Below, in pieces: positions 1 through 64,000 of a stretch of DNA of 64,000 bases. The notes beneath the pieces are model-generated. The model searched no databases. It saw nothing but the letters and a program-made list of their open reading frames with translations, and was not told where the DNA came from. Where the stretch lies: positions 1 to 64,000 of the forward strand of contig JAKLFY010000030.1 in assembly GCA_022710935.1 (NCBI GenBank), read 5' to 3'. The position numbers and the translations under genes are program-made. Each line of letters begins with the position of its first letter. Position 1 is the first letter of the stretch. The stretch comes from Verrucomicrobiota bacterium. Lineage in GTDB: Bacteria > Verrucomicrobiota > Verrucomicrobiia > Limisphaerales > J093.

Positions 1-117
1 CAGGCGGTTGAGGGGATTTCGAAGGGCTCAGGCGAGGTATTTGGAGGTTTGTTTCCATCGCGGGCACGCGTCGGGACGGGCGTTTGCTGGAAATCCTCGC
101 CCCGCCTCGCTTAGGCG

Positions 118-1230
118 ATGATTTGGGTCATTGCTTATGGTTTGCAGGGATTGCATGCTCTCGGCTATCAACCGGACGCGCTGACCGCCGCCATGACCTG
201 GTACCTGGCCGAGACGCAATTGCCGGATGGCTCCTGGGCTGGTCTCGACTTCCGTCCGCCGATAAAAGCAGGGCAAATCATGGGAACCGCTCTCAGTGTG
301 AAGGCTCTGCTGGATTACCCCTCCGAGTACCGAACCCGGCCGGTCCAAGAACGCATCGCTCACGCCCGGCGTTGGCTGGAGCAGGCCCAGGCACCGGACT
401 TCACCCAAATGGTCTACCGGTATCTCGGCCTGGGCTGGGCGGGTGGCACTCCCTCCGAGCTGCAGTCAGAGATCAGCAATTTGCTCGCCCTGCAACGCGC
501 CGACGGTGGCTGGGCCCCCCCGGCAGGCCTGGAGAGCGATGCTTGGGCCACGGGACTGACTCTCACCGCGTTGCATGACGCAGACCGGCTGGTGCCCACC
601 GATGCAGCCTATCGACGAGGGGTCGAATTCCTTCTGCGCACTCAATTCGAGGATGGCTCTTGGTGGGTGAAAAGCCGCACCTGGCCCTTCCAGCCGCACT
701 TCGACAGCGGCTTCCCTCATGGCAAAGACCAGTGGATTTCCGCGAGCGGCACCTCTTTGGCCGTCATCGCCTTGCTGAATACGCTCGAACCGGTCGCTCC
801 CGGCAAGAGCTTCCCCTCGGCGCAAGAGCTGATCGCGAAATACAGCAAATCCGCCAGCCCCACGTCCGCCCCCGGATTGGTGTCAGCCAAGGAAGGCGCC
901 GCCCCCCCGACCGACGCGACCTTCGTGCGCGACATCAAGCCGATCTTCGAAAAGTCGTGCCTGGCCTGTCATGGTGGCGACAAGCCCAAGGGCGCTCTCG
1001 ACCTCGGAACCGTCGCCAATCTCATCAAGGGCGGCCAGAGTGGTCAACCGGCCATTATCCCAGGGCAACCCGACGCCAGTCCGTTGCTCCGATTTGTGCA
1101 GGACAGAATCAAAGACCTGGAAATGCCGCCGCTCGGCCGCCGAGCCAGGTACCCCGCCCTAACAAAAGCGGAAGTCGGGATGCTGCGTGACCGGATTCAG
1201 CACCAGGGCGATTTACCGGCCAAACCCTGA
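118..1230 (+). CDS. Terpene-cyclase-fold (alpha/alpha toroid) protein with C-terminal PSCyt1-type haem domain, 5'-truncated
   Basis: The first ~245 residues carry repeats typical of the squalene-hopene cyclase/prenyltransferase alpha-alpha toroid (LPDGSWAG near 37, RADGGWAPP near 130, FEDGSWW near 180). After a Pro/Ser/Ala-rich linker, residues ~265-370 match the planctomycete/verrucomicrobial cytochrome-c-like domain: FVRDIKPIFEKSCLACHGG with a CxxCH haem site, then a Pro-rich MPPLGRRA segment. No catalytic DxDD motif is visible. The protein starts mid-toroid: the reading frame is open upstream but has a TAG at 112-114, just before the ATG at 118, and no signal peptide is seen although haem attachment needs export. 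The 5' part has probably been lost or frameshifted. Inferred role: periplasmic redox or ligand-binding protein. Domain calls are firm; function is not. Confidence 0.6.
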   Translation: MIWVIAYGLQGLHALGYQPDALTAAMTWYLAETQLPDGSWAGLDFRPPIKAGQIMGTALSVKALLDYPSEYRTRPVQERIAHARRWLEQAQAPDFTQMVYRYLGLGWAGGTPSELQSEISNLLALQRADGGWAPPAGLESDAWATGLTLTALHDADRLVPTDAAYRRGVEFLLRTQFEDGSWWVKSRTWPFQPHFDSGFPHGKDQWISASGTSLAVIALLNTLEPVAPGKSFPSAQELIAKYSKSASPTSAPGLVSAKEGAAPPTDATFVRDIKPIFEKSCLACHGGDKPKGALDLGTVANLIKGGQSGQPAIIPGQPDASPLLRFVQDRIKDLEMPPLGRRARYPALTKAEVGMLRDRIQHQGDLPAKP

Positions 1231-1307
1231 GCGCCCGGAGAACCCGACCTCTGACCGGCAGGTCTGAGGTCGAGCCAGAGATTCCAGTTAGCTAACAGCA
1301 ACTCGAA

Positions 1308-1856
1308 ATGCGTAGGCAAGACCTCGACCGCTGGCGCGTCCTGTTGGCTCTCAGTGCGGCGACTTCCATTCATGCGGAAATGTCCTGGCCGCAATTTCGA
1401 GGCCCGAACGGGGCTGGCGTGGCGCCCAACGCCACGCCGCCGGTCCGCTTTGACCGGTCCACGAACCTGCTCTGGAGCACATCTGTTCCGATGGGACATT
1501 CGTCGCCGATCCTATGGAATGGGCACATCTTCTTGACGGCGATAGCGGAAGGCAAACTGCTCACGCTTTGACCGGACCGGCAGACTGGCAAGGACCTGTG
1601 GCGCCGCGTGGCGCCGGCTAGCCAACTTGAAAAGACCCACGAATTCAGCAACGCGGCCGCGTCGACACCGGTCACGGACGGGGAACGCGTTTACGTCTAT
1701 TTCGGATCCTGCGGGCTCCTGGCCTACAATTTCGCTGGCGAACAAGTCTGGACCCACCCCCTGCCTCTCCTGCCAAATCGCTACGGCACGGCCACGTCTC
1801 CGGTCGTGTTTGGCGGTCGCCGCCCTCGCCCAAGCAGGACTCCTTCTCTTTCTCCG
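1308..1856 (+). pseudogene. PQQ-like beta-propeller protein, decayed
   Basis: Begins with a short hydrophobic leader and then WPQFRGPNGAG, the hallmark start of exported PQQ-like quinoprotein beta-propellers of Planctomycetes/Verrucomicrobia. An in-frame TGA at 1569-1571 falls where relatives have a Cys before the LDRxTGK motif; the same frame then continues with DRQTGKDLWRR, TPVTDGERVYVYFGS and YGTATSPVVFGG. Homology stops after about 180 residues at ~1820, far short of the usual ~400+, and an ECF sigma N-terminus follows in the same frame. The single stop plus the 3' truncation indicate a dead gene. Nothing at the TGA suggests selenocysteine insertion. Confidence 0.65.
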
Positions 1857-2054
1857 ATGTCTGAAGTCACCCGTATCCTGGCGGCCATGGAACAGGGCGA
1901 ACGCCGAGCGGCCGAGGAGCTTCCGCCGCTCGTGTACCAGGAACCCAGGAACCTGGCCGCGGTGGGGATGAGGCGCGACCTGAGGCCACCTGAAGCCCTA
2001 GGCGGCAGGAGCGCCTATTCCGGTCATCAACAACGCGCGTCCCCGCGACCGTAA
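1857..2054 (+). pseudogene. N-terminal remnant of an ECF sigma-70 factor
   Basis: The ATG at 1857 opens a segment reading SEVTRILAAMEQGERRAAEE, then LVYQEPRNLAAV. This is the characteristic N-terminus (start of region 2) of the ECF sigma factors common in Planctomycetes and Verrucomicrobia. Similarity ends after ~38 residues; the remainder to the TAA looks like frameshifted sequence, and regions 2.4 and 4 are absent. It lies in the same frame as the preceding propeller remnant, so the two form a chance chimera. It may be translated as a 65-residue peptide but cannot act as a sigma factor. Confidence 0.55.
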
Positions 2055-2062
2055 CGCCGAAC

Positions 2063-2536
2063 TTAGTAGATGATGGTTCCTTCGATCGTGGCGCCGTAGG
2101 TCGTGGTCATGGTCATTGTCACCAAGTCAATCGTGACCTCGAAGTCTTCGAGTACGCTCCCAGGGAAGACGCTGCCGGTCGCACCCGCAAAGCGTCCCGT
2201 ACCGCCGGTTATGGGGAAGGCGCCCCCTTGTAACTCATAGAAAAACTGATCCCCGTTCGCGGCCGTGACGATCCCCTCATGCGACAACACGGTGAACGCA
2301 AAGGGGTCGAGAGACACCTCCATTTCTCCGGTCGTATAGACCGTGGAAAGTCCGAGGTGACTGTGGATTCCCGCGCCCGTGGTTTCATAGCTGCCACTGA
2401 CCAGATTGACGACGGTGGTGAACGTGCTCGAACCTTTGAACGATCGTGGCACGGGGTTCTTCTCGCTGCCGAGGGCCGAAAGGCCCAGGATGCACGCGCC
2501 GAGGGTGATCAGCATCAGAGGTTTGCTAACGATCAT
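2063..2536 (-). CDS. Small secreted GGTGRF-motif protein (copy A, left cassette)
   Basis: 157 residues from the ATG at 2536, chosen because it is preceded by a purine-rich GGAAAGGAAG site and because the paralogue at 14710 starts at the same point. Residues 1-24 are a signal peptide (basic start, then LMLITLGACILGL). The mature part is beta-rich, with a central ANGDQFFYELQGG block and GGTGRFAGATGS near residue 118. That motif is shared with barrel-like secreted proteins resembling the allene-oxide-cyclase/dirigent group, so the fold is an inference. It lies downstream of and on the same strand as the kinase at 2890-6318, and has its own long conserved leader. Function unknown; perhaps an exported target or ligand of the sigma/kinase pathway. 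Confidence 0.7.
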   Translation of the reverse strand: MIVSKPLMLITLGACILGLSALGSEKNPVPRSFKGSSTFTTVVNLVSGSYETTGAGIHSHLGLSTVYTTGEMEVSLDPFAFTVLSHEGIVTAANGDQFFYELQGGAFPITGGTGRFAGATGSVFPGSVLEDFEVTIDLVTMTMTTTYGATIEGTIIY

Positions 2537-2685
2537 AACTACTTCCTTTCCGTGTATTTGGTTTTGTTTTGCGGCGTTCTTCAGGGCGGAGGTGCTGTTT
2601 CTATCACCGGCGCACTGGCGTCGGCCCGCGCGTCCGTCCAAGGGCCGCAGGGGTAGTAATCAGGAAGAAGCTGAAAAGGTTACAG
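2537..2685 (-). promoter_or_regulatory. Conserved leader/promoter region of secreted-protein family (copy A)
   Basis: Read on the minus strand, this 149-bp stretch starts with a TGTAACCTTTTC box followed by CTTCTTCCT and TGCGGCCC. It ends with an A-rich run (AACGCCGCAAAACAAAACC) just before the ribosome-binding site. The same blocks in the same order occur upstream of the genes at 13337 and 14710. Conservation outside coding sequence suggests a shared promoter plus 5' untranslated region. Which bases are the promoter elements cannot be decided by eye. Confidence 0.5.
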
Positions 2686-2881
2686 AATCCCAGGGCATAG
2701 TCATGAAATGGAGCGGCGACGCCCGCCTGTGCCGGTAGGCAGTGCCCGTCGCCGGCAAACAGTGTCTTCACTGGTGCTGGCCGGGGACGAACCGTCCCCG
2801 CTCCGGCCTTTTTGCGTTCGTGAATTGGTCCTTACAGGATTATGGGTTCCCGCTTCGAGCTTTGTCGTGCGCTGCTCAGCC

Positions 2882-2944
2882 TCGAACGTTCAACGCGCAA
2901 CGTTCAACGCTGAGCCGGGAACCGGGAACCCTGAACCCTGAGCC
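2882..2944. repeat. Heptanucleotide array, nine units
   Basis: Nine back-to-back 7-nt units: TCGAACG, TTCAACG, CGCAACG, TTCAACG, CTGAGCC, GGGAACC, GGGAACC, CTGAACC, CTGAGCC. The array encodes the last ~17 residues and the stop codon of the minus-strand kinase at 2890-6318. The paralogous kinase at 8520-11939 lacks this tail and ends soon after the shared EEIEAAE block. Confidence 0.75.
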
Positions 2945-5900
2945 TTCTCCGCCGCCTCGATTTCTTCCCAGGATGGCGCTCGCCAAAACAACGTCCGGCC
3001 GCCAATGCCGATGGCAAAAAGGGTGTTGCCGTCGGGGGAAAAGCCAAGGCGGGCAAAGAAGCCCGCTTCGCCCGGCAGCGTCGCCATGTCCCGACCGGTG
3101 GCGACGTCCCAGACCTTGACGAGGCCCCGCGCGCTGCTGCCGGCGCTGACCAACCGCCGCGAGTCCGGTGAAAAGGTCAGGCCGTGTAAGGCACTCGCGT
3201 AAGCCACGCCGACGGTGGTGGTTTGTCTCGTCGCGATATCCCAAAGCGTGATCACGCCATTCAGCCCCGCGGCCGCAAACCATTTGCCGTCAGGGGAGAA
3301 TTTGACCAACGTCAGGCCTCCAGTACCGCATGGCAAGGAGTACCGAAACGTCCCGGTCAGGATGTCCCACCACGCCGCGGTTCCATCGCGGTAGGAGAAC
3401 GCCAGCGTCCGCTCGTCGCAGGACATGTCCGCAGTCAGCGGTTGCGTGACCTCGACGCCCCTCAGCTTGATTTCGCGCCACGACACCGATTCCCATAGTT
3501 TGAGGACGAACCGCCAGTCGGAACCATAGGCAGCGGAATGGAGATACTGTCCCCCCGGCGAGAACTGGGGGCCGATAATAAAGGCGGCTTCTGGATAGGC
3601 GAGATTGGTGACCAACCGATGAGCCGGGAAGTCCCAGACCTGGACGAAACCGTTCGTTTTGCTGAGCGCTAACCAACGTCCGTCTTTTGTCAGGTCTAAA
3701 CCTGTGTGACCTGTCCCCAAAAACGACAGGGTCTCGAGTTTTTGCAGCGTCGCCGCGTCCCACCGCGCGATTCCTGGCTCGGTCGAGTTGGCAGTCAGGA
3801 AGCTTTGGCCATTGGGCGCGTAAGCCAGACCGTAGCACCAGACCCCCGTACCCAACGACACGAAACGGCTGGCCGGACTTCGCTTCGGGTCCCAATAGCG
3901 CACCGTACCGTCCCTGGCGCCCGTCACGAGGTCTTTCCCATCGGGCGACCAGGCCACGGCCCAGATTTGAGCCGTGTTCCCCTGGAAGCGCCGAGGCTTG
4001 ATGTTGCCGGCAAGGTCCCAGTCCCAGAGGCGGAGGCTCTGGTCGGCGCTGACCGAGGCCAGGGTTTGGCCATCGGGTGAGAAGGCCAAGCCGGCGACCC
4101 AGTCGCTGTGTCCATTCAGAATCCGTTCGGTGCCCGCCTCCAGGTCCCACACATGCACGTTGGTGCAGCCGAATTCACACCCGGCAGCGAGCCGCCGCCC
4201 ATCAGGCGAGAACGCCAGCGCGGTGATCGCGCCGGCCGGCAGCGGCACCTGGAGCGCCGCCCTTTCCGTCCAGGACATGCGTTCCCACAACCGGATGCGC
4301 GGTTCGACCTCGCCGAGCGCCAGCCATCGACCGTCGGGGGAGAAGAGGATACAGCCGTAGTGGTCGGCATCCATTCTCCCCCGGCGTACACTCGGGAGGA
4401 CACCGACCGAATGCGGCTCTCGCTTTCCGGCCATGGCCTCCCCGGCCGAGGTCGCGTCTGCGACTATGGCCTCGAAGCGTTGCGCCGGCGAGACCGTGAT
4501 CGGCTTCGTGACGAAGTTCGTCAGAACGCTCTGCGAGCTAACGTTCCACACGCAACCGGTGCCGTTCTCGGCCAAGGTGGCTAACTGTTGGCCGTCGGGC
4601 GAGAACGACAGCGAGACCGCGAGGCCGGCGTGCGGCAGACGCGCGACCTCTTTCTGAGCACTCGGGTCCCAGAGAGTGACCACCGGCTGGCCACTGGCAT
4701 CGCGGTTGCCCCAGGCGAGGAGACCCCCTTGTGGCGAAAAGGCCAGGGCCTTGGAGGCTAGGTCCTCACCCGTAGCTTGCAGTTCGGCGACCGACCGTCC
4801 CGAAACGGCGTCCCAGAGAGCAACGGCACCCCCCTTGCGACGCACCGCCAGCCACTTGCCGTCCGGCGAGAACGCCAGCGCCCAGACCGCGTTGGAGTAC
4901 TGGCAGAGCGGGAAACGTTCCTCGCTAAGGCTGTGCGCCCAGAGGTAGCGCCATTCCCAACCACGGAGATCGATTTCAGATTTCAGATTTCGGATTTCGG
5001 ATTTGCCGGCGGGTCGGTGACGGTTGAGAAGTTCACGGGCGCGGCCCAGGTCGTGGTCTTCGAGGGCCTGCTGGACCAGGTTCATGTCGGTGGCGTAGGC
5101 ATTGCGCCGGGCAGTCAACTCGGCGGCCTTGGCTCGCTCCAACTGGCTGAAAATGCCCACAAACCCTCCGACAATCGCCAGCCCCAGGCCTGCGATCAGG
5201 CCCGCGACAAGGGGTTTGCGCCGACACCAACGCCACGTCTTGCCGACCGGGCCAAGCGGGCGAGCCAGGATCGGCCTCTGGTCGAGCCAACGCCCGAGTT
5301 CCTCAGCCAGGGCCTGCGCGCTGGGGTAGCGCCGGTCGGGTTCCTTTTCGAGGCACTTCAGGCAGATGGTCTCCAAGTCCGTGGGCACCGCGGGATTCAG
5401 CAGCCGGGGTCGGAGCGGGTCCTCATGCAGCACCCGCCGCAGGGTGTCGGCCAGCGCCTCGCCGACAAACGGCGGTCGCCCCGTGAACAGTTGGTAGAGG
5501 ATCGCCCCCAACGCGTAAACGTCGCTGCGGCGCCCGATCCGGCTGCGCTGACCGGCGGCCTGCTCCGGCGGGATGAAGGCGGGAGAGCCCAAGACCTGAC
5601 CGCTTAGCGTGATTTGGGAGGGGGGAGTGGAGAGTGATGAGTTGAGAGTTGAGAGTTGGGAGTCGGCGAGGCGCTTAGCCAGGCCAAAGTCGGTTACGCG
5701 CGGCTGATCGTTCTCGTCGATCAACACGTTCGAGGGCTTCAAATCCCGGTGCAGAATGCCGCGCTCGTGCGCGAAGTGGACCGCTTCGGCAATCGTCCGC
5801 ACCCAGCCCGCTGACCGCTTAAAATCCGAAACCCGAAACCCGAAACCCGAAATCACTTTGGCCAGCGTCGGTCCGGCCACATAGTCCATCACCAAGTAAT

Positions 5901-6318
5901 GCTGCCCCTCGGCGAGGCCAACCTCATGTACCGCGACGATGTTGGGGTGTTGCAGGCTGCCCGCCGTGACCGCCTCGGTCCGGAACCGATGGACCGTCTC
6001 CTTGTCCACCCACACGCTCAGGGACAAGACCTTCACCGCGACGTACCGATCCAGGCTGAGCTGCCTGGCTTTGTACACCACCCCCATGCCGCCTCGGCCG
6101 ATGCACTCGATCAATTCGTAGGCGCCCAGCCAACACGGCAACGCGCCGCCCAGCGGACCACTGGAGACCGAGAGAGTTGTTGGAGCTTCGGCAACGGGCG
6201 GTTGTTCCGCGACGGCCGCGTCGGCCGCCTGCCCCAGCAGACACTTGGGGCAGAGCCACAGCGGCGTGCCCGCGGGTAACACTGTCCCACACTGCGGACA
6301 TGTGCGTCTTGAGCTCAT
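2890..6318 (-). CDS. Ser/Thr protein kinase with WD40 repeats (left cassette)
   Basis: 1142 residues. Order: N-terminal zinc ribbon (CPQCG and CPKC, residues 8-28); Hanks-type kinase ~66-330 with glycine loop GRGGMGVVYKA, HRDLKPSN near 190 and DFGLAKRL; one membrane helix at ~366-391; then a C-terminal WD40 propeller of ten or more repeats (AFSPDGKWLA, WDxxxG) from ~460. Expected topology: kinase in the cytoplasm, propeller outside the membrane. It follows the ECF sigma gene after 28 bp, so the two are probably one operon; in this kinase-linked ECF group the kinase is thought to control the sigma factor. Heptamer arrays interrupt it at 2882, 4972, 5622 and 5823, all in linkers or at the tail. 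About three quarters of residues match the 8520 paralogue where I compared them. Confidence 0.9.
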   Translation of the reverse strand: MSSRRTCPQCGTVLPAGTPLWLCPKCLLGQAADAAVAEQPPVAEAPTTLSVSSGPLGGALPCWLGAYELIECIGRGGMGVVYKARQLSLDRYVAVKVLSLSVWVDKETVHRFRTEAVTAGSLQHPNIVAVHEVGLAEGQHYLVMDYVAGPTLAKVISGFGFRVSDFKRSAGWVRTIAEAVHFAHERGILHRDLKPSNVLIDENDQPRVTDFGLAKRLADSQLSTLNSSLSTPPSQITLSGQVLGSPAFIPPEQAAGQRSRIGRRSDVYALGAILYQLFTGRPPFVGEALADTLRRVLHEDPLRPRLLNPAVPTDLETICLKCLEKEPDRRYPSAQALAEELGRWLDQRPILARPLGPVGKTWRWCRRKPLVAGLIAGLGLAIVGGFVGIFSQLERAKAAELTARRNAYATDMNLVQQALEDHDLGRARELLNRHRPAGKSEIRNLKSEIDLRGWEWRYLWAHSLSEERFPLCQYSNAVWALAFSPDGKWLAVRRKGGAVALWDAVSGRSVAELQATGEDLASKALAFSPQGGLLAWGNRDASGQPVVTLWDPSAQKEVARLPHAGLAVSLSFSPDGQQLATLAENGTGCVWNVSSQSVLTNFVTKPITVSPAQRFEAIVADATSAGEAMAGKREPHSVGVLPSVRRGRMDADHYGCILFSPDGRWLALGEVEPRIRLWERMSWTERAALQVPLPAGAITALAFSPDGRRLAAGCEFGCTNVHVWDLEAGTERILNGHSDWVAGLAFSPDGQTLASVSADQSLRLWDWDLAGNIKPRRFQGNTAQIWAVAWSPDGKDLVTGARDGTVRYWDPKRSPASRFVSLGTGVWCYGLAYAPNGQSFLTANSTEPGIARWDAATLQKLETLSFLGTGHTGLDLTKDGRWLALSKTNGFVQVWDFPAHRLVTNLAYPEAAFIIGPQFSPGGQYLHSAAYGSDWRFVLKLWESVSWREIKLRGVEVTQPLTADMSCDERTLAFSYRDGTAAWWDILTGTFRYSLPCGTGGLTLVKFSPDGKWFAAAGLNGVITLWDIATRQTTTVGVAYASALHGLTFSPDSRRLVSAGSSARGLVKVWDVATGRDMATLPGEAGFFARLGFSPDGNTLFAIGIGGRTLFWRAPSWEEIEAAEKAQGSGFPVPGSALNVAR
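4972..5006. repeat. Heptanucleotide array (GATTTCR), five units
   Basis: Units GATTTCA, GATTTCA, GATTTCG, GATTTCG, GATTTGC. They lie in the linker between the membrane helix and the WD40 propeller of the left kinase, encoding a charged KSEIRNLKSEI stretch. The right kinase has a different heptamer family (CCATCAA) at the same protein position. Confidence 0.75.
5622..5663. repeat. Heptanucleotide array (TGAGAGT-like), six units
   Basis: Units GGGGAGT, GGAGAGT, GATGAGT, TGAGAGT, TGAGAGT, TGGGAGT: 42 nt, a multiple of 21, so it keeps the reading frame. It encodes a Ser/Leu/Thr-rich insertion after the DFGLAKRL motif, in the kinase activation segment. The right paralogue has no array here and is about 13 residues shorter at this point. 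Confidence 0.7.
5823..5855. repeat. Heptanucleotide array (AACCCGA), four units plus partial
   Basis: Units AATCCGA, AACCCGA, AACCCGA, AACCCGA and a partial AATCA. It encodes the GFGFRVSDF stretch in the kinase domain hinge. The paralogue has a four-unit CGGATTT array at the homologous place (9034-9061), so this insertion probably predates the duplication. Confidence 0.7.
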
Positions 6319-6346
6319 CGGTGGTTTCGTTCTGAACCGATGTGGC

Positions 6347-7096
6347 TCACCCCGAGAACGCCGCCCGGAGACTGCGCAACTCTTCTTCGAGATCAGCCGG
6401 GGTGTGCACGGTGTGCGCCACCTGCTCCCGCAGCAGGTCCCGATACCGCCGGCGCAGGCGATGCACCGCGACTTTCATCGCGCCCTCCGTCATCCGCAGA
6501 CCGGCGCCCAGCTCGGCGTAGGTCAGGTCGGCCTTGTCGCCGGACAAGAACGTTCGGAGTCGTAGGAAGAGACTCTTCTTACCTTCCAAGCTGTATTCTT
6601 CCTCGATGCGTTGGTAAGTCGTCTCGATCAAGTTCGCCGCCCAGGCCCGATCGAACAGACGATCCGGCGAATTCAGATCGGCGGCGTCCAAGCGATAGCG
6701 TTGTTCGGCCTTCTCGCCGTCAAAGGGAACGTGCCGGCTGGTGCCGCCGCGTTTCCCCGCGGAATCCCGTTCCTGTTCGTTCAGGAGAAAGCGCTTTACC
6801 GCGCAGAGAAGGAACCAGCGGAATCTGCCTCGCTCCGGATGCACCGCCGCCAGATAGTCCTTGGCCAGCAGCCGGGCAAAGAACTCTTGGGTCAGGTCTT
6901 CGGCATTCGCCGGCGAATACCCGGAACTGCGTACGTAAGCATACAGTGGATACCAGTAGGTCCGGCACAACTCTTCGAGAGCGGCGTCCGCCTGGGGCGA
7001 CGGCGCTCCGCCTGCCGCCAGCACGACGCTCCAATGGGTCGTGGTGAACTCACAAGGCACATCCGCGGCCCTCGGGGGGCGGACTTCCTGGGACAT
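6347..7096 (-). CDS. ECF-type sigma-70 factor (left cassette)
   Basis: 249 residues from the ATG at 7096 (MSQEVRPP). The upstream open frame lacks similarity to the paralogue, so this start is preferred. Region 2 is recognisable from THWSVVLAAG through CRTYWYPLYAYVR and DLTQEFFARLL; region 4 from TYAELGAGLRMTEGAMKVAVHRLRRRYRDLL. This is the ECF group that co-occurs with membrane Ser/Thr kinases in Planctomycetes and Verrucomicrobia. The kinase gene follows 28 bp downstream. The right-hand paralogue (7705-8454) has exactly the same length and is transcribed divergently. No anti-sigma gene is adjacent, so control through the kinase is the likely alternative. Confidence 0.88.
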   Translation of the reverse strand: MSQEVRPPRAADVPCEFTTTHWSVVLAAGGAPSPQADAALEELCRTYWYPLYAYVRSSGYSPANAEDLTQEFFARLLAKDYLAAVHPERGRFRWFLLCAVKRFLLNEQERDSAGKRGGTSRHVPFDGEKAEQRYRLDAADLNSPDRLFDRAWAANLIETTYQRIEEEYSLEGKKSLFLRLRTFLSGDKADLTYAELGAGLRMTEGAMKVAVHRLRRRYRDLLREQVAHTVHTPADLEEELRSLRAAFSG

Positions 7097-7704
7097 GGAG
7101 CGGTTTATACCGCCGGACCACCGCCAGGGAAAGGCCAAAGCGAAACCGTTTTCGAGACTGGTTGGCGGAGAGAGTCTGCCGTGAACTTCGTCGAATTCAG
7201 CGGGAAAATCCCGACGATGGGCTCTCAGATTTCGTTGCCTACGTTTGCCGACAAGACACATGCTGAAACGCTGCGGCCACGCACCATTAGCAAATAGCGG
7301 TCAACATGCGTCTGACCCTTGGAAACATTGGGTCTTCTGGCGGTTTGGCCACTGTGGCGAGTGATTGAAGGTTGTTTGTGCGGCACAACCACCAGGTGCA
7401 GTGGCGCTTGTTCGCGCATTGCTAAAGCAGGAGTTACCTTCCCGTGGCTCGAACCCGGTTACGGACACCGAGCGATTCAATGGTTCGGGTGAGAACGCGA
7501 TCGAGGCTTGGCCCCCGGAAGAAATGGCTACCCATCCCTTACTGCGACCGAAGGCGGCAGCCTCGAGAGTTCCGGTCGGGTCCATTTCTACGCTTGCTAA
7601 ACAGCCTCCGTTGGCGGTACTCAGGACTTGAGTTTCAGCCCGCTGGTGCGCAGCAAGCGTCCGGATTTGGACTGCGCGCCTCGGGGCAGCGAGAGGAGAC
7701 CGGT
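7097..7704. promoter_or_regulatory. Divergent intergenic region between the two sigma/kinase cassettes
   Basis: 608 bp with no credible gene; open frames across it show no recognisable domain. It must contain the promoters for both divergent sigma genes, but no strong -35/-10 pair stands out, as expected if ECF-type promoters are used. It contains a dispersed repeat at 7300-7387. Confidence 0.5.
7300..7387. repeat. Dispersed ~88-bp repeat, copy 1
   Basis: Starts GTCAACATGCG, then TGACCCTTGGAAACATTG, TTCTGGCGGTTTGGCC, and ends GGTTGTTTGTGCGGCACA. The same blocks at the same spacing occur at 45611-45699 (about 70% identical by eye). No coding function is apparent; it could be a mobile-element end or a regulatory module. 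Confidence 0.6.
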
Positions 7705-8454
7705 ATGGAGACTGCGGAGAGCTGCTGCAAATCGGCAGCGCGAACCAGCGCTCAGTTTCCCGGCACGCACTGGAGCGTCGTGCTGGCAGCCGGGGATCCG
7801 CAGTCGCCCGCGTCCGCTCGAGCCCTCGAAACCCTCTGCCGCACTTACTGGTTCCCGCTCTACGCGTTTCTCCGCCGGCGGGGATCCTCCACTGAAGACG
7901 CGCAGGATTTGACACAGGAGTTCCTCGCGCGCCTCCTGTCCACCCACGCCTTGAGCGCCATGGAGCAGGCGAAGGGGCGGTTCCGCTCGTTCTTGCTCGC
8001 CTCGCTCAATCACTTTCTCGCCAACGAATGGGATAAGGCCCGCACCCTTAAACGGGGGGGAGGCCAGCCGATCGTGTCCCTGGACGCGGCTGAAAGCCGT
8101 TATCGGGTCGAACCGAGCGAGTGCCTGTCGCCGGACTGCATCTTCGCACGCCAATGGGCGCTGACGCTGCTGGCCCAGGTCGTCGTCCACCTGCGCGAGG
8201 ACTATCACGCCGCCGGGAAAGGCGCGCTCTTCGAGGCTCTGCAGATCTATCTCTCGGGCGAGAAAGGCCTGCCTCCCTACCGCGAGACGGCCACTGGGCT
8301 GGGGCTGAGTTGCGACGCGCTCAAGAAGGCGGTCGAGCGCCTCCGCCACCGGTACGGCGAACTCTTGCGAGAGGAGATTGCTCACACCGTCAGCGATCCA
8401 GCCGAGGTGGACGAGGAAATCCGCTACCTGCGGAGCGTGTTGGCCTCGCCATGA
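7705..8454 (+). CDS. ECF-type sigma-70 factor (right cassette)
   Basis: 249 residues from the ATG at 7705, preceded by GAGAGGAGA. It has the same architecture as the left-cassette factor: THWSVVLAAGD, CRTYWFPLYAFLRRRG, DLTQEFLARLL in region 2 and PYRETATGLGLSCDALKKAV in region 4. The two differ at many positions, so the duplication is not recent. The kinase gene starts 65 bp downstream on the same strand, suggesting cotranscription. Role by family: transcription initiation at a dedicated promoter set under kinase control. Confidence 0.88.
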   Translation: METAESCCKSAARTSAQFPGTHWSVVLAAGDPQSPASARALETLCRTYWFPLYAFLRRRGSSTEDAQDLTQEFLARLLSTHALSAMEQAKGRFRSFLLASLNHFLANEWDKARTLKRGGGQPIVSLDAAESRYRVEPSECLSPDCIFARQWALTLLAQVVVHLREDYHAAGKGALFEALQIYLSGEKGLPPYRETATGLGLSCDALKKAVERLRHRYGELLREEIAHTVSDPAEVDEEIRYLRSVLASP

Positions 8455-8519
8455 TCGCTGTCACCTTTGGCCGGGAAACCTTCTGTAATGACTGGACGTC
8501 GATTGAGTTGAAGCACGCC

Positions 8520-11500
8520 ATGTCACTCGACCCAGCCAGAACCTGCCCCGAGTGTGGCGCCGAACTGCCGGCGGGCACTGTGCCCGGCCAATGTCCGCAT
8601 TGTCTGCTGGGCCTGGGATTGGCGGTCGCCGGGCAAGTAGCGGAGGGCGAAGGACGGAGAAGAGAAGCCCGAACGCCGAAGTCAGGGGCAGATCACCAGC
8701 CGATCACCGACAACGCTCCACTCTCCACTCCCCACTCTTCACTCTCCACTACCTTTGGCGACTACGAACTGCTGGAGGAAATCGCCCGTGGCGGGATGGG
8801 GGTGATCTACAAGGCCCGGCAAAAGAGCCTGGACCGGATCGTGGCCCTCAAGATGATGCTGGCCGAGCACCTGGCGACCAAGGAACAGCTCGAACGCTTT
8901 CGCACCGAGGCCCAGGCCGCAGCCCAACTGCACCACCCGCATATCGTCGCCATCCACGAAGTGGGCGAGCACGCCGGTCAGCACTTCTTCTCGATGGACT
9001 TTGTCCCGGGGCGGAACTTGGCACAAATCATTGCGGATTTCGGATTTCGGATTTCGGATTTCAAACGGAGCGGGCGGTGGATGAAGGCCATCGCCGAAGC
9101 GGTTCGCCACGCCCATGAGCACGGTATCCTGCACCGGGACCTCAAGCCGTCGAACATCCTCATCGATGAGGAAGACCAACCGCGGATCACGGATTTCGGT
9201 TTGGCGAAGCGGCTCACCGGCGGCTCGGAATTGACGCTCAACGGCCAGGTGCTGGGCTCGCCGAACTACTTGTCGCCGGAACAGGCTGCGGGCACTCACA
9301 CGAAAGTGGGGCCGGCGAGCGACGTGTATGCGCTCGGCGCGATTCTGTACCATCTCTTGACGGGCCGGCCGCCCTTTCAGGCCGACACCCTGACCACACT
9401 CCTCCGGCAGGTTGTGGACACTGAGCCGGTCGCGCCACGCCGGCTCAACCCAAGTATTCCCCACGATCTGGAGACGGTCTGCCTGAAGTGCCTGGAGAAG
9501 GACCCGGGCAGGCGGTACGGCACCGCGCAGATGGTGGCGGAGGAGGTGGGCCGGTTCCTCGAAGGCAAACCGGTGCTGGCGCGGCCGGTGGGACGGGTGG
9601 CCAAGAGTTGGCGCTGGTGCAGGCGCAATCCGCGCTTGGCTCTGGCCACAGGCACGGCGCTGTTGAGCCTGCTGATCGGGTTGGCCGGCGTCACCTGGCA
9701 ATGGCGCCAGGCGCAGTTCGAGCGTGCGCGCGCCGAAGCCGAGGCTCTGCTGGCTCGTCGTAACGCCTACGCCGCGGACATGAACCTGGTCCAGCAGGCG
9801 CTCGAAGCCGGTGAGCTGGGCCGGGCGCGCGAACTGCTCAACCGGCACCGACCCGCAACTTCTTCCTCATCAACCATCAATCTCCAACCATCAATCGATC
9901 TGCGTGGTTGGGAATGGCGCTACCTCTGGGCGCGGTGCCAGGGCGAAGAGCGCTTCACCCTCTGCCAGTACTCGAACGCCGTATGGGCGCTGGCCTTTTC
10001 GCCCGACGGCAAGTGGCTGGCGGTGCGGCGGAGGCGCGGTGCCGTCGCCCTCAGGGACGCTGTGGCGAAGCGGGCAGTGGCCGAGCTGCCAGGCGCGGGC
10101 GATTACTGCGCGTACAAGGCCCTGGCCTTTTCGCCCGCAGGGGATGTCCTGGCTTGGGGCAACCAAGGGGCCGATAAGACCCCGCAGGTCAGTCTCTGGG
10201 ACCTGCGTGCGCAGCAAGAAACAGCGCGGTTGCCGCACTCGGCCCTCCTCGTGTCGCTGGCGTTCTCGCCCGACGGGAAGGTGCTCGCCACCTTGACTGA
10301 AGACGGCACCGTGCACATCTGGGATGTCGCGTCCCGTCAAGTCGTGACCAACTATGTCACCGCACCCGTCGCCGTGTTCGGCGATCGATCCTCGCTGACC
10401 GCGCCGGTGACGCCAACCTCGGCAGGCGGAGGTAGCGTCGGATCGAACGAATCCGACGCCTCATCCGTCAGGCCTCCGTCCATCCGAGCAGCGTTCCACA
10501 CTTTCCACTACGGCTGTGTCCTGTTTTCGCCCGATGGCCGTCGGCTGGCACTCGGGGAGGCCCGGCCGCAGATCCGTTTGTGGGACTGGGCTACGGGGAG
10601 GGAAGAAGAGCCGATCCGGCTGCCAGCGACTGCCGACGGAATCACGGCTTTGGCCTTTTCGCCCGACAGCACGCTGCTCGCTGTCGGTTGCGGATTCGGA
10701 CACAACGATGTGCATGTCTGGGACCTAACGGCGCGCACCGAGCGGCGTTTCGCTGGGCACAGCGGCTGGGTCGCCGGCCTGGCCTTCTCGCCCGATGGGC
10801 AGAAGCTGGCCACGGTCAGCGTCGATCAAACCCTTCGCCTGTGGGATGTCGCCCGCGGGGTCGAGTGGCGGCGGTTCCGGGGGAACGAGGCCGAGGTGTG
10901 GGCCGTGGTTTGGTCACCCCTGGGCCGCGATCTGGTTACGGGTGCCACGGATGGTACGGTGCGATACTGGGACCCGAACGCCAAGCCCACGGACGCCTAC
11001 GCACCCTTACCCGGTAAGATTCGCCCCTTTGGCCTGGCGTTTCTGCCGGACAGCAAGAGCTTCCTGGTGGTCACCCGGCCGGAGGGCGGGGTCGAGCAGA
11101 GGGATGCGACCACGCTTCAGGAAACGGAGCGTTTGTCGTTCCTGGGGACCAACCATGTAACCGTGGACCTCTCGGGGGACGGCCGTTGGCTGGCCCTGGG
11201 GGATACGAATGGGAGTATTCAGGTGTGGGATTTCCCCAGCAGGCGGCTGGCGACAAATCTGGTGTTTCCCAACGTCTGGGGCTTCGTCGTCATGTTCTCC
11301 CCGCGGGGGCAGTACTTGAACGCTGGTGCCTTGGCGTCGGACGGCAGCCCCGTGCCCAAGTTCTGGGAGGTGCCCACTTGGCGCGAGCTCAGCCTCAAAG
11401 GGATCAACCTCACGAATCTTAGCGGGGCAGCCTTCTCTCCTGCCAAGGAAGGAACCTTCGCGTTCGGATACGCAGATGGGACCGTCGCGCTCTGGGACAT

Positions 11501-11939
11501 CGTCACCGGAAGGCGAGAGGCCGTCTTCGACAGTCACTTGGGGGAGAACTTGCGTCTCAACTTCTCAGCCGACGGAAAGCAACTCGTCGCGGCCGAGTTA
11601 AATGGTCAGATCATGGCCTGGGATACGGCAACCCGACAGGCCGCGCCTCTGGCCGGCGGCCATACTCTTGAACTGCACGCGGTGGTTTTCTCACCCGATG
11701 GACGACGACTGTTCGCTGCCGGGGCCAATCCGAAGTACGTAGTGGAAATCTGGGACGTGGCCACCGGTCGTGAAGTGGCGACGCTGCCGGGCGAAACTGG
11801 GAAGTTCTACCCGCGCCTTAGCTTCTCGCCGGACGGCCACACCCTCCTCGCAGCCAGCCTCGAAGACAAGGTGCTCTTCTGGCGCGCACCGTCCTGGGAG
11901 GAGATCGAGGCGGCCGAGATCAAAAAGACGACGCGATGA
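8520..11939 (+). CDS. Ser/Thr protein kinase with WD40 repeats (right cassette)
   Basis: 1139 residues. The ATG at 8520 is chosen because it yields the N-terminal zinc ribbon (CPECG and CPHC) that aligns with the left paralogue; the frame open further upstream overlaps the sigma gene. Kinase domain ~80-345: ARGGMGVIYKAR glycine loop, HRDLKPSN near 205, DFGLAKRL. A membrane helix lies at ~372-395. The C-terminal propeller shows repeated AFSPDG and LWD signatures (e.g. FSPDGRRLALG, WDVATGREVATL). Three heptamer arrays lie in its linkers (8716, 9034, 9867). The tail ends in a short Lys/Thr-rich stretch, without the heptamer-encoded extension of the left copy. Probable membrane sensor kinase partnered with the sigma factor just upstream. 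Confidence 0.9.
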   Translation: MSLDPARTCPECGAELPAGTVPGQCPHCLLGLGLAVAGQVAEGEGRRREARTPKSGADHQPITDNAPLSTPHSSLSTTFGDYELLEEIARGGMGVIYKARQKSLDRIVALKMMLAEHLATKEQLERFRTEAQAAAQLHHPHIVAIHEVGEHAGQHFFSMDFVPGRNLAQIIADFGFRISDFKRSGRWMKAIAEAVRHAHEHGILHRDLKPSNILIDEEDQPRITDFGLAKRLTGGSELTLNGQVLGSPNYLSPEQAAGTHTKVGPASDVYALGAILYHLLTGRPPFQADTLTTLLRQVVDTEPVAPRRLNPSIPHDLETVCLKCLEKDPGRRYGTAQMVAEEVGRFLEGKPVLARPVGRVAKSWRWCRRNPRLALATGTALLSLLIGLAGVTWQWRQAQFERARAEAEALLARRNAYAADMNLVQQALEAGELGRARELLNRHRPATSSSSTINLQPSIDLRGWEWRYLWARCQGEERFTLCQYSNAVWALAFSPDGKWLAVRRRRGAVALRDAVAKRAVAELPGAGDYCAYKALAFSPAGDVLAWGNQGADKTPQVSLWDLRAQQETARLPHSALLVSLAFSPDGKVLATLTEDGTVHIWDVASRQVVTNYVTAPVAVFGDRSSLTAPVTPTSAGGGSVGSNESDASSVRPPSIRAAFHTFHYGCVLFSPDGRRLALGEARPQIRLWDWATGREEEPIRLPATADGITALAFSPDSTLLAVGCGFGHNDVHVWDLTARTERRFAGHSGWVAGLAFSPDGQKLATVSVDQTLRLWDVARGVEWRRFRGNEAEVWAVVWSPLGRDLVTGATDGTVRYWDPNAKPTDAYAPLPGKIRPFGLAFLPDSKSFLVVTRPEGGVEQRDATTLQETERLSFLGTNHVTVDLSGDGRWLALGDTNGSIQVWDFPSRRLATNLVFPNVWGFVVMFSPRGQYLNAGALASDGSPVPKFWEVPTWRELSLKGINLTNLSGAAFSPAKEGTFAFGYADGTVALWDIVTGRREAVFDSHLGENLRLNFSADGKQLVAAELNGQIMAWDTATRQAAPLAGGHTLELHAVVFSPDGRRLFAAGANPKYVVEIWDVATGREVATLPGETGKFYPRLSFSPDGHTLLAASLEDKVLFWRAPSWEEIEAAEIKKTTR
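8716..8750. repeat. Heptanucleotide array (CTCCACT), five units
   Basis: Units CTCCACT, CTCCACT, CCCCACT, CTTCACT, CTCCACT. It encodes a Ser/Thr/Leu-rich linker between the zinc ribbon and the kinase domain of the right kinase. The left kinase has no array here. Confidence 0.75.
9034..9061. repeat. Heptanucleotide array (CGGATTT), four units
   Basis: Four perfect CGGATTT units inside the kinase domain, encoding DFGFRISDF. This is the homologous position to the array at 5823-5855 in the left kinase (same repeat family, opposite strand). Confidence 0.8.
9867..9894. repeat. Heptanucleotide array (CCATCAA), four units
   Basis: Units TCATCAA, CCATCAA, TCTCCAA, CCATCAA in the linker between the membrane helix and the propeller of the right kinase. 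The left kinase carries an unrelated GATTTCR array at this same linker. Confidence 0.7.
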
Positions 11940-12046
11940 GTTCCGTCCGAAGGGAACCCGCCATCTCTTTGGGAACGGGGCGCCAGAGTTCGTTGGGTGC
12001 ACGATGGCCACGAAGTCCGTATCAGATCGACAGAAAGGCAGTAGCT

Positions 12047-12794
12047 ACGATCGGTAACAAACATCTGATGGTCATCGCCGTCGCGGCGTGCGTCCTTGCG
12101 CTGTCTGGCATTGGCAGCCAGAAGAAGCCGGTGGAACGACTGGTGAAGGGCATCGCTCTTGCGACCGCCGTCATCACCCGCGGGGCGGAGGCGCCGCTGA
12201 GCATCGTCAGCGATGGGGAAGGACGATTCAGCCACGCCGGCCCGTACACCACTCTGGCGATAGGCGTCCCGGATGCGTTCGCGCCTGGCGGCTTTCTCAT
12301 TAAGGGTCTGTGCAAAAATTAATTCCGATTTTGCTGGAGGGGATTTGGCTCGCTGGCGAGGCGCGACGAAGGAGCATAGCCTTGACCTCTGTGACTGAGG
12401 AGCAACAAAGCCAGCGAGCCAAAGCCCCCCAGCCCTGCGGGGCGGGGCGGCACCGGGCCATCTGCGTCGTTCCTCGGTCAGTCGAGTATCTCAACGGATA
12501 CACTCCCTCCCTCGGGCCTCGCATCTGGCCCGGTGGCGCTCCCGCCAAAACCGGAAGTAGTTTTTGCACAGACCCTAAGGGGACTACGACGGTCGCGAAC
12601 GGCGACCAACTACTCTGGGAGGCCGTCGACGCAGTTCCTATCCTATGGTTGTCACGGGCGGCACGGGACGTCTCGAAGGGGCATCCGGCAGTATTGGGTC
12701 GGAGATGGTGAAGGACGAACTGCGAGCGGGCCCATTTCCGGGGATTGCCTTGAGGGAGGGGACGGGGCTTCTGGAAGGAACCATCACCGACTGA
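12047..12794 (+). pseudogene. Small secreted GGTGRF-motif protein (copy D, right cassette), inactivated
   Basis: It aligns with the gene at 14710. The start has become ACG at 12047 where the paralogue has ATG (shared context AGAAAGGCAGTAGCT). Signal peptide HLMVIAVAACVLALSG and SQKKPVERLVKG follow. At 12304 the frame is broken by a 272-bp insertion. Resuming at 12576 it reads TTTVANGDQLLWEA, then a frameshift near 12640 moves GGTGRLEGASGS into another frame, ending EGTITD and TGA at 12792. Three independent lesions make this a pseudogene. An ATG at 12068 could still produce a short peptide. It is the third gene of the right cassette, mirroring copy A in the left one. Confidence 0.8.
12304..12575. 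mobile_element. MITE-like non-autonomous element, 272 bp
   Basis: The ends are inverted repeats: GGGTCTGTGCAAAAA at 12304-12318 and its exact complement at 12561-12575. Pairing extends to ~25 bp with about three mismatches. The element is flanked by TAA direct repeats (12301-12303 and 12576-12578), consistent with a 3-bp target duplication as in some IS5-group elements. Inside are two further inverted repeats: TTGGCTCGCTGGC (~12345) with its complement (~12411), and CACCGGGCCATCTGCG with CGCATCTGGCCCGGTG. It has no transposase gene. Removing it restores colinearity with the paralogue at 14710, so insertion is directly demonstrated. Confidence 0.85.
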
Positions 12795-13184
12795 GCTCCA
12801 GATCGCGGCGACGAGGCGCAAGCTGCCCACCGACGGGCGGACCAAGGATCCCCGGGATGGCGCAGTTCGACCTTCTCGGAGCGGGAGCGCCTGGACATCA
12901 TGGCGCCCCCCGCGCCGCCGCCCCGTGATGTACCCGCGCCGCGGTTAGGTTGTCTTCGAAGCGCTCGGTTGGCTCCGCTCGAAAGGCACCGCCGGGTCTG
13001 GATTCGTAGCTCTTCAGGTCAACCGCGAATGAAAGCCGATCCCGCGCACCAGCGTTCGAACCGTGAACGGAATCCGCGCAACCGCCGCTTCATTAGCGTC
13101 CCTGAGCGTGCATTCGCGGTTCCATTTGAGCCACATCGATGTCACCTGGATTCCTGCTCGGCAACCGGAACGGATGCTGCTACC
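12795..13184. other. Intergenic, nothing recognised
   Basis: 390 bp between the inactivated copy D and the leader of the next secreted-protein gene. Open frames here have no recognisable domain. No strong hairpin followed by a T-run was seen. Confidence 0.4.
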
Positions 13185-13336
13185 TGTCACCCTTTCGAGT
13201 TTTTCCTTCTTTGTACTAGTGCGGCCAGTTGACGGGACGACCAGCCGACGCGGGTAGCGTGGGCGAAGAAACCAACGCGTCGGCACTGAACAAAAACGCC
13301 GCAGAACAGAACCAAACAAACAGAAAGGCAGTAATT
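13185..13336 (+). promoter_or_regulatory. Conserved leader/promoter region (copy B)
   Basis: Starts TGTCACCCTTTCGAG, then TTTTCCTTCTTTGTA and TGCGGCC, later GCACTGAACAAAAACGCCGC and CCAAACAAACAGAAAGGCAG just before the ATG. It is strongly similar to 14562-14709 and recognisably similar to 2537-2685. Probably a promoter with a ~100-nt A-rich untranslated leader. Confidence 0.55.
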
Positions 13337-14035
13337 ATGATCGCTAAGAAACATCTGATGCTCATGGCCATCGGGGCGTGCGTCGTCGGCCTGCCGCCCA
13401 TCACGCCGCTTCTCAGTGCCGCCCAGCGTCCCATTGAGGACTTTCTAGTCACCCAGGGCACGTACGTTCCTTGGGGCGTGACCTGGACGGACCTGCTGCC
13501 GAAGGATGGTGCGAATTGGGCGGAGATAGACTATGCGGGTATTAAAGGTGCCATCCTGGAGTTGTACGGCTACCCCTCGCTCGGAACCACGTTCTCGGGG
13601 GCGGTCAACGAAAGACCGCTGCCGGATGGACGGGCGGAAGTGGATGTGGTCCTGCAGACACACAACGCCTTGGCCTGGGCGGGCTATTCGTCCGGTTGGG
13701 CGTGGCCCCCGGAGTTTCTGTTCGGACATGATCTTGTAGAGGTCTACTTCGGCGCTACGCTCGCCCTTGGGGATTGCACGCTCAAGGTCAAGTTCATCAA
13801 CACCGCGCCCGGCGCGCCTTTGCCGGACTTCGTTCAACTGGCCTTCGATCCGCAACCCGGTCAGGAGGTGATCTCCATGTACTTCATTGGCCAGGCGGAA
13901 GGTGTCATGGCTGACGGCAGTCCCGGGCATCTGAAGATAACACAAGTCGGGCTGCTCGCCGTTGCGCCTCCCAAACCGCCGTTCTTCGATTCGTTTCCGG
14001 CTGGAAACATCTTGTTGAAACGGGTCGGCCAATAG
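13337..14035 (+). CDS. Secreted protein sharing leader and signal peptide with the GGTGRF family, different mature domain
   Basis: 232 residues from the ATG at 13337 (MIAKKHLMLMAIGACVVGL), almost the same signal region as the genes at 12047 and 14710. The mature part does not carry the GGTGRF motif; it is rich in aromatic residues and turns (TYVPWGVTWTDLLP, GYSSGWAWPPEF) with one Cys. I do not recognise the domain. The shared leader and signal followed by an unrelated mature part suggests promoter/signal duplication or swapping rather than simple gene duplication. Probably exported to periplasm or surface. No terminator is evident downstream. Confidence 0.65.
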   Translation: MIAKKHLMLMAIGACVVGLPPITPLLSAAQRPIEDFLVTQGTYVPWGVTWTDLLPKDGANWAEIDYAGIKGAILELYGYPSLGTTFSGAVNERPLPDGRAEVDVVLQTHNALAWAGYSSGWAWPPEFLFGHDLVEVYFGATLALGDCTLKVKFINTAPGAPLPDFVQLAFDPQPGQEVISMYFIGQAEGVMADGSPGHLKITQVGLLAVAPPKPPFFDSFPAGNILLKRVGQ

Positions 14036-14561
14036 GCAAAGCAAGGCTTGGGCGTGTGCCCGGCTTGTCCGCGCATACGCTCTTGGAGCCAGCGACTTGG
14101 CATGCGTGGGCCCTCCATAATCCTCGCTGACCGCCATGAATCGCCTAGCCTGCTCTTTGTGAAACTGCACTGGGCATGCTCGGAGTGCTTGCCGCGCTCC
14201 GAGCGTGTCCTGCGGGAGATACGCGCGGTTCGCCTTGTACCGGAAACCGTCAATGGTGCTTGGCCTGTTTGCCTCTGGTGCGCGGAGGGGGTCGAGGAAA
14301 ACCCAGACGATCCGCAATTCTCAGTTGAGTCCTGCCTATCCTGGCGCAAAGGAAGGCCATCCTGGTGGGCGAGCACACGGTGCGGCGGGGACGAACGATC
14401 CTTTCTTCGCGACGGGCCCCCCGGCACCGGCACCCGGCAGCCCCCCGCAGGGACCCCTCCCGCCCCACCCGCGCCATGCACAGGACTCAGGGAGGACTGT
14501 CGCCGTGTCTGGGGCAATTGAGGTCAGCAAGCGCCGATCGAGCGATTCAGCCGGGTCGCCC
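14036..14561. other. Intergenic, no supported gene
   Basis: 526 bp. Several overlapping open frames exist on both strands, but none has a recognisable motif or a convincing ribosome-binding site. It contains C-rich low-complexity sequence around 14415-14475. Confidence 0.35.
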
Positions 14562-14709
14562 TGTCACCTTCTCGAGCTTTTCCTTCTGTATGGTAATGCG
14601 GCCTGTGTGGACGCGCAGCCGGCGCGGGTAACGCCGGCAACAAAACCAGCGGTCCGCACTGAACACAAATGCTGCACAACAAAGCCAAACAAACACAAAG
14701 GCAGCAGTT
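14562..14709 (+). promoter_or_regulatory. Conserved leader/promoter region (copy C)
   Basis: Starts TGTCACCTTCTCGAG, then CTTTTCCTTCTGTATGG and ATGCGGCC, later CACTGAACACAAATGCTGC and CCAAACAAACACAAAGGCAG before the ATG. It aligns over its whole length with 13185-13336. Confidence 0.55.
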
Positions 14710-15180
14710 ATGATCGCAAAGAAACATCTCATCCTCGTCGCCGTCGGGGCGTGCGTCCTCGGGCTGGTCGGCTTCGCCAGCCAGAAGAAGCAAGTGGAAC
14801 GACCGCTGAAGGGCATCATGCAACTGACAGGCGTTATCACCCTTAGTAGCGATGGGATTCCGCTGAGCCTTGTCGTCGATGGGGCAGGACAATGCGACCC
14901 AGGCGGTCCGGTCACTAGTCTTGGGATAGGCGTGCTCCCATACGAAGGGGCCGAGGTGTTCTTCGTGAAGGCGACGATAACGGCCGCGAACGGAGACCAG
15001 CTATTCACGGAGGCGGCCGACCCAGCTCTAACGGTTATCACTGGCGGCACGGGGCGGTTCGAAGGGGCATCCGGTAGTTTCACTATTGTGTATACTAAGT
15101 TGGAATATCGAGACGGCCCGTTCCCGGGGATCTTAATCCTCGACATGGAGGGTCTTACGGAAGGAACCATCACCTATTGA
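14710..15180 (+). CDS. Small secreted GGTGRF-motif protein (copy C)
   Basis: 156 residues, intact. Signal peptide in residues 1-25 (KKHLILVAVGACVLGLVG), then SQKKQVERPLKGIMQLTGV; a central ITAANGDQLFTEAAD block; GGTGRFEGASGS near residue 117; and a C-terminus ending EGTITY (copy A ends EGTIIY). Repeated beta-strand-like blocks with the GGTGRF turn suggest a small beta-barrel of the allene-oxide-cyclase/dirigent kind, which is inference. It is the intact reference for the pseudogene at 12047. No ligand or enzyme activity can be read from the sequence. Confidence 0.75.
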   Translation: MIAKKHLILVAVGACVLGLVGFASQKKQVERPLKGIMQLTGVITLSSDGIPLSLVVDGAGQCDPGGPVTSLGIGVLPYEGAEVFFVKATITAANGDQLFTEAADPALTVITGGTGRFEGASGSFTIVYTKLEYRDGPFPGILILDMEGLTEGTITY

Positions 15181-15300
15181 CATCCGCATCGCGGTGAGCG
15201 GCGCGCTGGAGCAAGCTCTCCGGGCACAGCGCGCCATCCGTGAAACGCGCACACGGTTTGTTGTGCCGCGCCAGGTTCGTTTCTGGCGGAGCGGTTTTTT

Positions 15301-15549
15301 GTCCCCACCGGCTTGGCGGCCTCAGCGGACAACCTCTACGCAGCGGATTCGGGGAGCGGGCTGATTCATCTGATGGTGGCCGCCAGACGGGCATGATTTC
15401 AACCGTGGTTACGGGCTTGGCCGTAGGGGCGACACCAGATTCGGGCGTGCCGCCAAGGCGGCTCTTCGGGGGCGGTGGCCGTCGCTCCGTCCGGCACGAT
15501 TCATGTCTCCAGCTATGGTGAAAACGTGATCTACAGGAGCGTCTCATAG
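15301..15549 (+). pseudogene. NHL-repeat beta-propeller remnant
   Basis: Three reading-frame pieces line up into one NHL-type propeller: VPTGLAASADNLYAADSGSG in the first frame; then MISTVVTGLAVGATPDSGVP after a frameshift near 15390; then APSGTIHVSSYGENVIYR after another near 15450, ending in TAG at 15547. The repeated G-(I/L)-(A/H)-V-S and LYAADS patterns are typical of NHL repeats. No start or signal sequence remains. A dead fragment. Confidence 0.5.
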
Positions 15550-15884
15550 AAGATCTGCTGCGCACAGGCGAAGACCCCAGCGCAGACCAAGGCCGGCATC
15601 GCCAGGAGCACGCCAGCACGGGGGACCGATCGGCCTGAACCGAAGAAGGGCGGCGCATCCTCCAGCAGACCCAAGCAGGCAAGAAGGCGGTCACCACGCC
15701 GATCGCGCGGGTCCGTGTCCGTGGTGCTGGCGGTCGGCTCCGATGAGGGAGCCGTGAGCTGCTTTGAGCCGGTATCCCTTGGGGTGGAGGCAGCAGCGCT
15801 GAGCACGTCGTTGCCGCAAAAAGCGGACAGTTTTGGGTTCGCACCCTCCCGACCACAGAAGAAGCGAAATGCGCCGGAAAACAA
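15545..15884 (-). pseudogene. Transposase C-terminal remnant
   Basis: On the minus strand the stretch DRLLACLGLLEDAPPFFGSG followed by PRAGVLLAMPALVCAGVFAC resembles a segment conserved in a family of putative bacterial transposases (APPLF, GVLLALPAL, SGVF). The flanking frame is Ser/Thr-rich and probably degenerate. There is no catalytic triad and no ends. Family assignment is from memory and only moderately secure. Confidence 0.4.
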
Positions 15885-15898
15885 ACAAACCTCGATCC

Positions 15899-16396
15899 CT
15901 ATGTCAGGAGTTCTGGATTCCGAAGGAATGTCCGGCAGCTCTGCGAACGTCGCCCGCCGGACGATGGCCGATACTTCCGAATCGTGGCGGTTGAGACGTG
16001 CACGCCAAGCTTCTCCAGTTCATCCCGAATCCGCGGGCTTCCCCAGCTCAGATTGGCCGCCCACATACGATGGATGAGTTGAACCACCTCCCGATCCGTT
16101 GCAGGTCGTCCCACTCGGCCGCCAGAGCGCCAGCGCCAGAAGAGTCTGAAACCGGCTCGGTGCCAGCCGATGACGGTCTCGGGCGCGCAGATGATCAGCG
16201 CAGCTCTCCAACCGTCCCAGGTTCTCCTGAGCGTCGCCCAGAAGTACCGATCCCACCCATGGAGAATCGGTCGGCGCCCCTGTCGTTTCAGGACCCCGAT
16301 TTGGTGTCGGAGGGCGAGGACCTCCAAGGCGAGTTGATGCTTGGACCGGAACCACGCCCACGGGTAACCAAACAGAGCGGAAAGGACAGCGACCAT
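15899..16396 (-). pseudogene. Integrase-core (IS3/IS481-like) transposase, N-terminal fragment
   Basis: Minus-strand open frame of 165 residues beginning near 16396. It contains LALEVLALRHQIGVLKRQG, PETVIGWHRAGFRLFWRWRS, GRPATDREVVQLIHRMWAAN and WGSPRIRDELEKLGVHVS. These blocks are typical of the N-terminal helix-turn-helix half of integrase-type transposases in Verrucomicrobia and Acidobacteria. It runs to RTFLRNPELLT and stops where the DDE catalytic core (usually after LRNH) should begin. The whole rve domain is missing and no terminal repeats were found. A dead insertion-sequence fragment. Confidence 0.7.
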
Positions 16397-17127
16397 GCTT
16401 CAAGAGGATGAAGGCAAATCGCTCAACATCAACAACTTCCTGGTGTGACGGAGTTTCTGCCACCCACAGGCGTTCGGATGCGTCGCCCTGGGTCCGCGCC
16501 GTGATGGAGGACTTCGCCAACAACAGCGTCCGGGACATCGCGGTTCAGTGCGCCGCCCAGAGTGCGAAGACCCAGACCGTCATTCATGAACTGCGCCTTC
16601 TGGGCCAACTCGCGGAACCGGGCCGCGTTGCTGACATCGTTGACTCGGCTCGGTGCGATGGGGCTCATGCCCTTGGAAATCCTCGTCGTGCTCGTGTCCA
16701 TCCTGCTCATCTTATGTGTATGGCCCTTCTGAGCCTGGCGAGGTTCAGCGGCCTGTCGTCGCATCGCCTCGGCACAGACCCCGTTTGCGGGAATGGGAGC
16801 ACCGCTGCGAACGGCAGCCGCCGTTCGGGCCTGTCTGACGGGCCGTCGGCGTGTACCGGCCACCGACCTGGAATTGCACCGGGATCTTTCGGACCTTCGC
16901 CAATTCCGAGGCTATGAGGTTCAGCGGCGCCGGTCAGGGATCCGGGAGAGTTCGGCCTGACTCGCCCGCGCAATGATGGGATCTTTGGCCGGGCGGGACT
17001 GCAGATCCCCTGAAGGAAAACACGTTTTTTGGTGTATAGTGCTGCGGACTGGCGGCATGCGCGCCGGGCGGGCTTCAGGCAGAACCCGCGGGGACGGCAT
17101 GGCGGGGCCGCCGCCGCGAATCTATGA
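16397..17127. other. Intergenic, no supported gene; possible promoter near its end
   Basis: 731 bp. A 24-residue hydrophobic reading frame (16658-16732, MGLMPLEILVVLVSILLILC) has no ribosome-binding site and is only a possibility. Near the end, TATAGT at 17035-17040, preceded by a T-run, could be the -10 of a promoter for the metal-efflux genes starting at 17128; no good -35 is seen. Confidence 0.3.
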
Positions 17128-18588
17128 ATGACTTCATCTATGTGCAGCGAAGGTAGGGACAAACGCCACCTGAGAAGGCTGCTGGTGATCGCCCAGCGCG
17201 CTGGCGTCGCTTCGTTGATGCTGGTCGCCGCCGGCTGCAAAGGCATCCCGCGCGCGGGCGAAAGACAGGCCCGACAAGACCTGCAAACGGTGGGTCAAGT
17301 GTACCGTCCGCAAGGCCAGAAAGCCGCGCTGCCGCTGCTGAGCACGAACTCGGGCTTGAGCAACTTCCTCGCGTACGCGCTGCTGAATAAGCCGCGTGTC
17401 GAAGCGGCGTACTTCGACTGGGTGGCGTCGGTCCAGGGCATCACGGTGGCGCGCTCACTGCCGGACCCGCGCCTGATGTTTACCACGGACATCAAAGAGG
17501 TGGTCACGGCCCTCATGCCAGGACTCGTGCAAGAGTTTCCGGGGCCGGGTAAGCTGGGCGCCCGGGCGGCGATTGCGTCAGCGCGAAGCGCCTCGGGGTA
17601 CTTCCACTTCGAAGAAGCCGTCGTACAAGCCGCCTACGATGTGAAGAAGGCGTACTACCAACTCCACTTCCTGGAAGACACCATCCGCATAACTGAAGAA
17701 GTGCTCGGTCTGCTGGCGGACCTGGAACGAATCGCCCGCGCCCAAAACCAGGTCGGCAAAGTCACGCTCCAGGACGTGTTGCGCGCCCAGATCGAACAGG
17801 ACCGGGTCGGGACCGACCTCTCCAATCTCGAAGACTCGCGCCGCCCGCTGCTGGCCCAACTGAAGGCAGCGCTGGGTTTGAAGGCCGACCAGCCTGATCC
17901 ACCGATCCCCGCGTCTTTTGAATTCACTCCGATGGACCTGAGTTCGCAGCAATTGTTCGCCGTCGCCCTGGAGCGTAACCCGCGCTTGCGCGCCATGGAG
18001 GCCGAGGTCCTCATGGCGGACGCCGGCCTTCGGTTGGCCCGCAAGAGCCGGGTGCCTGACTTCAGCCTGGGAGTGGAAGTCGATGTGAAAACGCCGCCCT
18101 ACATGGTGCGACCGCAGGCGGGCATGACCCTGCCTATCTGGCGCGACAAGATCGCCGCCGAGATCGCCGGCGCCCAGGCTCGCAAGCGCGCGGCGGAGGC
18201 GCGGCTGAGCAACGAGCAAATCATGCTGGCGGTGGACTTCGCGGACAAGACGTTCAGTTTCCGCGAGAGCACGCGGAATCTGGAGTTGCTGCGAGATCGG
18301 CTGATTCCCAAGGCCCGGAAGTCGCTGGAAGTCGCCCGGGCTGGCTACCTTTCCGGCCAGATTGATTTCTTCAACCTCATTGATGCCGAGCGGACGCTGC
18401 TGAACTTTCAACTGGCCGAAGTGGAAGTGCGCACACAACGGGAACTGGTGCTGGCAGAATTGTCATTGCTCATCTTGGGCCAACCGCCCGCGGGTGCGCC
18501 CGTGCTGCCGGCTTCCAACTTGCCTTCGACCACCAACGCGCCTGCGGGCAATCCACCGGCCACACGCGCCGCCAAACCATCGCCTTGA
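17128..18588 (+). CDS. TolC-family outer-membrane channel of heavy-metal efflux system
   Basis: 486 residues. The N-terminus carries a lipobox-like LMLVAAGC (Cys near 37), so the mature protein is probably a lipid-anchored outer-membrane factor. The body consists of two OEP repeats with long amphipathic helices: VEAAYFDWVASVQGITVARS, DVKKAYYQLHFLEDTIRITE and, in the second, RLSNEQIMLAVDFADKTF, RDRLIPKARKSLEVARAGY. Length fits CusC/CzcC relatives. It is the first gene of a co-directional set with the adaptor, P-type ATPase and RND pump; the adaptor ATG at 18597 lies 8 bp after its stop. Expected to form the exit duct of a CusCBA-type tripartite pump. The exact start among 17128 and 17140 is uncertain. 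Confidence 0.85.
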   Translation: MTSSMCSEGRDKRHLRRLLVIAQRAGVASLMLVAAGCKGIPRAGERQARQDLQTVGQVYRPQGQKAALPLLSTNSGLSNFLAYALLNKPRVEAAYFDWVASVQGITVARSLPDPRLMFTTDIKEVVTALMPGLVQEFPGPGKLGARAAIASARSASGYFHFEEAVVQAAYDVKKAYYQLHFLEDTIRITEEVLGLLADLERIARAQNQVGKVTLQDVLRAQIEQDRVGTDLSNLEDSRRPLLAQLKAALGLKADQPDPPIPASFEFTPMDLSSQQLFAVALERNPRLRAMEAEVLMADAGLRLARKSRVPDFSLGVEVDVKTPPYMVRPQAGMTLPIWRDKIAAEIAGAQARKRAAEARLSNEQIMLAVDFADKTFSFRESTRNLELLRDRLIPKARKSLEVARAGYLSGQIDFFNLIDAERTLLNFQLAEVEVRTQRELVLAELSLLILGQPPAGAPVLPASNLPSTTNAPAGNPPATRAAKPSP

Positions 18589-18596
18589 CTCCTGTT

Positions 18597-20522
18597 ATGA
18601 ACCTCAAGTCCGAAGCCACCAAAACCGCCGGGCTGATTCTGCTCGGTCTCGCGCTGGGCGTCGCGGGGACTTACTTCTGGCTAAGAAGTCCGGCCCACGA
18701 ACACGCTCAGGCTGCCGCCAAGCCGAAGACGCTCTACACCTGCGGCATGCATCCGCGGGTCATCCAGAACAAGCCCGGCAACTGCCCCATCTGCGGGATG
18801 AAGCTCACGCCCATGCGAAAGCAGGCTGGCGCCAAGACGGCTTCGGCCGGCGTGACGCCGGGCGAGCGGAAGATCAAATTCTACAAATCCACCATGATCC
18901 CAGGCGAGGTCAGCCCCACCGCGCGCAAGGACAGCATGGGCATGGACATGGTGCCGGTGTATGAAGACGAAGCCGCCGCCGCTGAATCCGCCACCATCGC
19001 CATTGATCCGGTCACCACGCAGAACATGGGCATCCGCACCACTGTCGTCACAAACGGCCCCTTGCGTCGGGTGATTCGCACCGTCGGAGTGATTGATTAC
19101 GACGAGACCGCGCTGGCGGATGTCAGCACCAAGTTCAAAGGCTGGATCGAGAAGCTTTACGTGGACGCCATCGGCAAGGAAGTGCATCGCGGGGAGCCGC
19201 TCTTTGAAATCTATTCGCCCGACGTTTACAGCGCCCAAACCGAATATCTGCTGGCCTTGGGGGAGTCGAAGGCTCCCGCCGGCATCAGCGCCGAAAACCT
19301 GCGCACCACCGCCCGGCTCAAGTTGAAATACTGGGACATTCCCGACGAGCAAATCGCCGCGTTGGAGAAGACTCGCCAGCCGCGCAAGGCCCTTCGCGTA
19401 AACGCGCCCAGCAACGGATTCGTGGTGGAGAAGATGGCGGTGCAAGGCCAGATGGTCGAGGCCGGGATGCGCCTGTATCGGCTGGCGGACCTCGGGCTGG
19501 TCTGGGTCCATGCGCAGGTCTACGAGCAAGACCTAGCGGTGGTGCAGTTGGGCCAAGAAGCGGTGGTCAGCGTGTCGTATCTGCCGGACCGCAAGTTCCG
19601 CGGGCGCGTCACCTACATTTATCCGACCGTGGACGAAAAGACGCGCACGGCGAAGGTGCGCATGGAGTTTCACAATCCAGGCTATTTTCTCAAACCCGGC
19701 ATGTTCGCCAGTGTCGAGCTGCGCTCTGAGGTGCGCCCGTCGGTCGTGTTGGTGCCCGACTCGGCGGTGCTGCGCAGCGGCGAGAAGAACACCGTGTTTG
19801 TGACAGTGGACGGCGGCCGATTTGAACCGCGCACGGTGGCCCTGGGCCTGCGCGCCGAGAACGACCAATACCAGGTCTTGAGCGGGCTGAAGGAAGGCGA
19901 GCGCATTGTCACCTCCGGCCAGTTCATGCTCGATTCGGAAAGCCAGTTGCGCGAGGCCATCCAAAAAATGCTCCACCCGACCAGCCCCCAGCCCATGGTC
20001 CAACACGCCGGGACTGTCATGCCGCCAATGGGAGCGGCAGCGACCGCCGCTGCACCCAAGCCGATGGACAAAGTTGTCTATGTCTGCCCGATGCCCGAAC
20101 ACGTCTCGATTCAGTACGATCATTCAGGCGATTGCCCGATTTGCGGCATGGCGCTGGTGCCGGTAAGCGCCGCTGCGCTGGCCAAGCTCCAGCCCGGCGG
20201 CATCGTGCAGTATTACACCTGCCCCATGCCTGAGCACAGCGGCGTGCATCTGGACAAACCCGGCAAGTGTCCGAAGTGCGCCATGACGTTGATACCGGTG
20301 ATGGAAGCGCCGAAGCTTCCAACGAACGCCGCGCCGTCTCCTGCCATGCCGGCCCCGGCCCTCTACACCTGTCCCATGGCCTCACACGCCGACGTGGTGT
20401 CGGACAGGCCGGGCCAGTGCCCCAAATGCGAGATGACGCTGGTGCCCACGGGCAGCGTGCCGCACGGCAAAACAGCAGAGGAGAACTGGCGCAAACAGCA
20501 CGCTGCCGATCACCAACACTGA
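18597..20522 (+). CDS. RND efflux periplasmic adaptor with four heavy-metal-binding modules (CusB-like)
   Basis: 641 residues from the ATG at 18597; a TTG at 18585 is in frame but overlaps the upstream stop. N-terminal membrane anchor [18 protein letters not shown]. Then a metal-binding module [15 protein letters not shown] with CPICGMKL (~45-70) and a degenerate second one ending [11 protein letters not shown]. The adaptor core (barrel-sandwich, lipoyl-like and hairpin regions) spans ~130-465. Three more modules form the C-terminus: [18 protein letters not shown] (~495), [18 protein letters not shown] (~540), [18 protein letters not shown] (~590). Typical CusB proteins have none or one or two such domains. 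The Cys/Met/His content suggests copper(I) or a similar soft metal. Probably bridges the RND pump and the channel. Confidence 0.88.
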
Positions 20523-20533
20523 AGAGCCTGACC

Positions 20534-22672
20534 ATGAGAAGCCGCCCAACAAGTCGCGACCCGGTGTGCGGGATGGAAGTCGATCCCGGTTCCGCCGCCG
20601 CGTCGCTTGAGCACGGGGGGCAGACCTATCATTTCTGCAGCCCGCGTTGTGCGGAGAGATTCCACGCCGAGCCGGACAAGTTCCTTCACCAGTCGCGCGC
20701 TGTGTCACCAGCGCCAGCTTCGGCCCCGCACGCCGAGCAGATGGAGAAGGGCCATTCGAGCGGCCAACCGCTCCAACACGCGATGTCCATGAGCGCGTTG
20801 ACGTGGATTCAGTTCGCGCTGGCCACGCCGGTTGTGCTCTGGGGCGGTTGGCCGTTCTTCAAACGCGGCTGGTCTTCGATCGTTCACCGCAGCCTGAACA
20901 TGTTCACGTTAATTGCGCTCGGCACCGGCGTGGCGTGGGGCTACAGCGTCGTGGCGGTCTTCTTTCCCGGCCTCTTTCCGGCGTCATTCCGCACGATGGG
21001 CGGACACGTGGCCGTCTATTTCGAGGCGGCGGCTGTCATTACCACGCTGGTGCTGCTGGGCCAAGTGCTCGAACTGCGCGCCCGCAGCCAGACCTCCAGC
21101 GCCATCAAGGCGTTGCTCGGTCTCGCCCCCAAGACCGCGCGCCGCGTGAACGACGACGGCAGTGAACACGACGTGCCGCTGGCCGACGTGCAACAAGGCA
21201 ATCGGCTCCGCGTGCGCCCTGGCGAGAAAGTCCCCGCGGACGGCGAAGTCCTTGAAGGCACCAGCAGCGTGGACGAATCCATGGTGACGGGCGAAGCCAT
21301 CCCTGTGGAAAAGCGGCCCGGCGGGCGGGTGACGGGCGGCCCGGTGAACGGCACCGGCGGCTTTCTGATGCGCGCCGAGCGGGTGGGCCGCCACACGTTG
21401 CTGGCGCAAATCGTCCGCATGGTCAGCGAGGCGCAGCGCAGCCGCGCGCCCATCCAAAGGCTGGCCGATGTCGTGGCTTCCTGGTTCGTGCCGACGGTCT
21501 TGCTCGCGGCGGCGCTGGCCTTCATCGGCTGGGCGGCGTTCGGCCCGGAGCCGCGCCTGGCGCACGCCCTCGTCAATGCCGTGGCCGTGCTCATCATCGC
21601 CTGCCCGTGCGCGCTGGGCCTGGCCACGCCCATGTCCATCATGGTCGGCACAGGACGCGGCGCGACCGAAGGCGTGCTCATCAAGAATGCCGGCGCGCTC
21701 GAAATCATGGAGAAGGTGGACACGCTCATCGTGGACAAAACCGGCACGCTGACCGAGGGCAAGCCGCGACTGGTCTCAGTGGTCACGGCTTCCTGCCGGA
21801 AGGAGGAGGAGTTTCTCCGACACGCCGCCAGCCTGGAACGTGGCAGCGAGCACCCGCTGGCCGCCGCCATCATGGCCGGGGCGGAAGAGCGCGGCCTCAA
21901 GTTGACCGATGCGCAGGATTTCCAATCCATCACGGGTCGCGGCGTGACGGGCAAGGTGGACGGCCATTCGGTCGCGCTCGGCAACGCCAAGCTTCTGGAA
22001 GAACTGAAGACCACGCCTGGCGACCTTGGCTCACGCGCAGAAGGACTGCGCCGCGAAGGACAGACCGTGATGTTTGTCGTCCTCGACGGCCAGGTGGCCG
22101 GCCTGCTCGGAGTGGCCGACCCCATCAAGGAATCCACGCCCGAAGCCCTTCGCCTGTTGCGCGAGGAACACATCCGCGTAGTGATGGTGACGGGCGACAA
22201 CCGCACCACCGCGGAAGCGGTCGCGCGCAAGCTGGGCCTCGACACGGTCGAAGCGGGGGTGCTGCCCGAGCGCAAGGGCGAGGTCGTCAAAAAGCTCCAA
22301 CAAGAGGGCTGCGTGGTTGCGATGGCCGGCGACGGGGTCAATGACGCCCCGGCGTTGGCCTTGGCCAACGTCGGCATCGCGATGGGCACCGGCACGGACG
22401 TGGCGATGCAGAGCGCCGGCATCACGCTGGTGAAAGGCGATCTGCGAGGCATCGCCAAGGCACGCCGCCTGAGCCGAGGCACGATGCGCAACATTCGGCA
22501 GAACCTGTTCTTCGCCTTCATCTACAACGCGCTCGGCGTGCCTATCGCCGCCGGAGTGCTGTATCCCGTGTTTGGGCTGTTGCTCAGTCCGATGATCGCG
22601 GCGGCGGCCATGAGCTTCAGTTCCGTTTCGGTGGTCGGAAACGCGCTCCGCCTGCGGAAGCTGACACTTTGA
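20534..22672 (+). CDS. Copper-type P1B ATPase with N-terminal YHS domain
   Basis: 712 residues from the ATG at 20534, 11 bp after the adaptor stop. A YHS metal-binding domain at residues ~8-50 ([14 protein letters not shown]) replaces the usual HMA domain. A transporter core follows: eight predicted membrane helices, [10 protein letters not shown] at ~355 (the CPC metal site of copper-type pumps), the phosphorylation motif DKTGTLTEG at ~400, MVTGDN, and [10 protein letters not shown] at ~598. The C-terminal helix motif [15 protein letters not shown] is like that of Cu(I) exporters such as CopA. It moves Cu(I), or possibly Ag(I), from cytoplasm to periplasm, handing it to the adaptor/RND system next door. 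Confidence 0.92.
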
Positions 22673-22697
22673 CTCCGACCTGAATACCCCCTGATCC

Positions 22698-25600
22698 ATG
22701 CTGACTCGCATCATAGACTTTTCACTGAAGAACAAGTTCATTGTTCTGCTCGCCACGTTGGCGCTGGTGCTGGGCGGCATTTACGCTGTCAAAAACATTC
22801 CGCTCGACGCCATCCCGGACCTGTCTGACACCCAGGTCATCATCTACACGGAGTATCCGGGCCAGGCGCCGCAGATCATCCAGGACCAGGTGACTTATCC
22901 CATCACCACCAAGATGCTCTCGGTGCCGTTCAAGAAGGTGGTGCGCGGTTACTCGTTCTACGGCTACTCGTTTGTCTATGTCATCTTCGAGGACGGCACC
23001 GACCCGTATTGGGCGCGAAGCCGCGTGCTGGAATACCTCAGCCAACTAAGCGGCGATTTGCCCAAGGGCGTGACGCCTTCGTTGGGGCCGGACGCCACCG
23101 GTGTCGGTTGGGCCTTCATGTATTCCATCAACTCGACCAACCGCGACTTGTGGGAACTGCGCTCCATGCAGGACTGGTATTTGAAATACCAACTGACCGC
23201 CGTGGACGGTGTCTCGGAAGTGGCTTCCGTCGGCGGGTTCCAAAAGCAATACCAGGTGACCGTGGACCCGGTGAAACTGCGCGCCTACAACCTGGCGCTG
23301 TCCAAGGTGCGCATGGCCATCCAGATGAGCAACGGGGAAGTCGGCGGCCGTTCCATTGAAATGTCCGAGAAGGAGTTCATCCTGCGGATCAAGGGCTACA
23401 TCCAGAACGTCGAGCAGATCCGCAAAATCGCCGTGGGCGTCGGTCCCAACGGCGTGCCGATTTTGCTGCGCGACGTGGCGACCGTGCAACTCGGACCCGA
23501 GATGCGCCGGGGCATCGCCGAACTCAACGGCGAAGGCGAGACGGTCGGCGGGATCGTCGTCATCCGCTACGGCGCCAACGCGCGTCAGGTCATCCAGGAC
23601 GTGAAGGAGCGCCTGGACGCGGCCATGAAGGGTCTGCCGCCGGATGTGACCTGCACGATTGCCTACGACCGCAGCGCCCTGATCGAACGCGCCGTCAGGA
23701 CGCTGGAGGAGAAGCTGCTGGAGGAAAGCATCGTGGTGGCGTTGGTCTGCCTCGCCTTCCTGATGCACCTGCGCAGCGCGCTGGTGGCCATTCTGATTTT
23801 GCCCATCGCGGTGCTCATGTCCTTCATCGTCATGTTTGGGCAGGGCATCAGCTCCAACATCATGTCGCTGGGCGGCATCGCCATCGCCATCGGCGCGATG
23901 GTGGACGCCGTCATCATCATGATCGAGAACGTCCACAAACATATCGAGCACGACGGCGGCAAGAAGCCGCACTGGGAGATCATTCGGGACGCTTGCGTTG
24001 AGGTCGGACCGACGCTCTTCTATTCACTGCTGGTCATCAGCGTCTCGTTTATCCCGGTGTTCACGTTGCAGGCGCAGGAAGGACGGCTGTTCAAACCGTT
24101 GGCCTTCACAAAAACCTACTCGATGGCCGCCGCGGCGCTGCTCTCCATCACGCTCGCACCGATCCTCATGGGCTTCTTCATCCGCGGCAAAATCCCGGCC
24201 GAGGAGAAGAATCCCATCAACCGCTTTCTCATTTGGGTGTATCACCCGCTGATTGATCTTGTCATCAAGTGGCGCTGGCTGGTGATCTTCGGCGCCGCGG
24301 CCGTCATCGTCTGGATCTTCTTTCCTTCGAACCAGCTCGCCGCGCGCCTGCTGCCCGACGGCAAGGTCAAGGAATGGGCGTTCAAGGCCGGGAAGTTGTT
24401 CCCGTACCAAAACATCGGCTCCGAGTTTATGCCGCCACTTTACGAAGGCGACCTGCTCTACATGCCGACCACCTTCCCTGGCATCTCCTCGACCAAGGCG
24501 CGCGAACTCGTTCAGCAAACCGATAAGATCATCCGCTCCTTCTCCGAAGTGCATCATGTGTTTGGCAAGATTGGTCGCGCCGAGACCGCTACGGACCCCG
24601 CGCCCTTCGACATGATCGAGACCACCATCATGCTCAAGGACGAAATAGATTGGCCGGCAGTGGACATCAAGGACGAGAGCGGCAACGTCATCGCGCACCG
24701 CCGCCGCACACCGGACGAACTGGTGGACGCGCTCAACAGCGCCATTCAGTTCCCCGGTCTGGCCAACGCCTGGACCATGCCCATCAAGACGCGGATTGAC
24801 ATGCTGTCCACCGGCATCAAGACGCCGGTCGGTATCAAAGTCGCCGGCCCCAACCTGGCCGAGTTGGAGCGGATCGGCTCTGAGATCGAAGCTGTCGTCA
24901 AGCAGGTGCCCGGCACGACGAGCGCCTTTTCCGAGCGCGTGATGGGCGGTAGTTACCTGGAATTCGACATCAACCGCGATGAAATCCCGCGCTACGGTCT
25001 CACGTTGGGTGAAGTGCAGGAAGTCCTGGCCGTGGCCCTGGGCGGCATGCCGATCGCCACGACGGTCGAGGGGTTGGAACGCTACACCATCAACCTCCGC
25101 TACGACCGCGACTTTCGCTCGAACCTCGACGCCCTCCGGAACGACATCGTGATTCCTACGCCCACCGGCGCGCAGGTGCCGCTGGGCCAGTTGGCCAACC
25201 TGCACATCGTGAATGCCCCGATGGCCATCAAGAGCGAGGCCGCCGTGCCGAACGCCTGGATTTACGTGGACGTGAAGGGCATTGACATCGGCACCTACGT
25301 CCAGATGGCCATGCGCGCTGTCCGCGACGGCATCGCCAGCGGCACCATCAAACTGCCCAGCGGCTACAATATTTTTTGGAGCGGCCAGTATGAATACATG
25401 CTCCGCGCCCAACAGCGGATGATGATCGTGGTGCCCCTCACGTTGCTCATCATCATCCTCATCATCTATCTCAACACACGCTCGGCCGTCAAAACTGCCA
25501 TCGTGATGCTGGCCGTGCCGTTCTCGTTGGTGGGCGCCTTCGCCATCATTCACTGGCTGGGCTACAACATGAGCGTGGCCGTCTGGGTCGGCATTATTGC

Positions 25601-25970
25601 GCTGGCCGGCCTCGACGCCGAGACCGGCGTCGTCATGTTGCTCTACCTCGACCTGGCGTACGAGGATTGGAGGAAGAAGGGCCTCATGCGCAACCTCACC
25701 GACCTGCGCGACGCCATTTACCACGGCGCAGTGAAGCGCGTCCGCCCCAAGGCCATGACCGCGAGCGTGATCATCGCCGGCTTGATGCCGATCATGTGGA
25801 GCCACGGTGCCGGAGCCGACGTGATGAAACGCATCGCCGTGCCGATGATCGGCGGGGTGGTCACCTCGACGCTGATGGAACTGCTTGTCTATCCGGCCAT
25901 TTTCTATCTCTGGCGCGCGCGGCGGCTGCAAGCCGCGCCCGCCGCTGAAGCCGCGGTCACCCCGGCTTGA
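22698..25970 (+). CDS. cusA: Heavy-metal RND efflux pump, CusA/CzcA family
   Basis: 1090 residues with the full RND layout: first membrane helix FIVLLATLALVLGGIYAV, then the periplasmic porter loop beginning IPLDAIPDLSDTQVIIYTEY. Helix 4 carries GAMVDAVIIMIENVHKHIEH (Asp and Glu of the proton relay). A second large loop and second helix bundle follow, with GLDAETGVVMLLYLDLAYE. The length is typical. The neighbouring Cu-ATPase and soft-metal modules in the adaptor favour copper/silver (CusA) over zinc/cobalt (CzcA); the metal is inferred from context. It begins 25 bp after the ATPase stop and is surely part of the same operon. Inner-membrane location. Confidence 0.92.
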   Translation: MLTRIIDFSLKNKFIVLLATLALVLGGIYAVKNIPLDAIPDLSDTQVIIYTEYPGQAPQIIQDQVTYPITTKMLSVPFKKVVRGYSFYGYSFVYVIFEDGTDPYWARSRVLEYLSQLSGDLPKGVTPSLGPDATGVGWAFMYSINSTNRDLWELRSMQDWYLKYQLTAVDGVSEVASVGGFQKQYQVTVDPVKLRAYNLALSKVRMAIQMSNGEVGGRSIEMSEKEFILRIKGYIQNVEQIRKIAVGVGPNGVPILLRDVATVQLGPEMRRGIAELNGEGETVGGIVVIRYGANARQVIQDVKERLDAAMKGLPPDVTCTIAYDRSALIERAVRTLEEKLLEESIVVALVCLAFLMHLRSALVAILILPIAVLMSFIVMFGQGISSNIMSLGGIAIAIGAMVDAVIIMIENVHKHIEHDGGKKPHWEIIRDACVEVGPTLFYSLLVISVSFIPVFTLQAQEGRLFKPLAFTKTYSMAAAALLSITLAPILMGFFIRGKIPAEEKNPINRFLIWVYHPLIDLVIKWRWLVIFGAAAVIVWIFFPSNQLAARLLPDGKVKEWAFKAGKLFPYQNIGSEFMPPLYEGDLLYMPTTFPGISSTKARELVQQTDKIIRSFSEVHHVFGKIGRAETATDPAPFDMIETTIMLKDEIDWPAVDIKDESGNVIAHRRRTPDELVDALNSAIQFPGLANAWTMPIKTRIDMLSTGIKTPVGIKVAGPNLAELERIGSEIEAVVKQVPGTTSAFSERVMGGSYLEFDINRDEIPRYGLTLGEVQEVLAVALGGMPIATTVEGLERYTINLRYDRDFRSNLDALRNDIVIPTPTGAQVPLGQLANLHIVNAPMAIKSEAAVPNAWIYVDVKGIDIGTYVQMAMRAVRDGIASGTIKLPSGYNIFWSGQYEYMLRAQQRMMIVVPLTLLIIILIIYLNTRSAVKTAIVMLAVPFSLVGAFAIIHWLGYNMSVAVWVGIIALAGLDAETGVVMLLYLDLAYEDWRKKGLMRNLTDLRDAIYHGAVKRVRPKAMTASVIIAGLMPIMWSHGAGADVMKRIAVPMIGGVVTSTLMELLVYPAIFYLWRARRLQAAPAAEAAVTPA

Positions 25971-26011
25971 ACATACGCAGCAACCAAAACCCAAAGGAAA
26001 GGAAACACACC

Positions 26012-26401
26012 ATGGCAATCACACTGGGGGAGAGCAACGACGGCAAAGTGCTGGAAGTGTCCCTGACGGGCAAACTGGCCAAAGGGGACTATGAAGCCTT
26101 TGTGCCCGTCGTCGAGCGACTGGTCCGCCAACACGGCCAGATCCGGATGCTGGTGGCGATGCACGACTTCCACGGCTGGACTGCCGGCGCGCTGTGGGAA
26201 GACACCAAGTTCGCCGCGCAGCGTTTCCGCGACATTGAGCGCCTGGCCTTGGTGGGCGAAACGAAATGGCAGCACGGCATGGCGGTGTTCTGCAAGCCCT
26301 TCACCGCCGCGACGGTCCGTTACTTCGATCACACGGCCCTGAGCGAAGCCCGGGCATGGCTCGAGGGCGAGGAGGGAGCTCATGAACCCGTCAAAGGCTG
26401 A
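26012..26401 (+). CDS. SpoIIAA-like (STAS-fold) protein
   Basis: 129 residues from the ATG at 26012, which has AAAGGAAAGGAAA upstream. The sequence (VLEVSLTGKLAKGDYEAFVP, IRMLVAMHDFHGWTAGALWED, IERLALVGETKWQHGMAVFC, AREWL-like end) fits the SpoIIAA-like/CRAL-TRIO-like small-protein family (Pfam PF11964). These cytoplasmic proteins are often found beside transport or stress genes, and no biochemical role is firmly set. It lies 41 bp after the RND pump and probably ends the metal operon. Confidence 0.75.
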   Translation: MAITLGESNDGKVLEVSLTGKLAKGDYEAFVPVVERLVRQHGQIRMLVAMHDFHGWTAGALWEDTKFAAQRFRDIERLALVGETKWQHGMAVFCKPFTAATVRYFDHTALSEARAWLEGEEGAHEPVKG

Positions 26402-26454
26402 TGGATCCCAGAACTCCTGACTTAGCGCCGCTGGCATTGTCCGCTTTTGGGGGC

Positions 26455-27094
26455 TCAATCGGGGATATGGCTGGTGTAGCGCAGGCGCAAGCGTGAGCCC
26501 GGAAACCGGGCCTCCAGCGTGTTGAGTTCCTCGCAGAGCGCCGCGATCGCTCGGGTGCGGTGCGGGGAACTCTGGGGGAGCAGACTAACCCGCAGTTCCT
26601 GGTCAGTGACTTCCAAGTCCGCCGCACTGAGCAGGGCCACCTGGATCAAGGTGCGGCCCACGTCCTTCACGCGCCGGTAGTGAGGCGCGACGGAACGCAC
26701 CAACTCGCCCTCGGCCTGGTAGGCCACCATCTTGACCAGGTTGGTGAGGTGCTGGATTTCGGGCGCCAGCTTCACGACCGGCTCGGACGTCACCGACTGC
26801 ACGGGAACGCGCCGGGGGGATCCGGGCGCGACGGGCGAGCAAGTCAGCGACGCGTTGCCAAGCGTCTCAGATCTGACGGCCCAGTTTGCCGTGGGCGATC
26901 TTGAACCCGCGCATGGTTCGCCGGGTCTGTTCGTCATTGGCCAGGGCTTGCAGGCCATACTGGGCTTGGAGACATTCCAGGCGGGCTTTGGCCTTGCTGA
27001 GTTGGGCGTCCACCTGTGCCCGGGCCGGATTAGGGACTTCGCGCACGGGATCGCGGAGTTGGTGGATGTCGCAGAAGGTGTGGTTGTCGATCAT
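26455..27094 (-). pseudogene. Transposase C-terminal half, frameshifted
   Basis: Two overlapping minus-strand frames make one protein. The upstream piece (27094 to ~26880) reads DAQLSKAKARLECLQAQYG, then RRRTMRGFKIAHGKLG. The downstream piece (~26880 to 26455) reads HLTNLVKMVAYQAEGELVRS, DVGRTLIQVALLSAADLEVT and SSPHRTRAIAALCEELN. This combination matches the C-terminal part of a putative transposase family seen in Verrucomicrobia and Planctomycetes. A frameshift near 26880-26900 separates the pieces, and the N-terminal catalytic half is absent. Confidence 0.5.
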
Positions 27095-27129
27095 AAACGG
27101 CCTCCGGCCAGCACCCGGCGTAGGATGTC

Positions 27130-27498
27130 AACTTGAGCGGGAGCACCTTCCACATGGGAAGTGCTTGAACCGCTCCCCTGGTTCTGGATCCCGCCTCTAC
27201 GCCCAGCACCCTCCTCGCCGGGTTCACCATCTGGCAGAGGGGCACCCCGACCACGATCATCGGCCCGCCAACCAGCGGACGTCGGGTCCTGAACGAGTTC
27301 TGGCGCGATGCCCTGGGCGGGGAGTGGGTTTGCACCGGGGCGGGAACGCCGGGGACGTGGGTTCAGATCAGGCCGGCGGCGGTGACGGCGGATCCGGCAT
27401 CAGGCACGATCCCGACCGGATACCTCGTTTGGAATGTCACCACGGGCCACATCAAGAGGCACGCCGGCGGGTACGTGTGGGAGATTCCGGCGGCGTAA
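27130..27498 (+). pseudogene. C-terminal remnant of a tail-spike/beta-helix-type secreted protein
   Basis: One frame reads VNLSGSTFHMGSA, a TGA at ~27163, then STPSTLLAGFTIWQRGTPTT, NEFWRDALGGEWVCTGAGTP and TSGTIPTGYLVWN-like sequence to IPAA and a TAA at 27496. The WVCTGAGTPGTW motif resembles C-terminal segments of tail-spike and beta-helix (pectate-lyase-like) proteins. No start or N-terminal domain is present. Tentative. Confidence 0.35.
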
Positions 27499-27681
27499 GC
27501 CAGCAGCCAGAGCCATGGCGGCCAGCCGAGCTTGCGCTATGGTGCCGCTCGGGACTACCGTGCCGCCATGCAGCTCGACAGGATGCCCTTCGGCGCAGTT
27601 GAGCCACATGTCTTGGACCGAGCCGCTATGATGCGCTGAGGGCAAGTCGGGGCAGGTTCAATACATGAACCGGCGGTTCGT

Positions 27682-28473
27682 ATGATCAACGTTCGGCGTA
27701 AGCGAGGCGCGAGTCAGAGGTCAACAGTGAGAACGCACGAGCAAGACAAGGGACGGTCTGCGAGACGCTATGCCGAGATTGCCGCAGCGGCCCATGGTGC
27801 CGGCGGCCGCCCCGAACCGGTGGCGTATGCAACCTCACTCGGTTATTCGGAGGAAGACCTGAAGACGGTGCCCGCGGACGCGATCATGACCCTGGGTTGC
27901 GGGACCCCCGTCACTCGAGCGAGGCTACGGCTGGGCGAGATCGTTTTGGACCTAGGCTCGGGCGGTGGCTTGGATGCGTTTCTGGCAGCGCGTCGAGTCG
28001 GTCCAACCGGACGGGTCATCGGTGTGGACGCTACGCCCGAGATGGTGAAGCGAGCGAATGCGACTGCCGAGAAATCAAGCATCGCCAATGTAGAGTTCAG
28101 GTACGCCCCGATCGAGCGGCTGCCGCTCGCTGACTGCTCCGTTGACGTCGTGATCAGCAACTGTGTCATCAATCACTGTGCGGAGAAGGTGCGGGCTTTC
28201 AAGGAAGTCTATCGCGTTCTGAAGATCGGAGGGCGGATGTGCCTCTCAGACCTGGTCGGTTCCGGTCCGTTTTCGGACGCAGCTCTGGAAGATAAAGTCT
28301 GGGGAGAGTGGCTTGCCGTAGCTCTGTCCAAGGCTGACTATTTGCGCGCCATTGAGCAGGCCGGCTTTCAAGAGGTCACCGTCGAAGAGGAAGTGACTTT
28401 CCACATGGCGGAGAATGATGAAAGGCTCAAGGGGAGAATTGCCAGCATCGGCCTGACCGCGTGGAAGAAGTGA
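27682..28473 (+). CDS. arsM: Arsenite S-adenosylmethionine methyltransferase
   Basis: 263 residues. Rossmann methyltransferase: SAM motif I LDLGSGGGLDAFLAARRVG near 89, then GVDATPEMVKRA, FRYAPIERLPLAD and VISNCVINHC. ArsM-type Cys residues are visible in TLGCG (Cys 73), SNCVIN (~161) and RMCLSD (~187), the set expected to bind As(III). It methylates arsenite to volatile or more easily exported forms in the cytoplasm. The N-terminal ~15 residues are basic and odd; a GTG near 27727 is an alternative start. The next gene begins 8 bp downstream. It is not next to an ars repressor or pump in this window. Confidence 0.88.
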   Translation: MINVRRKRGASQRSTVRTHEQDKGRSARRYAEIAAAAHGAGGRPEPVAYATSLGYSEEDLKTVPADAIMTLGCGTPVTRARLRLGEIVLDLGSGGGLDAFLAARRVGPTGRVIGVDATPEMVKRANATAEKSSIANVEFRYAPIERLPLADCSVDVVISNCVINHCAEKVRAFKEVYRVLKIGGRMCLSDLVGSGPFSDAALEDKVWGEWLAVALSKADYLRAIEQAGFQEVTVEEEVTFHMAENDERLKGRIASIGLTAWKK

Positions 28474-28481
28474 GGGCGCCG

Positions 28482-28922
28482 ATGAGCACCAGAATGGACG
28501 TTGCCACGACAAGGTTCCTCAGCGGGTATAATTGCGCCCAAGCCGTGCTTGATGCCTTTCGCGATGAAGCTGGCCTGGATGAGGAGTTGGCGTTGAAGAT
28601 TGCCACCGGCTTTGGCGCCGGCATGGGGAGGAAGCAGGAAGTGTGCGGCGCAGTGACCGGGGGAATCCTCGTTCTGGGGCTGCGGCATGGCCGCGGGAGC
28701 ACCGGCGATCGTTCAGCGACCGAGATCACCTACATGAGAACCAGAGAGCTGATGGATCGTTTTGCGGCAAGACACGGAAGCTGCCTCTGCCGTCAGCTCC
28801 TCCAAGGCTATGACCTCAGCACCGAGGACGGATTACGCCGGGCCAAAGCGGATGACATGCTCAACAAAGTCTGCCGGCCATGCGTTCAAACTGTCGTCGA
28901 GATGTTGGAGAGGGTGAAATGA
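28482..28922 (+). CDS. C_GCAxxG_C_C family redox protein
   Basis: 146 residues from the ATG at 28482, 8 bp after arsM. The family signature is complete: SGYNCAQAVLDAF, then GFGAGMGRKQEVCGAVTGG, and later HGSCLCRQLL and VCRPCVQTV. The family is named for this spaced Cys pattern and is often found beside electron-transfer or metalloid genes. Proteins of this family have been noted next to arsM in other genomes; a role in thiol or electron supply is inference. Probably cytoplasmic and cotranscribed with arsM. Confidence 0.8.
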   Translation: MSTRMDVATTRFLSGYNCAQAVLDAFRDEAGLDEELALKIATGFGAGMGRKQEVCGAVTGGILVLGLRHGRGSTGDRSATEITYMRTRELMDRFAARHGSCLCRQLLQGYDLSTEDGLRRAKADDMLNKVCRPCVQTVVEMLERVK

Positions 28923-29022
28923 GAGCCGAACAAGACACCGCAGGGGACGCGGGCGGGCTACGTCAGTTCACAGTGCGAAAGCGCAGGGTCGCCCGCGCCG
29001 CTCCGTTCGGTCGTTCGATTAC

Positions 29023-29439
29023 GTGAAGCCTCCGTTCCTGTTGACTGTGTTCGCGCTTTTGCTGACGCTGAACACGGGTTGCGTCATCTTTCCCCATGGC
29101 GAGTTGATGGCGCCCCCAGCGCAAGGAAGGGCTGTGGACTCAGGCACTCTTGAGCCATTGCGGCATGCAAGAGTCGTCCGCCGTATAGAGAGACTGGACA
29201 GGGAGCGAGTGGCGTTTACTGACGCCCAGGGACGTTTTGCGTTCAAGCAGGATAGAGATCTGGGATGGCTCCTCATGGTGGATTACGCCGCCAATCAGAT
29301 TCAGTATCGTATTGATGCTATTGGGTATCGCTCCTTTGAGACAAACCTCTACGGAGGCGGCAGTTTCTATCGTGGCAGGCAGCCCCACGACCTTGGCATC
29401 GTACCACTGCATAGGGAGTCGGGAAGAATCGAACCATAG
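29023..29439 (+). CDS. Lipoprotein with carboxypeptidase-regulatory-like domain
   Basis: 138 residues, with a GTG start at 29023. N-terminal hydrophobic stretch LLTVFALLLTLNTGC with a lipobox Cys at ~20. The remainder resembles a small CarboxypepD_reg-like beta-sandwich: RHARVVRR...FTDAQGRFAFKQ near 50-75, then IDAIGYRSFETNLYGG. Such lipoproteins are common in Verrucomicrobia and of unknown role. It stands alone; the ~100 bp upstream hold no clear promoter. Confidence 0.55.
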   Translation: MKPPFLLTVFALLLTLNTGCVIFPHGELMAPPAQGRAVDSGTLEPLRHARVVRRIERLDRERVAFTDAQGRFAFKQDRDLGWLLMVDYAANQIQYRIDAIGYRSFETNLYGGGSFYRGRQPHDLGIVPLHRESGRIEP

Positions 29440-31029
29440 CGAATCGAGCCAACGGCAACACCGGTCCACGACCTCCACGCCCGTGAGTCGCTTCCGCTGC
29501 ACACTTGGCGCTCACGGTGCGTGATCGTGTCAGCGGGTGATCGCTGACTCGCTGCGGTTCCTCGCGTCGAGGCACAGGCGAGGCGTTGCCGGAACGCCCC
29601 GGTGGCGGCGTTCTATCCTTGCTGATGGGAGACGGGCTTCTGAGAGTGCGATTGCGCCAGGACTGGTTGTGAAGTGGCCGCTGGAGGCACGCGTTTATGT
29701 TCCGTGTCCTCGCCGCCGACTTGAACCTGGGCTCGTCAGGCCGCTCCCAAGCGCCAAAATGTTTGGCGATTGTCTGGCAATGGTGCAGGAGAGTGCAGAC
29801 CAGTGCAGAGCGTTAGACAAGAAGCGCGGGATTCAAGAATCGTGCCAGGAAAGCGCAAAAGCCGCTGGAGGCCAGCGGCTTAAGTGCTTGATGATCAACG
29901 CCGGCCGGTTTCGGGAGTCTCAATCTGAACCCAGGGCGTTCGGTTATGAGTCTGACGGTCTACAGTTCATGTGCTTGTTTCCCTGCCGTGGTTCCGCAGT
30001 GAACGCGCTGGCCAATCGCGCTCCGTGCTGGCGGCAGCGTCCGCGTCGGACCTCTGATCTGATACTCCGGTTTGATGCTGGAGGCACGGAATTCCGTCCC
30101 TTGCAGTCCGTTTCAGTTCTCGCAGAGAGGCATCGAAGCCTTTGATGATCACTCGTTTGGCCTCGTGGTTCCCCTCGGGGGCAACTTGGCCCATTTGCCC
30201 GTTATCAATTATGAGGCAACTGGCCTGACCGGTGGTTCGACCCGCTTGGCGGCGCTCGGCGAGTATTGCGGTGGACACCGCTGAGTAGCTTCAGCGCGAG
30301 CAACGCACGGCCACGACCGAGGTCCCCTCACACGAAAGGTACGAATGTTGTCGCCAGATGCTTCGATCTCAGCCCGCCTCCTGCCGAGCCTCGCGGAACA
30401 AGCCGAGATTTGACTGCATCAGGGCTCCGACAATAGTCTCAGGTTCTATGCTGAAACCCGTACCCGATTATGCCCAGCAGATCGATGCCAAAACACGTGG
30501 GTTGATGCTGGAGTTCTTCGACCACGTGCGGGAGGTAACCACGCCATTCGCCGTTGAACGCATTTAGCAGGGACGGCCAGTCCCGATTCTGTTCATGGGG
30601 CGGTCCGGGGTCGGCGTCGGCCCTGCGCACGGCCTGCGAAACCAAGGGAAGGGGCGGCAAGTCTAGCGGCGGACCCTGATCCTCCACGCAGGAGACAACA
30701 CCCTGATCCCGATCGAGGACGCGCCACCCACTGCTTTTCGATGCGTGCCAGGACCTGCGCAAGGTTTTCCTGCGAGTACCGCCCGCGCCGACAGCCAAAA
30801 CCAGGTTCAGAACCGTGACGCCATCGGGGCGGCCGGAACCGCCTGACGGTCTTTTCGTAATATGTGCCGCTTTGACTACTCCGTTTTGACTACTATATGG
30901 CTGGATTTCGGTCCCATTGAGGCTATTCGGGTCCAGGAACCGCCTTTGAATAGAAGACGCAAACTGTTTGTATTCAACGGTGAGTCCAGTAATGCCCAAT
31001 TGGGGCCATGAGCGGCTAAACGCGCGAAA
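29440..31029. other. Gene-poor region, no supported gene
   Basis: About 1.6 kb. Open frames on both strands show no recognisable domain. One clear feature is a perfect hairpin at 29860-29881 (AGCCGCTGG, loop, CCAGCGGCT). It has no following T-run, so it is a weak candidate terminator. The base composition is less biased than the neighbouring genes, which fits decayed or transferred DNA ending at the tRNA-like segment at 31030. Confidence 0.35.
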
Positions 31030-31079
31030 AAGGTTTTGTAAACCGTCGGTCGTCGGTTCAAATCCGACAACTGGATCCA
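31030..31079 (+). other. tRNA-Thr-like 3' half (possible integration-site scar)
   Basis: An anticodon arm (AAGGT, loop TTTGTAA, ACCGT with one mismatch; anticodon TGT, Thr), a 5-nt variable region, a perfect T arm (GTCGG, loop TTCAAAT, CCGAC), an acceptor strand AACTGGA, a discriminator T and an encoded CCA. No matching 5' half with a D arm at normal distance was found; TCCAGTA ~30 bp too far upstream could pair with the acceptor. 3' halves of tRNA genes are typical attachment sites left by integrative elements. Confidence 0.4.
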
Positions 31080-31354
31080 GTTCATAGTAAAGCACTTACA
31101 ACGGATTAAGGGGCCTCGTTTCGAATCCTCACCTGATTTTTCAGGACACTTTCGTGGCGTTTTCGCCGTGAAAGTAAAGTTCCCGATCGTGGTTCGGGCG
31201 GAAGCCAGTCAATACTCGGTCAATGAACACTGGTTGTCTGCAGCTACGGCGCCGGTGACCATCCACCCTTCAGCCCCTGAGTGCTGGGGCCGCAATGGTC
31301 ACGGCCGCAATGGTCGCTTGCCTTGTCATTCCCGGCGGCTCCAAGATGGCGTCC

Positions 31355-32506
31355 ATGCAAATCAAGAAGCGCGACTTCCTGCTTGGAACGGGCTTTGTCG
31401 GCATGGCCGGCCTGGCCGGAATACCTTCCGTGATCGCGGCCGAGCAAAACGTCAACCGGTCTTCGTCGGTTTTCAACGTCTTTGACTTTGGCGCAGAAGG
31501 CGACGGCAAGACACCGGATTCCGAGGGCATCCAAAAGGCGCTGGATGCAGCCGGTCAAGTGGGCGGCACGGTCTATTTCCCGGCGGGAAGGTATCTCTGC
31601 CATGACCTGAAGGTTCACCCCCACACGACGCTGCTGGCGGAGCCACAGTGGGGATACCGTGGCGACGCGGGCGCCATGCTGCTCCTTGATTCCGAGGAGG
31701 CGGATTGCCTGCTGAACATCACCGGTGCGTTCGGCGTCCACCTCCGCGGACTGTTTCTGCAGGGACGCCGGGATGCCAAGAAAGCCATTCATGGTGTCTT
31801 CCTCAACAACGCCGAGAAGTACAGCCCGCAGGAAGACGCCATCGTCATCGACGACTGTAAGATCGAGCGGTTTTCGGGGCACGGCGTTCATCTCTTGCGC
31901 ATCTGGCTCTTCATCATCCGGCACAGCATCATGCAGGGGAACAAAGGGTGCGGCGTCCAGATCACCGGCTGGGACGGTTTCGTGACGGACAACCAGTTCT
32001 CCGGTAACGGGAGCCACGGGTTCGCCTGCGATTCGGTCGGTGCCACGGTCATGTTCACCGCCAACCGCGTCGAATGGAACCACGGCTATGGCCTTTACCT
32101 CATGGCCGGCGATGCGTGGAACGTGACCGGGAACTGTTTTGACCGGAACTGGGGCGCGGGCGTCTGTGCCCTCAAGATGCGTACGACGACCATCACCGGC
32201 AACGTCTTCAGACGCTGCGGCAAGGACAGCCGACTGCTGCCCGAGGCGGAGCGCTCCTGCCAGGTGCGGTTGGAGGAATGCAGCGGACTGACCTTCGTCT
32301 CGAATGTCTGCGCGGCAGGCCGCGACGACGGCGGCCGGGGCGATTGCACCCCGCATTTCGGATTCCTCGTGCGCAAGCTGAGCCACTGCGTCATTGCCTC
32401 CAACAGCCTCTTCAAAGGCTACCTGAAAGAGATGACCGCGGACTTGGGTGAGCACGGTCCGGAGTACGTGTTCGCGAACAATGTTGGTTGCCCAATGTCA
32501 TCGTGA
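31355..32506 (+). CDS. Exported right-handed parallel beta-helix protein (pectate-lyase superfamily)
   Basis: 383 residues from the ATG at 31355 (MQIKKRDFLLGTGFVGMAGL), a signal peptide with Tat-like features though only KKRDF is seen. The mature N-terminus FNVFDFGAEGDGKTPDSEGI followed by AGGTVYFPAGRY-like sequence is the classic entry cap of pectate-lyase-3-like beta-helices. Repeated N-x-F/I turns follow (VTDNQFSGNGSHGF, FTANRVEWNHGYG, VTGNCFDRNWGAG, ITGNVFRRCG). Such proteins bind or cleave polysaccharides, or serve as scaffolds; no catalytic set can be assigned. Likely periplasmic or surface. Upstream in-frame ATGs (31295, 31346) would only lengthen the signal. Confidence 0.75.
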   Translation: MQIKKRDFLLGTGFVGMAGLAGIPSVIAAEQNVNRSSSVFNVFDFGAEGDGKTPDSEGIQKALDAAGQVGGTVYFPAGRYLCHDLKVHPHTTLLAEPQWGYRGDAGAMLLLDSEEADCLLNITGAFGVHLRGLFLQGRRDAKKAIHGVFLNNAEKYSPQEDAIVIDDCKIERFSGHGVHLLRIWLFIIRHSIMQGNKGCGVQITGWDGFVTDNQFSGNGSHGFACDSVGATVMFTANRVEWNHGYGLYLMAGDAWNVTGNCFDRNWGAGVCALKMRTTTITGNVFRRCGKDSRLLPEAERSCQVRLEECSGLTFVSNVCAAGRDDGGRGDCTPHFGFLVRKLSHCVIASNSLFKGYLKEMTADLGEHGPEYVFANNVGCPMSS

Positions 32507-32928
32507 TCACGCGACGATTGACGCCGCCCGGATCGACTACTTCGTACCGGTCCACGTATACTTCCCGGGACCGGTTTTGTTGATCTCCTTAATGTTCGCG
32601 CCGGTTTTCGAGCAGCTTGACGATCTGCTTCAGGTCGGCAGAGGTGAGTTGAGTAAGATTCATGGGGGGAACGTACGCGCTTGACCGATCGCAGAGCAAG
32701 CCCCAGAGGGGCAGGAACCCCACTCCCACTCACTCGGCACGGGCGAATTGGCCGAGCACTTCATCGCTCGACGCGCAACGGTCGGCGCTCGACCTACAAC
32801 GAAAGAGGTTCTTGAAAGTCGTGCGTTGAGCGTTCGACGTTGAGCGTTCTCTGCACAGCCGAACTCCCAACTCCCAACTTTCCCCCCTCCCCCCGTATTT
32901 GTCCCAGGCCCTGCCGTAGACTGAGGGC
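32507..32928. other. Intergenic region rich in heptamer repeats
   Basis: 422 bp without a supported gene. Most of 32765-32890 consists of 7-nt periodic repeats, described separately. Confidence 0.5.
32765..32883. repeat. Mixed heptanucleotide arrays
   Basis: Three blocks of 7-nt units: CGCTCGA, CGCGCAA, CGGTCGG, CGCTCGA, CCTACAA, CGAAAGA (32765-32806); CGTTGAG, CGTTCGA, CGTTGAG, CGTTCTC (32824-32851); ACTCCCA, ACTCCCA, ACTTTCC (32863-32883). The first two blocks share words with the array at 2882-2944 on the complementary strand, so the same repeat families occur both inside genes and between them. Confidence 0.7.
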
Positions 32929-33066
32929 ATGAGATTCAAGTACGCCGATTGGATTCGACGGGGCACCGACGAGATCGTCGCCGTCTTTGGCGAGGCCAAA
33001 CTGGTGCGTCGACTCGACGGCAAAACCGAACTGCGCGGCGGGACGGAACAGGACCGCATCGCCGCT
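32929..33066 (+). pseudogene. Truncated small conserved protein
   Basis: The ATG at 32929 begins RFKYADWIRRGTDEIVAVFG, then AKLVRRLDGKTELRGGTEQD. This resembles the N-terminus of a short uncharacterised protein family I associate with Verrucomicrobia. Similarity stops at about residue 46, exactly where CTAACCCGCA begins, one arm of an inverted repeat (33065-33138). The rest of the frame looks random. It appears cut by an insertion. Confidence 0.45.
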
Positions 33067-33138
33067 AACCCGCATATTTCCCCCCCGTCAGTGCACAGGG
33101 CGGTCAGATTTCGCAAGATGATTGCTCTGCGGGTTAGA
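33065..33138. repeat. Inverted repeat, possible insertion-sequence scar
   Basis: CTAACCCGCA at 33065-33074 and its exact complement TGCGGGTTAG at about 33128-33138, separated by ~54 bp containing a C-run. The left arm coincides with the break in the small gene upstream. This looks like the collapsed ends of a mobile element, but no transposase sequence or target duplication is seen. Confidence 0.4.
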
Positions 33139-33244
33139 AAAGCAAAACCGCGCCTCAGTGGAGTGAGAGAGGTGGGCAGCGGGGTGCCGGTGTCGGCCCG
33201 TGGGAGCGTCTTACTGTGTGCCCTGATCCTCACCCGCCTCCGAC

Positions 33245-34186
33245 ATGCCACTTCCCGGCGTGGTCCGGGCTCCGCTGCCCCCTGACGAGGTGATCGGGCT
33301 GCCCCTCGCCACGGTGTTCTACGACCTGAGAGGCACGGCCAGCATCACCGGAGGCGACGAGAAGGCGCGGCTCGAGATCGAGAAAGCTCTCGGCATTCGC
33401 GCCGGGGCTGCTTTCGATCCGCAGGTCGCGCACATCGGCCTGATGCGGGTCCGCAAACTCCGGTTCGTCCGTGAAGCCCGTTTCTCCGTCTTTGAATCGT
33501 CGCGCCCCGGCCACCTCGATCTCGCGCTCTCGGTGACGCTCGGGACCCGCGACGCGGGGGCTAAAGCCAGCGGCATGGGCACCGGACGCGCCGGGGATTT
33601 CCCGACTCTCTATCAGGACGAGCGCGCCTATGTGCGCCTGCTGCTGAACGGCGGGATCGGACGCTTCAGCGATGGCAATCCTTGGTGCGGCGATGCACCC
33701 GCGTTTACGGGTCGCAGCCTGATCGCTCTTGATCCGGCGGACGGCCGATCCGCCACGTGGTATGAATCGAGCATCGAATACGGCCTTGGCGGAGTCCTCC
33801 AGCTCGGCGATCCATCGACCCGCACCTACGAGGGCTTCGATGCACCGCTCTCCAGCGGACTCGACACCTGGGTGCAAGGTGTCAACGTCCGCAAGGTCGC
33901 CTCCAATTCCAACCTCGACACCCACCGCATCCGCCTGAATGTGGCACCTCACCCAAAGGTCTCGCTCACACTCGACTTCTTCTGGCTGCTGGCGAACGAT
34001 CCGGCAGGAAACGCCCGCAACATCGCCCACGAGTGTGACCTCGGAATCCGCTGGTCCATTTCCCGGAACCTCTTCTTTCTTGGGGTTGCGGGCATCGCCT
34101 TTCCCGACGATCGTCTCCGGCAGCAGGCTGGCGCCGACCTCGACAACTGGACCACCCTTCAAGCATCCTTGTTTTGGAATTTCTAA
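33245..34186 (+). CDS. Outer-membrane protein with POTRA-like N-terminus and beta-barrel C-terminus
   Basis: 313 residues from the ATG at 33245. Residues ~10-100 look like a single POTRA-type module (ARLEIEKALGIRAGAAFDPQ, then HIGLMRVRKLRFVREARFSV). From ~125 alternating hydrophobic strands with aromatic ends appear (YVRLLLNGGIGRF, TWYESSIEYGLGGVLQLG, KVSLTLDFFWLLAND), ending TTLQASLFWNF with the terminal Phe typical of outer-membrane proteins. The C-terminal half resembles alginate-export-type barrels. No signal peptide is present in this frame; a hydrophobic SVLLCALILTRL stretch just upstream lies in another frame, so a frameshift near 33240 is likely. The cardiolipin synthase gene follows after 13 bp. 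Confidence 0.5.
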   Translation: MPLPGVVRAPLPPDEVIGLPLATVFYDLRGTASITGGDEKARLEIEKALGIRAGAAFDPQVAHIGLMRVRKLRFVREARFSVFESSRPGHLDLALSVTLGTRDAGAKASGMGTGRAGDFPTLYQDERAYVRLLLNGGIGRFSDGNPWCGDAPAFTGRSLIALDPADGRSATWYESSIEYGLGGVLQLGDPSTRTYEGFDAPLSSGLDTWVQGVNVRKVASNSNLDTHRIRLNVAPHPKVSLTLDFFWLLANDPAGNARNIAHECDLGIRWSISRNLFFLGVAGIAFPDDRLRQQAGADLDNWTTLQASLFWNF

Positions 34187-34199
34187 AGGACGACCGATT

Positions 34200-35672
34200 A
34201 TGGGTCTGAAGAACACTCTTGCAAACGCCTGGCGGGTGCTGGAACCGAAGCGGAAGCGGTTGGTGGCTGCGTTTATCTTTCTCGCCCATGTGGCAGGAGC
34301 GCTCAGCTCCGTGAAGGCAATCATGGACACGCGCACTTCCCAGGGAGCCATCGCGTGGGCGATCTCATTGAACACCTTTCCTTACGTCGCCGTTCCAGCC
34401 TACTGGGTCTTTGGCCGGAGCGAGTTTCAAGGTTATGTGACCGCGCGAAGGGCGGATTTGCTGAAGACGAGCGGCCCCGCCCGCGCCCACGCGGAAAAGC
34501 TGGTGAAGGAAAACCTGGTGGCCTTTCCCGGGCGCAAGGAAGCGCTGCTGGTGGAGAAGCTGGCCAAACTGCCCTACACACAGGGAAACGAGGTCGAATT
34601 GCTGGTGGATGGCCAGGCAACCTTCGACTCGATTCTCGCCGGCATCGAGCGCGCGAAGGAGTATGTGCTCGTCCAGTTCTACATCATCCGCGATGACCAG
34701 TTGGGCGGCGAGTTGAAGTCACAGTTGGCTGCCAAGGCAAAGAGCGGTGTGCGTTGCCTGCTGCTCTATGATGAAATCGGCTCCCACGCGCTGCCGCGAC
34801 GTTACCTGGACGAGTTGAAGGGTGCGGGCGTAAGGGTGGCGGCATTCAACTCCACCAAGGGATCCGCCAACCGCTTCCAGATCAACTTCCGCAATCATCG
34901 CAAGATTGTCGTCGTGGACGGACGCGAGGCGTGGGTGGGCGGCTTGAATGTCGGTGACGAGTATATGGGGCGCGATCCGAAGTTCGGTGACTGGCGGGAC
35001 ACGCATCTGCGTCTGGCGGGTCCCGTGGTGCCGTGTGTGCAACTGGCCTTTGTCGAGGACTGGCACTGGGCCACGGAGGACATTCCAGATCTGCGATGGG
35101 AAGTCCGCCCCGCGCCGTCGGGTGTGTCACTCCCCGTGCTGTGTCTTCCGACGGGTCCCGCCGATCCGAAGGAAACCTGCACGCTGTTTTTCATTGATCT
35201 GATCAATCGCGCGGAGAAGCGGCTCTGGATTGCCACCCCCTACTTTGTGCCGGACGAGCAGTTCGTCACCGCGCTGAAACTGGCCGCTCTGCGCGGGGTG
35301 GAGGTGAAGGTGCTCATCCCGGATAAGACGGACAACCACCTCGTCCAGTTCACCGGCTGGTCGTATCTGGAGGAGCTGGACAAACAAGGCATCCAGATGT
35401 GGCGGCACCAGAAGGGCTTCATGCATCAAAAGGTGATTGTCGTGGATGACCGATGCACAATCGGCACGGCGAATTTCGACAACCGGTCTTTCCGCCTGAA
35501 CTTCGAGATCACGATGGAGATCGCCGATCCCGTCTTCACCGAGCAGGTGGCGGCAATGCTCGATCGTGACTTTGCAGACGCGCGCCTGAGCCGAGTCGCG
35601 GAATTGGAGTCTCGCGGTTTTGGGTTCCGCTTTGCGACACGCGCCTGCCGGCTCCTCGCCCCCGTCCAGTGA
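34200..35672 (+). CDS. cls: Cardiolipin synthase (phospholipase D superfamily)
   Basis: 490 residues from the ATG at 34200. Two N-terminal membrane helices (LVAAFIFLAHVAGALSSV and AIAWAISLNTFPYVAVPAYW) are typical of bacterial Cls. Two HKD motifs are intact: NHRKIVVVDG followed by WVGGLN (~235) and MHQKVIVVDD followed by IGTANFDNRSF (~410). The enzyme condenses two phosphatidylglycerol molecules to cardiolipin at the inner membrane. The length matches ClsA/ClsB relatives (~480). It starts 13 bp after the outer-membrane protein gene, suggesting cotranscription and a shared envelope role. Confidence 0.93.
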   Translation: MGLKNTLANAWRVLEPKRKRLVAAFIFLAHVAGALSSVKAIMDTRTSQGAIAWAISLNTFPYVAVPAYWVFGRSEFQGYVTARRADLLKTSGPARAHAEKLVKENLVAFPGRKEALLVEKLAKLPYTQGNEVELLVDGQATFDSILAGIERAKEYVLVQFYIIRDDQLGGELKSQLAAKAKSGVRCLLLYDEIGSHALPRRYLDELKGAGVRVAAFNSTKGSANRFQINFRNHRKIVVVDGREAWVGGLNVGDEYMGRDPKFGDWRDTHLRLAGPVVPCVQLAFVEDWHWATEDIPDLRWEVRPAPSGVSLPVLCLPTGPADPKETCTLFFIDLINRAEKRLWIATPYFVPDEQFVTALKLAALRGVEVKVLIPDKTDNHLVQFTGWSYLEELDKQGIQMWRHQKGFMHQKVIVVDDRCTIGTANFDNRSFRLNFEITMEIADPVFTEQVAAMLDRDFADARLSRVAELESRGFGFRFATRACRLLAPVQ

Positions 35673-35757
35673 CGGCGTGAGAGCCTCGGAGAGTCTCGGA
35701 GAGCGCGTCGCCCATGAGAGGGAAGGCTTCCATTGTGCGCGACCTGCGACAGCCCGC

Positions 35758-37356
35758 ATGAACTTCTATCCTCAAACTCGCCCGCGTCATCTGGTGCTGG
35801 TGCTCGGCGACCAGTTGAACCAGGACTCGGCCGCCTTCGACGGTTTCGATCCGGCGCGCGATGCGGTGTGGATGGCGGAAGTCGCCGAGGAAAGCACCCG
35901 TGTGTGGTCGCACCAGGCGCGCATCGCAATGTTCCTGAGCGCCATGCGGCACTTCCGGGATGCGCTGCAGGGTCAGGGCCTGACGGTGCATTACCGCCAA
36001 CTCAATGACCCCGCCAACAGCGGCTCTTTCCTTGGTGAGGTGACCGCCACGACCAGCCGGCTCTCTCCGCAACGCCTGATCTGGGTCGAGCCGGGCGAAT
36101 GGCGCGTGCAGAGGTGCCTCGAAAGCACCGCGCGCGCACTGGGCGTCGATTTCGAGGTCCGACCCGACCGGCATTTCTTCTGTTCACGCGAAGAGTTCGC
36201 CCGGCACGCCCGGGGGCGAAAGCAACTGCGGATGGAGTTTTTCTACCGCGCGCTGCGGCGCCAGCAGCGCGTGCTGATGGATGCCGACGAACCCGCCGGT
36301 GGCGCGTGGAACTTCGACGCTCAAAACCGGGAGAGTTTTGGGAAGGAAGGTCCGCCTGACGCCGAAACGCCCCTGGCCTTTAACCCGGACGCGCCCACCC
36401 GCGAAGTCCTGGCGCTGGTGAAGGACCGCTTTGCGAAGCACTCCGGCAGCCTGGCGCGATTCGATTGGCCGGTCAGCCCGCAACAAGCCCGCGCCGCCTT
36501 GGACGATTTCGTGGCGCATCGCTTGCCGCACTTCGGCCGCTATCAGGACGCGATGTGGACCGGACACGACGCGAGCCAGCCGACAGCGGCGCTTCGTCAA
36601 CACGCCTATCTCCATCACTCCCGCCTCTCGGCGGCGATGAATCTGAAGCTGTTGAATCCGCGAGACGCCGTGTCCGCAGCGGAGAAGGCTTATCGCGAAG
36701 GCCGGGCGCCGCTAGCTTCGGTGGAAGGTTTCATCCGTCAAATTCTCGGTTGGCGTGAATACGTGCGCGGCATCTACTGGCAGTTCATGCCTCGCTACCT
36801 CGATCGGAACGAACTCAAGGCTACCCAGCCGTTGCCAGCATGTTACTGGACGGGCGAAACCGACATGAACTGCCTGCGCCACGTCGTCGGCCAGACGCTC
36901 GAGTTCGGCTACGCGCATCACATCCAGCGGCTGATGGTGACGGGCCTGTTCGCTCTGCTGCTGGGCGTGAAGCCCCAGGCGGTGCACGAATGGTATCTGG
37001 CGATGTATGTGGACGCGGTCGAGTGGGTGGAATTGCCCAACACGCTGGGCATGTCGCAACACGCCGATGGCGGTCTCATGGCCAGCAAGCCCTACATGGC
37101 CAGCGGCAAATACATTCAGCGCATGAGCAACTACTGCGCGGGTTGTCGTTACGATCCCGCGCAACGCACTGACCCAAAGGCGTGTCCGTTCACGACGCTT
37201 TACTGGGACTTACTCCTGCGGCACGAGACCCTGCTCGCCCAAAACCCGCGCACGGTCATGCAGGCGCGCAACGCCGCCCGCCTTACCCCCGCCCAACGCC
37301 TCCAAATCACGGACCACGCCGCCGGCCTTCGGGCTGCCATCGCCGCCGCCACATGA
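35758..37356 (+). CDS. Fe-S cluster photolyase-related protein (FeS-BCP / PhrB-like)
   Basis: 532 residues from the ATG at 35758. It opens HLVLVLGDQLNQDSAAFDGF, the signature of the deoxyribodipyrimidine photolyase-related family, with an alpha/beta domain to ~140. The helical FAD-binding half contains FIRQILGWREYVRGIYW and GMSQHADGGLMASKPYMASG. Four Cys positioned like the [4Fe-4S] ligands of PhrB are present: MNCLRH, SNYCAGC (two) and KACPFTTLYWDLL. Likely repairs (6-4) photoproducts or senses blue light. An oxidoreductase fragment overlaps its stop by 4 bp (ATGA at 37353), an arrangement seen in light-related operons. Confidence 0.92.
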   Translation: MNFYPQTRPRHLVLVLGDQLNQDSAAFDGFDPARDAVWMAEVAEESTRVWSHQARIAMFLSAMRHFRDALQGQGLTVHYRQLNDPANSGSFLGEVTATTSRLSPQRLIWVEPGEWRVQRCLESTARALGVDFEVRPDRHFFCSREEFARHARGRKQLRMEFFYRALRRQQRVLMDADEPAGGAWNFDAQNRESFGKEGPPDAETPLAFNPDAPTREVLALVKDRFAKHSGSLARFDWPVSPQQARAALDDFVAHRLPHFGRYQDAMWTGHDASQPTAALRQHAYLHHSRLSAAMNLKLLNPRDAVSAAEKAYREGRAPLASVEGFIRQILGWREYVRGIYWQFMPRYLDRNELKATQPLPACYWTGETDMNCLRHVVGQTLEFGYAHHIQRLMVTGLFALLLGVKPQAVHEWYLAMYVDAVEWVELPNTLGMSQHADGGLMASKPYMASGKYIQRMSNYCAGCRYDPAQRTDPKACPFTTLYWDLLLRHETLLAQNPRTVMQARNAARLTPAQRLQITDHAAGLRAAIAAAT

Positions 37357-37484
37357 GCCTGCGCATCGCCATCATCGGAGCGGGCATGGCCGCGGGTCTC
37401 TATGCCATAAAGTTCGATCCAGTTTCCGAGCGGCGCAATTTCACCACGGTCAAAAACCCTGAGTTCTTCAAGCAGCAGATATGA
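37353..37484 (+). pseudogene. N-terminal fragment of an FAD/NAD-binding oxidoreductase
   Basis: The ATG overlaps the photolyase stop. The first ~17 residues (MSLRIAIIGAGMAAGL) are a dinucleotide-binding GxGxxG start as in FAD-dependent amine-oxidase/renalase-type enzymes. From residue ~18 (YAIKFDPVSERRNF) the sequence no longer fits and a stop comes at residue 44. This is a clear deletion junction. In relatives an FAD oxidoreductase commonly follows this photolyase type. Confidence 0.55.
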
Positions 37485-37783
37485 CCAATCATTTCCAGCC
37501 AGCTTCTCTGCTCGCCGCCGTGGCGGGGATTTGCTTTCATCTGACCATAAACACCGCCATTGCCGCGGAGAGAACCCTCTTCGACTTCTCGACCTTCACC
37601 AACGCGAGTGCGTGGCAGATCGTGAATGACGACGTGATGGGTGGCGTGTCCTCAAGCCGCTTCAGCGTGACCAATGGCGTGGCAAGTTTCGCGGCGAGTT
37701 GTCGTTGGAGAAGAACGGCGGCTTCGCCTCCGTGCGCTCGCTGTCCGCACGCCTTGACCTTGCCAATTGCGATGCCTTCCTCA
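37481..37783 (+). pseudogene. CIA30-domain protein, N-terminal fragment, frameshifted
   Basis: The ATG at 37481 overlaps the previous stop. Signal-like LLAAVAGICFHLTINTAIAA, then RTLFDFSTFTNASAWQIVND and DVMGGVSSSRFSVTNGVASF, a textbook CIA30 (NADH dehydrogenase intermediate-associated 30 family) N-terminus. One base appears to be missing after 37690: the domain continues in the next frame as RGELSLEKNGGFASVRSLSA and DLANCDAFL. At ~37783 it runs without a break into the coiled-coil of a sigma-54 activator. The rest of the CIA30 domain is absent. Confidence 0.7.
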
Positions 37784-38787
37784 AGACAGTCGAGGCGCTC
37801 AAGGAGCGAGTGGAAGCGGAAAATGTCTCGTTGCGGCAGGACCTGCAACTCTTGGAGGGTCACCCGGAGATTCTCGGCCGCAGTCCCACCCTCCAGAAGG
37901 TCTTAGCCCAGGCAGAGAAGGTCGCACCCACCGATGCGTCTGTCCTGCTGCTGGGCGAGACTGGAACTGGCAAGGAGCTCATCGCCGCCGCCATCCACGA
38001 CTTGAGCCCCCGCCGTGACCGGCCCATGGTGCGGGTGAACTGCGCCGCCATTCCCTCCAACCTCATCGAGAGCGAGCTCTTCGGTCGGGAGAAAGGCGCC
38101 TACACGGGGGCCCTGAGCAAACAGATCGGCCGTTTCGAATCCGCCCACGGCTCAACCATCTTCTTGGATGAAATCGGCGAACTCCCGCCCGAGGTTCAAG
38201 TCAAGCTATTGCGCGTCCTCCAAGAGAAGCAGATCGAGCGCTTGGGCAACCCGACCCCCATCTCCGTAGACGTGCGCATCATCTCGGCCACCAACTGCGA
38301 CCTCGCCAAAGCCGTGCGCACCGGGAAACTCCGGGAAGACCTCTACTATCGCTTGAACGTCTTTCCCATCCGCCTGCCGCCCCTCCGCGAACGTCCGGAG
38401 GACATCCCCATGCTGGTGAGCGCCTTTGTCGAGCAGTTTGGTGCCGCCACAGGCCACAGTATTACCTCGATCCCCAAATCCACTCTCGACGCCCTACAGC
38501 ATTACCACTGGCCGGGCAATGTGCGTGAACTGCGCAACGTGATCGAACGGGCCGTCATCCTCAGCCGAGGTCCCAAGTTGGCCGTGGAACTGCCCAGCCT
38601 CCAGCAGCCGGTCGGCCGCCCCTCTCTGCTCATGAAGGATGTCGAGCGCGACCACCTCTTGCGAGTGCTGGAGCAGACTGGCTGGCGCCTTAAGGGCAAA
38701 GGCGGGGCCGCCGAGATCCTCGGGCTCAAGCGCACCACGCTCCAGAGCCGCATGACCAGACTTGGCCTCCGCCGACCAAAGCCATAG
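37699..38787 (+). CDS. Sigma-54-dependent transcriptional activator, sensor domain lost, chimeric N-terminus
   Basis: 363 residues if a TTG at 37699 is used; no early in-frame ATG exists, so the true start is unclear. Residues ~1-28 derive from a CIA30 protein; the NtrC/FhlA-type linker TVEALKERVEAEN follows. The AAA+ domain is complete: GETGTGKEL Walker A, GAYTGA loop contacting sigma-54, FLDEIGELPPEVQ Walker B, and RPEDIP. A Fis-type helix-turn-helix is at the end (AAEILGLKRTTLQSRM). The normal GAF/sensor region is missing, replaced by the CIA30 piece, so activity may be unregulated or translation may be poor. A palindromic site and a sigma-54 promoter lie immediately downstream. Confidence 0.8.
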   Translation: MSLEKNGGFASVRSLSARLDLANCDAFLKTVEALKERVEAENVSLRQDLQLLEGHPEILGRSPTLQKVLAQAEKVAPTDASVLLLGETGTGKELIAAAIHDLSPRRDRPMVRVNCAAIPSNLIESELFGREKGAYTGALSKQIGRFESAHGSTIFLDEIGELPPEVQVKLLRVLQEKQIERLGNPTPISVDVRIISATNCDLAKAVRTGKLREDLYYRLNVFPIRLPPLRERPEDIPMLVSAFVEQFGAATGHSITSIPKSTLDALQHYHWPGNVRELRNVIERAVILSRGPKLAVELPSLQQPVGRPSLLMKDVERDHLLRVLEQTGWRLKGKGGAAEILGLKRTTLQSRMTRLGLRRPKP

Positions 38788-38795
38788 GGCCGGCC

Positions 38796-38823
38796 TATCG
38801 GCACTGTGCCGATATATCGGCAC
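38796..38823. promoter_or_regulatory. Palindromic activator-binding site (candidate upstream activating sequence)
   Basis: TATCGGCAC at 38796-38804, one T, then the exact complement GTGCCGATA at 38806-38814, followed at once by a third half-site TATCGGCAC at 38815-38823. It lies ~100 bp upstream of a sigma-54 promoter and just after the activator gene, the usual arrangement for an enhancer site bound by that activator. Confidence 0.65.
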
Positions 38824-38920
38824 CTTTTGCGCTTCGCCTCTGGGCTCCCCCTCCACCCGAAGATCGATTCAGACCAATGTTTACTAGGGTTTCATCCACT
38901 TCTGCAATACCACCTCCCCC

Positions 38921-38938
38921 TTGGCACGCCGCTAGCAT
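38921..38938 (+). promoter_or_regulatory. Sigma-54 promoter
   Basis: TTGGCACGCCGCTAGCAT: GG of the -24 box at 38923-38924 and GC of the -12 box at 38935-38936, exactly 10 nt between them as required. The consensus TTGGCAC is fully matched. Predicted start of transcription is near 38947, so translation of the next gene from the GTG at 38950 would be almost leaderless; an ATG at 39001 is the alternative. Confidence 0.7.
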
Positions 38939-38949
38939 AATGGAAAAGC

Positions 38950-39408
38950 GTGACCGAACTCCTGCTTCGCATCAGCGCCAAAGCCAAAGGCTTGGCACCG
39001 ATGATTCAGTCCCTCGCCAAGGTCATGTTCCAGGCCAAGCTGGAGCCAGGCTGTGTGGATTGCCGGGTTTACGTCGAAACCGAGAACCCTCAATCGCTCG
39101 TCTACGTCGAGCAGTGGGTAACCCAGCAGGACTTCGAGTCAGGACTTGTTTCCCGCCGTTTCGGCACCTTGTTGTCCATTATGGAAAGTGCCCGTCAAGC
39201 CCCGGAGCTGGAGGTGCGCACGGTGTCCGAGCAACGGGGGCTGGACTACGTCCGAAGTGTCCGCCTGCCCCCGGACGGCACAGGAGGAATTGTTGATCCA
39301 CAGGCGACCGGCGCCAACATGCACCCACGATCAACCCAGAGAAGAGAACATCGTCTTCCGAGGCGGGCTCACTCATCAATCATGTCATGGAAAGGAAATC
39401 CGTTATGA
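38950..39408 (+). CDS. Antibiotic-biosynthesis-monooxygenase (ABM) fold protein
   Basis: 152 residues from GTG 38950, or 135 from ATG 39001. The first ~95 residues fit the ABM ferredoxin-like fold: LLLRISAKAKGLAPMIQSLA, EPGCVDCRVYVETENPQSLV, YVEQWVTQQDFESGLVSRRF. ABM proteins are small oxygenases, haem-degrading enzymes or quinone-related enzymes; here the substrate is unknown. The tail from ~105 is low-complexity, rich in Arg, and may be read-through. It lies directly downstream of a sigma-54 promoter, so it is the likely target of the activator encoded before it. It overlaps the next gene start (39405) by 4 bp. Confidence 0.6.
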   Translation: MTELLLRISAKAKGLAPMIQSLAKVMFQAKLEPGCVDCRVYVETENPQSLVYVEQWVTQQDFESGLVSRRFGTLLSIMESARQAPELEVRTVSEQRGLDYVRSVRLPPDGTGGIVDPQATGANMHPRSTQRREHRLPRRAHSSIMSWKGNPL

Positions 39409-39752
39409 AAAGTACACGTCGAGAGTTTATCCAACAGTCGGCCACTCTTTCTGCCGCAGCCGTGCTTGGCGGCTTGGCGGGTCCGCAAACAGTTGCCGGC
39501 AAAGCTGGCTCAAGATCGCACCCAAACATCCTCTTGATCATGGTGGATCAACAACACATGCCTCCGGCCTACGGACCGGGCGAGGGGATGGCCCAAGGGC
39601 TGAGGGAGATCCTCGGTTTTGAGGAACTTTCACCCGACAATCCCTACACCCAGTACTTTCCCGGTAATTTGCGGTTGCGACAGAATGCGGTGGTCCTCAA
39701 AAGGCACTACGCGGCCTCTTCGGCCTGCACGCCCAGGTCAACGTGCTGGTAG
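39405..39752 (+). pseudogene. Sulfatase N-terminal fragment, cut at the formylglycine motif
   Basis: 115 residues from the ATG at 39405. A Tat-type signal (STRREFIQQSATLSAAAVLG) precedes HPNILLIMVDQQHMPP, the metal-binding N-terminus of type I sulfatases. It then reads HYAASSACTPR. In sulfatases this is the C-x-P-S-R site whose Cys becomes formylglycine. The similarity ends exactly there: the Ser of the motif is lost at a junction and the frame ends five codons later. The next bases continue, in another frame, as the C-terminal half of a sulfatase maturase. Confidence 0.8.
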
Positions 39753-40486
39753 CGGTGAACAACAGGAACTCTACGCAGCCTCTCGAAGTTTACCGTTTTC
39801 TGCGCCAACACGGCGTGCAGTTCATCCAGTTCATCCCGATCGTCGAAAGGGAAGCAGACCCGGAAGCCAAGGCCTTGGGGATCCCGCTCGCCCTGCCGCC
39901 TTCTCTGAACCGTGCACAGCATTCGACAACCGTGACCTCTTGGAGCGTAGAACCCCAACAGTACGGCGAGTTCCTCATGCGAATCTTCGATGAGTGGATC
40001 AGGAACGACGTCGGCAAGGTCTTCGTAATGAACTTTGAGTGGACGCTGGCGGCCTGGGCCCATGTCAGGCCGGCGGTCTGCTATCTCGCTCCGCGCTGTG
40101 GACGCAACCTTATCCTGGAGTGTAATGGAGACGTCTTCTCCTGCGACCACTTCATGTACCCCGCTTATCGGCTCGGCAATATTCTGGAGGATGGCTTGGC
40201 ATACCTTGTCGACTCACAGCAACAACTCGCCTTCGGCGCCGCGAAAGAAACCGCCCTCCCCGCTTACTGCCGCCAGTGCGACGTCCTCTTTGCCTGCCGG
40301 GGCGGCTGTCCCAAACACCGTTTCCTCAAATCCCCCGACGGAGAACCGGGACTGAACTACCTCTGTGCTGCATTCAAAGACTTTCTGCATCATGTGGAGC
40401 CTGGAATGAAACGGACGTTGGAGTTCATCCGCAGCGGGATCCCCGCGCAGAAGATTATGGAAACGACCTCATCCATACGCAGCTAA
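39737..40486 (+). pseudogene. Anaerobic sulfatase-maturating enzyme, C-terminal half (SPASM domain)
   Basis: About 248 residues read from the junction at ~39735. The end of the radical-SAM barrel (NVLVAVNNRN, QFIQFIPIVEREAD) and a complete SPASM domain (CYLAPRCGRNLILECNGDVF, SCDHFMYP, YCRQCDVLFACRGGCPKHRF, LNYLCAAF) keep all the auxiliary-cluster Cys. The N-terminal CxxxCxxC radical-SAM site is gone, so it cannot act as an anSME. A GTG at 39743 could start translation. It was probably produced by deletion between a sulfatase gene and its neighbouring maturase gene in the same orientation. Confidence 0.8.
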
Positions 40487-40979
40487 GCTCAACTTTGGCG
40501 GCGCCATCGTCTGCCCCTCCCTCGCCACAAAACACCTCTGCACGTCTACCACGTCATTCCCACCGGCGCCAAACTCGCCTGCCCACAGTGAACCGGAGCC
40601 CCCTCCTTGAGTGCGCGATCATCTGCAAGTGCCAGTCCGATACGCCCTCCCCCCATCGTTATCGAGGCCCGGCCAGCGGCACCGGGAGGTAGCGGAAGCG
40701 ACCTTCGCTGCGGGCAAGAGCAGCGAAGCTCAGGATCGGGATGGGAGCGTTTCCGCCCATCCGTGGGGAACGCGATCTTCTCGCCTTGAATCAACGCTTC
40801 CTGGTAGGATTCCAGCGAGAATTGACGTGGGTTATGCATGAGGACACACGCGAGTCCGGGACGGTCGATGCAGGCTCGGGCAGAGCGGGCCGAGCTTCTG
40901 CCGGTGTTGTCTTGCCAGCTCAGCCTGGCGGTGCTCGTCTTCAAGCCCGTTCGTTTTTCTGCGAATGGAGGAATGACTT
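40487..40979. other. Intergenic, no supported gene
   Basis: 493 bp. Open frames on both strands are biased in composition without recognisable domains. The last bases hold a good ribosome-binding site (GGAGGAATG) for the next gene. Confidence 0.4.
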
Positions 40980-43028
40980 GTGAACCATTCCCAACGTCCA
41001 GATACCGTACTACCCTCGCCGGCTTACACGTCAACCATCGCTGATGGCCGCACCGAAATCCTGAAGGAACTCGCGAAGACCGGCGCCGTCACTCACGCCG
41101 TCTCGGTCGCGCTGCTCGATGACCGGCGCATCTTATGGGAGGAGGCCTTTGGGCTGGTCGACAAGACCCGGAGCCTGCGGCCCAACTCTGAGACGTCGTT
41201 TTGTATCGCTTCGCTCAGCAAGATCGTGGCGGTCGTCGGGACGATGATGCTGGTGGATCGCGGGCTCGTGGGCCTCGATAAACCGGTGACACGTTATCTC
41301 AGGGACTTCCGCATGACCGGCGGGGAGGTCTGGCGCAAGATCACGGTGCGCATGCTGCTCAACCATTCGTCGGGGTTGCCGGGAACCCACCTTGCCGACG
41401 TCCTCACGGTCGTCCCCGTGGCGGACTATGCTGCCCAACTTCAGCGAAGTTTGGCCAGGCAACGCCTCAAGCACGCCCCTGGCGAGATGGCGGTGTACTG
41501 CAACGACGGGTTCACCCTGATCGAACGGGTGGTCGCCGAGGTGACCGGCCAACCGTATGTCGATTTCGTGCACAAGGAGATCCTGGAGCCGCTCGGGATG
41601 AGGCGCACTCGCTTTGCCCTGGAACGCTTTGCCCCGGGCAGCTTTGCACCTGGACTGGATGGCGCAGGCCGTCCCGAGCCGCAGGAATATGTCAACGTCT
41701 ACGCCGGTGGTCTTTTCTCAACGCCGGGCGAGATCGCGCGATTGGCGATGATGTTCCTCAATGATGGTCAGTTGGAAGGGCGGCGGCTGCTTTCGGCTGA
41801 GGCTGTTGCCGAGATGGGCCGGGACCAGACCGAAGGCCTGGCGTTCAACCCGGTCACTGACCACCCGGTGCATTTTGGCTTGGGCTGGGACGGGGTGAAC
41901 CAGGGCGGGCTGGCGGCAGTTGGCGTGACCGCGTGGCACAAGTCGGGCGATGCAGACCATTACCACAGCCACCTCATCGTCGTACCCGAAGAGCGGCTGG
42001 CTGCAGTCGTGATGACCACTAATGCCGTTTGCGTCGGTGGCATCGCTAACCTCCTGGCAGAACGGCTGCTGCTGCACGCCCTGGCCGAGCGCGGGAGCAT
42101 CCGCAAGGTACCTGAACCACGAAAACCAGCCCCGCTGCCGGCTGTCCCGGCCACTGACGATGAGCTGGCTGCCATTGCCGGCATTTACGCCAGCAGCTAT
42201 GGCCCGCGGCAGATAACTGTACAGCCCGATCGCACGCTGGCGCTGTCGATGCATGTAAAGGGCGAATGGAAACCTCTTATCGAGGGTCTGAAGCTGCGCG
42301 GGGATGGTCGCTGGATATCCGACCGTTGCCCCGAAACCGCTTACCGCCTCGTGTTCGCCGGAGGGCGCCGCTATTTGGCTGTGCGCAGGCCATTCGGCCT
42401 GGGCCACTATGAAGTGGAACTGCCCGACAGCCATGACCTGCCTCCGGGTAGACGGCTCTCAAGCAAATGGCAGTCGCGGATTGGCCGGCGCTGGTTGGCT
42501 GCCAACGACCCGTACAGCGCCTTTCTGGCCCTGGGACGGCAACCGCCTCTGTTCAGCCTGCTGGAGGTCAAGGGGCTCGCGAACTATATCGCCGCTGCCA
42601 TGATGGGGGCCGGAATGGAAATGGTGCAGGTCATCGACCCTGGAGAAAGCGACAGTCTCGCCCGGATGTGCCTCAAGATCCCTCTCGACAACGGCTGGGG
42701 TCTCAGCGACCTGGAGATAATCGAGCGGGACGGGGAAGAGTGGGTCCTCTGGGCAGGCATCCTGTACCGTCCCCTTGCGACAGTGCCTTTCCTGGGCCCC
42801 AGCCGGGCAACGATAACGATTGGCTCGGAGGGACTGGGCGAATGGCGTCAACTGCCCGCGAGTTTGGCCCTGACCGTGTGCGGTGCTCGGATCTGGCGTC
42901 TGTATGACGCGGAGTTTTCACTCTCTGCTTGGGGTTTGGAGGAGGGAGAGGTCGGCGAGGTCCCGGCCGGTGCCTACCTGTATGTGCACGGCCCGCGGGG
43001 CTCAACGATTAAGGTAGCGGTGACCTGA
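40980..43028 (+). CDS. Serine hydrolase, beta-lactamase class C / PBP4* family
   Basis: 682 residues from the GTG at 40980, with GGAGG about 8 nt upstream. Catalytic SxxK appears as ASLSKIV near residue 77, the YxN element as AVYCND near 175, and the third KSG-type element as WHKSGDAD near 320. These define the class C fold (residues ~20-370). After ~390 an additional domain of ~290 residues follows, probably a lipocalin-like or beta-barrel extension found in many such hydrolases. No clear signal peptide is seen. Function could be an esterase, D-amino-acid peptidase or lactamase-like; true antibiotic resistance is not implied. Confidence 0.82.
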   Translation: MNHSQRPDTVLPSPAYTSTIADGRTEILKELAKTGAVTHAVSVALLDDRRILWEEAFGLVDKTRSLRPNSETSFCIASLSKIVAVVGTMMLVDRGLVGLDKPVTRYLRDFRMTGGEVWRKITVRMLLNHSSGLPGTHLADVLTVVPVADYAAQLQRSLARQRLKHAPGEMAVYCNDGFTLIERVVAEVTGQPYVDFVHKEILEPLGMRRTRFALERFAPGSFAPGLDGAGRPEPQEYVNVYAGGLFSTPGEIARLAMMFLNDGQLEGRRLLSAEAVAEMGRDQTEGLAFNPVTDHPVHFGLGWDGVNQGGLAAVGVTAWHKSGDADHYHSHLIVVPEERLAAVVMTTNAVCVGGIANLLAERLLLHALAERGSIRKVPEPRKPAPLPAVPATDDELAAIAGIYASSYGPRQITVQPDRTLALSMHVKGEWKPLIEGLKLRGDGRWISDRCPETAYRLVFAGGRRYLAVRRPFGLGHYEVELPDSHDLPPGRRLSSKWQSRIGRRWLAANDPYSAFLALGRQPPLFSLLEVKGLANYIAAAMMGAGMEMVQVIDPGESDSLARMCLKIPLDNGWGLSDLEIIERDGEEWVLWAGILYRPLATVPFLGPSRATITIGSEGLGEWRQLPASLALTVCGARIWRLYDAEFSLSAWGLEEGEVGEVPAGAYLYVHGPRGSTIKVAVT

Positions 43029-43480
43029 GACCCCACCACGCCCCCAGCACTGCCGCCCTCGCCGTCGCTTCATCAAACTTCCGGACACTCCCCTCGAGCA
43101 CGGTCCTGACGTCGAGCTTCCGACCGATCTCCCGGATATCGAGCTTGAGACCCTTGAGCGCGAAGGCCGAGGTGCGCGCGACGACCCGGACCCCCTGAAG
43201 GTGGGTGAGCGCGTTGATGAGCTCCTCGGCGATCCCTTCGCCGAAATAATCCTGGTCCTTCTCCGGGCTCATGTCGGAGAAGGGAAGGACGGCTATCGAC
43301 GGCGGCTTTTCGCGGACAGCCGCGGCCGGGGCGGCGGCGATATCACCGAGGTCGACCGACTTGAGACCGTCGATCAAAGCGCTTGCATTCGGATAACGGT
43401 CACGGCGATCTTTCTTGAGGCACCCTTCTATGACTTTGGCCAGCCCCGCCGGAACGTCGCGCCTCAGCGCGGCGATGGGT
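43009..43480 (-). pseudogene. Ser/Thr kinase-TolB-type receptor fragment (end of kinase domain)
   Basis: Minus strand. EPEPIAALRRDVPAGLAKVI, then EGCLKKDRRDRYPNASALID (end of an Acidobacteria/Verrucomicrobia-type kinase), a linker, and SIAVLPFSDMSPEKDQDYFG, ALTHLQGVRVVARTSAFALK, VRTVLEGSVRK (start of the TolB-like domain common after such kinases). It then degenerates to a stop. The upstream part of the kinase is missing here; a matching middle part lies nearby on the opposite strand (43699-43836). A 76-bp palindromic repeat abuts the break. It overlaps the end of the serine hydrolase gene by ~20 bp. Confidence 0.7.
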
Positions 43481-43506
43481 TCAGGCTCTCCATGAACCGT
43501 GGTTGC

Positions 43507-43582
43507 GTAGCCGCCGTCGTCAGACGGCGCCATCTCGCTCCGTCGAAGGCAGGAATCAGCGCCGACTCACGTCGGCGGCTAC
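43507..43582. repeat. 76-bp imperfect palindromic repeat (REP/MITE-like)
   Basis: GTAGCCGCCG at 43507-43516 and its complement CGGCGGCTAC at 43573-43582 enclose further complementary blocks (ACGGCGCC and AGCGCCGACT) around a centre reading CTCGCTCCGTCGAAGGCAGG. The whole can fold into one long hairpin. I recognise this type of sequence as frequent in verrucomicrobial and acidobacterial genomes, but copy number cannot be checked here. It sits exactly at the broken edge of a kinase fragment. Confidence 0.7.
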
Positions 43583-43698
43583 AGACCGGTTCATGGTCCC
43601 CATGCGCATTAAACCGTTGAATGTCAACACGTCCCATGAACGATGGCCTGGAAAAACACCTGCTCATGCCCGCCCTGGAACGGTGAGCGGCCAGCCAG

Positions 43699-43836
43699 CA
43701 TCTCGGTACCGCCGCCGGCCTGACACGGACGGGGGTCGTGATGGGTACGGTCGCCTATATGTCGCCCGAGCAGGTCCTGGGCCGGAAAGTGGATGAGCGC
43801 ACGGACATCTGGTCCTTTGCCACCAAGCCGTCATAG
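43699..43836 (+). pseudogene. Ser/Thr kinase fragment (activation segment)
   Basis: Plus-strand piece [20 protein letters not shown], then [20 protein letters not shown], ending in TAG at 43834. This is the activation segment and APE-like region of the kinase type whose next portion is found inverted at 43009-43480. Nothing before or after belongs to a kinase. Together the two pieces show that one gene was broken and partly inverted. Confidence 0.7.
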
Positions 43837-44131
43837 ACCGCCTCGACCTTCGCTCGCGTCGGCGGGTCGCGGACGGTCCGCAAGACGCGGGGCCCACCTG
43901 AGCTTCACCGTGCCGCTGAACCGTCGGCGACGCGCAGTAAAGGTTGAGCGGGATTCCGCCACGAGCGCACGATTGACGAACATCCCCAACGCGTGCTCAC
44001 AATTGCCAAATGCATTCGCTGCGGTCTCGACGCAGGAGTGGCGAGCGGGAGGCAATCGGCCCCTCTTCGGTGGGAAGGCGATCAGAGGATCAGAGCATCG
44101 CATGAAGACAGAGCAAACCAGGAAGGCGGAC

Positions 44132-44917
44132 ATGCAAAGATGGCGGATGATCGCAGGCGTGGGGCTGTGCGTGTGGGCGGTCGGGTGTGCGGGTCCTGTG
44201 CGTGACACGCTGTACCAGACCTCGACCATCGACGCACTTCTGGCGGGTGTGTATGATGGAGATCTGCCCTTGCGCGCTCTGCGCAAGCACGGCGACCTCG
44301 GCATCGGCACCTATGACGGGCTCGATGGCGAGATGGTGCTACTGGACGGCAGGTTCTATCAAGTGAAGGCGGACGGGAAAGTGTACTCACCGGAGCTACA
44401 TGGCGAAACACCCTTCGCGGCAGTCTGCGCATTCCAGCCCGAAGCAACATTTGCCATTTCCAAAGGTGCCAACATGACCAGCGTCGAGGCTCAGATCGAC
44501 CGCGAGATGCCAAACCAGAACCAATTCTGCGCGATCCGGATCGAAGGGCGGTTCAAAGCGATGCGAACGCGAAGTGTCCCGCGGCAGAAACGGCCATTCC
44601 CGCTTTTGAAGGAGATTGCCGCGACCCAGCCCGTGTTCGACCTAGAAAACGTGGCCGGCACCATCGTGGGCTTTCGTTGCCCACCGTTTGCGGCGAGCGT
44701 AAACGTCCCGGGTTATCATCTCCACTTCCTGAGTCAGGATCGCCTGCGCGGAGGGCATATCCTCGCGTTCGAGATGGTGACGGGGACGGCGCAGGTTGAT
44801 TGTCTGGATCGCTTCGTGATGCAGTTGCCGGGAACGGAGGATTTCGCGACGGTGGACCTAGCGACGGATCGGCAGCAGGACCTCCAGAGCGTGGAAAAGG
44901 AGAAGCCAAAGCGCTAA
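44132..44917 (+). CDS. Alpha-acetolactate decarboxylase, exported lipoprotein form
   Basis: 261 residues from the ATG at 44132, chosen for the AGGAAGG site 8 nt upstream (44102 is the alternative). Signal MIAGVGLCVWAVGC with a lipobox Cys. The body matches AlsD/BudA: YQTSTIDALLAGVYDGDLPL, GDLGIGTYDGLDGEMVLLDG, FYQVKADG, and the zinc-site region YHLHFLSQDRLRGGH with three His. The enzyme converts acetolactate to acetoin. Most AlsD proteins are cytoplasmic; a periplasmic or outer-membrane-anchored form is less usual, though secreted examples are known. It stands alone, without alsS in this window. Confidence 0.88.
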   Translation: MQRWRMIAGVGLCVWAVGCAGPVRDTLYQTSTIDALLAGVYDGDLPLRALRKHGDLGIGTYDGLDGEMVLLDGRFYQVKADGKVYSPELHGETPFAAVCAFQPEATFAISKGANMTSVEAQIDREMPNQNQFCAIRIEGRFKAMRTRSVPRQKRPFPLLKEIAATQPVFDLENVAGTIVGFRCPPFAASVNVPGYHLHFLSQDRLRGGHILAFEMVTGTAQVDCLDRFVMQLPGTEDFATVDLATDRQQDLQSVEKEKPKR

Positions 44918-45212
44918 GAAACCAAGGGGACAATCTGCTGTCACGTGCCCAACACCGGCTTGCCATCGGTCACCTCGACCCCGGGCTGCGCTGCGTCTGT
45001 GGGTTACCGAACTCCGCCCCCTCTGGCAAGTCCGCTGGCCCGAACCCATAGGCGGCGGTTGTGGCTGTCACACCCGGGAACAGACAGAAGGCACCGTTGC
45101 CGAAGAGTGCGTACTGCTTGCTGGCCTCGCCCTCAAGCTCACAAACGGACAAATCGCCGCCGAGTTTCAGCCTCGTTTTCCCGCCGGCAACAGCGCCGGA
45201 TCGCTGGCTTGG
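44918..45212. other. Intergenic, no supported gene
   Basis: About 295 bp. A minus-strand frame reads LFGNGAFCLFPGVTATTAAY, possibly a fragment of a secreted protein, but there is not enough to assign it. Confidence 0.3.
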
Positions 45213-45431
45213 TTGCGCTTGAAAGCAAAATGGGTTGACCCCGCCCCCCTGGGCAAGCGCCGGAGCCGCGATGCAAAGGACGATGCGTTTCTCGCGTGCG
45301 TCCTGGCCGTGCGGGCTGGATTCGTGGTCACGCGGGACGATGATTTGCTCGCGTTGGGCAAACCGTTTGGCGTCGAGATCATCACGCCGGCACGGTTTCT
45401 GGTCTGGCTGCGCGAGAAACGGCAGAGGTGA
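45213..45431 (+). pseudogene. PIN-domain toxin (VapC-like), C-terminal fragment
   Basis: The frame reads KRRSRDAKDDAFLACVLAVR, then AGFVVTRDDDLLALGKPFGV and EIITPARFLVWL. This is the C-terminal half of PIN-domain ribonucleases, with the conserved RDxKDDxFL and VTRDxDLL acidic positions. The N-terminal half with the first active-site Asp is absent, and no antitoxin gene is upstream. A dead toxin remnant. Confidence 0.65.
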
Positions 45432-46123
45432 AGTCGCACGTTGGTGGGGTTGCCTGGGTCGCGAATTTGGTCGCAACCCCAACTGAGCCAGCGCCCGTCC
45501 GTGACGAGCGAAGCCGAATTTGGTTGCGGCGCGAACCAAGGGACGACTGCCGACAATTGCCTACATCAGGGGCTCCGAAGCGGGGTCGAATCGTGCCGCG
45601 GGTCGAGAATGATCAACATGCATTTGACCCCTGGAAACATTGTCCATTCTGACGTTTTGGCCGTTTTGTTGAATCAGTGACGGTTGTTTGTGCGGCACAG
45701 TCCGGATTGCCCAAAGCAGCCTAGGCCGTATCAGTCCGACTTCACTGATTCAGACCTTGGGGGATCGAGCCAGGGACTATCTTCTCCTCCGCTCCGCTCA
45801 AGCTGAGCAAGGGCCCTGGGCATGGATGAGTTGACTGAACGTCTGTATCGCGCCCACCATGCCGGGTACGGCGTCGGGCCGGCCGCAGGCGGTCGGTGCG
45901 CGGGCACGCGCGGCGGAGGGTTCGACCCGAAAGGGGAGGACTTCTCCCGCAAGGAGGATGTGCTTGCGTCGTTGCCCCTTTCTTGCCGGAATCGGTCGGT
46001 ATCCTACGTGGCGTGCCGCAACGCGGTCATACCGGAGAGTCGACCGAAGCGGTCCAAGGCAGTTACCGCAAGCCAGGGGAGGCACCGCTATCCCTTTCCC
46101 TCTCACGTAACTCTACGTGCGGT
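45432..46123. other. Intergenic region with a dispersed repeat, no supported gene
   Basis: 692 bp. Contains the second copy of the repeat seen at 7300. Near 46109-46124 there is a small hairpin CACGTAACTCTACGTG. Open frames are not convincing. Confidence 0.35.
45611..45699. repeat. Dispersed ~88-bp repeat, copy 2
   Basis: GATCAACATGCATTTGACCC, CTGGAAACATTG, TTCTGACGTTTTGGCC and GGTTGTTTGTGCGGCACA in the same order and spacing as at 7300-7387. Confidence 0.6.
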
Positions 46124-47482
46124 TTACGGAAACAGGTCGAGCGCTGCAAAAAAGACCGAGAGGTGGTGCTGCGCATTGACACGGCCTTCCTCATCCAGTC
46201 TGGCCCGACCCACATGAGCCTCAAGCGCCTCTCGCTTCATGACGAATCGCTGACGCGCGGAGGCGAAGAGTGGCGGCTCAACCCGCTGTTGGAGTTTCTC
46301 CAGTTGATAGCGGGTCTCCCGCTCGAGGTCGCCCAGTTCCGGATGGTAGTCCCAGGGCGAGGATCGCCGTACCACTCCTGTGACCCAGGATGACAGGTCA
46401 AAGTCTCCGGGGACCGGCATGAGTCGTTTCCCGGTCCCGTCAGGCAGTTCGAGGACATCCATGTTCCAGACGCCGCGGCTATCCCAGCCGAGGCTATAGT
46501 CCCAATTCCCCAGCAGGGCGTTGAAGAGCTGCAGATCGGCCACGAGCTGTGCGTCAAAATCGGCTGCCACGAGCCACGGGAGTTCAGACTCCAGGAGCAC
46601 TCGTCCACCCAAACGCGCGGCAACCAGCTCAAGGTCCTCGAGCAGCACCGCCTGGCGCGTGATCTCCCATCCCACCGAGGTGGCTGCATTCGTCGGCGGA
46701 GTGGTGTCGTGGTACTCAATGAGCGCGCGTCGCAGCCGGGGAGTAAGGAAGCCCATCAGTTCCGAGACCTCATACGCCACCCCCTCCCGAAAGATGGCGG
46801 CCTGTTCACGCAATCGTCCAATGGTACCCTGGCCGCCTTCGGCACAATGTGTGATGATTTTGATCTCCCGCGCATCTGCGAACGGCGTGCCAACCCGGTT
46901 CGCCGGGGAGACTTTGAATTTCAGTTTTGGGAAAGGACATTCCTGCAAACTTGAATTGCCGCGCACGCGGATCGTTACCGGCACCACGAAACCGGGCATG
47001 CGCAGGGTTCCGTCAAAATACGGCTTTTCACGAACCGGCGGGATCATTCCGTCCGGCAGCCCGGCAAAAGCCAGATCGAAATAGGCCTGGAAGGGACCGG
47101 TCAGATTGAGGACCACCACGGAGGTCGAGGAGAAAATACTGTTGGTGGGGTAGATGCCTGCGCGATAGAACTGCAGGGGGCTCGTGAGTTCGGCTGCGTA
47201 AGGAGGGTCGGCGTTCGTGATCGCAGACCAGGGTCCAGCGAGAGTTTCCGCGGCGAGCAGAGTGCCGGCGAAGGTAACTTTCGCCTTCTGGTTCTCGTGG
47301 GCAATGCTTATTGAAGGGCGTTCGTCAATCGCATTAGCCTGGAACACCAAACCCCATGCCGCGACCGCGGCGACCAGATCACGGCTCAATGGTTTCAGTA
47401 AACTCCGCACCGGTAACTTTGTTGATAGCTCTCCTTGGCAGGCGAAGTCAATGCGCCTGGTGGTGAGGTTTGGTGAGGTCAA
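46124..47482 (-). CDS. Secreted CotH-like kinase-fold protein
   Basis: 452 residues. After a basic leader, a hydrophobic stretch LVAAVAAWGLVFQANAI may serve as signal. The core has TIRVRGNSSLQECPFPKLKF near 170, the substrate-lid-like motif of CotH proteins, and LLGNWDYSLGWDSRGVWNMD followed by PVPGDFDLSSWV near 330-370. These resemble the asparagine and metal-binding aspartate positions of CotH kinases. CotH proteins phosphorylate secreted or coat proteins; divergence here is large, so activity is uncertain. The start is not well defined: ATG 47482 and later codons are possible. It stands alone between remnant-rich regions. Confidence 0.45.
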   Translation of the reverse strand: MTSPNLTTRRIDFACQGELSTKLPVRSLLKPLSRDLVAAVAAWGLVFQANAIDERPSISIAHENQKAKVTFAGTLLAAETLAGPWSAITNADPPYAAELTSPLQFYRAGIYPTNSIFSSTSVVVLNLTGPFQAYFDLAFAGLPDGMIPPVREKPYFDGTLRMPGFVVPVTIRVRGNSSLQECPFPKLKFKVSPANRVGTPFADAREIKIITHCAEGGQGTIGRLREQAAIFREGVAYEVSELMGFLTPRLRRALIEYHDTTPPTNAATSVGWEITRQAVLLEDLELVAARLGGRVLLESELPWLVAADFDAQLVADLQLFNALLGNWDYSLGWDSRGVWNMDVLELPDGTGKRLMPVPGDFDLSSWVTGVVRRSSPWDYHPELGDLERETRYQLEKLQQRVEPPLFASARQRFVMKREALEAHVGRARLDEEGRVNAQHHLSVFFAALDLFP

Positions 47483-47628
47483 AAGGCGATCTTCATCCCC
47501 AGTACGCTTTGGCCCGGCGTGATGCTATGCCCCGCCGTGCCCGGCGTTTCGGTTTGGGCCTTGCCTGCGCGCTCTGTACGGAGTGACCGATAGGCATTTG
47601 ACTCGTAAACGTGTTTGATGAGCGCCGC

Positions 47629-47930
47629 TCAGCTCTTGCGCGCCACGCGTGCCGACGGGGAGCGAGCGGGAATGCCCGTTGCGGGAGCCGTCGTCGGTTC
47701 CCGCTGCGCCCGCTGGCCGCGCGTCTTGTTCGAATACCACGCGTACCACCCGATCAGGTGTTCTCCAGGCTCGGGCATGTGCTGGGTGACTTCCGCTAAA
47801 AAGTCGAGGGGATCGAACACCTGGAGGTTGCGCGACGGTCCGGCCAGCAGTCCCTCTTCGCCCGGTTCGACGAAGCGGCCCGACGTATTGTGCGCGGTCA
47901 TGTAAGTCGCCGGCGCTGTTGGGCGCCTTT
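47629..47930 (-). pseudogene. IS91-like transposase C-terminal fragment
   Basis: Minus strand: RNLQVFDPLDFLAEVTQHMP, then EPGEHLIGWYAWYSNKTRGQ. This is the C-terminal signature of a large transposase family (FxxLDFLAxxTQHIPxxGxxxxRYYGWYSNKxRG) that I associate with IS91-type elements. The catalytic N-terminal part is missing. No ends recognised. Confidence 0.65.
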
Positions 47931-48502
47931 TGAGCAGTTTCGCACCGTGCCTAACCCGCGGCTGATCCGTGCAGAAGAACCTCGCTCTTTGACGCCCCAT
48001 GCAGTTGGCCGCTGAGAGCCACGCGGGTGTTACCCGTTAACGCACGGAGGTCTCTGCGAAAGGAGGGTCGAAATGCGAGACGAGCCAATATTGACGGGCT
48101 TTCCGTGCACTTTTGCGCTGTTGGCGTACGCAGGCGTTCGGACAGCACTGCGGCGCATGTTGTGTCGGCAAGGTGTCAGCAAGACCACACTGGATGCGGC
48201 ATGGTCGGGATCGTTGGCTGCCTTCGGTCCGGGGAGTGGTGGTTCGCCTGCCGGGGACGACGAAGCGGTGCTGCCCTCGTAGTCCGTACTTGATTGTTGA
48301 GTTCGGCGACGATGGCATCGACCCGTCCAGCCGGATCGGGAAGCCGACGGCGGGACGGGCATCCACGGAGAGAGTCTTGCGAGCTGTCGTGGATCACCGA
48401 TCGCCCCCGCCTCCTGCCGCTGCGAGGCTGGCCTGCTTTGCCACGGCCAGCGACATCGAAAGCTGTCAATGGGCTTACGCTGAGCCGGCTGGATGCTGAC
48501 CA
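47931..48502. other. Intergenic, no supported gene
   Basis: 572 bp. Small open frames, for example one beginning at 48073, have a passable ribosome-binding site (GGAGG) but no recognisable product. Confidence 0.3.
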
Positions 48503-49705
48503 TCAGGGGCGGGGTTGTCGGTTGACCACCCAGCGCATGGCCTCCAGTTCACCGGAGGTCCACATCCGATCATAGTAGGCGATCCACTCTGGCGCGGGAA
48601 GGTCGCGGAGCGCAGGTTCGCCTTGTTGGAGCAGGGCTTTGATCTCCTCGCGTTGCCGACTTAGCTCACCAAGGCGGTCCTGGACGGAGTGACCTGTGGC
48701 GTCGTAAGGGCTGGTGGGATCGAGCGTAACCAGGATCTGGCGTTCGATCGCCAGGCCGACCAGTTGGCCGATCACCGTGACTTGGGGAGCGGATTCACCA
48801 AGCCGCCGACCCAGGGTTACGCCCATCTGCGCGGCCGCCTGGGCCGACGCCTCGTCACCTGCTTCCCGGTAGCGCGTCGCCAGGCTCACCAAACTCTGGC
48901 CCAGGCCTTTCAAATCGGCCAACTGCGGCAGCGGCTGCCCGGAGGCGGCCTGCACGGCTTCGAGCGCCGACAGCCCCGTGGCCTCGTAGGCGGCCTGGAC
49001 ATTCTGCATCAACTCGATGTAGTAATCCTGGTAGCCGGGCTTGCTCGAGGCGGCCAGGAGATCCTGCACGGCCTGATCCGCCTGGCCCGATTTGAAGTGT
49101 TCTTGGGCCGACAGGTAATTCGCCAGCGCGTTGTCAGGTGCCGATTGTTTGAACGCCTCCAATCGGCGGCGCCGTTCGCTGGAGGTGGCTTCGTCTTTCA
49201 GCGCAAAGCAGGCGGTGACATTCACGCGCGGATCGTGCGGATATTTCTCCGCCGCTTCCCGCAACAGGCTGAGATCCCCAGTCAGTTGACAGGCGGCGAG
49301 CAAGCTCTCTGCGTTGCGCTGGTTGGCCTTGAGGTAGGGCGCCACTTGTTCCAGGCTCAGCTTCTTGCCGCCGAGCAACTGCGCGACCCAGTTTGATCGC
49401 AGCCGCGAGTTGTCCGCTCGCAACCGGTTGGCTTCGAGCTTGTCGCGACGCAGGACGCCGAGTTCGCCCCGCAGCCGCAACAACTCCTGCCACTGATCGC
49501 CGGGCTGAGCGGAAGGCGCGCGTGACGGGGGCCGCGCCAGGGGAGCCGGGCGCTGGGCCGTCTGGAGGCGCTTCAACTCATCAACCTCCGCGCGCAGCGC
49601 CCGGTTCCGCGCGGACAACTGCACTTTGGCTTGATGCTGGAGAAGGAGCGCAGTCCCCGCCCCCAGGACCAGGAGCGCAAGACTAACGAACGTGGAGGTT
49701 TTCAT
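48503..49705 (-). CDS. Membrane-anchored coiled-coil/helical-repeat protein
   Basis: 400 residues from the ATG at 49705. Signal-anchor FVSLALLVLGAGTALLLQHQ, then a coiled coil (AKVQLSARNRALRAEVDELK, then RLRADNSRLRSN) broken by a Pro/Ala-rich segment. The remainder is predicted helical with TPR-like spacing (LLREAAEKYPHDPRVNVTAC, ALANYLSAQEHFKSGQADQA). I do not recognise a named family. Its start overlaps the stop of the next gene upstream (49702-49705, ATGA), so the pair is translationally coupled. The N-terminal layout (QHQA, RAEN/RNRAL, EV/QV) parallels its neighbour, suggesting they arose from one another or interact. Confidence 0.7.
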   Translation of the reverse strand: MKTSTFVSLALLVLGAGTALLLQHQAKVQLSARNRALRAEVDELKRLQTAQRPAPLARPPSRAPSAQPGDQWQELLRLRGELGVLRRDKLEANRLRADNSRLRSNWVAQLLGGKKLSLEQVAPYLKANQRNAESLLAACQLTGDLSLLREAAEKYPHDPRVNVTACFALKDEATSSERRRRLEAFKQSAPDNALANYLSAQEHFKSGQADQAVQDLLAASSKPGYQDYYIELMQNVQAAYEATGLSALEAVQAASGQPLPQLADLKGLGQSLVSLATRYREAGDEASAQAAAQMGVTLGRRLGESAPQVTVIGQLVGLAIERQILVTLDPTSPYDATGHSVQDRLGELSRQREEIKALLQQGEPALRDLPAPEWIAYYDRMWTSGELEAMRWVVNRQPRP

Positions 49706-50451
49706 GGCTGAGGAGAAGAACCAGTTGCATTGGTTTGCGCCGGGACCAGGCGGTCGCGTTCCCAGGACGCAAAGCCGGCCTCGTCGGGTTCGGAGTGAGC
49801 TTCGACGTGGCCATCGGCAAAGCCGTAGACCTTGACCCACTGGCCCCGGGGGTCTTGCCGCACCTGTGTTTCCCGGAAGAGAATAGTCCGGCCCGGGTCC
49901 CGGATGTTCTCAATCGTACCACGATAGGTAATCTCGAAGAGATTCGTGTCAGAACCAAGAAGGGCTTCGGCACCATAGAGGCTGGCGGCCTGTTCGAAGC
50001 CCGTGGGGAACTGGTCCTTGTGGTCGCTGGCGTACATGTGGAACGAAAGTGCCCATTGCTTCAGGTGATTCATGCGCATCACCGTCTGCTCCTTGAACTC
50101 GGCCTCGGCAGGATCTTCGGGCTCGTCGGTAGCCGCTTTCAACTCGCGGTTCTCGGCTCGCAGTCGTCCGAGGTCCGTTGGTTCTTGCCGGAGGACGCCC
50201 ACTTCGTTCCGAAGCCGACCCAGTTCCTGAACTTGTTCGGTCTGGAGGGCAGGGGCCGAACTATCCGCCGGTTTGGCGATCGGGGCATCGGGGCGCCCTT
50301 TGGCCCGTGCGCGCAGGTCGGCAACCTGCTCTTCGAGGGCCAGATTCTCCGCGCGCAGCCGGCCTGCGGCTTGGTGTTGGAGGACGAGGCTCGTCCCGAC
50401 GGCGGCGATCCCTACCGCCACGAGGGCGATCTTGAATGTGGTTTTGGCCAT
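49702..50451 (-). CDS. Membrane-anchored coiled-coil protein with pilin-like/DUF1559-type C-terminus
   Basis: 249 residues from the ATG at 50451. Anchor FKIALVAVGIAAVGTSLVLQ, coiled coil LRAENLALEEQVADLRARAK and a second one LGRLRNEVGVLRQ...GRLRAENRELK. From ~130: RMNHLKQWALSFHMYASDHK, QFPTGFEQ and, near the end, WVKVYGFADGHVEAHSE. The last part resembles the C-terminal segment of type II pseudopilin-like (H-X9-DG) proteins of Planctomycetes and Verrucomicrobia, where the mature domain follows a pilin helix. Here a long coiled coil replaces that helix. It is translationally coupled to the 48503-49705 gene. Function unknown; perhaps a scaffold in the envelope. Confidence 0.65.
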   Translation of the reverse strand: MAKTTFKIALVAVGIAAVGTSLVLQHQAAGRLRAENLALEEQVADLRARAKGRPDAPIAKPADSSAPALQTEQVQELGRLRNEVGVLRQEPTDLGRLRAENRELKAATDEPEDPAEAEFKEQTVMRMNHLKQWALSFHMYASDHKDQFPTGFEQAASLYGAEALLGSDTNLFEITYRGTIENIRDPGRTILFRETQVRQDPRGQWVKVYGFADGHVEAHSEPDEAGFASWERDRLVPAQTNATGSSPQP

Positions 50452-50847
50452 AAGCTTGTGAAGGAGCGACCAGTACCTGCGGATCAGTCGTTTTCTCTGA
50501 GGCGCCGCCCGCCGGTGAAACCCGGCCGAGCGTTTCTGCCACGGCACTCGGTTGGATAGACAAGGCCGGGCTTGAACCGTGTCGTGCCGGGGGTCGACGG
50601 TCTTGAGGTGGGGACTGGGAGGCGTCGTTTGGGACAAGGCCGGCTCGAGTCGGGCCAGTGGGCTGCTCGTTACGCCGCGCGGCTGGTAACTGGCCGCCCG
50701 GCTGCGGACCAACGTTCAACAGGAGGTTGCCGCCCTTGCCGCGAGGTCCACAGACAGTTGGTTGTGCGGGTGTGTGGATCCCCGGTCAGCCGTCGCCTGG
50801 ATCGGGAGGGGCGCAAGGTCGTGTCTGATGGGCTTGGTGTGGCGATT
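50452..50847. other. Intergenic, no supported gene
   Basis: 396 bp upstream of the coiled-coil pair and downstream of the metallo-hydrolase gene. Open frames are extensions or shadows; no strong promoter or terminator was recognised. Confidence 0.35.
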
Positions 50848-52824
50848 TCAAGGGCGTGACGTGCCCGCATCTCCGGCCACGTTGATGATGGCATCAAACC
50901 GCTGGCCATAGCGGCGGCCATCGAGGGTGACGTCAAACGCGACGAGGTGTGTGCCAGGACTGCCACCGGGCAGCGCTTTGAATACCACCGGGAAGGACTC
51001 GCTTGCCCGGCCGGCGAGGTGGCCCTCGAGCACGGACGGTTCCGCGACCAGGTCCGGTGGTGTGTGGATCTCGATGCGATGCGCTTGCCTGCCTCGCTGG
51101 AAGTTGCGCACGTGCAGTCTGACTTCCACACGTTCTCCGTGCCGCACCGAAACGCGATACGGTTCGGCCCGCACCCAGAAGGGGTCGAACCAGTAGCGGT
51201 AGTCCTTCTCTGAACTGAGATCCTGAAAGGCCTTGCGCATCTCGTAGGACCAGCGATGGTAGCGCTCGATGAATTGGGCCGGACGATCCATCACAAACGA
51301 GTGTCCGCCGATCAGGATGTCCGGCTTGAGCCGCTTCAGGTACTCGCCGGCGTAGATGTAGCCTTCCTCCAGGATGGCACTGTTGCGCGCCACCACAGCT
51401 TCGTGACCGGTCTGCCTGGGGTCGGCCGGATCGCCGAAAATGTTGTCGCCGGTGAACGCGACTTTGCGCCCGTCAATGATCCCGTGCAGGCAGAGCGCCA
51501 ACTCCGTCTGGCCCGGCATCCAGTCCACGGTGAACTCGTAACCTTCCCACACGAAGCGCTCCCCCGGCTTGAAGGCGCGATCCACGGTCACACCGTCTAT
51601 CCGCGAGCCATCCGCGCTTTTCTTTCCGTAGGCCTGAATGGGCGCGGCGTAGTCGAACCACTCCGGGTGTTCCATCTTGTCCACCATGTTGTCGAGCGCC
51701 CAGATTTTCGCGCCCCATTTCTCGCGGAGATGGGGCGCCTCGAGAAAATGGTCGCCGTGCATGTGGGTGATGACGACGGCGTCGATGGCTTTCGTGCCGA
51801 AATGCTGCCGCAGGCCATCGAGTGCCGCGTCGAGGAACGTCTCATCCAGCAGCCCGCAATCCACCACCAGCGCGCGGCCGCTATCGGCGAGAATCAGTCC
51901 GAAGTTGGGCCAGAAGTTCGGGCGCTTGAACTTAAACAGGTGGGGCGAGACCTGGAACACGTTGGAGACAACGGTTGGGGTGGAGACTTTATCCTGATAC
52001 GCCACAGAGCCGCCCTCGGGATCGTAGCCGCGCACGTAGAGCTTCTCCAACCGCGCTAACCTTTCGGCATATCGGCCCAGTTGCGGCTGCGGGGCGCGGA
52101 TGACGTTTCCGTGCGAGGGCAAAAGCAACGCGGGCCGCCGCGTGCTGAGTCGTGCGACCGATTGTCTCAGGGCTTGGATGCCTGTGGCGAAGCCGTAGTC
52201 CCACTCCGTGTCGAACCAGGTGTGCATCTTCGCCCCCTCTAGCATGAGGTCGCCGCTGAAAGCAATCGTGCGCCCCCCGTGCTGGAGCACATAGGTCATG
52301 CTGCCCGGGCTGTTGCCGCGAGTGTCCAAGCACACAAACTCGTGACCACGCCAGGTGAGGGTGTCGTTGGTCTTGAAGGTGCGATCCAGCGGAATGGGCT
52401 GAATGGGCGGCCGCACATAACTGCTGCCATGGATCGTGAAGGCGTCGCCCAGGTTCACCTGCATCTTGCGGAAACCCAGCGGCCGCTCGAAGAAAGCCCT
52501 TTCAGCCTCCGGCGCGGCCACCTGGGCACCGCTACCTGTCAACCGCGCTACGCCCTGGCATTGCTCACGATGGTGGTGCGTGAACAACACCCACTCAACG
52601 CGACTCACGCCAATCCCGCGAAGGTGGTCGAGCACACTGCCGTCGCCGAGGTCAATAAGCAGCGCGGCATCACCGTCGCGGAGAACATAGACGTTGCAGG
52701 TGTCGGTCCAACGGTACAGGTCCGGATACCTGGCGGCGTCCGGCTGCGAGAAGCCCGCAGCGTAACAACCGGCCGCCATCGTCATGCCGATGACAAGCAC
52801 GGTGAGCATTAAACTGAGTTTCAT
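50848..52824 (-). CDS. Exported tandem metallo-beta-lactamase-fold protein
   Basis: 658 residues from the ATG at 52824, giving signal MKLSLMLTVLVIGMTMAAGC with a possible lipobox Cys. Two MBL-fold domains follow. In the first (~30-250) the metal motif is FTHHHREQCQG near 87, lacking the Asp-His of the HxHxDH signature. In the second (~310-480) ITHMHGDHF near 351 is complete, and later GGHSF may supply another ligand. A C-terminal beta-sandwich of ~100 residues ends the protein. One catalytic and one degenerate half suggests a dimer-in-one-chain hydrolase. It lies at the end of the minus-strand secreted-protein cluster; the substrate is unknown. Confidence 0.78.
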   Translation of the reverse strand: MKLSLMLTVLVIGMTMAAGCYAAGFSQPDAARYPDLYRWTDTCNVYVLRDGDAALLIDLGDGSVLDHLRGIGVSRVEWVLFTHHHREQCQGVARLTGSGAQVAAPEAERAFFERPLGFRKMQVNLGDAFTIHGSSYVRPPIQPIPLDRTFKTNDTLTWRGHEFVCLDTRGNSPGSMTYVLQHGGRTIAFSGDLMLEGAKMHTWFDTEWDYGFATGIQALRQSVARLSTRRPALLLPSHGNVIRAPQPQLGRYAERLARLEKLYVRGYDPEGGSVAYQDKVSTPTVVSNVFQVSPHLFKFKRPNFWPNFGLILADSGRALVVDCGLLDETFLDAALDGLRQHFGTKAIDAVVITHMHGDHFLEAPHLREKWGAKIWALDNMVDKMEHPEWFDYAAPIQAYGKKSADGSRIDGVTVDRAFKPGERFVWEGYEFTVDWMPGQTELALCLHGIIDGRKVAFTGDNIFGDPADPRQTGHEAVVARNSAILEEGYIYAGEYLKRLKPDILIGGHSFVMDRPAQFIERYHRWSYEMRKAFQDLSSEKDYRYWFDPFWVRAEPYRVSVRHGERVEVRLHVRNFQRGRQAHRIEIHTPPDLVAEPSVLEGHLAGRASESFPVVFKALPGGSPGTHLVAFDVTLDGRRYGQRFDAIINVAGDAGTSRP

Positions 52825-52899
52825 AGCGTCCTCGTGGCGAACGCCCACTGCAGAAGCAGCGGCACTGACCCGTTACGGTTCATGGCCTTCGTCCTCCCG

Positions 52900-53096
52900 C
52901 AGCAGGCGGCAATCGCAGGGAATTGGAGACGCTGAGATCGACAGTCTGGCCATCCGACGCCAGGACTGGGGTCACTGTGGTCTCCATGCCAGAACCATTC
53001 GCATCGCCGATTCCAGTCGAACTCAAAGGTGTTGGTCAGGGTGTGCGTGCCCGATTTGTCTTTGGGGTGGGCGTGGAAGGTGTAAGCGATGTCCTT
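52900..53096 (-). pseudogene. Unassigned coding remnant downstream of beta-helix gene
   Basis: Minus strand. After the TAG at 53097-53099 the same frame continues KDIAYTFHAHPKDKSGTHTL and TNTFEFDWN, as if the beta-helix protein originally went on. Then a frame change gives GMETTVTPVLASDGQTVDLS with LRLPP, reminiscent of secretin-like or pilus-assembly sequences. It ends in TGA near 52880. Either one decayed gene or a junction of two; not resolvable by eye. Confidence 0.35.
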
Positions 53097-54596
53097 CTAG
53101 TTCTTGCTCAGCAACTCGCCCTCGCGCCAATACACGATGTTGTTCTCGAAGAAGACGCTTTTGTGCGGCTCGGTCCGGCCGCGGCTGGCCTGCTCCAGCT
53201 TGCCCAGCGCGAAGATGTTGTTGCGCACTGTGACTTCCTTGGCGAAGTGGATGTTGAATGGGGCGCACTTGGTGTGATGCACCACGTTGTTCTCGACCAG
53301 CAGATGGGTGGAGCCCTCGTCGTGGTATATCCCCCAGCCGCCGTAGTGGTTGGCATCCACATCATGGATGTGATTGTTGCGGATGACGGTGCCCGGCGAA
53401 ACGCCAAGCGTGTAGATGCCGCCCATGTCCGACAGCACGCCGCCAATGTGGTGGATGTGGTTGAACTCGATGCTATTGTTCTCCTCGCAACCCGCCATCA
53501 CATCGAAAGCGAACGTGCCGAGGTTGGAAAGCCGGCACTGCTCGAAGGCGCAATGACGCGCACCGCGCAACGTGATCGTCGCCGGCACACTGGCGGAGCC
53601 CTGCTGATCGTTCGAGTTGCCAGCCGGGAGCTCAAATCGCGAATGCACGAAGGCCAGGTTCCGGAAATGAAGATGCTCGACGTAGCGGCGCTCCGCCGGA
53701 TTGCCTTCCAATCGCACATGCGTCGCCGCAAACGGCGCCACGACCTCGGCCCTGGTCGGGTCTTCCCCCGGCATCGGGTAGTAAAACAACTGGCCGGTCT
53801 GACGGTTGAGATACCACTCCCCCGGGGCATCCAACCCCTCGAAGACATTCTCCACGATGTAGCGCGCGCCCTCTTCGGAGAAGTCGTCCGTAAAGGTCTT
53901 GCCCGCCTTGTGCGCGAAGGTGACCAGGTTGGACACCGTGTCCACCGCCTTGATGGGCAGGTGCGAATCGGTCCAGAAGTGATACACGATGACCTCGACG
54001 TCGGAGAGGTTGCTCCAATCGGGGCGGATGTCGCCCGGCTTGAACTGGAAAGTCTGACAGTCCTTGTGATAGTGCGCGGTCTTCGGCGTGCCTTCCGGGC
54101 AGCCGGCCACAAGCAGATAGCCTTGGTTGGGCGTGCGGGCGCGGACCCGCTGCTGACCGTTGACGTAGAGCTGCCGGAACCGCCACGAGCCGCTCGCCAC
54201 ATCGGGCACGTCCGCCACCCAGAGTATGTCATTGTGCTTCTTCCAGCCCGTGACGCGCCGCCCGCCATCCAGCACCACCGCTGCGCCTTCCGCCGCCGTG
54301 TAGGTGATGGGACAAGCCGCCGTGCCCGAGTCTTCCGGCCCGAAGCGCACCTCCCGGGACAGCGGGTAGTTGCCGTCCTGCATCCATACCGTCACAGGTT
54401 CCGTCAACGGCCCCGCATGCTTCAGTTCACGAACTGCGTCGCGGGCGCGTTCGAGCGTGGCGAGCGGCTTCGCCCGCGTGCCCGGGTTGGCGTCGTTGCC
54501 GTGGGGAGCGACATGGAAGTCCGCGGCGTGGACGTTGATGGCGACCAGCTCCAGCGTCAGCACTACCCAGTAAGACAAACCCCGTGCGATTCTCAT
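53097..54596 (-). CDS. Exported right-handed beta-helix protein, possibly 3'-truncated
   Basis: 499 residues from the ATG at 54596. Signal GLSYWVVLTLELVAINVHAA, then DFHVAPHGNDANPGTRAKPL and ATLERARDAVREL, a very common start of PL6/GH-type and other beta-helix proteins (DUF1565-like). Further: WMQDGNYPLSREVRFGPEDS, LYVNGQQRVRARTPN, and C-terminal helix turns (NSIEFNHIHHIGG, TVIRNNHIHDVDANHYGGWG, LVENNVVHHTKCAPF, VTVRNNIFALG). It ends GELLSKN with TAG where relatives often have Trp and carry on, so a nonsense change may have removed the last part. Probably acts on a sulfated or acidic polysaccharide with the neighbouring lyase-like protein. Confidence 0.75.
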   Translation of the reverse strand: MRIARGLSYWVVLTLELVAINVHAADFHVAPHGNDANPGTRAKPLATLERARDAVRELKHAGPLTEPVTVWMQDGNYPLSREVRFGPEDSGTAACPITYTAAEGAAVVLDGGRRVTGWKKHNDILWVADVPDVASGSWRFRQLYVNGQQRVRARTPNQGYLLVAGCPEGTPKTAHYHKDCQTFQFKPGDIRPDWSNLSDVEVIVYHFWTDSHLPIKAVDTVSNLVTFAHKAGKTFTDDFSEEGARYIVENVFEGLDAPGEWYLNRQTGQLFYYPMPGEDPTRAEVVAPFAATHVRLEGNPAERRYVEHLHFRNLAFVHSRFELPAGNSNDQQGSASVPATITLRGARHCAFEQCRLSNLGTFAFDVMAGCEENNSIEFNHIHHIGGVLSDMGGIYTLGVSPGTVIRNNHIHDVDANHYGGWGIYHDEGSTHLLVENNVVHHTKCAPFNIHFAKEVTVRNNIFALGKLEQASRGRTEPHKSVFFENNIVYWREGELLSKN

Positions 54597-54781
54597 ACGG
54601 ACGGATTCTATCCGCTCAGGTGCAGGATGCGAAGAAGACAGATTCCGCATTCGGCCTGGCGGTCTTACGTTGGTGGAAACCGGGAGCGACTCCACGCCGG
54701 CAATGAGACCCGAGCTGTCGAAATCGGGCCCGGCGTAGGCAAAGCGAGGCGAAGGCAGGGATGATTCGGGAGCTCATGGTC

Positions 54782-57721
54782 TCAGTCGGTGGTCAGCCGG
54801 AGGCAATCCCGACCCTGACTGGACACCACCCGGAAGAACCGCGCGTCGGTGGCACCGGCTGGAACTGGTGTGAGCTGCCGCGGCCGCTCCGCGCGCGTTG
54901 ACGCCAGCATTGTGAGGATGAAGTCCCGGTCAGCAGCGCCGATGTCGGGTATGGGTGTCGCGCCACCGCCATCGGTGAAACGCATGGCCTCCAGCACAGC
55001 AAGGGTGGCCTGGGGCGACTGCTTGTCGAAACGCGGGCCGTCCTTGCCAACCTGCGCGCCGAGGACCAGCACCTTGGCGCCCCTTTCTTCGCCCCGACAA
55101 AGCAGCCGCATCGACTCACCACCGCCGCTCCACTGCACGTTGAGGAAAGCGAGTCGGCCTGAGAAGTCTTTCAGCTCGATGGCGGGTTCGGCTTCGTTCT
55201 TGGACGGCGCGCAAGCCATGATGGCTCCATGAAGGGTCAATTCCCCCGTACCGCTCAGGCGCATGAACCGGGGTTGAGAACCGGATTCGTACCAAATGTC
55301 CTGGACCAGCAAACGTCCCCCTTCGGTGACGTCGTAGCTCAACCGGTTGTTGCTCGATGAACCAGCGAAAATCGCAACCCGACCGGGTGCGCTTTGGCCG
55401 GTGGAGAGGCGTGGCCCGCCGCGCACGCTCACTCCCAGATCGCAGCCGCCGTGGTTCACCCAGCGAGAATTCCTCGGTCAGGTAGAGAATTTCCTGGCCC
55501 GCCGCAATTCGCGCCGTCCCACGATAGATGTCGCCGCCTTCACCGCGAAACCCATCGAAGCGATACTCGAAGGCAAGCGCGCAAACACCGGCCCGGACTC
55601 GACCAGCGCCACCTTGTAGCTGCGGCACCTCTTGGGTGTCTCGAACCAGCCGCGGCCCGTCCAAGCGCCGCCGCGCAATTGCACGGCCCGCAGGAACGTC
55701 GGAACCTCTGAAGCCCGGACCGGGGATGTGAGCTGCTTTTCTCCAATGTGGAATCGAGCGCCGACCAGCCCGTTGTTGAGTTCCACCCGGTCTCCCACTC
55801 GGGACACTTTGAGTTCGCTGCCTGCCGTAGACTGGCCCGGTTGCAGCTTGAACTGCGTGACCTCGCCCGGTTTGAGCGAGATCAGGAACCACACCTGCGC
55901 ATGCTGGATGGACCCGTCCGGGTGCTTCGTCACTGCGCTCAGTTGTGCGGAGACCTCCTTGCCGCTGGCATCCACCAGGCGTGCATCGGTGGAATAGAGC
56001 CCGGCAGGGCTGGAAACCATGTAGCTGCTCCAGGGCCCTTTGACCGCGGTCGCAGCGGTTGGCGGGATGATGCGTGCCTGGGTGCACGTGTCCTCCCACC
56101 GCGCCTGGCCCCACGGGAGTTGGTTCATCCGGTCGTAGCACATGTATTCCTCGAACAGATGGATGCGATCCCACAGTTCGGTGGTCACGGCTTGCGCACC
56201 ATCTACATCAGTCGCCACCACGAAGAGGTTGTGCTGTTGGTTGTGGGTCTCCTCCAAGGATTCCAGGGTTTCTCCGTCCTGCTGGGTCACCACCGCCATG
56301 GAATCATAGGCCCGGAAGTCGTAATACGCCAGGGGGTTTCGCTTGTGGAGGTAGGTGCCAAGAATGAACTCGCCGCGCTTCAGCCAGTATTCCAGCAGGA
56401 CGGCGCCGAGCGTGCCCGGCGACTTTGGATCCATCCCTTGGAAAACGTCCGTGAAGCGCTTGCCCTCCGCATCGAGCAAGTCCTTCTCCGGCCACACCGT
56501 TTTGGGGCCGCAGACGAAGTAGTGATTGCCAAAGACATCCTGGATGGTGAAACCGGGGTAGGCTTGGAACGTGTCGTCGGACAGCTTTGCGCACTCGGCG
56601 CGCAGCGACTCAAACTCATCGCGAGTCAGCAATGAGAACTCCTCGAGGAAGACAATGAAATGCAATCCCGCCTTCTTTGCCGCAGCCGCGAACTCGGCCG
56701 CCGAGGCTTTGCCGGTGGTTCGCGTCGTCCGCGCGCCAACCACCCCATGCCAGTTGGGCTTGGCGGGCGGGAACTTGGCGTTGCTCCAGTCGCGCGGGGG
56801 AACATCTTCGGCCAGATTGGTTTCGCGCAGGAGCTTGGGATCCGTTGTGGCCCCGCCGAATCCAGGCTTGCCCAAACTCGGCTCGGCCAACCACCGCAGC
56901 GTGTTGACCACGAGTTTCCCCAGATGGCTTGGCTTCCCATCCATGCCGGCGTCCAATGTCACCCGGCCCAACGCCGGGCTGAAACCGGAGGCAAAAAGAA
57001 ACGAGGAGTGGATGCCGCAGACCGCCAGCCGGCCCGATCCCCACTGGCGAATGGCGAACAAGGGCGAGGATGACGGCGGCTGCGAGCGATGGCGCTCCGG
57101 AGGCACGACGCCGCCACCGCTGACGATCTTAACTTTGGCACCCGCTTCAGCGGTCACGACGGCCTGCCATCCATCGCCCAATCCCAGGGGAATCGTGCCG
57201 ACGTTTCCGCCGGGCTCGCCCACGGGATACCAAACGCTGGTTACGCCTTCGGACACCGGCCCCTTGCCAATCTGAGACGTGTGGGAGTAATTCACTCCCA
57301 ATGGTCCGAACGGCTTGGATTGATCCACCAGGGACTCAGGATAGAACGCGACCTGGATCGCATCCAAGAGCTCATATTGCTGTTTCAGTTCTAACGCCGC
57401 CGACTGGCCGATTTCGGGTTCGATCCATAGCCCGCCGCCGCGCTTAACAAAATCCAGCACCTGTGGCAAATGACGCTCCGCTCGGGCGCGGATGAGCACC
57501 AGGGTGTTCACGGCTGTGAGTCGTTCGGGCTTCGGTTCGCCCCACTGCACCTCAAAGCCCTGCGCATTGAGGAAGCGGGCGAACTCGGGTTGCAGCCGGG
57601 CGACATCCGCGCCCCAAAAGAGAACGGCGGGCCGGGAAGGATTCGTAGACGGTGCGGCAGTGGCCACGCTCTGAATCGAGGCCGCAGTGAGAAGCAAAGG
57701 AAGAAGGAGGGTTCGTTCCAT
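54782..57721 (-). pseudogene. Large exported protein, interrupted by two frameshifts
   Basis: The first frame (57721 to ~55595, ~708 residues) starts with signal LLLPLLLTAASIQSVATAAP. It has a Rossmann-like part (RPAVLFWGADVARLQPEFAR, LVLIRARAERHLPQVLDFVK), a PHP-like middle (FAAAAKKAGLHFIVFLEEFS) and a beta-rich part ending VALVESGPVFA. The second frame continues EYRFDGFRGEGGDIYRGTAR, IAAGQEILYLTEEFSL, and from ~55459 a third frame reads VNHGGCDLGVSVRGGPRL to the TGA at 54782. The three pieces join without gaps into ~980 residues, so two indels near 55595 and 55465, or sequencing errors, are likely. It is 26 bp downstream of the heparinase-like gene. Confidence 0.65.
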
Positions 57722-57747
57722 TATTCAGCAGATTTGCGTTTGGCGGT

Positions 57748-60700
57748 TTACCACAATTGCCAACTCCGGAACACCGGCGGCTGTGGGAGGTTCTCAAGCG
57801 TAAACTCGCAACGGCCGTCCAGCACCGGCACAATGGCGATCTGGCCGTAGGTACCCGGTGCGTAGCCAATCCCGTCGATCCTCAACGCCGGTAGTTGGAC
57901 GATGCCTTCCGGCATGGTCATGTGGATGAAGCGACCGGGCCCCTCGCTCACGCCCACCACCTTGTCGTGGTGGAACGTCAGGTCGCAGGGACCGGTGCCA
58001 ACGTCGGCCTGCAATGGGCCGTAGCCGATCTTCTGTCCATCCAGCAGGACCAGACGCACGGTCTTTTGAGTGGTATCGATCCGGATGCCGCCGCGCCTGC
58101 CCACAAAAACCACCTGATCCTGGGCGAAGCGGATCGGCTGTGGCGTGTTGAACTCGAAGGCCACGCCGCTGGTTAGCGTCTGCTTCCTGACACCCGGAGC
58201 GAGCTGTTCAATGGCTGCGGCGTTTTCATCCAAGTCAAACGAGAGGGTGACCTTCGCGGCGGGCACTTCCAGGCTGGCGCCCCTGGAGATCTCGGCAATG
58301 GGCACCACCCGCGTCACGGGCTGCCCCGCGTGCAGAGTGCAGCGTTGGTAGCGGACAGTGCCCGCCCCTTCGAGGACGATCAAATGGACTTCGTCGGGGA
58401 ATACCCGGACCGCACCGGCGACGCCGTTGAAGGCAACCTCAGCATTGGTAAAGGCCACTCCGTCCAAACTGGCAAAGACGTAGTCCGTGGCGGATGCCGT
58501 GGTGATGCGCGCCACACCGTCGGATAGGACTTCATATTTGGGGGCGGCCTCATCGCGGCCTTGGGGATAAACGGCGACCATGACATCCTCGCCGGGCGAG
58601 ATGGGGCCTGCTGCATTGACGGTAATGGTCTCGTTGATCGTGGCGTTGGCTTCGCCTTCCTTCCTGGCCACGGGCGTGCCGGCAGCCAGCCAGGTCCGGG
58701 CCAGTTGGTTGTAGAGCGTGGCCGGCGCGGTCACTTCACGGCTCTCCATTTGAACCCGAGCGGGGTGGAGGAAGTGCGTATTCATCTTCTGGCCCCACTG
58801 GCTGGAATAGTCGAAGCCGGTGTCGGTGGCTTGCACCTGTTGCTTGGAGCCGAGCGTTCGCTGGTACCACCAGGTCTGGGGCAGCTTCGTCTTGTCGCCC
58901 GTGTCTCTGTTGCGAAAGCTGTCGCGGAAGACGAAGTAGTTGGGGCCGGCGGCTTGTTTGTCTTTCAGGAAAAGGATTTGGCGCGTCCACCGCACCGTTT
59001 CGGACGCGGCCAGGTCCCGCACGAAGGGAATCTTGGGATCGGTAACTCGGGGGCTGTAGTCTCCCATACCGCGCAGGTAGTCAGCCGAAGCGCTGAAGAA
59101 ATGACGATGGACTCCCGACGCCGGTCCGCCTCCAGGCCAACCGCCACTATCGCTCTGCTTGCCGAAGCGGACCCGGCTGTGCCAGCCAAATTCGTCGAAG
59201 AGGTTCTTGCGGTCGCCACTGTGAATGGCATAGCCGGCCAGGCTCATGACCGTGAGGGGAGCGCCTTTGGCGTAGATGACGAAGTCGCCTTGGTTGGCGT
59301 CCGAGTGGCTCGCCAGGTAGCCCTGCCGACAAGCGAGATAGGTTTCATTGGGATCACCCGGAAACGCTCGCAAAGTGGCGCCGAAACCCGGCAGCCAACT
59401 GCTGGCGAGTGTCTGGCGAACCACCTCCGGCGTCGCTTTGTCCAGCAGGTCCGTTTGATTCGCCGTCAAGTGGGTAAAACCATTGTCGTGCTGCTGCGAG
59501 CCGGGCCGTTTCTGCTGATCCCAAGCCCACAGGAAAGCGGCGGCCAACTCGGGATTCAAGTGACGAATGAGGGATGCCGCCGGGGTCCATTGGTTGAACA
59601 TCAGGGCGCCTTCGTGGCCGAAGCCCGGCACGATCCGGGCGTTGAAGCGCGGATCCACCGGCGAGAGCAGTTTCAGGGTGAAGTCCATCGGGCCCGTTGC
59701 CAGCGTGGCGGTGCTGTCATCCAGGCGCCCCGCCTGTTTGGCCACGAGCGCCCCGTGCATCACCGTCGGCGCACTGGCGGCATAATAGGTGATCAACTCA
59801 CTCCAGGCGCCCAGAGGCGCCGTGTTGCCGCCCGCCTTGTAACGGACGTAGGCAGCGGACACGTCAGTCCAGGTCTTGGCCAACGGATGGTCCGGAATCA
59901 GGGCCGCGGCAAACGGCAACGCAAAGAAGCGGTTTACCGGCATGTTGGGGTTGCCCTGGTGCGTCATAGAAGCGCGGGTGTTGAAGTCCGGTTCCGCCAT
60001 GAAATAGCAGAAGGCGGCGATGTTCCTTTGGATGCGGCCACGCTCGGCCGGGGAAAGTCCCGGCTGCTCCAGTCTGCGGCGCAAGTCCACCGCCCAGGTG
60101 AGTTTCTCGGCCTGGCGGTAGTGGCTGAACCAGGCGTATTCCCGGTCGTCGCTCACGAACGCGCCGTTGAGGTGAATGATGGGAGGTGAGTTCAGGTCCT
60201 CCTGCGTCGGCGGGCTTGATCGGACCGCCCGCGTTTCGTCCGACCACGCCAGGTTCCAGTCCTTGTAGTTGTCCAGGTTCACGCTGCCTTCGTAGTTCCG
60301 GAACGGATGAAGCGTGTCGTGATATTGAAAGGGTCCGCCGACCAGGGCCCAGAGCCGGCGCACGCCGGTCAGACCAAAGTCCGGGTCATACTCGCCCGTG
60401 TGAAGAAGATTCTGCGGATGTGGCTGGGCACGCAGCGTCCAGCGTAATTCCAGTGAACCGTCCCGATACGAAAGCACCTGTTGGAAGAGGAAGGGGCTCC
60501 GGGGCGGGAACACCCAATGAGCCGCCCGCCAGGTGCCCGCGTGCAAGGGCACGACCCCGAGAAAACGGGGCGTCTTGGTTTCCCGAAGCCGGGCGCTTTC
60601 CACCAGCCCCAGGTAGTGCGCCCGTTCGCTCCAGCAGTCGTGCGGTACCACTTCGGTGACGAGCGCCCGCTCGGCGCTGTAATCCACCGGGACGCTCGCA

Positions 60701-61728
60701 TAGCGCGACTGGAATCCCTGCGACTGCAAGGCGGCTTCGAGCGGTTCGAACTTATCTGTTCGCCGCGTGGTCATGAAGAACGCGGCGTCGGGTTTCCAGC
60801 CGCCCGACTTCCAGCCGTCGTTCAAGAGCACGGCGACACACAGCGGATCGTCCCCGGGGCAATGGGTCTTGAGGTCCATCACCTCATCAATTCTCAGCGC
60901 CGGGTCATCCGCCAACGCGCGCACAGTCATTTCGTAGAATCCCCCATTGTCGAAACTGAACCGCACTTTGGCCTCCGCGAAAAGCGGCCCTTGTTCCGTG
61001 ATGCGGGTCTCATAGCCCGTCACCTTCGGCGCCTTCTCCCATGCGGCCCGCAAGGTTGTCGCGTCGGGTTCAGTTTCCCGGTTCTTTTGCCGGAAGCGCA
61101 CCGTTTCGATGGACTCCATCGCGAAATAGCTGCTTCCCACCCACCGTCCGTCCGCCAGACGCACGCCGGCGATAGGGCCGAAGGCAAGGCCCTTCTGCTC
61201 CAATCGGTCCAGGTTCTGCATCACCAAGGCGCGATCCCCCGCCAGGGAAAGGGGTTTGGCGAACTGCTTCTTGCCGGCGGGCAATCGGATGGCGACCGGG
61301 CCGTTGTCGAGGGTCAGCCAGCGTCCTTCCATCGTCGCCCGAGGTGGTTTGCCTGCCGCTGACTTACCGTCGGTCAGTTCAAGGCGATAGCCTCCTCCAT
61401 TGGGGAGACCGGCGTAGAAGCTGATCCGCGCAGTGGCGATCGATCCGTCGGCATGCGTTGTCAGCCTCGACAATTGGCAGGGAACCTCAAGGCCTTGACC
61501 GTCGGTTAAACGCACGGCACCGGGCCTGGCCTGGCCGGCTTTGAGTTCCAGCGGGTAAGTCACCAGCGTCCTCACCCAGTCCCGGCCGGTAATCTCCTGG
61601 CATTCAAAGGTGGCCAGCGTCGCAGCTGAAACCGGCCCAAGGCCTGTGACGGCAAGCAGGGCTGTAAGAACCGCAAGCGTGAGTTTCAAGCGTATCGGTT
61701 GTTTTCTTCTAACAATGTGCATGAGCAT
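57748..61728 (-). CDS. Exported heparinase II/III-like polysaccharide lyase
   Basis: 1326 residues if the ATG at 61728 is used; a GTG at 61770 is also in frame. Signal LKLTLAVLTALLAVTGLGPV. The N-terminal ~500 residues are beta-rich (FECQEITGRDWVRTLVTYPL, LTLDNGPVAIRLPAGK). The central helical part around 560-700 (FAAFCYFMAEPDFNT-like, MTHQGNPNMPVNRFFALPFA) resembles the alpha/alpha toroid of heparinase II/III proteins. The metal/substrate motif SHSDANQGDFVIYAKGAPL near 807 matches the H-x-H/S-x-D-x-G-x-F pattern of that family. A long C-terminal beta-sandwich follows. Much longer than typical heparinases (~650-900). Substrate unknown. First large gene of the minus-strand cluster. Confidence 0.72.
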   Translation of the reverse strand: MLMHIVRRKQPIRLKLTLAVLTALLAVTGLGPVSAATLATFECQEITGRDWVRTLVTYPLELKAGQARPGAVRLTDGQGLEVPCQLSRLTTHADGSIATARISFYAGLPNGGGYRLELTDGKSAAGKPPRATMEGRWLTLDNGPVAIRLPAGKKQFAKPLSLAGDRALVMQNLDRLEQKGLAFGPIAGVRLADGRWVGSSYFAMESIETVRFRQKNRETEPDATTLRAAWEKAPKVTGYETRITEQGPLFAEAKVRFSFDNGGFYEMTVRALADDPALRIDEVMDLKTHCPGDDPLCVAVLLNDGWKSGGWKPDAAFFMTTRRTDKFEPLEAALQSQGFQSRYASVPVDYSAERALVTEVVPHDCWSERAHYLGLVESARLRETKTPRFLGVVPLHAGTWRAAHWVFPPRSPFLFQQVLSYRDGSLELRWTLRAQPHPQNLLHTGEYDPDFGLTGVRRLWALVGGPFQYHDTLHPFRNYEGSVNLDNYKDWNLAWSDETRAVRSSPPTQEDLNSPPIIHLNGAFVSDDREYAWFSHYRQAEKLTWAVDLRRRLEQPGLSPAERGRIQRNIAAFCYFMAEPDFNTRASMTHQGNPNMPVNRFFALPFAAALIPDHPLAKTWTDVSAAYVRYKAGGNTAPLGAWSELITYYAASAPTVMHGALVAKQAGRLDDSTATLATGPMDFTLKLLSPVDPRFNARIVPGFGHEGALMFNQWTPAASLIRHLNPELAAAFLWAWDQQKRPGSQQHDNGFTHLTANQTDLLDKATPEVVRQTLASSWLPGFGATLRAFPGDPNETYLACRQGYLASHSDANQGDFVIYAKGAPLTVMSLAGYAIHSGDRKNLFDEFGWHSRVRFGKQSDSGGWPGGGPASGVHRHFFSASADYLRGMGDYSPRVTDPKIPFVRDLAASETVRWTRQILFLKDKQAAGPNYFVFRDSFRNRDTGDKTKLPQTWWYQRTLGSKQQVQATDTGFDYSSQWGQKMNTHFLHPARVQMESREVTAPATLYNQLARTWLAAGTPVARKEGEANATINETITVNAAGPISPGEDVMVAVYPQGRDEAAPKYEVLSDGVARITTASATDYVFASLDGVAFTNAEVAFNGVAGAVRVFPDEVHLIVLEGAGTVRYQRCTLHAGQPVTRVVPIAEISRGASLEVPAAKVTLSFDLDENAAAIEQLAPGVRKQTLTSGVAFEFNTPQPIRFAQDQVVFVGRRGGIRIDTTQKTVRLVLLDGQKIGYGPLQADVGTGPCDLTFHHDKVVGVSEGPGRFIHMTMPEGIVQLPALRIDGIGYAPGTYGQIAIVPVLDGRCEFTLENLPQPPVFRSWQLW

Positions 61729-61845
61729 AAATGGATCAAGGTAGTTTCGAACCGTCGACTCGATCGACACGACTTACTCGGCGGACCAATGTCATCAACT
61801 GACGTGGCCCGCCCGCGTTCGCTCCGGTGATCTACTTCGCTGGGA

Positions 61846-62079
61846 TCAGTCCATCGTAGGAGGCATCTTCACGAAGAACTCGACGTGGCTGCATTCCGCA
61901 CACACCAACGTGTGCATCCCGAGCAGTCCAACATAGGCTCCGTAAGCCGCTGGCGTGAAGCGGTCGTGGCCGCAGATCCGGCACTCGACCGTTTTGTCTC
62001 GAATGCCGTAGCGGCATGGCCCCATGGCCTTCTTTGCTGCTTTGACGGCTCGCTTTATTGGTGAGGTGGTTGTACTCAT
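61846..62079 (-). CDS. Small zinc-ribbon protein
   Basis: 77 residues from the ATG at 62079, which overlaps the stop of the SUMF1 gene (ATGA), so the two are coupled. After a Lys/Ala-rich N-terminus it has VECRICGHDRFTPAAYG and LVCAECSHVEFFVK: two CxxC knuckles ~25 residues apart, as in small zinc ribbons. The function is unknown. Such ribbons often act as nucleic-acid-binding or metal-handling accessory proteins. Confidence 0.65.
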   Translation of the reverse strand: MSTTTSPIKRAVKAAKKAMGPCRYGIRDKTVECRICGHDRFTPAAYGAYVGLLGMHTLVCAECSHVEFFVKMPPTMD

Positions 62080-63314
62080 AGATTGTGAATGTGCTGCCTT
62101 CGAGAGGCGGGATTGGCGCCTGGGGCCTCGTGCCATTCTGCCGGCGTAGTGTCTTCACACGCCAGAACACAACGAAAGCCGAAGTCGTCGAAACGAATAC
62201 GGGGATCGCCAATCCCTCTGAAACGCGTGCGCAGATCGACTTGCCGCCGGGCATGCCAGGAACCGCCGCGCACGACGCGGTTTTGCCGGCCGCCGCCATC
62301 GTCAAGCAACGCGGGAAAGCCTTGGACAATGGCCGGGTCTTTCATGTCGGCCTGGTTGAGATTCGTCTGATACCAGGTGGAGCACCATTCCCAGACGTTG
62401 CCGCCCATGTCTAAAAGGCCGAACGCATTTGACGTGCAACTTCCTACGGGAGCGGTGCGAGGGTGGGAGTCGCGAAGATCTTCCATGCATTTCCATTTCG
62501 GGGTGTCCGTAAAGCCGATGCGCGACTCTGTAGCGCAGTAATTGCCATCGCGAGCGGTGGGCGGCCAATGGTCGCCCCACGGATACTCCACGGCCCCCGC
62601 TGCTCGGCTCCACTCAGCATCCGTGGGAAGGCGATATCGCCATCCGGAGGGGAGTGTGCCTTGGTCCGCTTCGTGGCGCGTCAGCCAGGCGCAGAATCGT
62701 TCGGCGTCGTGATAGCTGATGCACGTGGCCGGATGTTCAGGTGTTGGTGGAAAGTGGGGGTCCTGCCAGGAAGCACCCGCCTGTTTCCAGTCGTAACCGG
62801 ATGCGTTGGCGGAGGCCACTTCCACTGGAGAGGCGTCGGCGACCGGTTCCACCGTGATCCGGTCCACAATCAAGTCCTTCGGAAGCCCGCCGCGCCAGGA
62901 GACCACGTTAAGCGGTCCCGGCAGGTTCAGTTCCACGATGCGCTCCGTGAAGCTGCCGTCGGCAGGAGGATCGGCACACTCGATCGGCGCGCGGCTCTGG
63001 AAGCCCCTGCCGCCGGCTTCGAACTCCGTCGCAAAATGGCCGCCCTTTTCCAGACGCAGCCGGATGGTGAACCGGCTCCGCCCTGATGCGATCCTGATCT
63101 CGTCGTGCATGCTGATGAAGCCGGCGCTGCCGGTGAAGCGAACTGCCTGGCCACTGCGCGCCTGCGGATCCGCAACAACCTCACGCTTGCAGGGGCTGGA
63201 ACACCGGGCCAAGGCGGCGCTATCCCACACATGAGAGCCAACCGTCGACGGCTTCGGCTCGGTCGCCACGGCGGCGGTCGCGCATAGCAGGGCGCTTAAG
63301 AGCGTCAGCCTCAC
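62076..63314 (-). CDS. Formylglycine-generating-enzyme (SUMF1) domain protein
   Basis: About 412 residues if the GTG at 63314 is used, which gives signal VRLTLLSALLCATAAVATEP; the frame stays open further upstream. The N-terminal ~190 residues look like a carbohydrate-binding beta-sandwich (FTIRLRLEKGGHFATEFEAG). The SUMF1 domain is complete: ISYHDAERFCAWLTRHEADQ, YRLPTDAEWSRAAGA, YPWGD, FGLLDMGGNVWEWCSTWY, RVVRGGSWHAR, and ending FDDFGFRCVLA with the family Cys. True FGEs activate sulfatases; many secreted SUMF1 proteins have other roles. No intact sulfatase gene is present in this window, only the fragment at 39405. Confidence 0.82.
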   Translation of the reverse strand: MRLTLLSALLCATAAVATEPKPSTVGSHVWDSAALARCSSPCKREVVADPQARSGQAVRFTGSAGFISMHDEIRIASGRSRFTIRLRLEKGGHFATEFEAGGRGFQSRAPIECADPPADGSFTERIVELNLPGPLNVVSWRGGLPKDLIVDRITVEPVADASPVEVASANASGYDWKQAGASWQDPHFPPTPEHPATCISYHDAERFCAWLTRHEADQGTLPSGWRYRLPTDAEWSRAAGAVEYPWGDHWPPTARDGNYCATESRIGFTDTPKWKCMEDLRDSHPRTAPVGSCTSNAFGLLDMGGNVWEWCSTWYQTNLNQADMKDPAIVQGFPALLDDGGGRQNRVVRGGSWHARRQVDLRTRFRGIGDPRIRFDDFGFRCVLACEDTTPAEWHEAPGANPASRRQHIHNL

Positions 63315-63444
63315 GCCGGGTATTGTCGGATTCCTCCGGAATTGGACATCTTCTTTGTCCAATTTCTCGCGATTTCGACAATACTGCGCAGACGAGGCCG
63401 TGTGGGGCGTGTGACGAAGCCTGCACCCAGGCCCCGTGACAGGT

Positions 63445-63969
63445 ATGAACAGCAGCCGGGATGACCAGTTCATCGAGCGCTACGTTGAGTGCCAGAGCGG
63501 GCTTTATCGGTTCATTGCCACGCTCGTGCCCAATCGCGCCGACGCGGAGGAACTGTTTCAGGAGGCCAGTCTAACCGCTTGGAAGATCCGGGATCGATTT
63601 GACCCGATGCGGGAGATGTCGCCCTGGCTATGCGGCATCGCCCGTAACCTGGTCGCCGCCCATTACCGCCAGCAGAAGTCGCGGGCCTTGACACTGGACC
63701 CGGATGTTGTCGAGCGATTGGGCCAGCAGCAGATGGACGAGGATCTGGTGTTGCGGGAGCGCTCGCGGGCCTTGAACCAGTGCCTGGAGAAGCTGCCCGA
63801 TCGACAACGTGACTTGGTGCGGCAATACTACCACAGCGACCAGACGGTCCAATCGTTTGCGCAAGCGCAAGGGGTGAGCGCGGAGGCGGTCTATAAAATG
63901 ATGCAGCGGGTCCGGATGACCCTCTTCGAATGCATCAATCAAACCCTGAAACGGGGAGAACTCGCATGA
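63445..63969 (+). CDS. ECF sigma factor, Rhodopirellula/Verrucomicrobium family
   Basis: 174 residues from the ATG at 63445. Region 2: FIERYVECQSGLYRFIATLV, NRADAEELFQEASLTAWKIR, WLCGIARNLVAAHYRQQ. Region 4: LPDRQRDLVRQYYHSDQTVQ, FAQAQGVSAEAVYKMMQRVR. This pattern is typical of the TIGR02989-type sigma factors of Planctomycetes and Verrucomicrobia, whose genes usually precede a FecR/LamG-type membrane protein. A second gene starts by 4-bp overlap at 63966. It is transcribed divergently from the SUMF1 gene and so may share a promoter region with it. Confidence 0.88.
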   Translation: MNSSRDDQFIERYVECQSGLYRFIATLVPNRADAEELFQEASLTAWKIRDRFDPMREMSPWLCGIARNLVAAHYRQQKSRALTLDPDVVERLGQQQMDEDLVLRERSRALNQCLEKLPDRQRDLVRQYYHSDQTVQSFAQAQGVSAEAVYKMMQRVRMTLFECINQTLKRGELA

Positions 63970-64000
63970 GCCACGAGCTTCTTACGGAACATGGTGTGAC
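63966..64000 (+). CDS. Partial gene at window edge, probable sigma-linked membrane protein
   Basis: The ATG at 63966 overlaps the ECF sigma stop (ATGA) and the frame is open to the end of the window (MSHELLTEHGV). By analogy with this sigma family it may encode a FecR-like or other anti-sigma/sensor protein. Only 11 codons are visible. Confidence 0.4.
   Translation, partial: MSHELLTEHGV

Follow-up and report, generated by a model that had tools for sequence, protein, structure and literature searches.

How a sigma factor, a membrane kinase and an exported protein might be joined in one circuit, and whether two such gene sets facing away from each other arose by duplication, are the questions raised by a locus in a 64,000-nt stretch (the window) of contig JAKLFY010000030.1 from a Verrucomicrobiota bacterium (assembly GCA_022710935.1). 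Two pairs of genes, each encoding an ECF sigma factor and a Ser/Thr kinase with WD40 repeats, point away from a 608-bp centre (7097–7704), in which a scan for sigma70-type promoters found none. On the minus strand, the left module comprises the sigma gene (6347–7096, 249 aa), the kinase gene (2890–6318, 1142 aa) and, as its candidate output, a gene for an exported GGTGRF protein (2063–2536, 157 aa), whose family is modelled as a dirigent/allene oxide cyclase (AOC)-type beta-barrel. On the plus strand, the sigma gene (7705–8454, 249 aa) and the kinase gene (8520–11939, 1139 aa) are followed by a GGTGRF pseudogene (about 12047–12794). Translation and Pfam searches bore out the gene coordinates, strands, sigma and kinase lengths, centre and right-hand pseudogene given in a preliminary description of this DNA. 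The right arm also carries two further plus-strand genes, absent from that description, which have a leader and signal peptide in common. The one at 13337–14035 encodes a 232-aa exported protein whose leader and signal peptide are GGTGRF-like and whose mature part is different; it has no Pfam match, and its single-sequence model (pLDDT 35) is uninformative. The other, at 14710–15180, encodes an intact exported GGTGRF protein of 156 aa, the candidate right output, modelled as an eight-stranded barrel with a pLDDT of 93.

The two arms are clearly homologous, a point on which the preliminary description had made its reading depend: the sigma factors are 47% identical (E=3e-72) and the kinases 55% (E=0), a resemblance beyond chance. 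That description went further and regarded the arms as a mirror-image duplication of one three-gene cassette, a reading to which the same gene order, the same lengths and the identity of the kinases lend some colour. It did not survive phylogenetic analysis. The sister of the left sigma is a sigma factor encoded on another contig (C26) of the same genome, with 81% identity and support of 100/100, whereas the right sigma groups with that of another genus (genome G005; support 98/97), and sisterhood of the two is rejected by the AU test (p-AU 0.0026). The promoter types of the arms, described below, are also unlike, TGTAACC..CCTGATT on the left versus TGTCACC..CCTTCT on the right. A recent inverted duplication is thus ruled out for the sigma factors by the tree and the AU test, and for the arms as a whole is most improbable; they are old, distantly related modules, each independent of the other.

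Both sigma factors have ECF architecture, with sigma2 and sigma4 only in about 249 aa; their matches to Sigma70_r2 (E=2.5e-5 for the right sigma and 1.4e-4 for the left) and to the sigma70-ECF superfamily (7e-7 and 5e-6) are weak, lying below or near the curated cut-offs. For 75 of 94 sigma genes surveyed, and for those of both window arms, a kinase gene on the same strand lies no more than 2.5 kb away. The window kinases match Pkinase and WD40 strongly (E=1e-46 and 4e-51 on the left, 2e-53 and 4e-54 on the right) and consist of an N-terminal CxxC ribbon, the kinase domain, a single transmembrane helix and a C-terminal WD40 part. Among 73 such kinases, the N-terminal CxxC pair is present in 72, and a transmembrane helix, recognized as a hydrophobic segment, follows the kinase domain in 66. 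This arrangement suggests that the CxxC ribbon and kinase domain are cytoplasmic and the WD40 part extracytoplasmic. Related membrane Ser/Thr kinases of Planctomycetota are described, in the sections of PMC11032199 considered here, as carrying periplasmic WD40 or TPR arrays; they share with the window proteins a cytoplasmic kinase and a single transmembrane helix, with WD40 predicted outside, and those sections do not take ECF partners, promoters or exported outputs as their subject.

Within the arms there recurs a bipartite, ECF-type candidate promoter, composed of a -35 element of about TGTAACC, a fixed spacing and a locus-specific -10. It precedes the left GGTGRF gene on the minus strand (2657–2685, CTGTAACC-N13-CCTGATTA), and on the plus strand it is found before the right kinase (8458–8486, CTGTCACC-N13-CCTTCTGT) and ahead of the two further genes, at 13184–13212 (CTGTCACC-N13-CCTTCTTT) and 14561–14589 (CTGTCACC-N13-CCTTCTGT). 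In the sister module on C26, two genes for exported proteins likewise have the left type in front of them, and the sister of the right sigma in G005 is accompanied by TGTCAC/CGTCAC..TTGCTTCTGTA promoters, similar to those of the right sigma itself. A pattern scan of the window's own genome placed the left and right motif sites only at GGTGRF or ECF-kinase loci, one of them in front of an exported Kelch protein gene that had played no part in the pattern design. At one mismatch the real pattern gave 7 matches and a reversed control pattern 8, and the weight of the scan lies in the location of the real matches, not in their number. One GGTGRF gene with such a promoter sits on a short contig (C21) that has no ECF gene. 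The variant TGTGACC is common to the kinase gap and a divergent GGTGRF gene on contig L161, from a Planctomycetota genome; a GGTGRF gene near an ECF gene in genome G037 showed no clear private promoter. The genome scan, the tests across loci given next and the Planctomycetota contig agree that the TGTCACC leader noted earlier behaves like the -35 half of an ECF-type promoter.

The -10 elements of such promoters recur within loci. When the interval between sigma and kinase genes was compared with the DNA downstream of the kinase gene, 16 of 71 loci shared a -10 core of at least 8 nt, as did 1.6% of mismatched locus pairs; for a core of at least 10 nt the figures were 10 of 71 and 0.1%. The repeat replicates, more weakly, in genomes not used before, where matches of at least 8 nt occurred in 6 of 50 loci (versus 1.8%; none of 5000 permutations reached 6) and matches of at least 9 nt likewise in 6 of 50 (versus 0.4%). 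A rank test over all loci gave p=0.0006 in the first set and was not significant in the replication set (p=0.14). In the majority of loci the repeat falls below 8 nt (55/71 and 44/50, respectively), in part because a promoter would not fit into many of the sigma-kinase gaps (28 bp in the left arm, for instance), and in part because the test scored the plus strand alone, within 2.5 kb. Where matches occur, the distance between -35 and -10 is identical in 14 of 15 pairs, even though the test permitted shifts of 2; the spacers (42%) and flanks (36%) show no such likeness, so the repeats are not copied DNA. Similarity of the -10 also tracks sigma relatedness, modestly: it correlates with sigma identity at r=0.31 in regions 2.3-2.4 and 0.11 in the linker, with a spacer control at 0.14, and the value for regions 2.3-2.4 stands slightly above that for whole-protein relatedness in the pooled set and below it in the replication set.

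Most genes that follow a matched promoter encode exported proteins. Signal peptides, called by a simple rule, are present in 14 of 16 cases versus 15.5% of 412 control sites, and in the replication set in 4 of 6 versus 15% (Fisher p=0.007). The output types vary across loci and include barrels, Kelch, Ig and LVIVD proteins and other propellers; the third member of a locus therefore need not be a GGTGRF protein. GGTGRF-type barrel genes nevertheless lie within about 7 kb of such an ECF gene at 12 of 27 places, in 11 genomes, and one lies near an ECF gene on a Planctomycetota contig outside that count. The preliminary description had proposed an exported protein gene as the third member of ECF-kinase loci and had named, as the observation that would speak against it, relatives in which the gene is never near such pairs; since an ECF gene is close by at 12 of the 27 places, its reading stands. 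It could still be argued that GGTGRF genes are simply common genes for exported proteins that adjoin ECF-kinase pairs by chance, since the family extends from archaea to Bacteroidota and is found in many phyla without such pairs. With only about 1.0 such place expected (P about 2e-11), and with the same promoter in front of several of the ECF-near genes, we consider this coincidence hardly credible.

The window GGTGRF proteins have no confident Pfam match, and among 20 relatives 7 match Dirigent weakly and 3 AOC_like (best E 0.0015). The AlphaFold2 model (pLDDT 93.3, 8 strands) resembles dirigent, Diels-Alderase, pyocyanin demethylase and AOC structures at Z 10–13, the scores being 12.8 over 122 residues for the dirigent protein PsPTS2, the best match, 12.7 for PloI4, 12.1 for pyocyanin demethylase and 10.5 for AOC. 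In sequence, the GGTGRF proteins differ from the dirigent, AOC, spirotetronate-cyclase and pyocyanin demethylase barrels, with 14–18% identity. They are predicted to be dirigent/allene-oxide-cyclase-type barrels, whose probable role is to bind a small hydrophobic molecule or to modify it. A text search of the literature for 'GGTGRF' returned no match.

These computed features, namely gene content, predicted transmembrane position, repeated promoters with locus-specific -10 elements, signal peptides, co-location, the predicted barrel fold and the tree, make it likely that each arm is a circuit in which a membrane kinase, through sensing, acts on an ECF sigma factor that drives the kinase gene and an exported output. 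The extracytoplasmic WD40 propeller of the single-span kinase would sense a cue outside the membrane, and the kinase would activate the neighbouring sigma factor, probably by phosphorylation. The activated sigma would transcribe from the bipartite promoters carrying its characteristic -10, which front one or more adjacent exported-protein genes; in the window the products would be the GGTGRF barrels plus the protein without an assigned fold (13337–14035). At many loci, including the right arm, a promoter also before the kinase gene would provide positive feedback.

Two other readings of the same loci deserve consideration. The motif might be bound by a different regulator, or act within an RNA leader, rather than serve as a promoter of the neighbouring sigma, and the modest correlation between -10 and sigma leaves some room for this. 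Yet two boxes at fixed spacing with an unconserved spacer, a first box holding the AAC expected of ECF -35 elements (PMC8103513), a second box that is locus-specific and tracks sigma relatedness, and the similar -10 accompanying the right sigma's sister in another genus all favour a promoter, and we regard such an alternative as unlikely. Alternatively, the exported protein could act mainly as a ligand or co-sensor of the kinase WD40 domain in an autocrine loop, and not as a terminal output, given that predictions put the WD40 part and the exported protein on one side of the membrane (PMC11032199 for related kinases). From one locus to another, however, the exported proteins share no common fold (barrel, Kelch, Ig, LVIVD), and such variety fits varied outputs better than one class of ligand. 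Where the preliminary description had offered 'output or ligand', output is thus much the better supported and ligand far less so, with a correspondingly small chance of being the main role.

The sensing kinase-sigma-output circuit that we favour has partial precedents. ECF59, ECF61, ECF62 and ECF217 of Planctomycetes are linked to kinases and predicted to be controlled by phosphorylation (PMC8999054, in the sections considered), and like them the window ECF genes adjoin a Ser/Thr kinase gene with no anti-sigma factor seen. Those sections yielded neither promoter nor regulon for the four groups, whereas for the window type a promoter candidate, its -10 specific to the locus, and a neighbouring gene for an exported output can be named. 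A kinase gene beside the ECF gene is also a feature of ECF43, represented by EcfP/PknT of Vibrio parahaemolyticus and EcfK/PknS of Xanthomonas citri, whose activity needs the Hanks-type kinase encoded beside the sigma factor (PMC8999054, PMC13147305). The acidic sigma2.2 motif is missing from ECF43, where phospho-Thr supplies the charge, whereas the sigma factors examined here keep the acidic residues (D68 in 99%; D65 in 76%, plus 15% E), and an ECF43-like activation by restoring a lost motif is therefore ruled out. A threonine, T70, present in 80% of the sigmas, lies just after the motif.

A promoter that in many cases recurs in its locus with its own -10 permits the direct naming of sigma-promoter-target sets, so that the likely output of many uncharacterized sigma-kinase switches becomes predictable and testable, many pairs at once. 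The loci form a natural series for learning how ECF sigma factors choose a -10, and synthetic biology could draw from them candidate sigma/promoter pairs that are insulated from one another; a family of exported dirigent/AOC-type barrels gains a regulatory setting. It is tempting to speculate, with considerable doubt once all parts are taken jointly, that Pedosphaerales-type Verrucomicrobiota run dozens of insulated 'private wire' circuits, in which each kinase-WD40/ECF pair would use its own -10 code to activate chiefly the exported-protein gene beside it; a dirigent-type barrel, where that is the product, would bind or convert the same small molecule that the kinase senses and so complete an extracytoplasmic feedback loop.

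As for the GGTGRF pseudogene of the right arm, it has ACG in place of the ATG start codon and no match to the ECF-type promoter pattern in front of it. It is split by a short, MITE-like inverted-repeat element of 274 bp (12303–12576, plus strand) with 31-bp inverted ends and TAA at each flank. A search of the genome with this element listed 60 matches, and about 30 distinct copies or fragments are represented among the matches listed.

The two arms that diverge from the 608-bp centre, each built of an ECF sigma gene and a kinase-WD40 gene, are old, separate modules placed head to head. The preliminary description positioned their genes correctly: on the minus strand, the left arm carries sigma L (6347-7096), its kinase (2890-6318) and an exported GGTGRF protein (2063-2536), and on the plus strand the right arm carries sigma R (7705-8454), its kinase (8520-11939) and a GGTGRF pseudogene (about 12047-12794). 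Its reading of the arms as an inverted duplication of one cassette did not survive the sigma tree and AU test, which separate them. The left and right sigmas are 47% identical and the kinases 55%, and sigma L has an 81% identical sister on another contig (C26) of the same 7.5-Mb, 259-contig genome, where the left-arm order of sigma, kinase and GGTGRF is repeated and followed by an exported Kelch protein. In a tree of 91 sigmas, sigma L groups with this C26 sigma (support 100/100) and sigma R with a sigma from another genus (98/97). Sisterhood of the two arms' sigmas was rejected, the constrained tree being worse by 104 log units (p-AU 0.0026). In a clade adjoining sigma L, comprising five sigmas from five genomes (L097, L099, L101, L105 and L114), no neighbouring kinase gene was detected, indicating that kinase linkage has been lost or gained.

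The right arm extends past the pseudogene to two further plus-strand genes, 13337-14035 and an intact GGTGRF gene at 14710-15180, which have leader DNA and signal peptide in common with their GGTGRF siblings. The former resembles GGTGRF genes in promoter, leader and signal peptide (82% over 74 nt), and its mature part is unrelated, as if an export leader had been fused to a new payload. The pseudogene itself has an ACG start, lacks the promoter carried by its siblings, and is split by a 274-bp element (12303-12576) with 31-bp inverted ends and TAA at each flank. Sixty genome matches to this element were listed, many of them matches to the inverted ends, corresponding to about 30 distinct copies or fragments; copies often lie at contig ends. 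Both kinase genes contain in-frame short tandem repeats of the (GATTTCG)n and (ACTCTC)n type (4972-4999, 5640-5653, 5827-5847 and 9036-9063), and such repeats occur at 0.036 per kb in kinase genes versus 0.007 per kb elsewhere in ECF loci, on small counts. Farther along (17128-20522), inspection by eye revealed an outer-membrane efflux-type protein followed by one with a heavy-metal-binding N-terminal segment, comparable to RND metal efflux operons.

The proposed proximity of GGTGRF genes to ECF genes was upheld by a census with a 20-sequence profile: across 11 genomes, with places grouped by hand, 12 of 27 GGTGRF places lie within about 7 kb of a window-type ECF gene (0.96 expected), and 10 of 25 do so when the window's two arms are removed (0.84 expected). 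In two genomes, G010 (JAOSKK01) and G013, GGTGRF genes are oriented towards the kinase and most are preceded by TGTAACC..TTTTCCCGTTG. Distantly related GGTGRF proteins from Bacteroidota, archaea and actinobacteria had no ECF-kinase genes in their neighbourhoods. The mature 14710-15180 protein is predicted to form an eight-stranded barrel (pLDDT 93) whose best structural matches (Z 10-13) are dirigent proteins, the cyclase PloI4, pyocyanin demethylase, Diels-Alderases and allene oxide cyclases. A natural guess from this model is that the GGTGRF barrel may bind or turn over a small hydrophobic molecule, although the fold alone shows no function. A hydrophobic segment follows the kinase domain in 66 of 73 kinases and an N-terminal CxxC pair is present in 72 of 73, features that fit the layout of cytoplasmic kinase and periplasmic WD40 domain described for Planctomycetota kinases (PMC11032199). 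In the sigmas, the acidic residues of sigma2.2 are retained, with a Thr after them in 80%, and the sigmas are thus not ECF43-like; other kinase-linked ECF groups likewise keep these residues, unlike ECF43 (PMC8999054).

Candidate promoters at ECF-kinase loci were inferred from sequence. Aligned GGTGRF leaders have CTGTMACC-N13-CCT in common, and a whole-genome search with CTGTMACC-N13-CCTKMTNT, one mismatch allowed, returned seven sites, each upstream of a gene: four in the window (the right kinase, the left GGTGRF gene, 13337 and 14710), two on C26 (the GGTGRF and Kelch genes) and one on contig C21 (a GGTGRF gene). The pattern was built from most of these sites, the C26 Kelch site lying outside the design set, and a reversed control gave eight matches, so the weight rests on where the sites lie rather than on their number. 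A module on contig C40 carries a distinct version, TGTAACCTT-N9-TTCCTTCGGTAA, upstream of the kinase and of the next gene; at up to three mismatches, only two more genome sites were found, both within ECF-kinase loci, and the control gave none. The sister of sigma R is accompanied by TGTCAC/CGTCAC..TTGCTTCTGTA sites, which closely resemble the TGTCACC..CCTTCTGTA of sigma R itself.

The repetition of a promoter within single loci was scored by comparing the -10 cores of a -35-like site lying between the sigma and kinase genes and a site after the same kinase, in window-type ECF loci from this genome and ten relatives, placed in Pedosphaerales-type Verrucomicrobiota via records of the same loci. 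Of 71 loci, 16 had a common core of at least 8 nt, compared with 1.6% of mismatched pairs, and 10 had one of at least 10 nt, compared with 0.1%. L108, among these 16, appears to match by chance and was excluded from the pair alignment; in 14 of the remaining 15 pairs the distance between boxes is identical, and spacer and flanks show no conservation. In a replication set of 50 loci from genomes new to the analysis, six reached at least 8 nt versus 1.8% (maximum of 5 in 5000 permutations) and six at least 9 nt versus 0.4%; a rank test over all loci of this set was not significant (p=0.14). The within-locus repeat is real, yet weaker in the replication set, and many loci lack a repeated promoter under this test. 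At L161, on a Planctomycetota contig, a TGTGACC variant invisible to the main test occurs both in the kinase gap and at a divergently oriented GGTGRF gene; L225 has this variant too.

Genes behind matched promoters encode signal peptides in 14 of 16 cases in the first set and 4 of 6 in the replication, versus 15% at control sites, with signal peptides and TM helices called by simple hydrophobicity rules. Their products are varied: GGTGRF-type barrels, Ig and DUF4932, DUF5122/Calx-beta, HYR, PD40 and LVIVD/Kelch proteins, and unknowns. A second exported-barrel subfamily (NAGTxFNL...SNLGNC...GGTG) recurs in five ECF-kinase loci (L041, L116, L240, L225 and L267), in three of them behind matched promoters. 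At L238, a CxxC-ribbon protein resembling a second kinase follows a matched promoter-like site about 0.9 kb past the kinase.

Across 62 loci, similarity of the -10 core tracks sigma identity, with regions 2.3-2.4 giving the highest correlation (r=0.31) and the linker the lowest (0.11); a spacer control gave lower values (0.14 and 0.09). The link holds in the new genomes alone, without the lead of regions 2.3-2.4: there the whole protein (0.43; spacer control near zero, 0.06) and region 4 (0.37) correlate as strongly as regions 2.3-2.4 (0.34).
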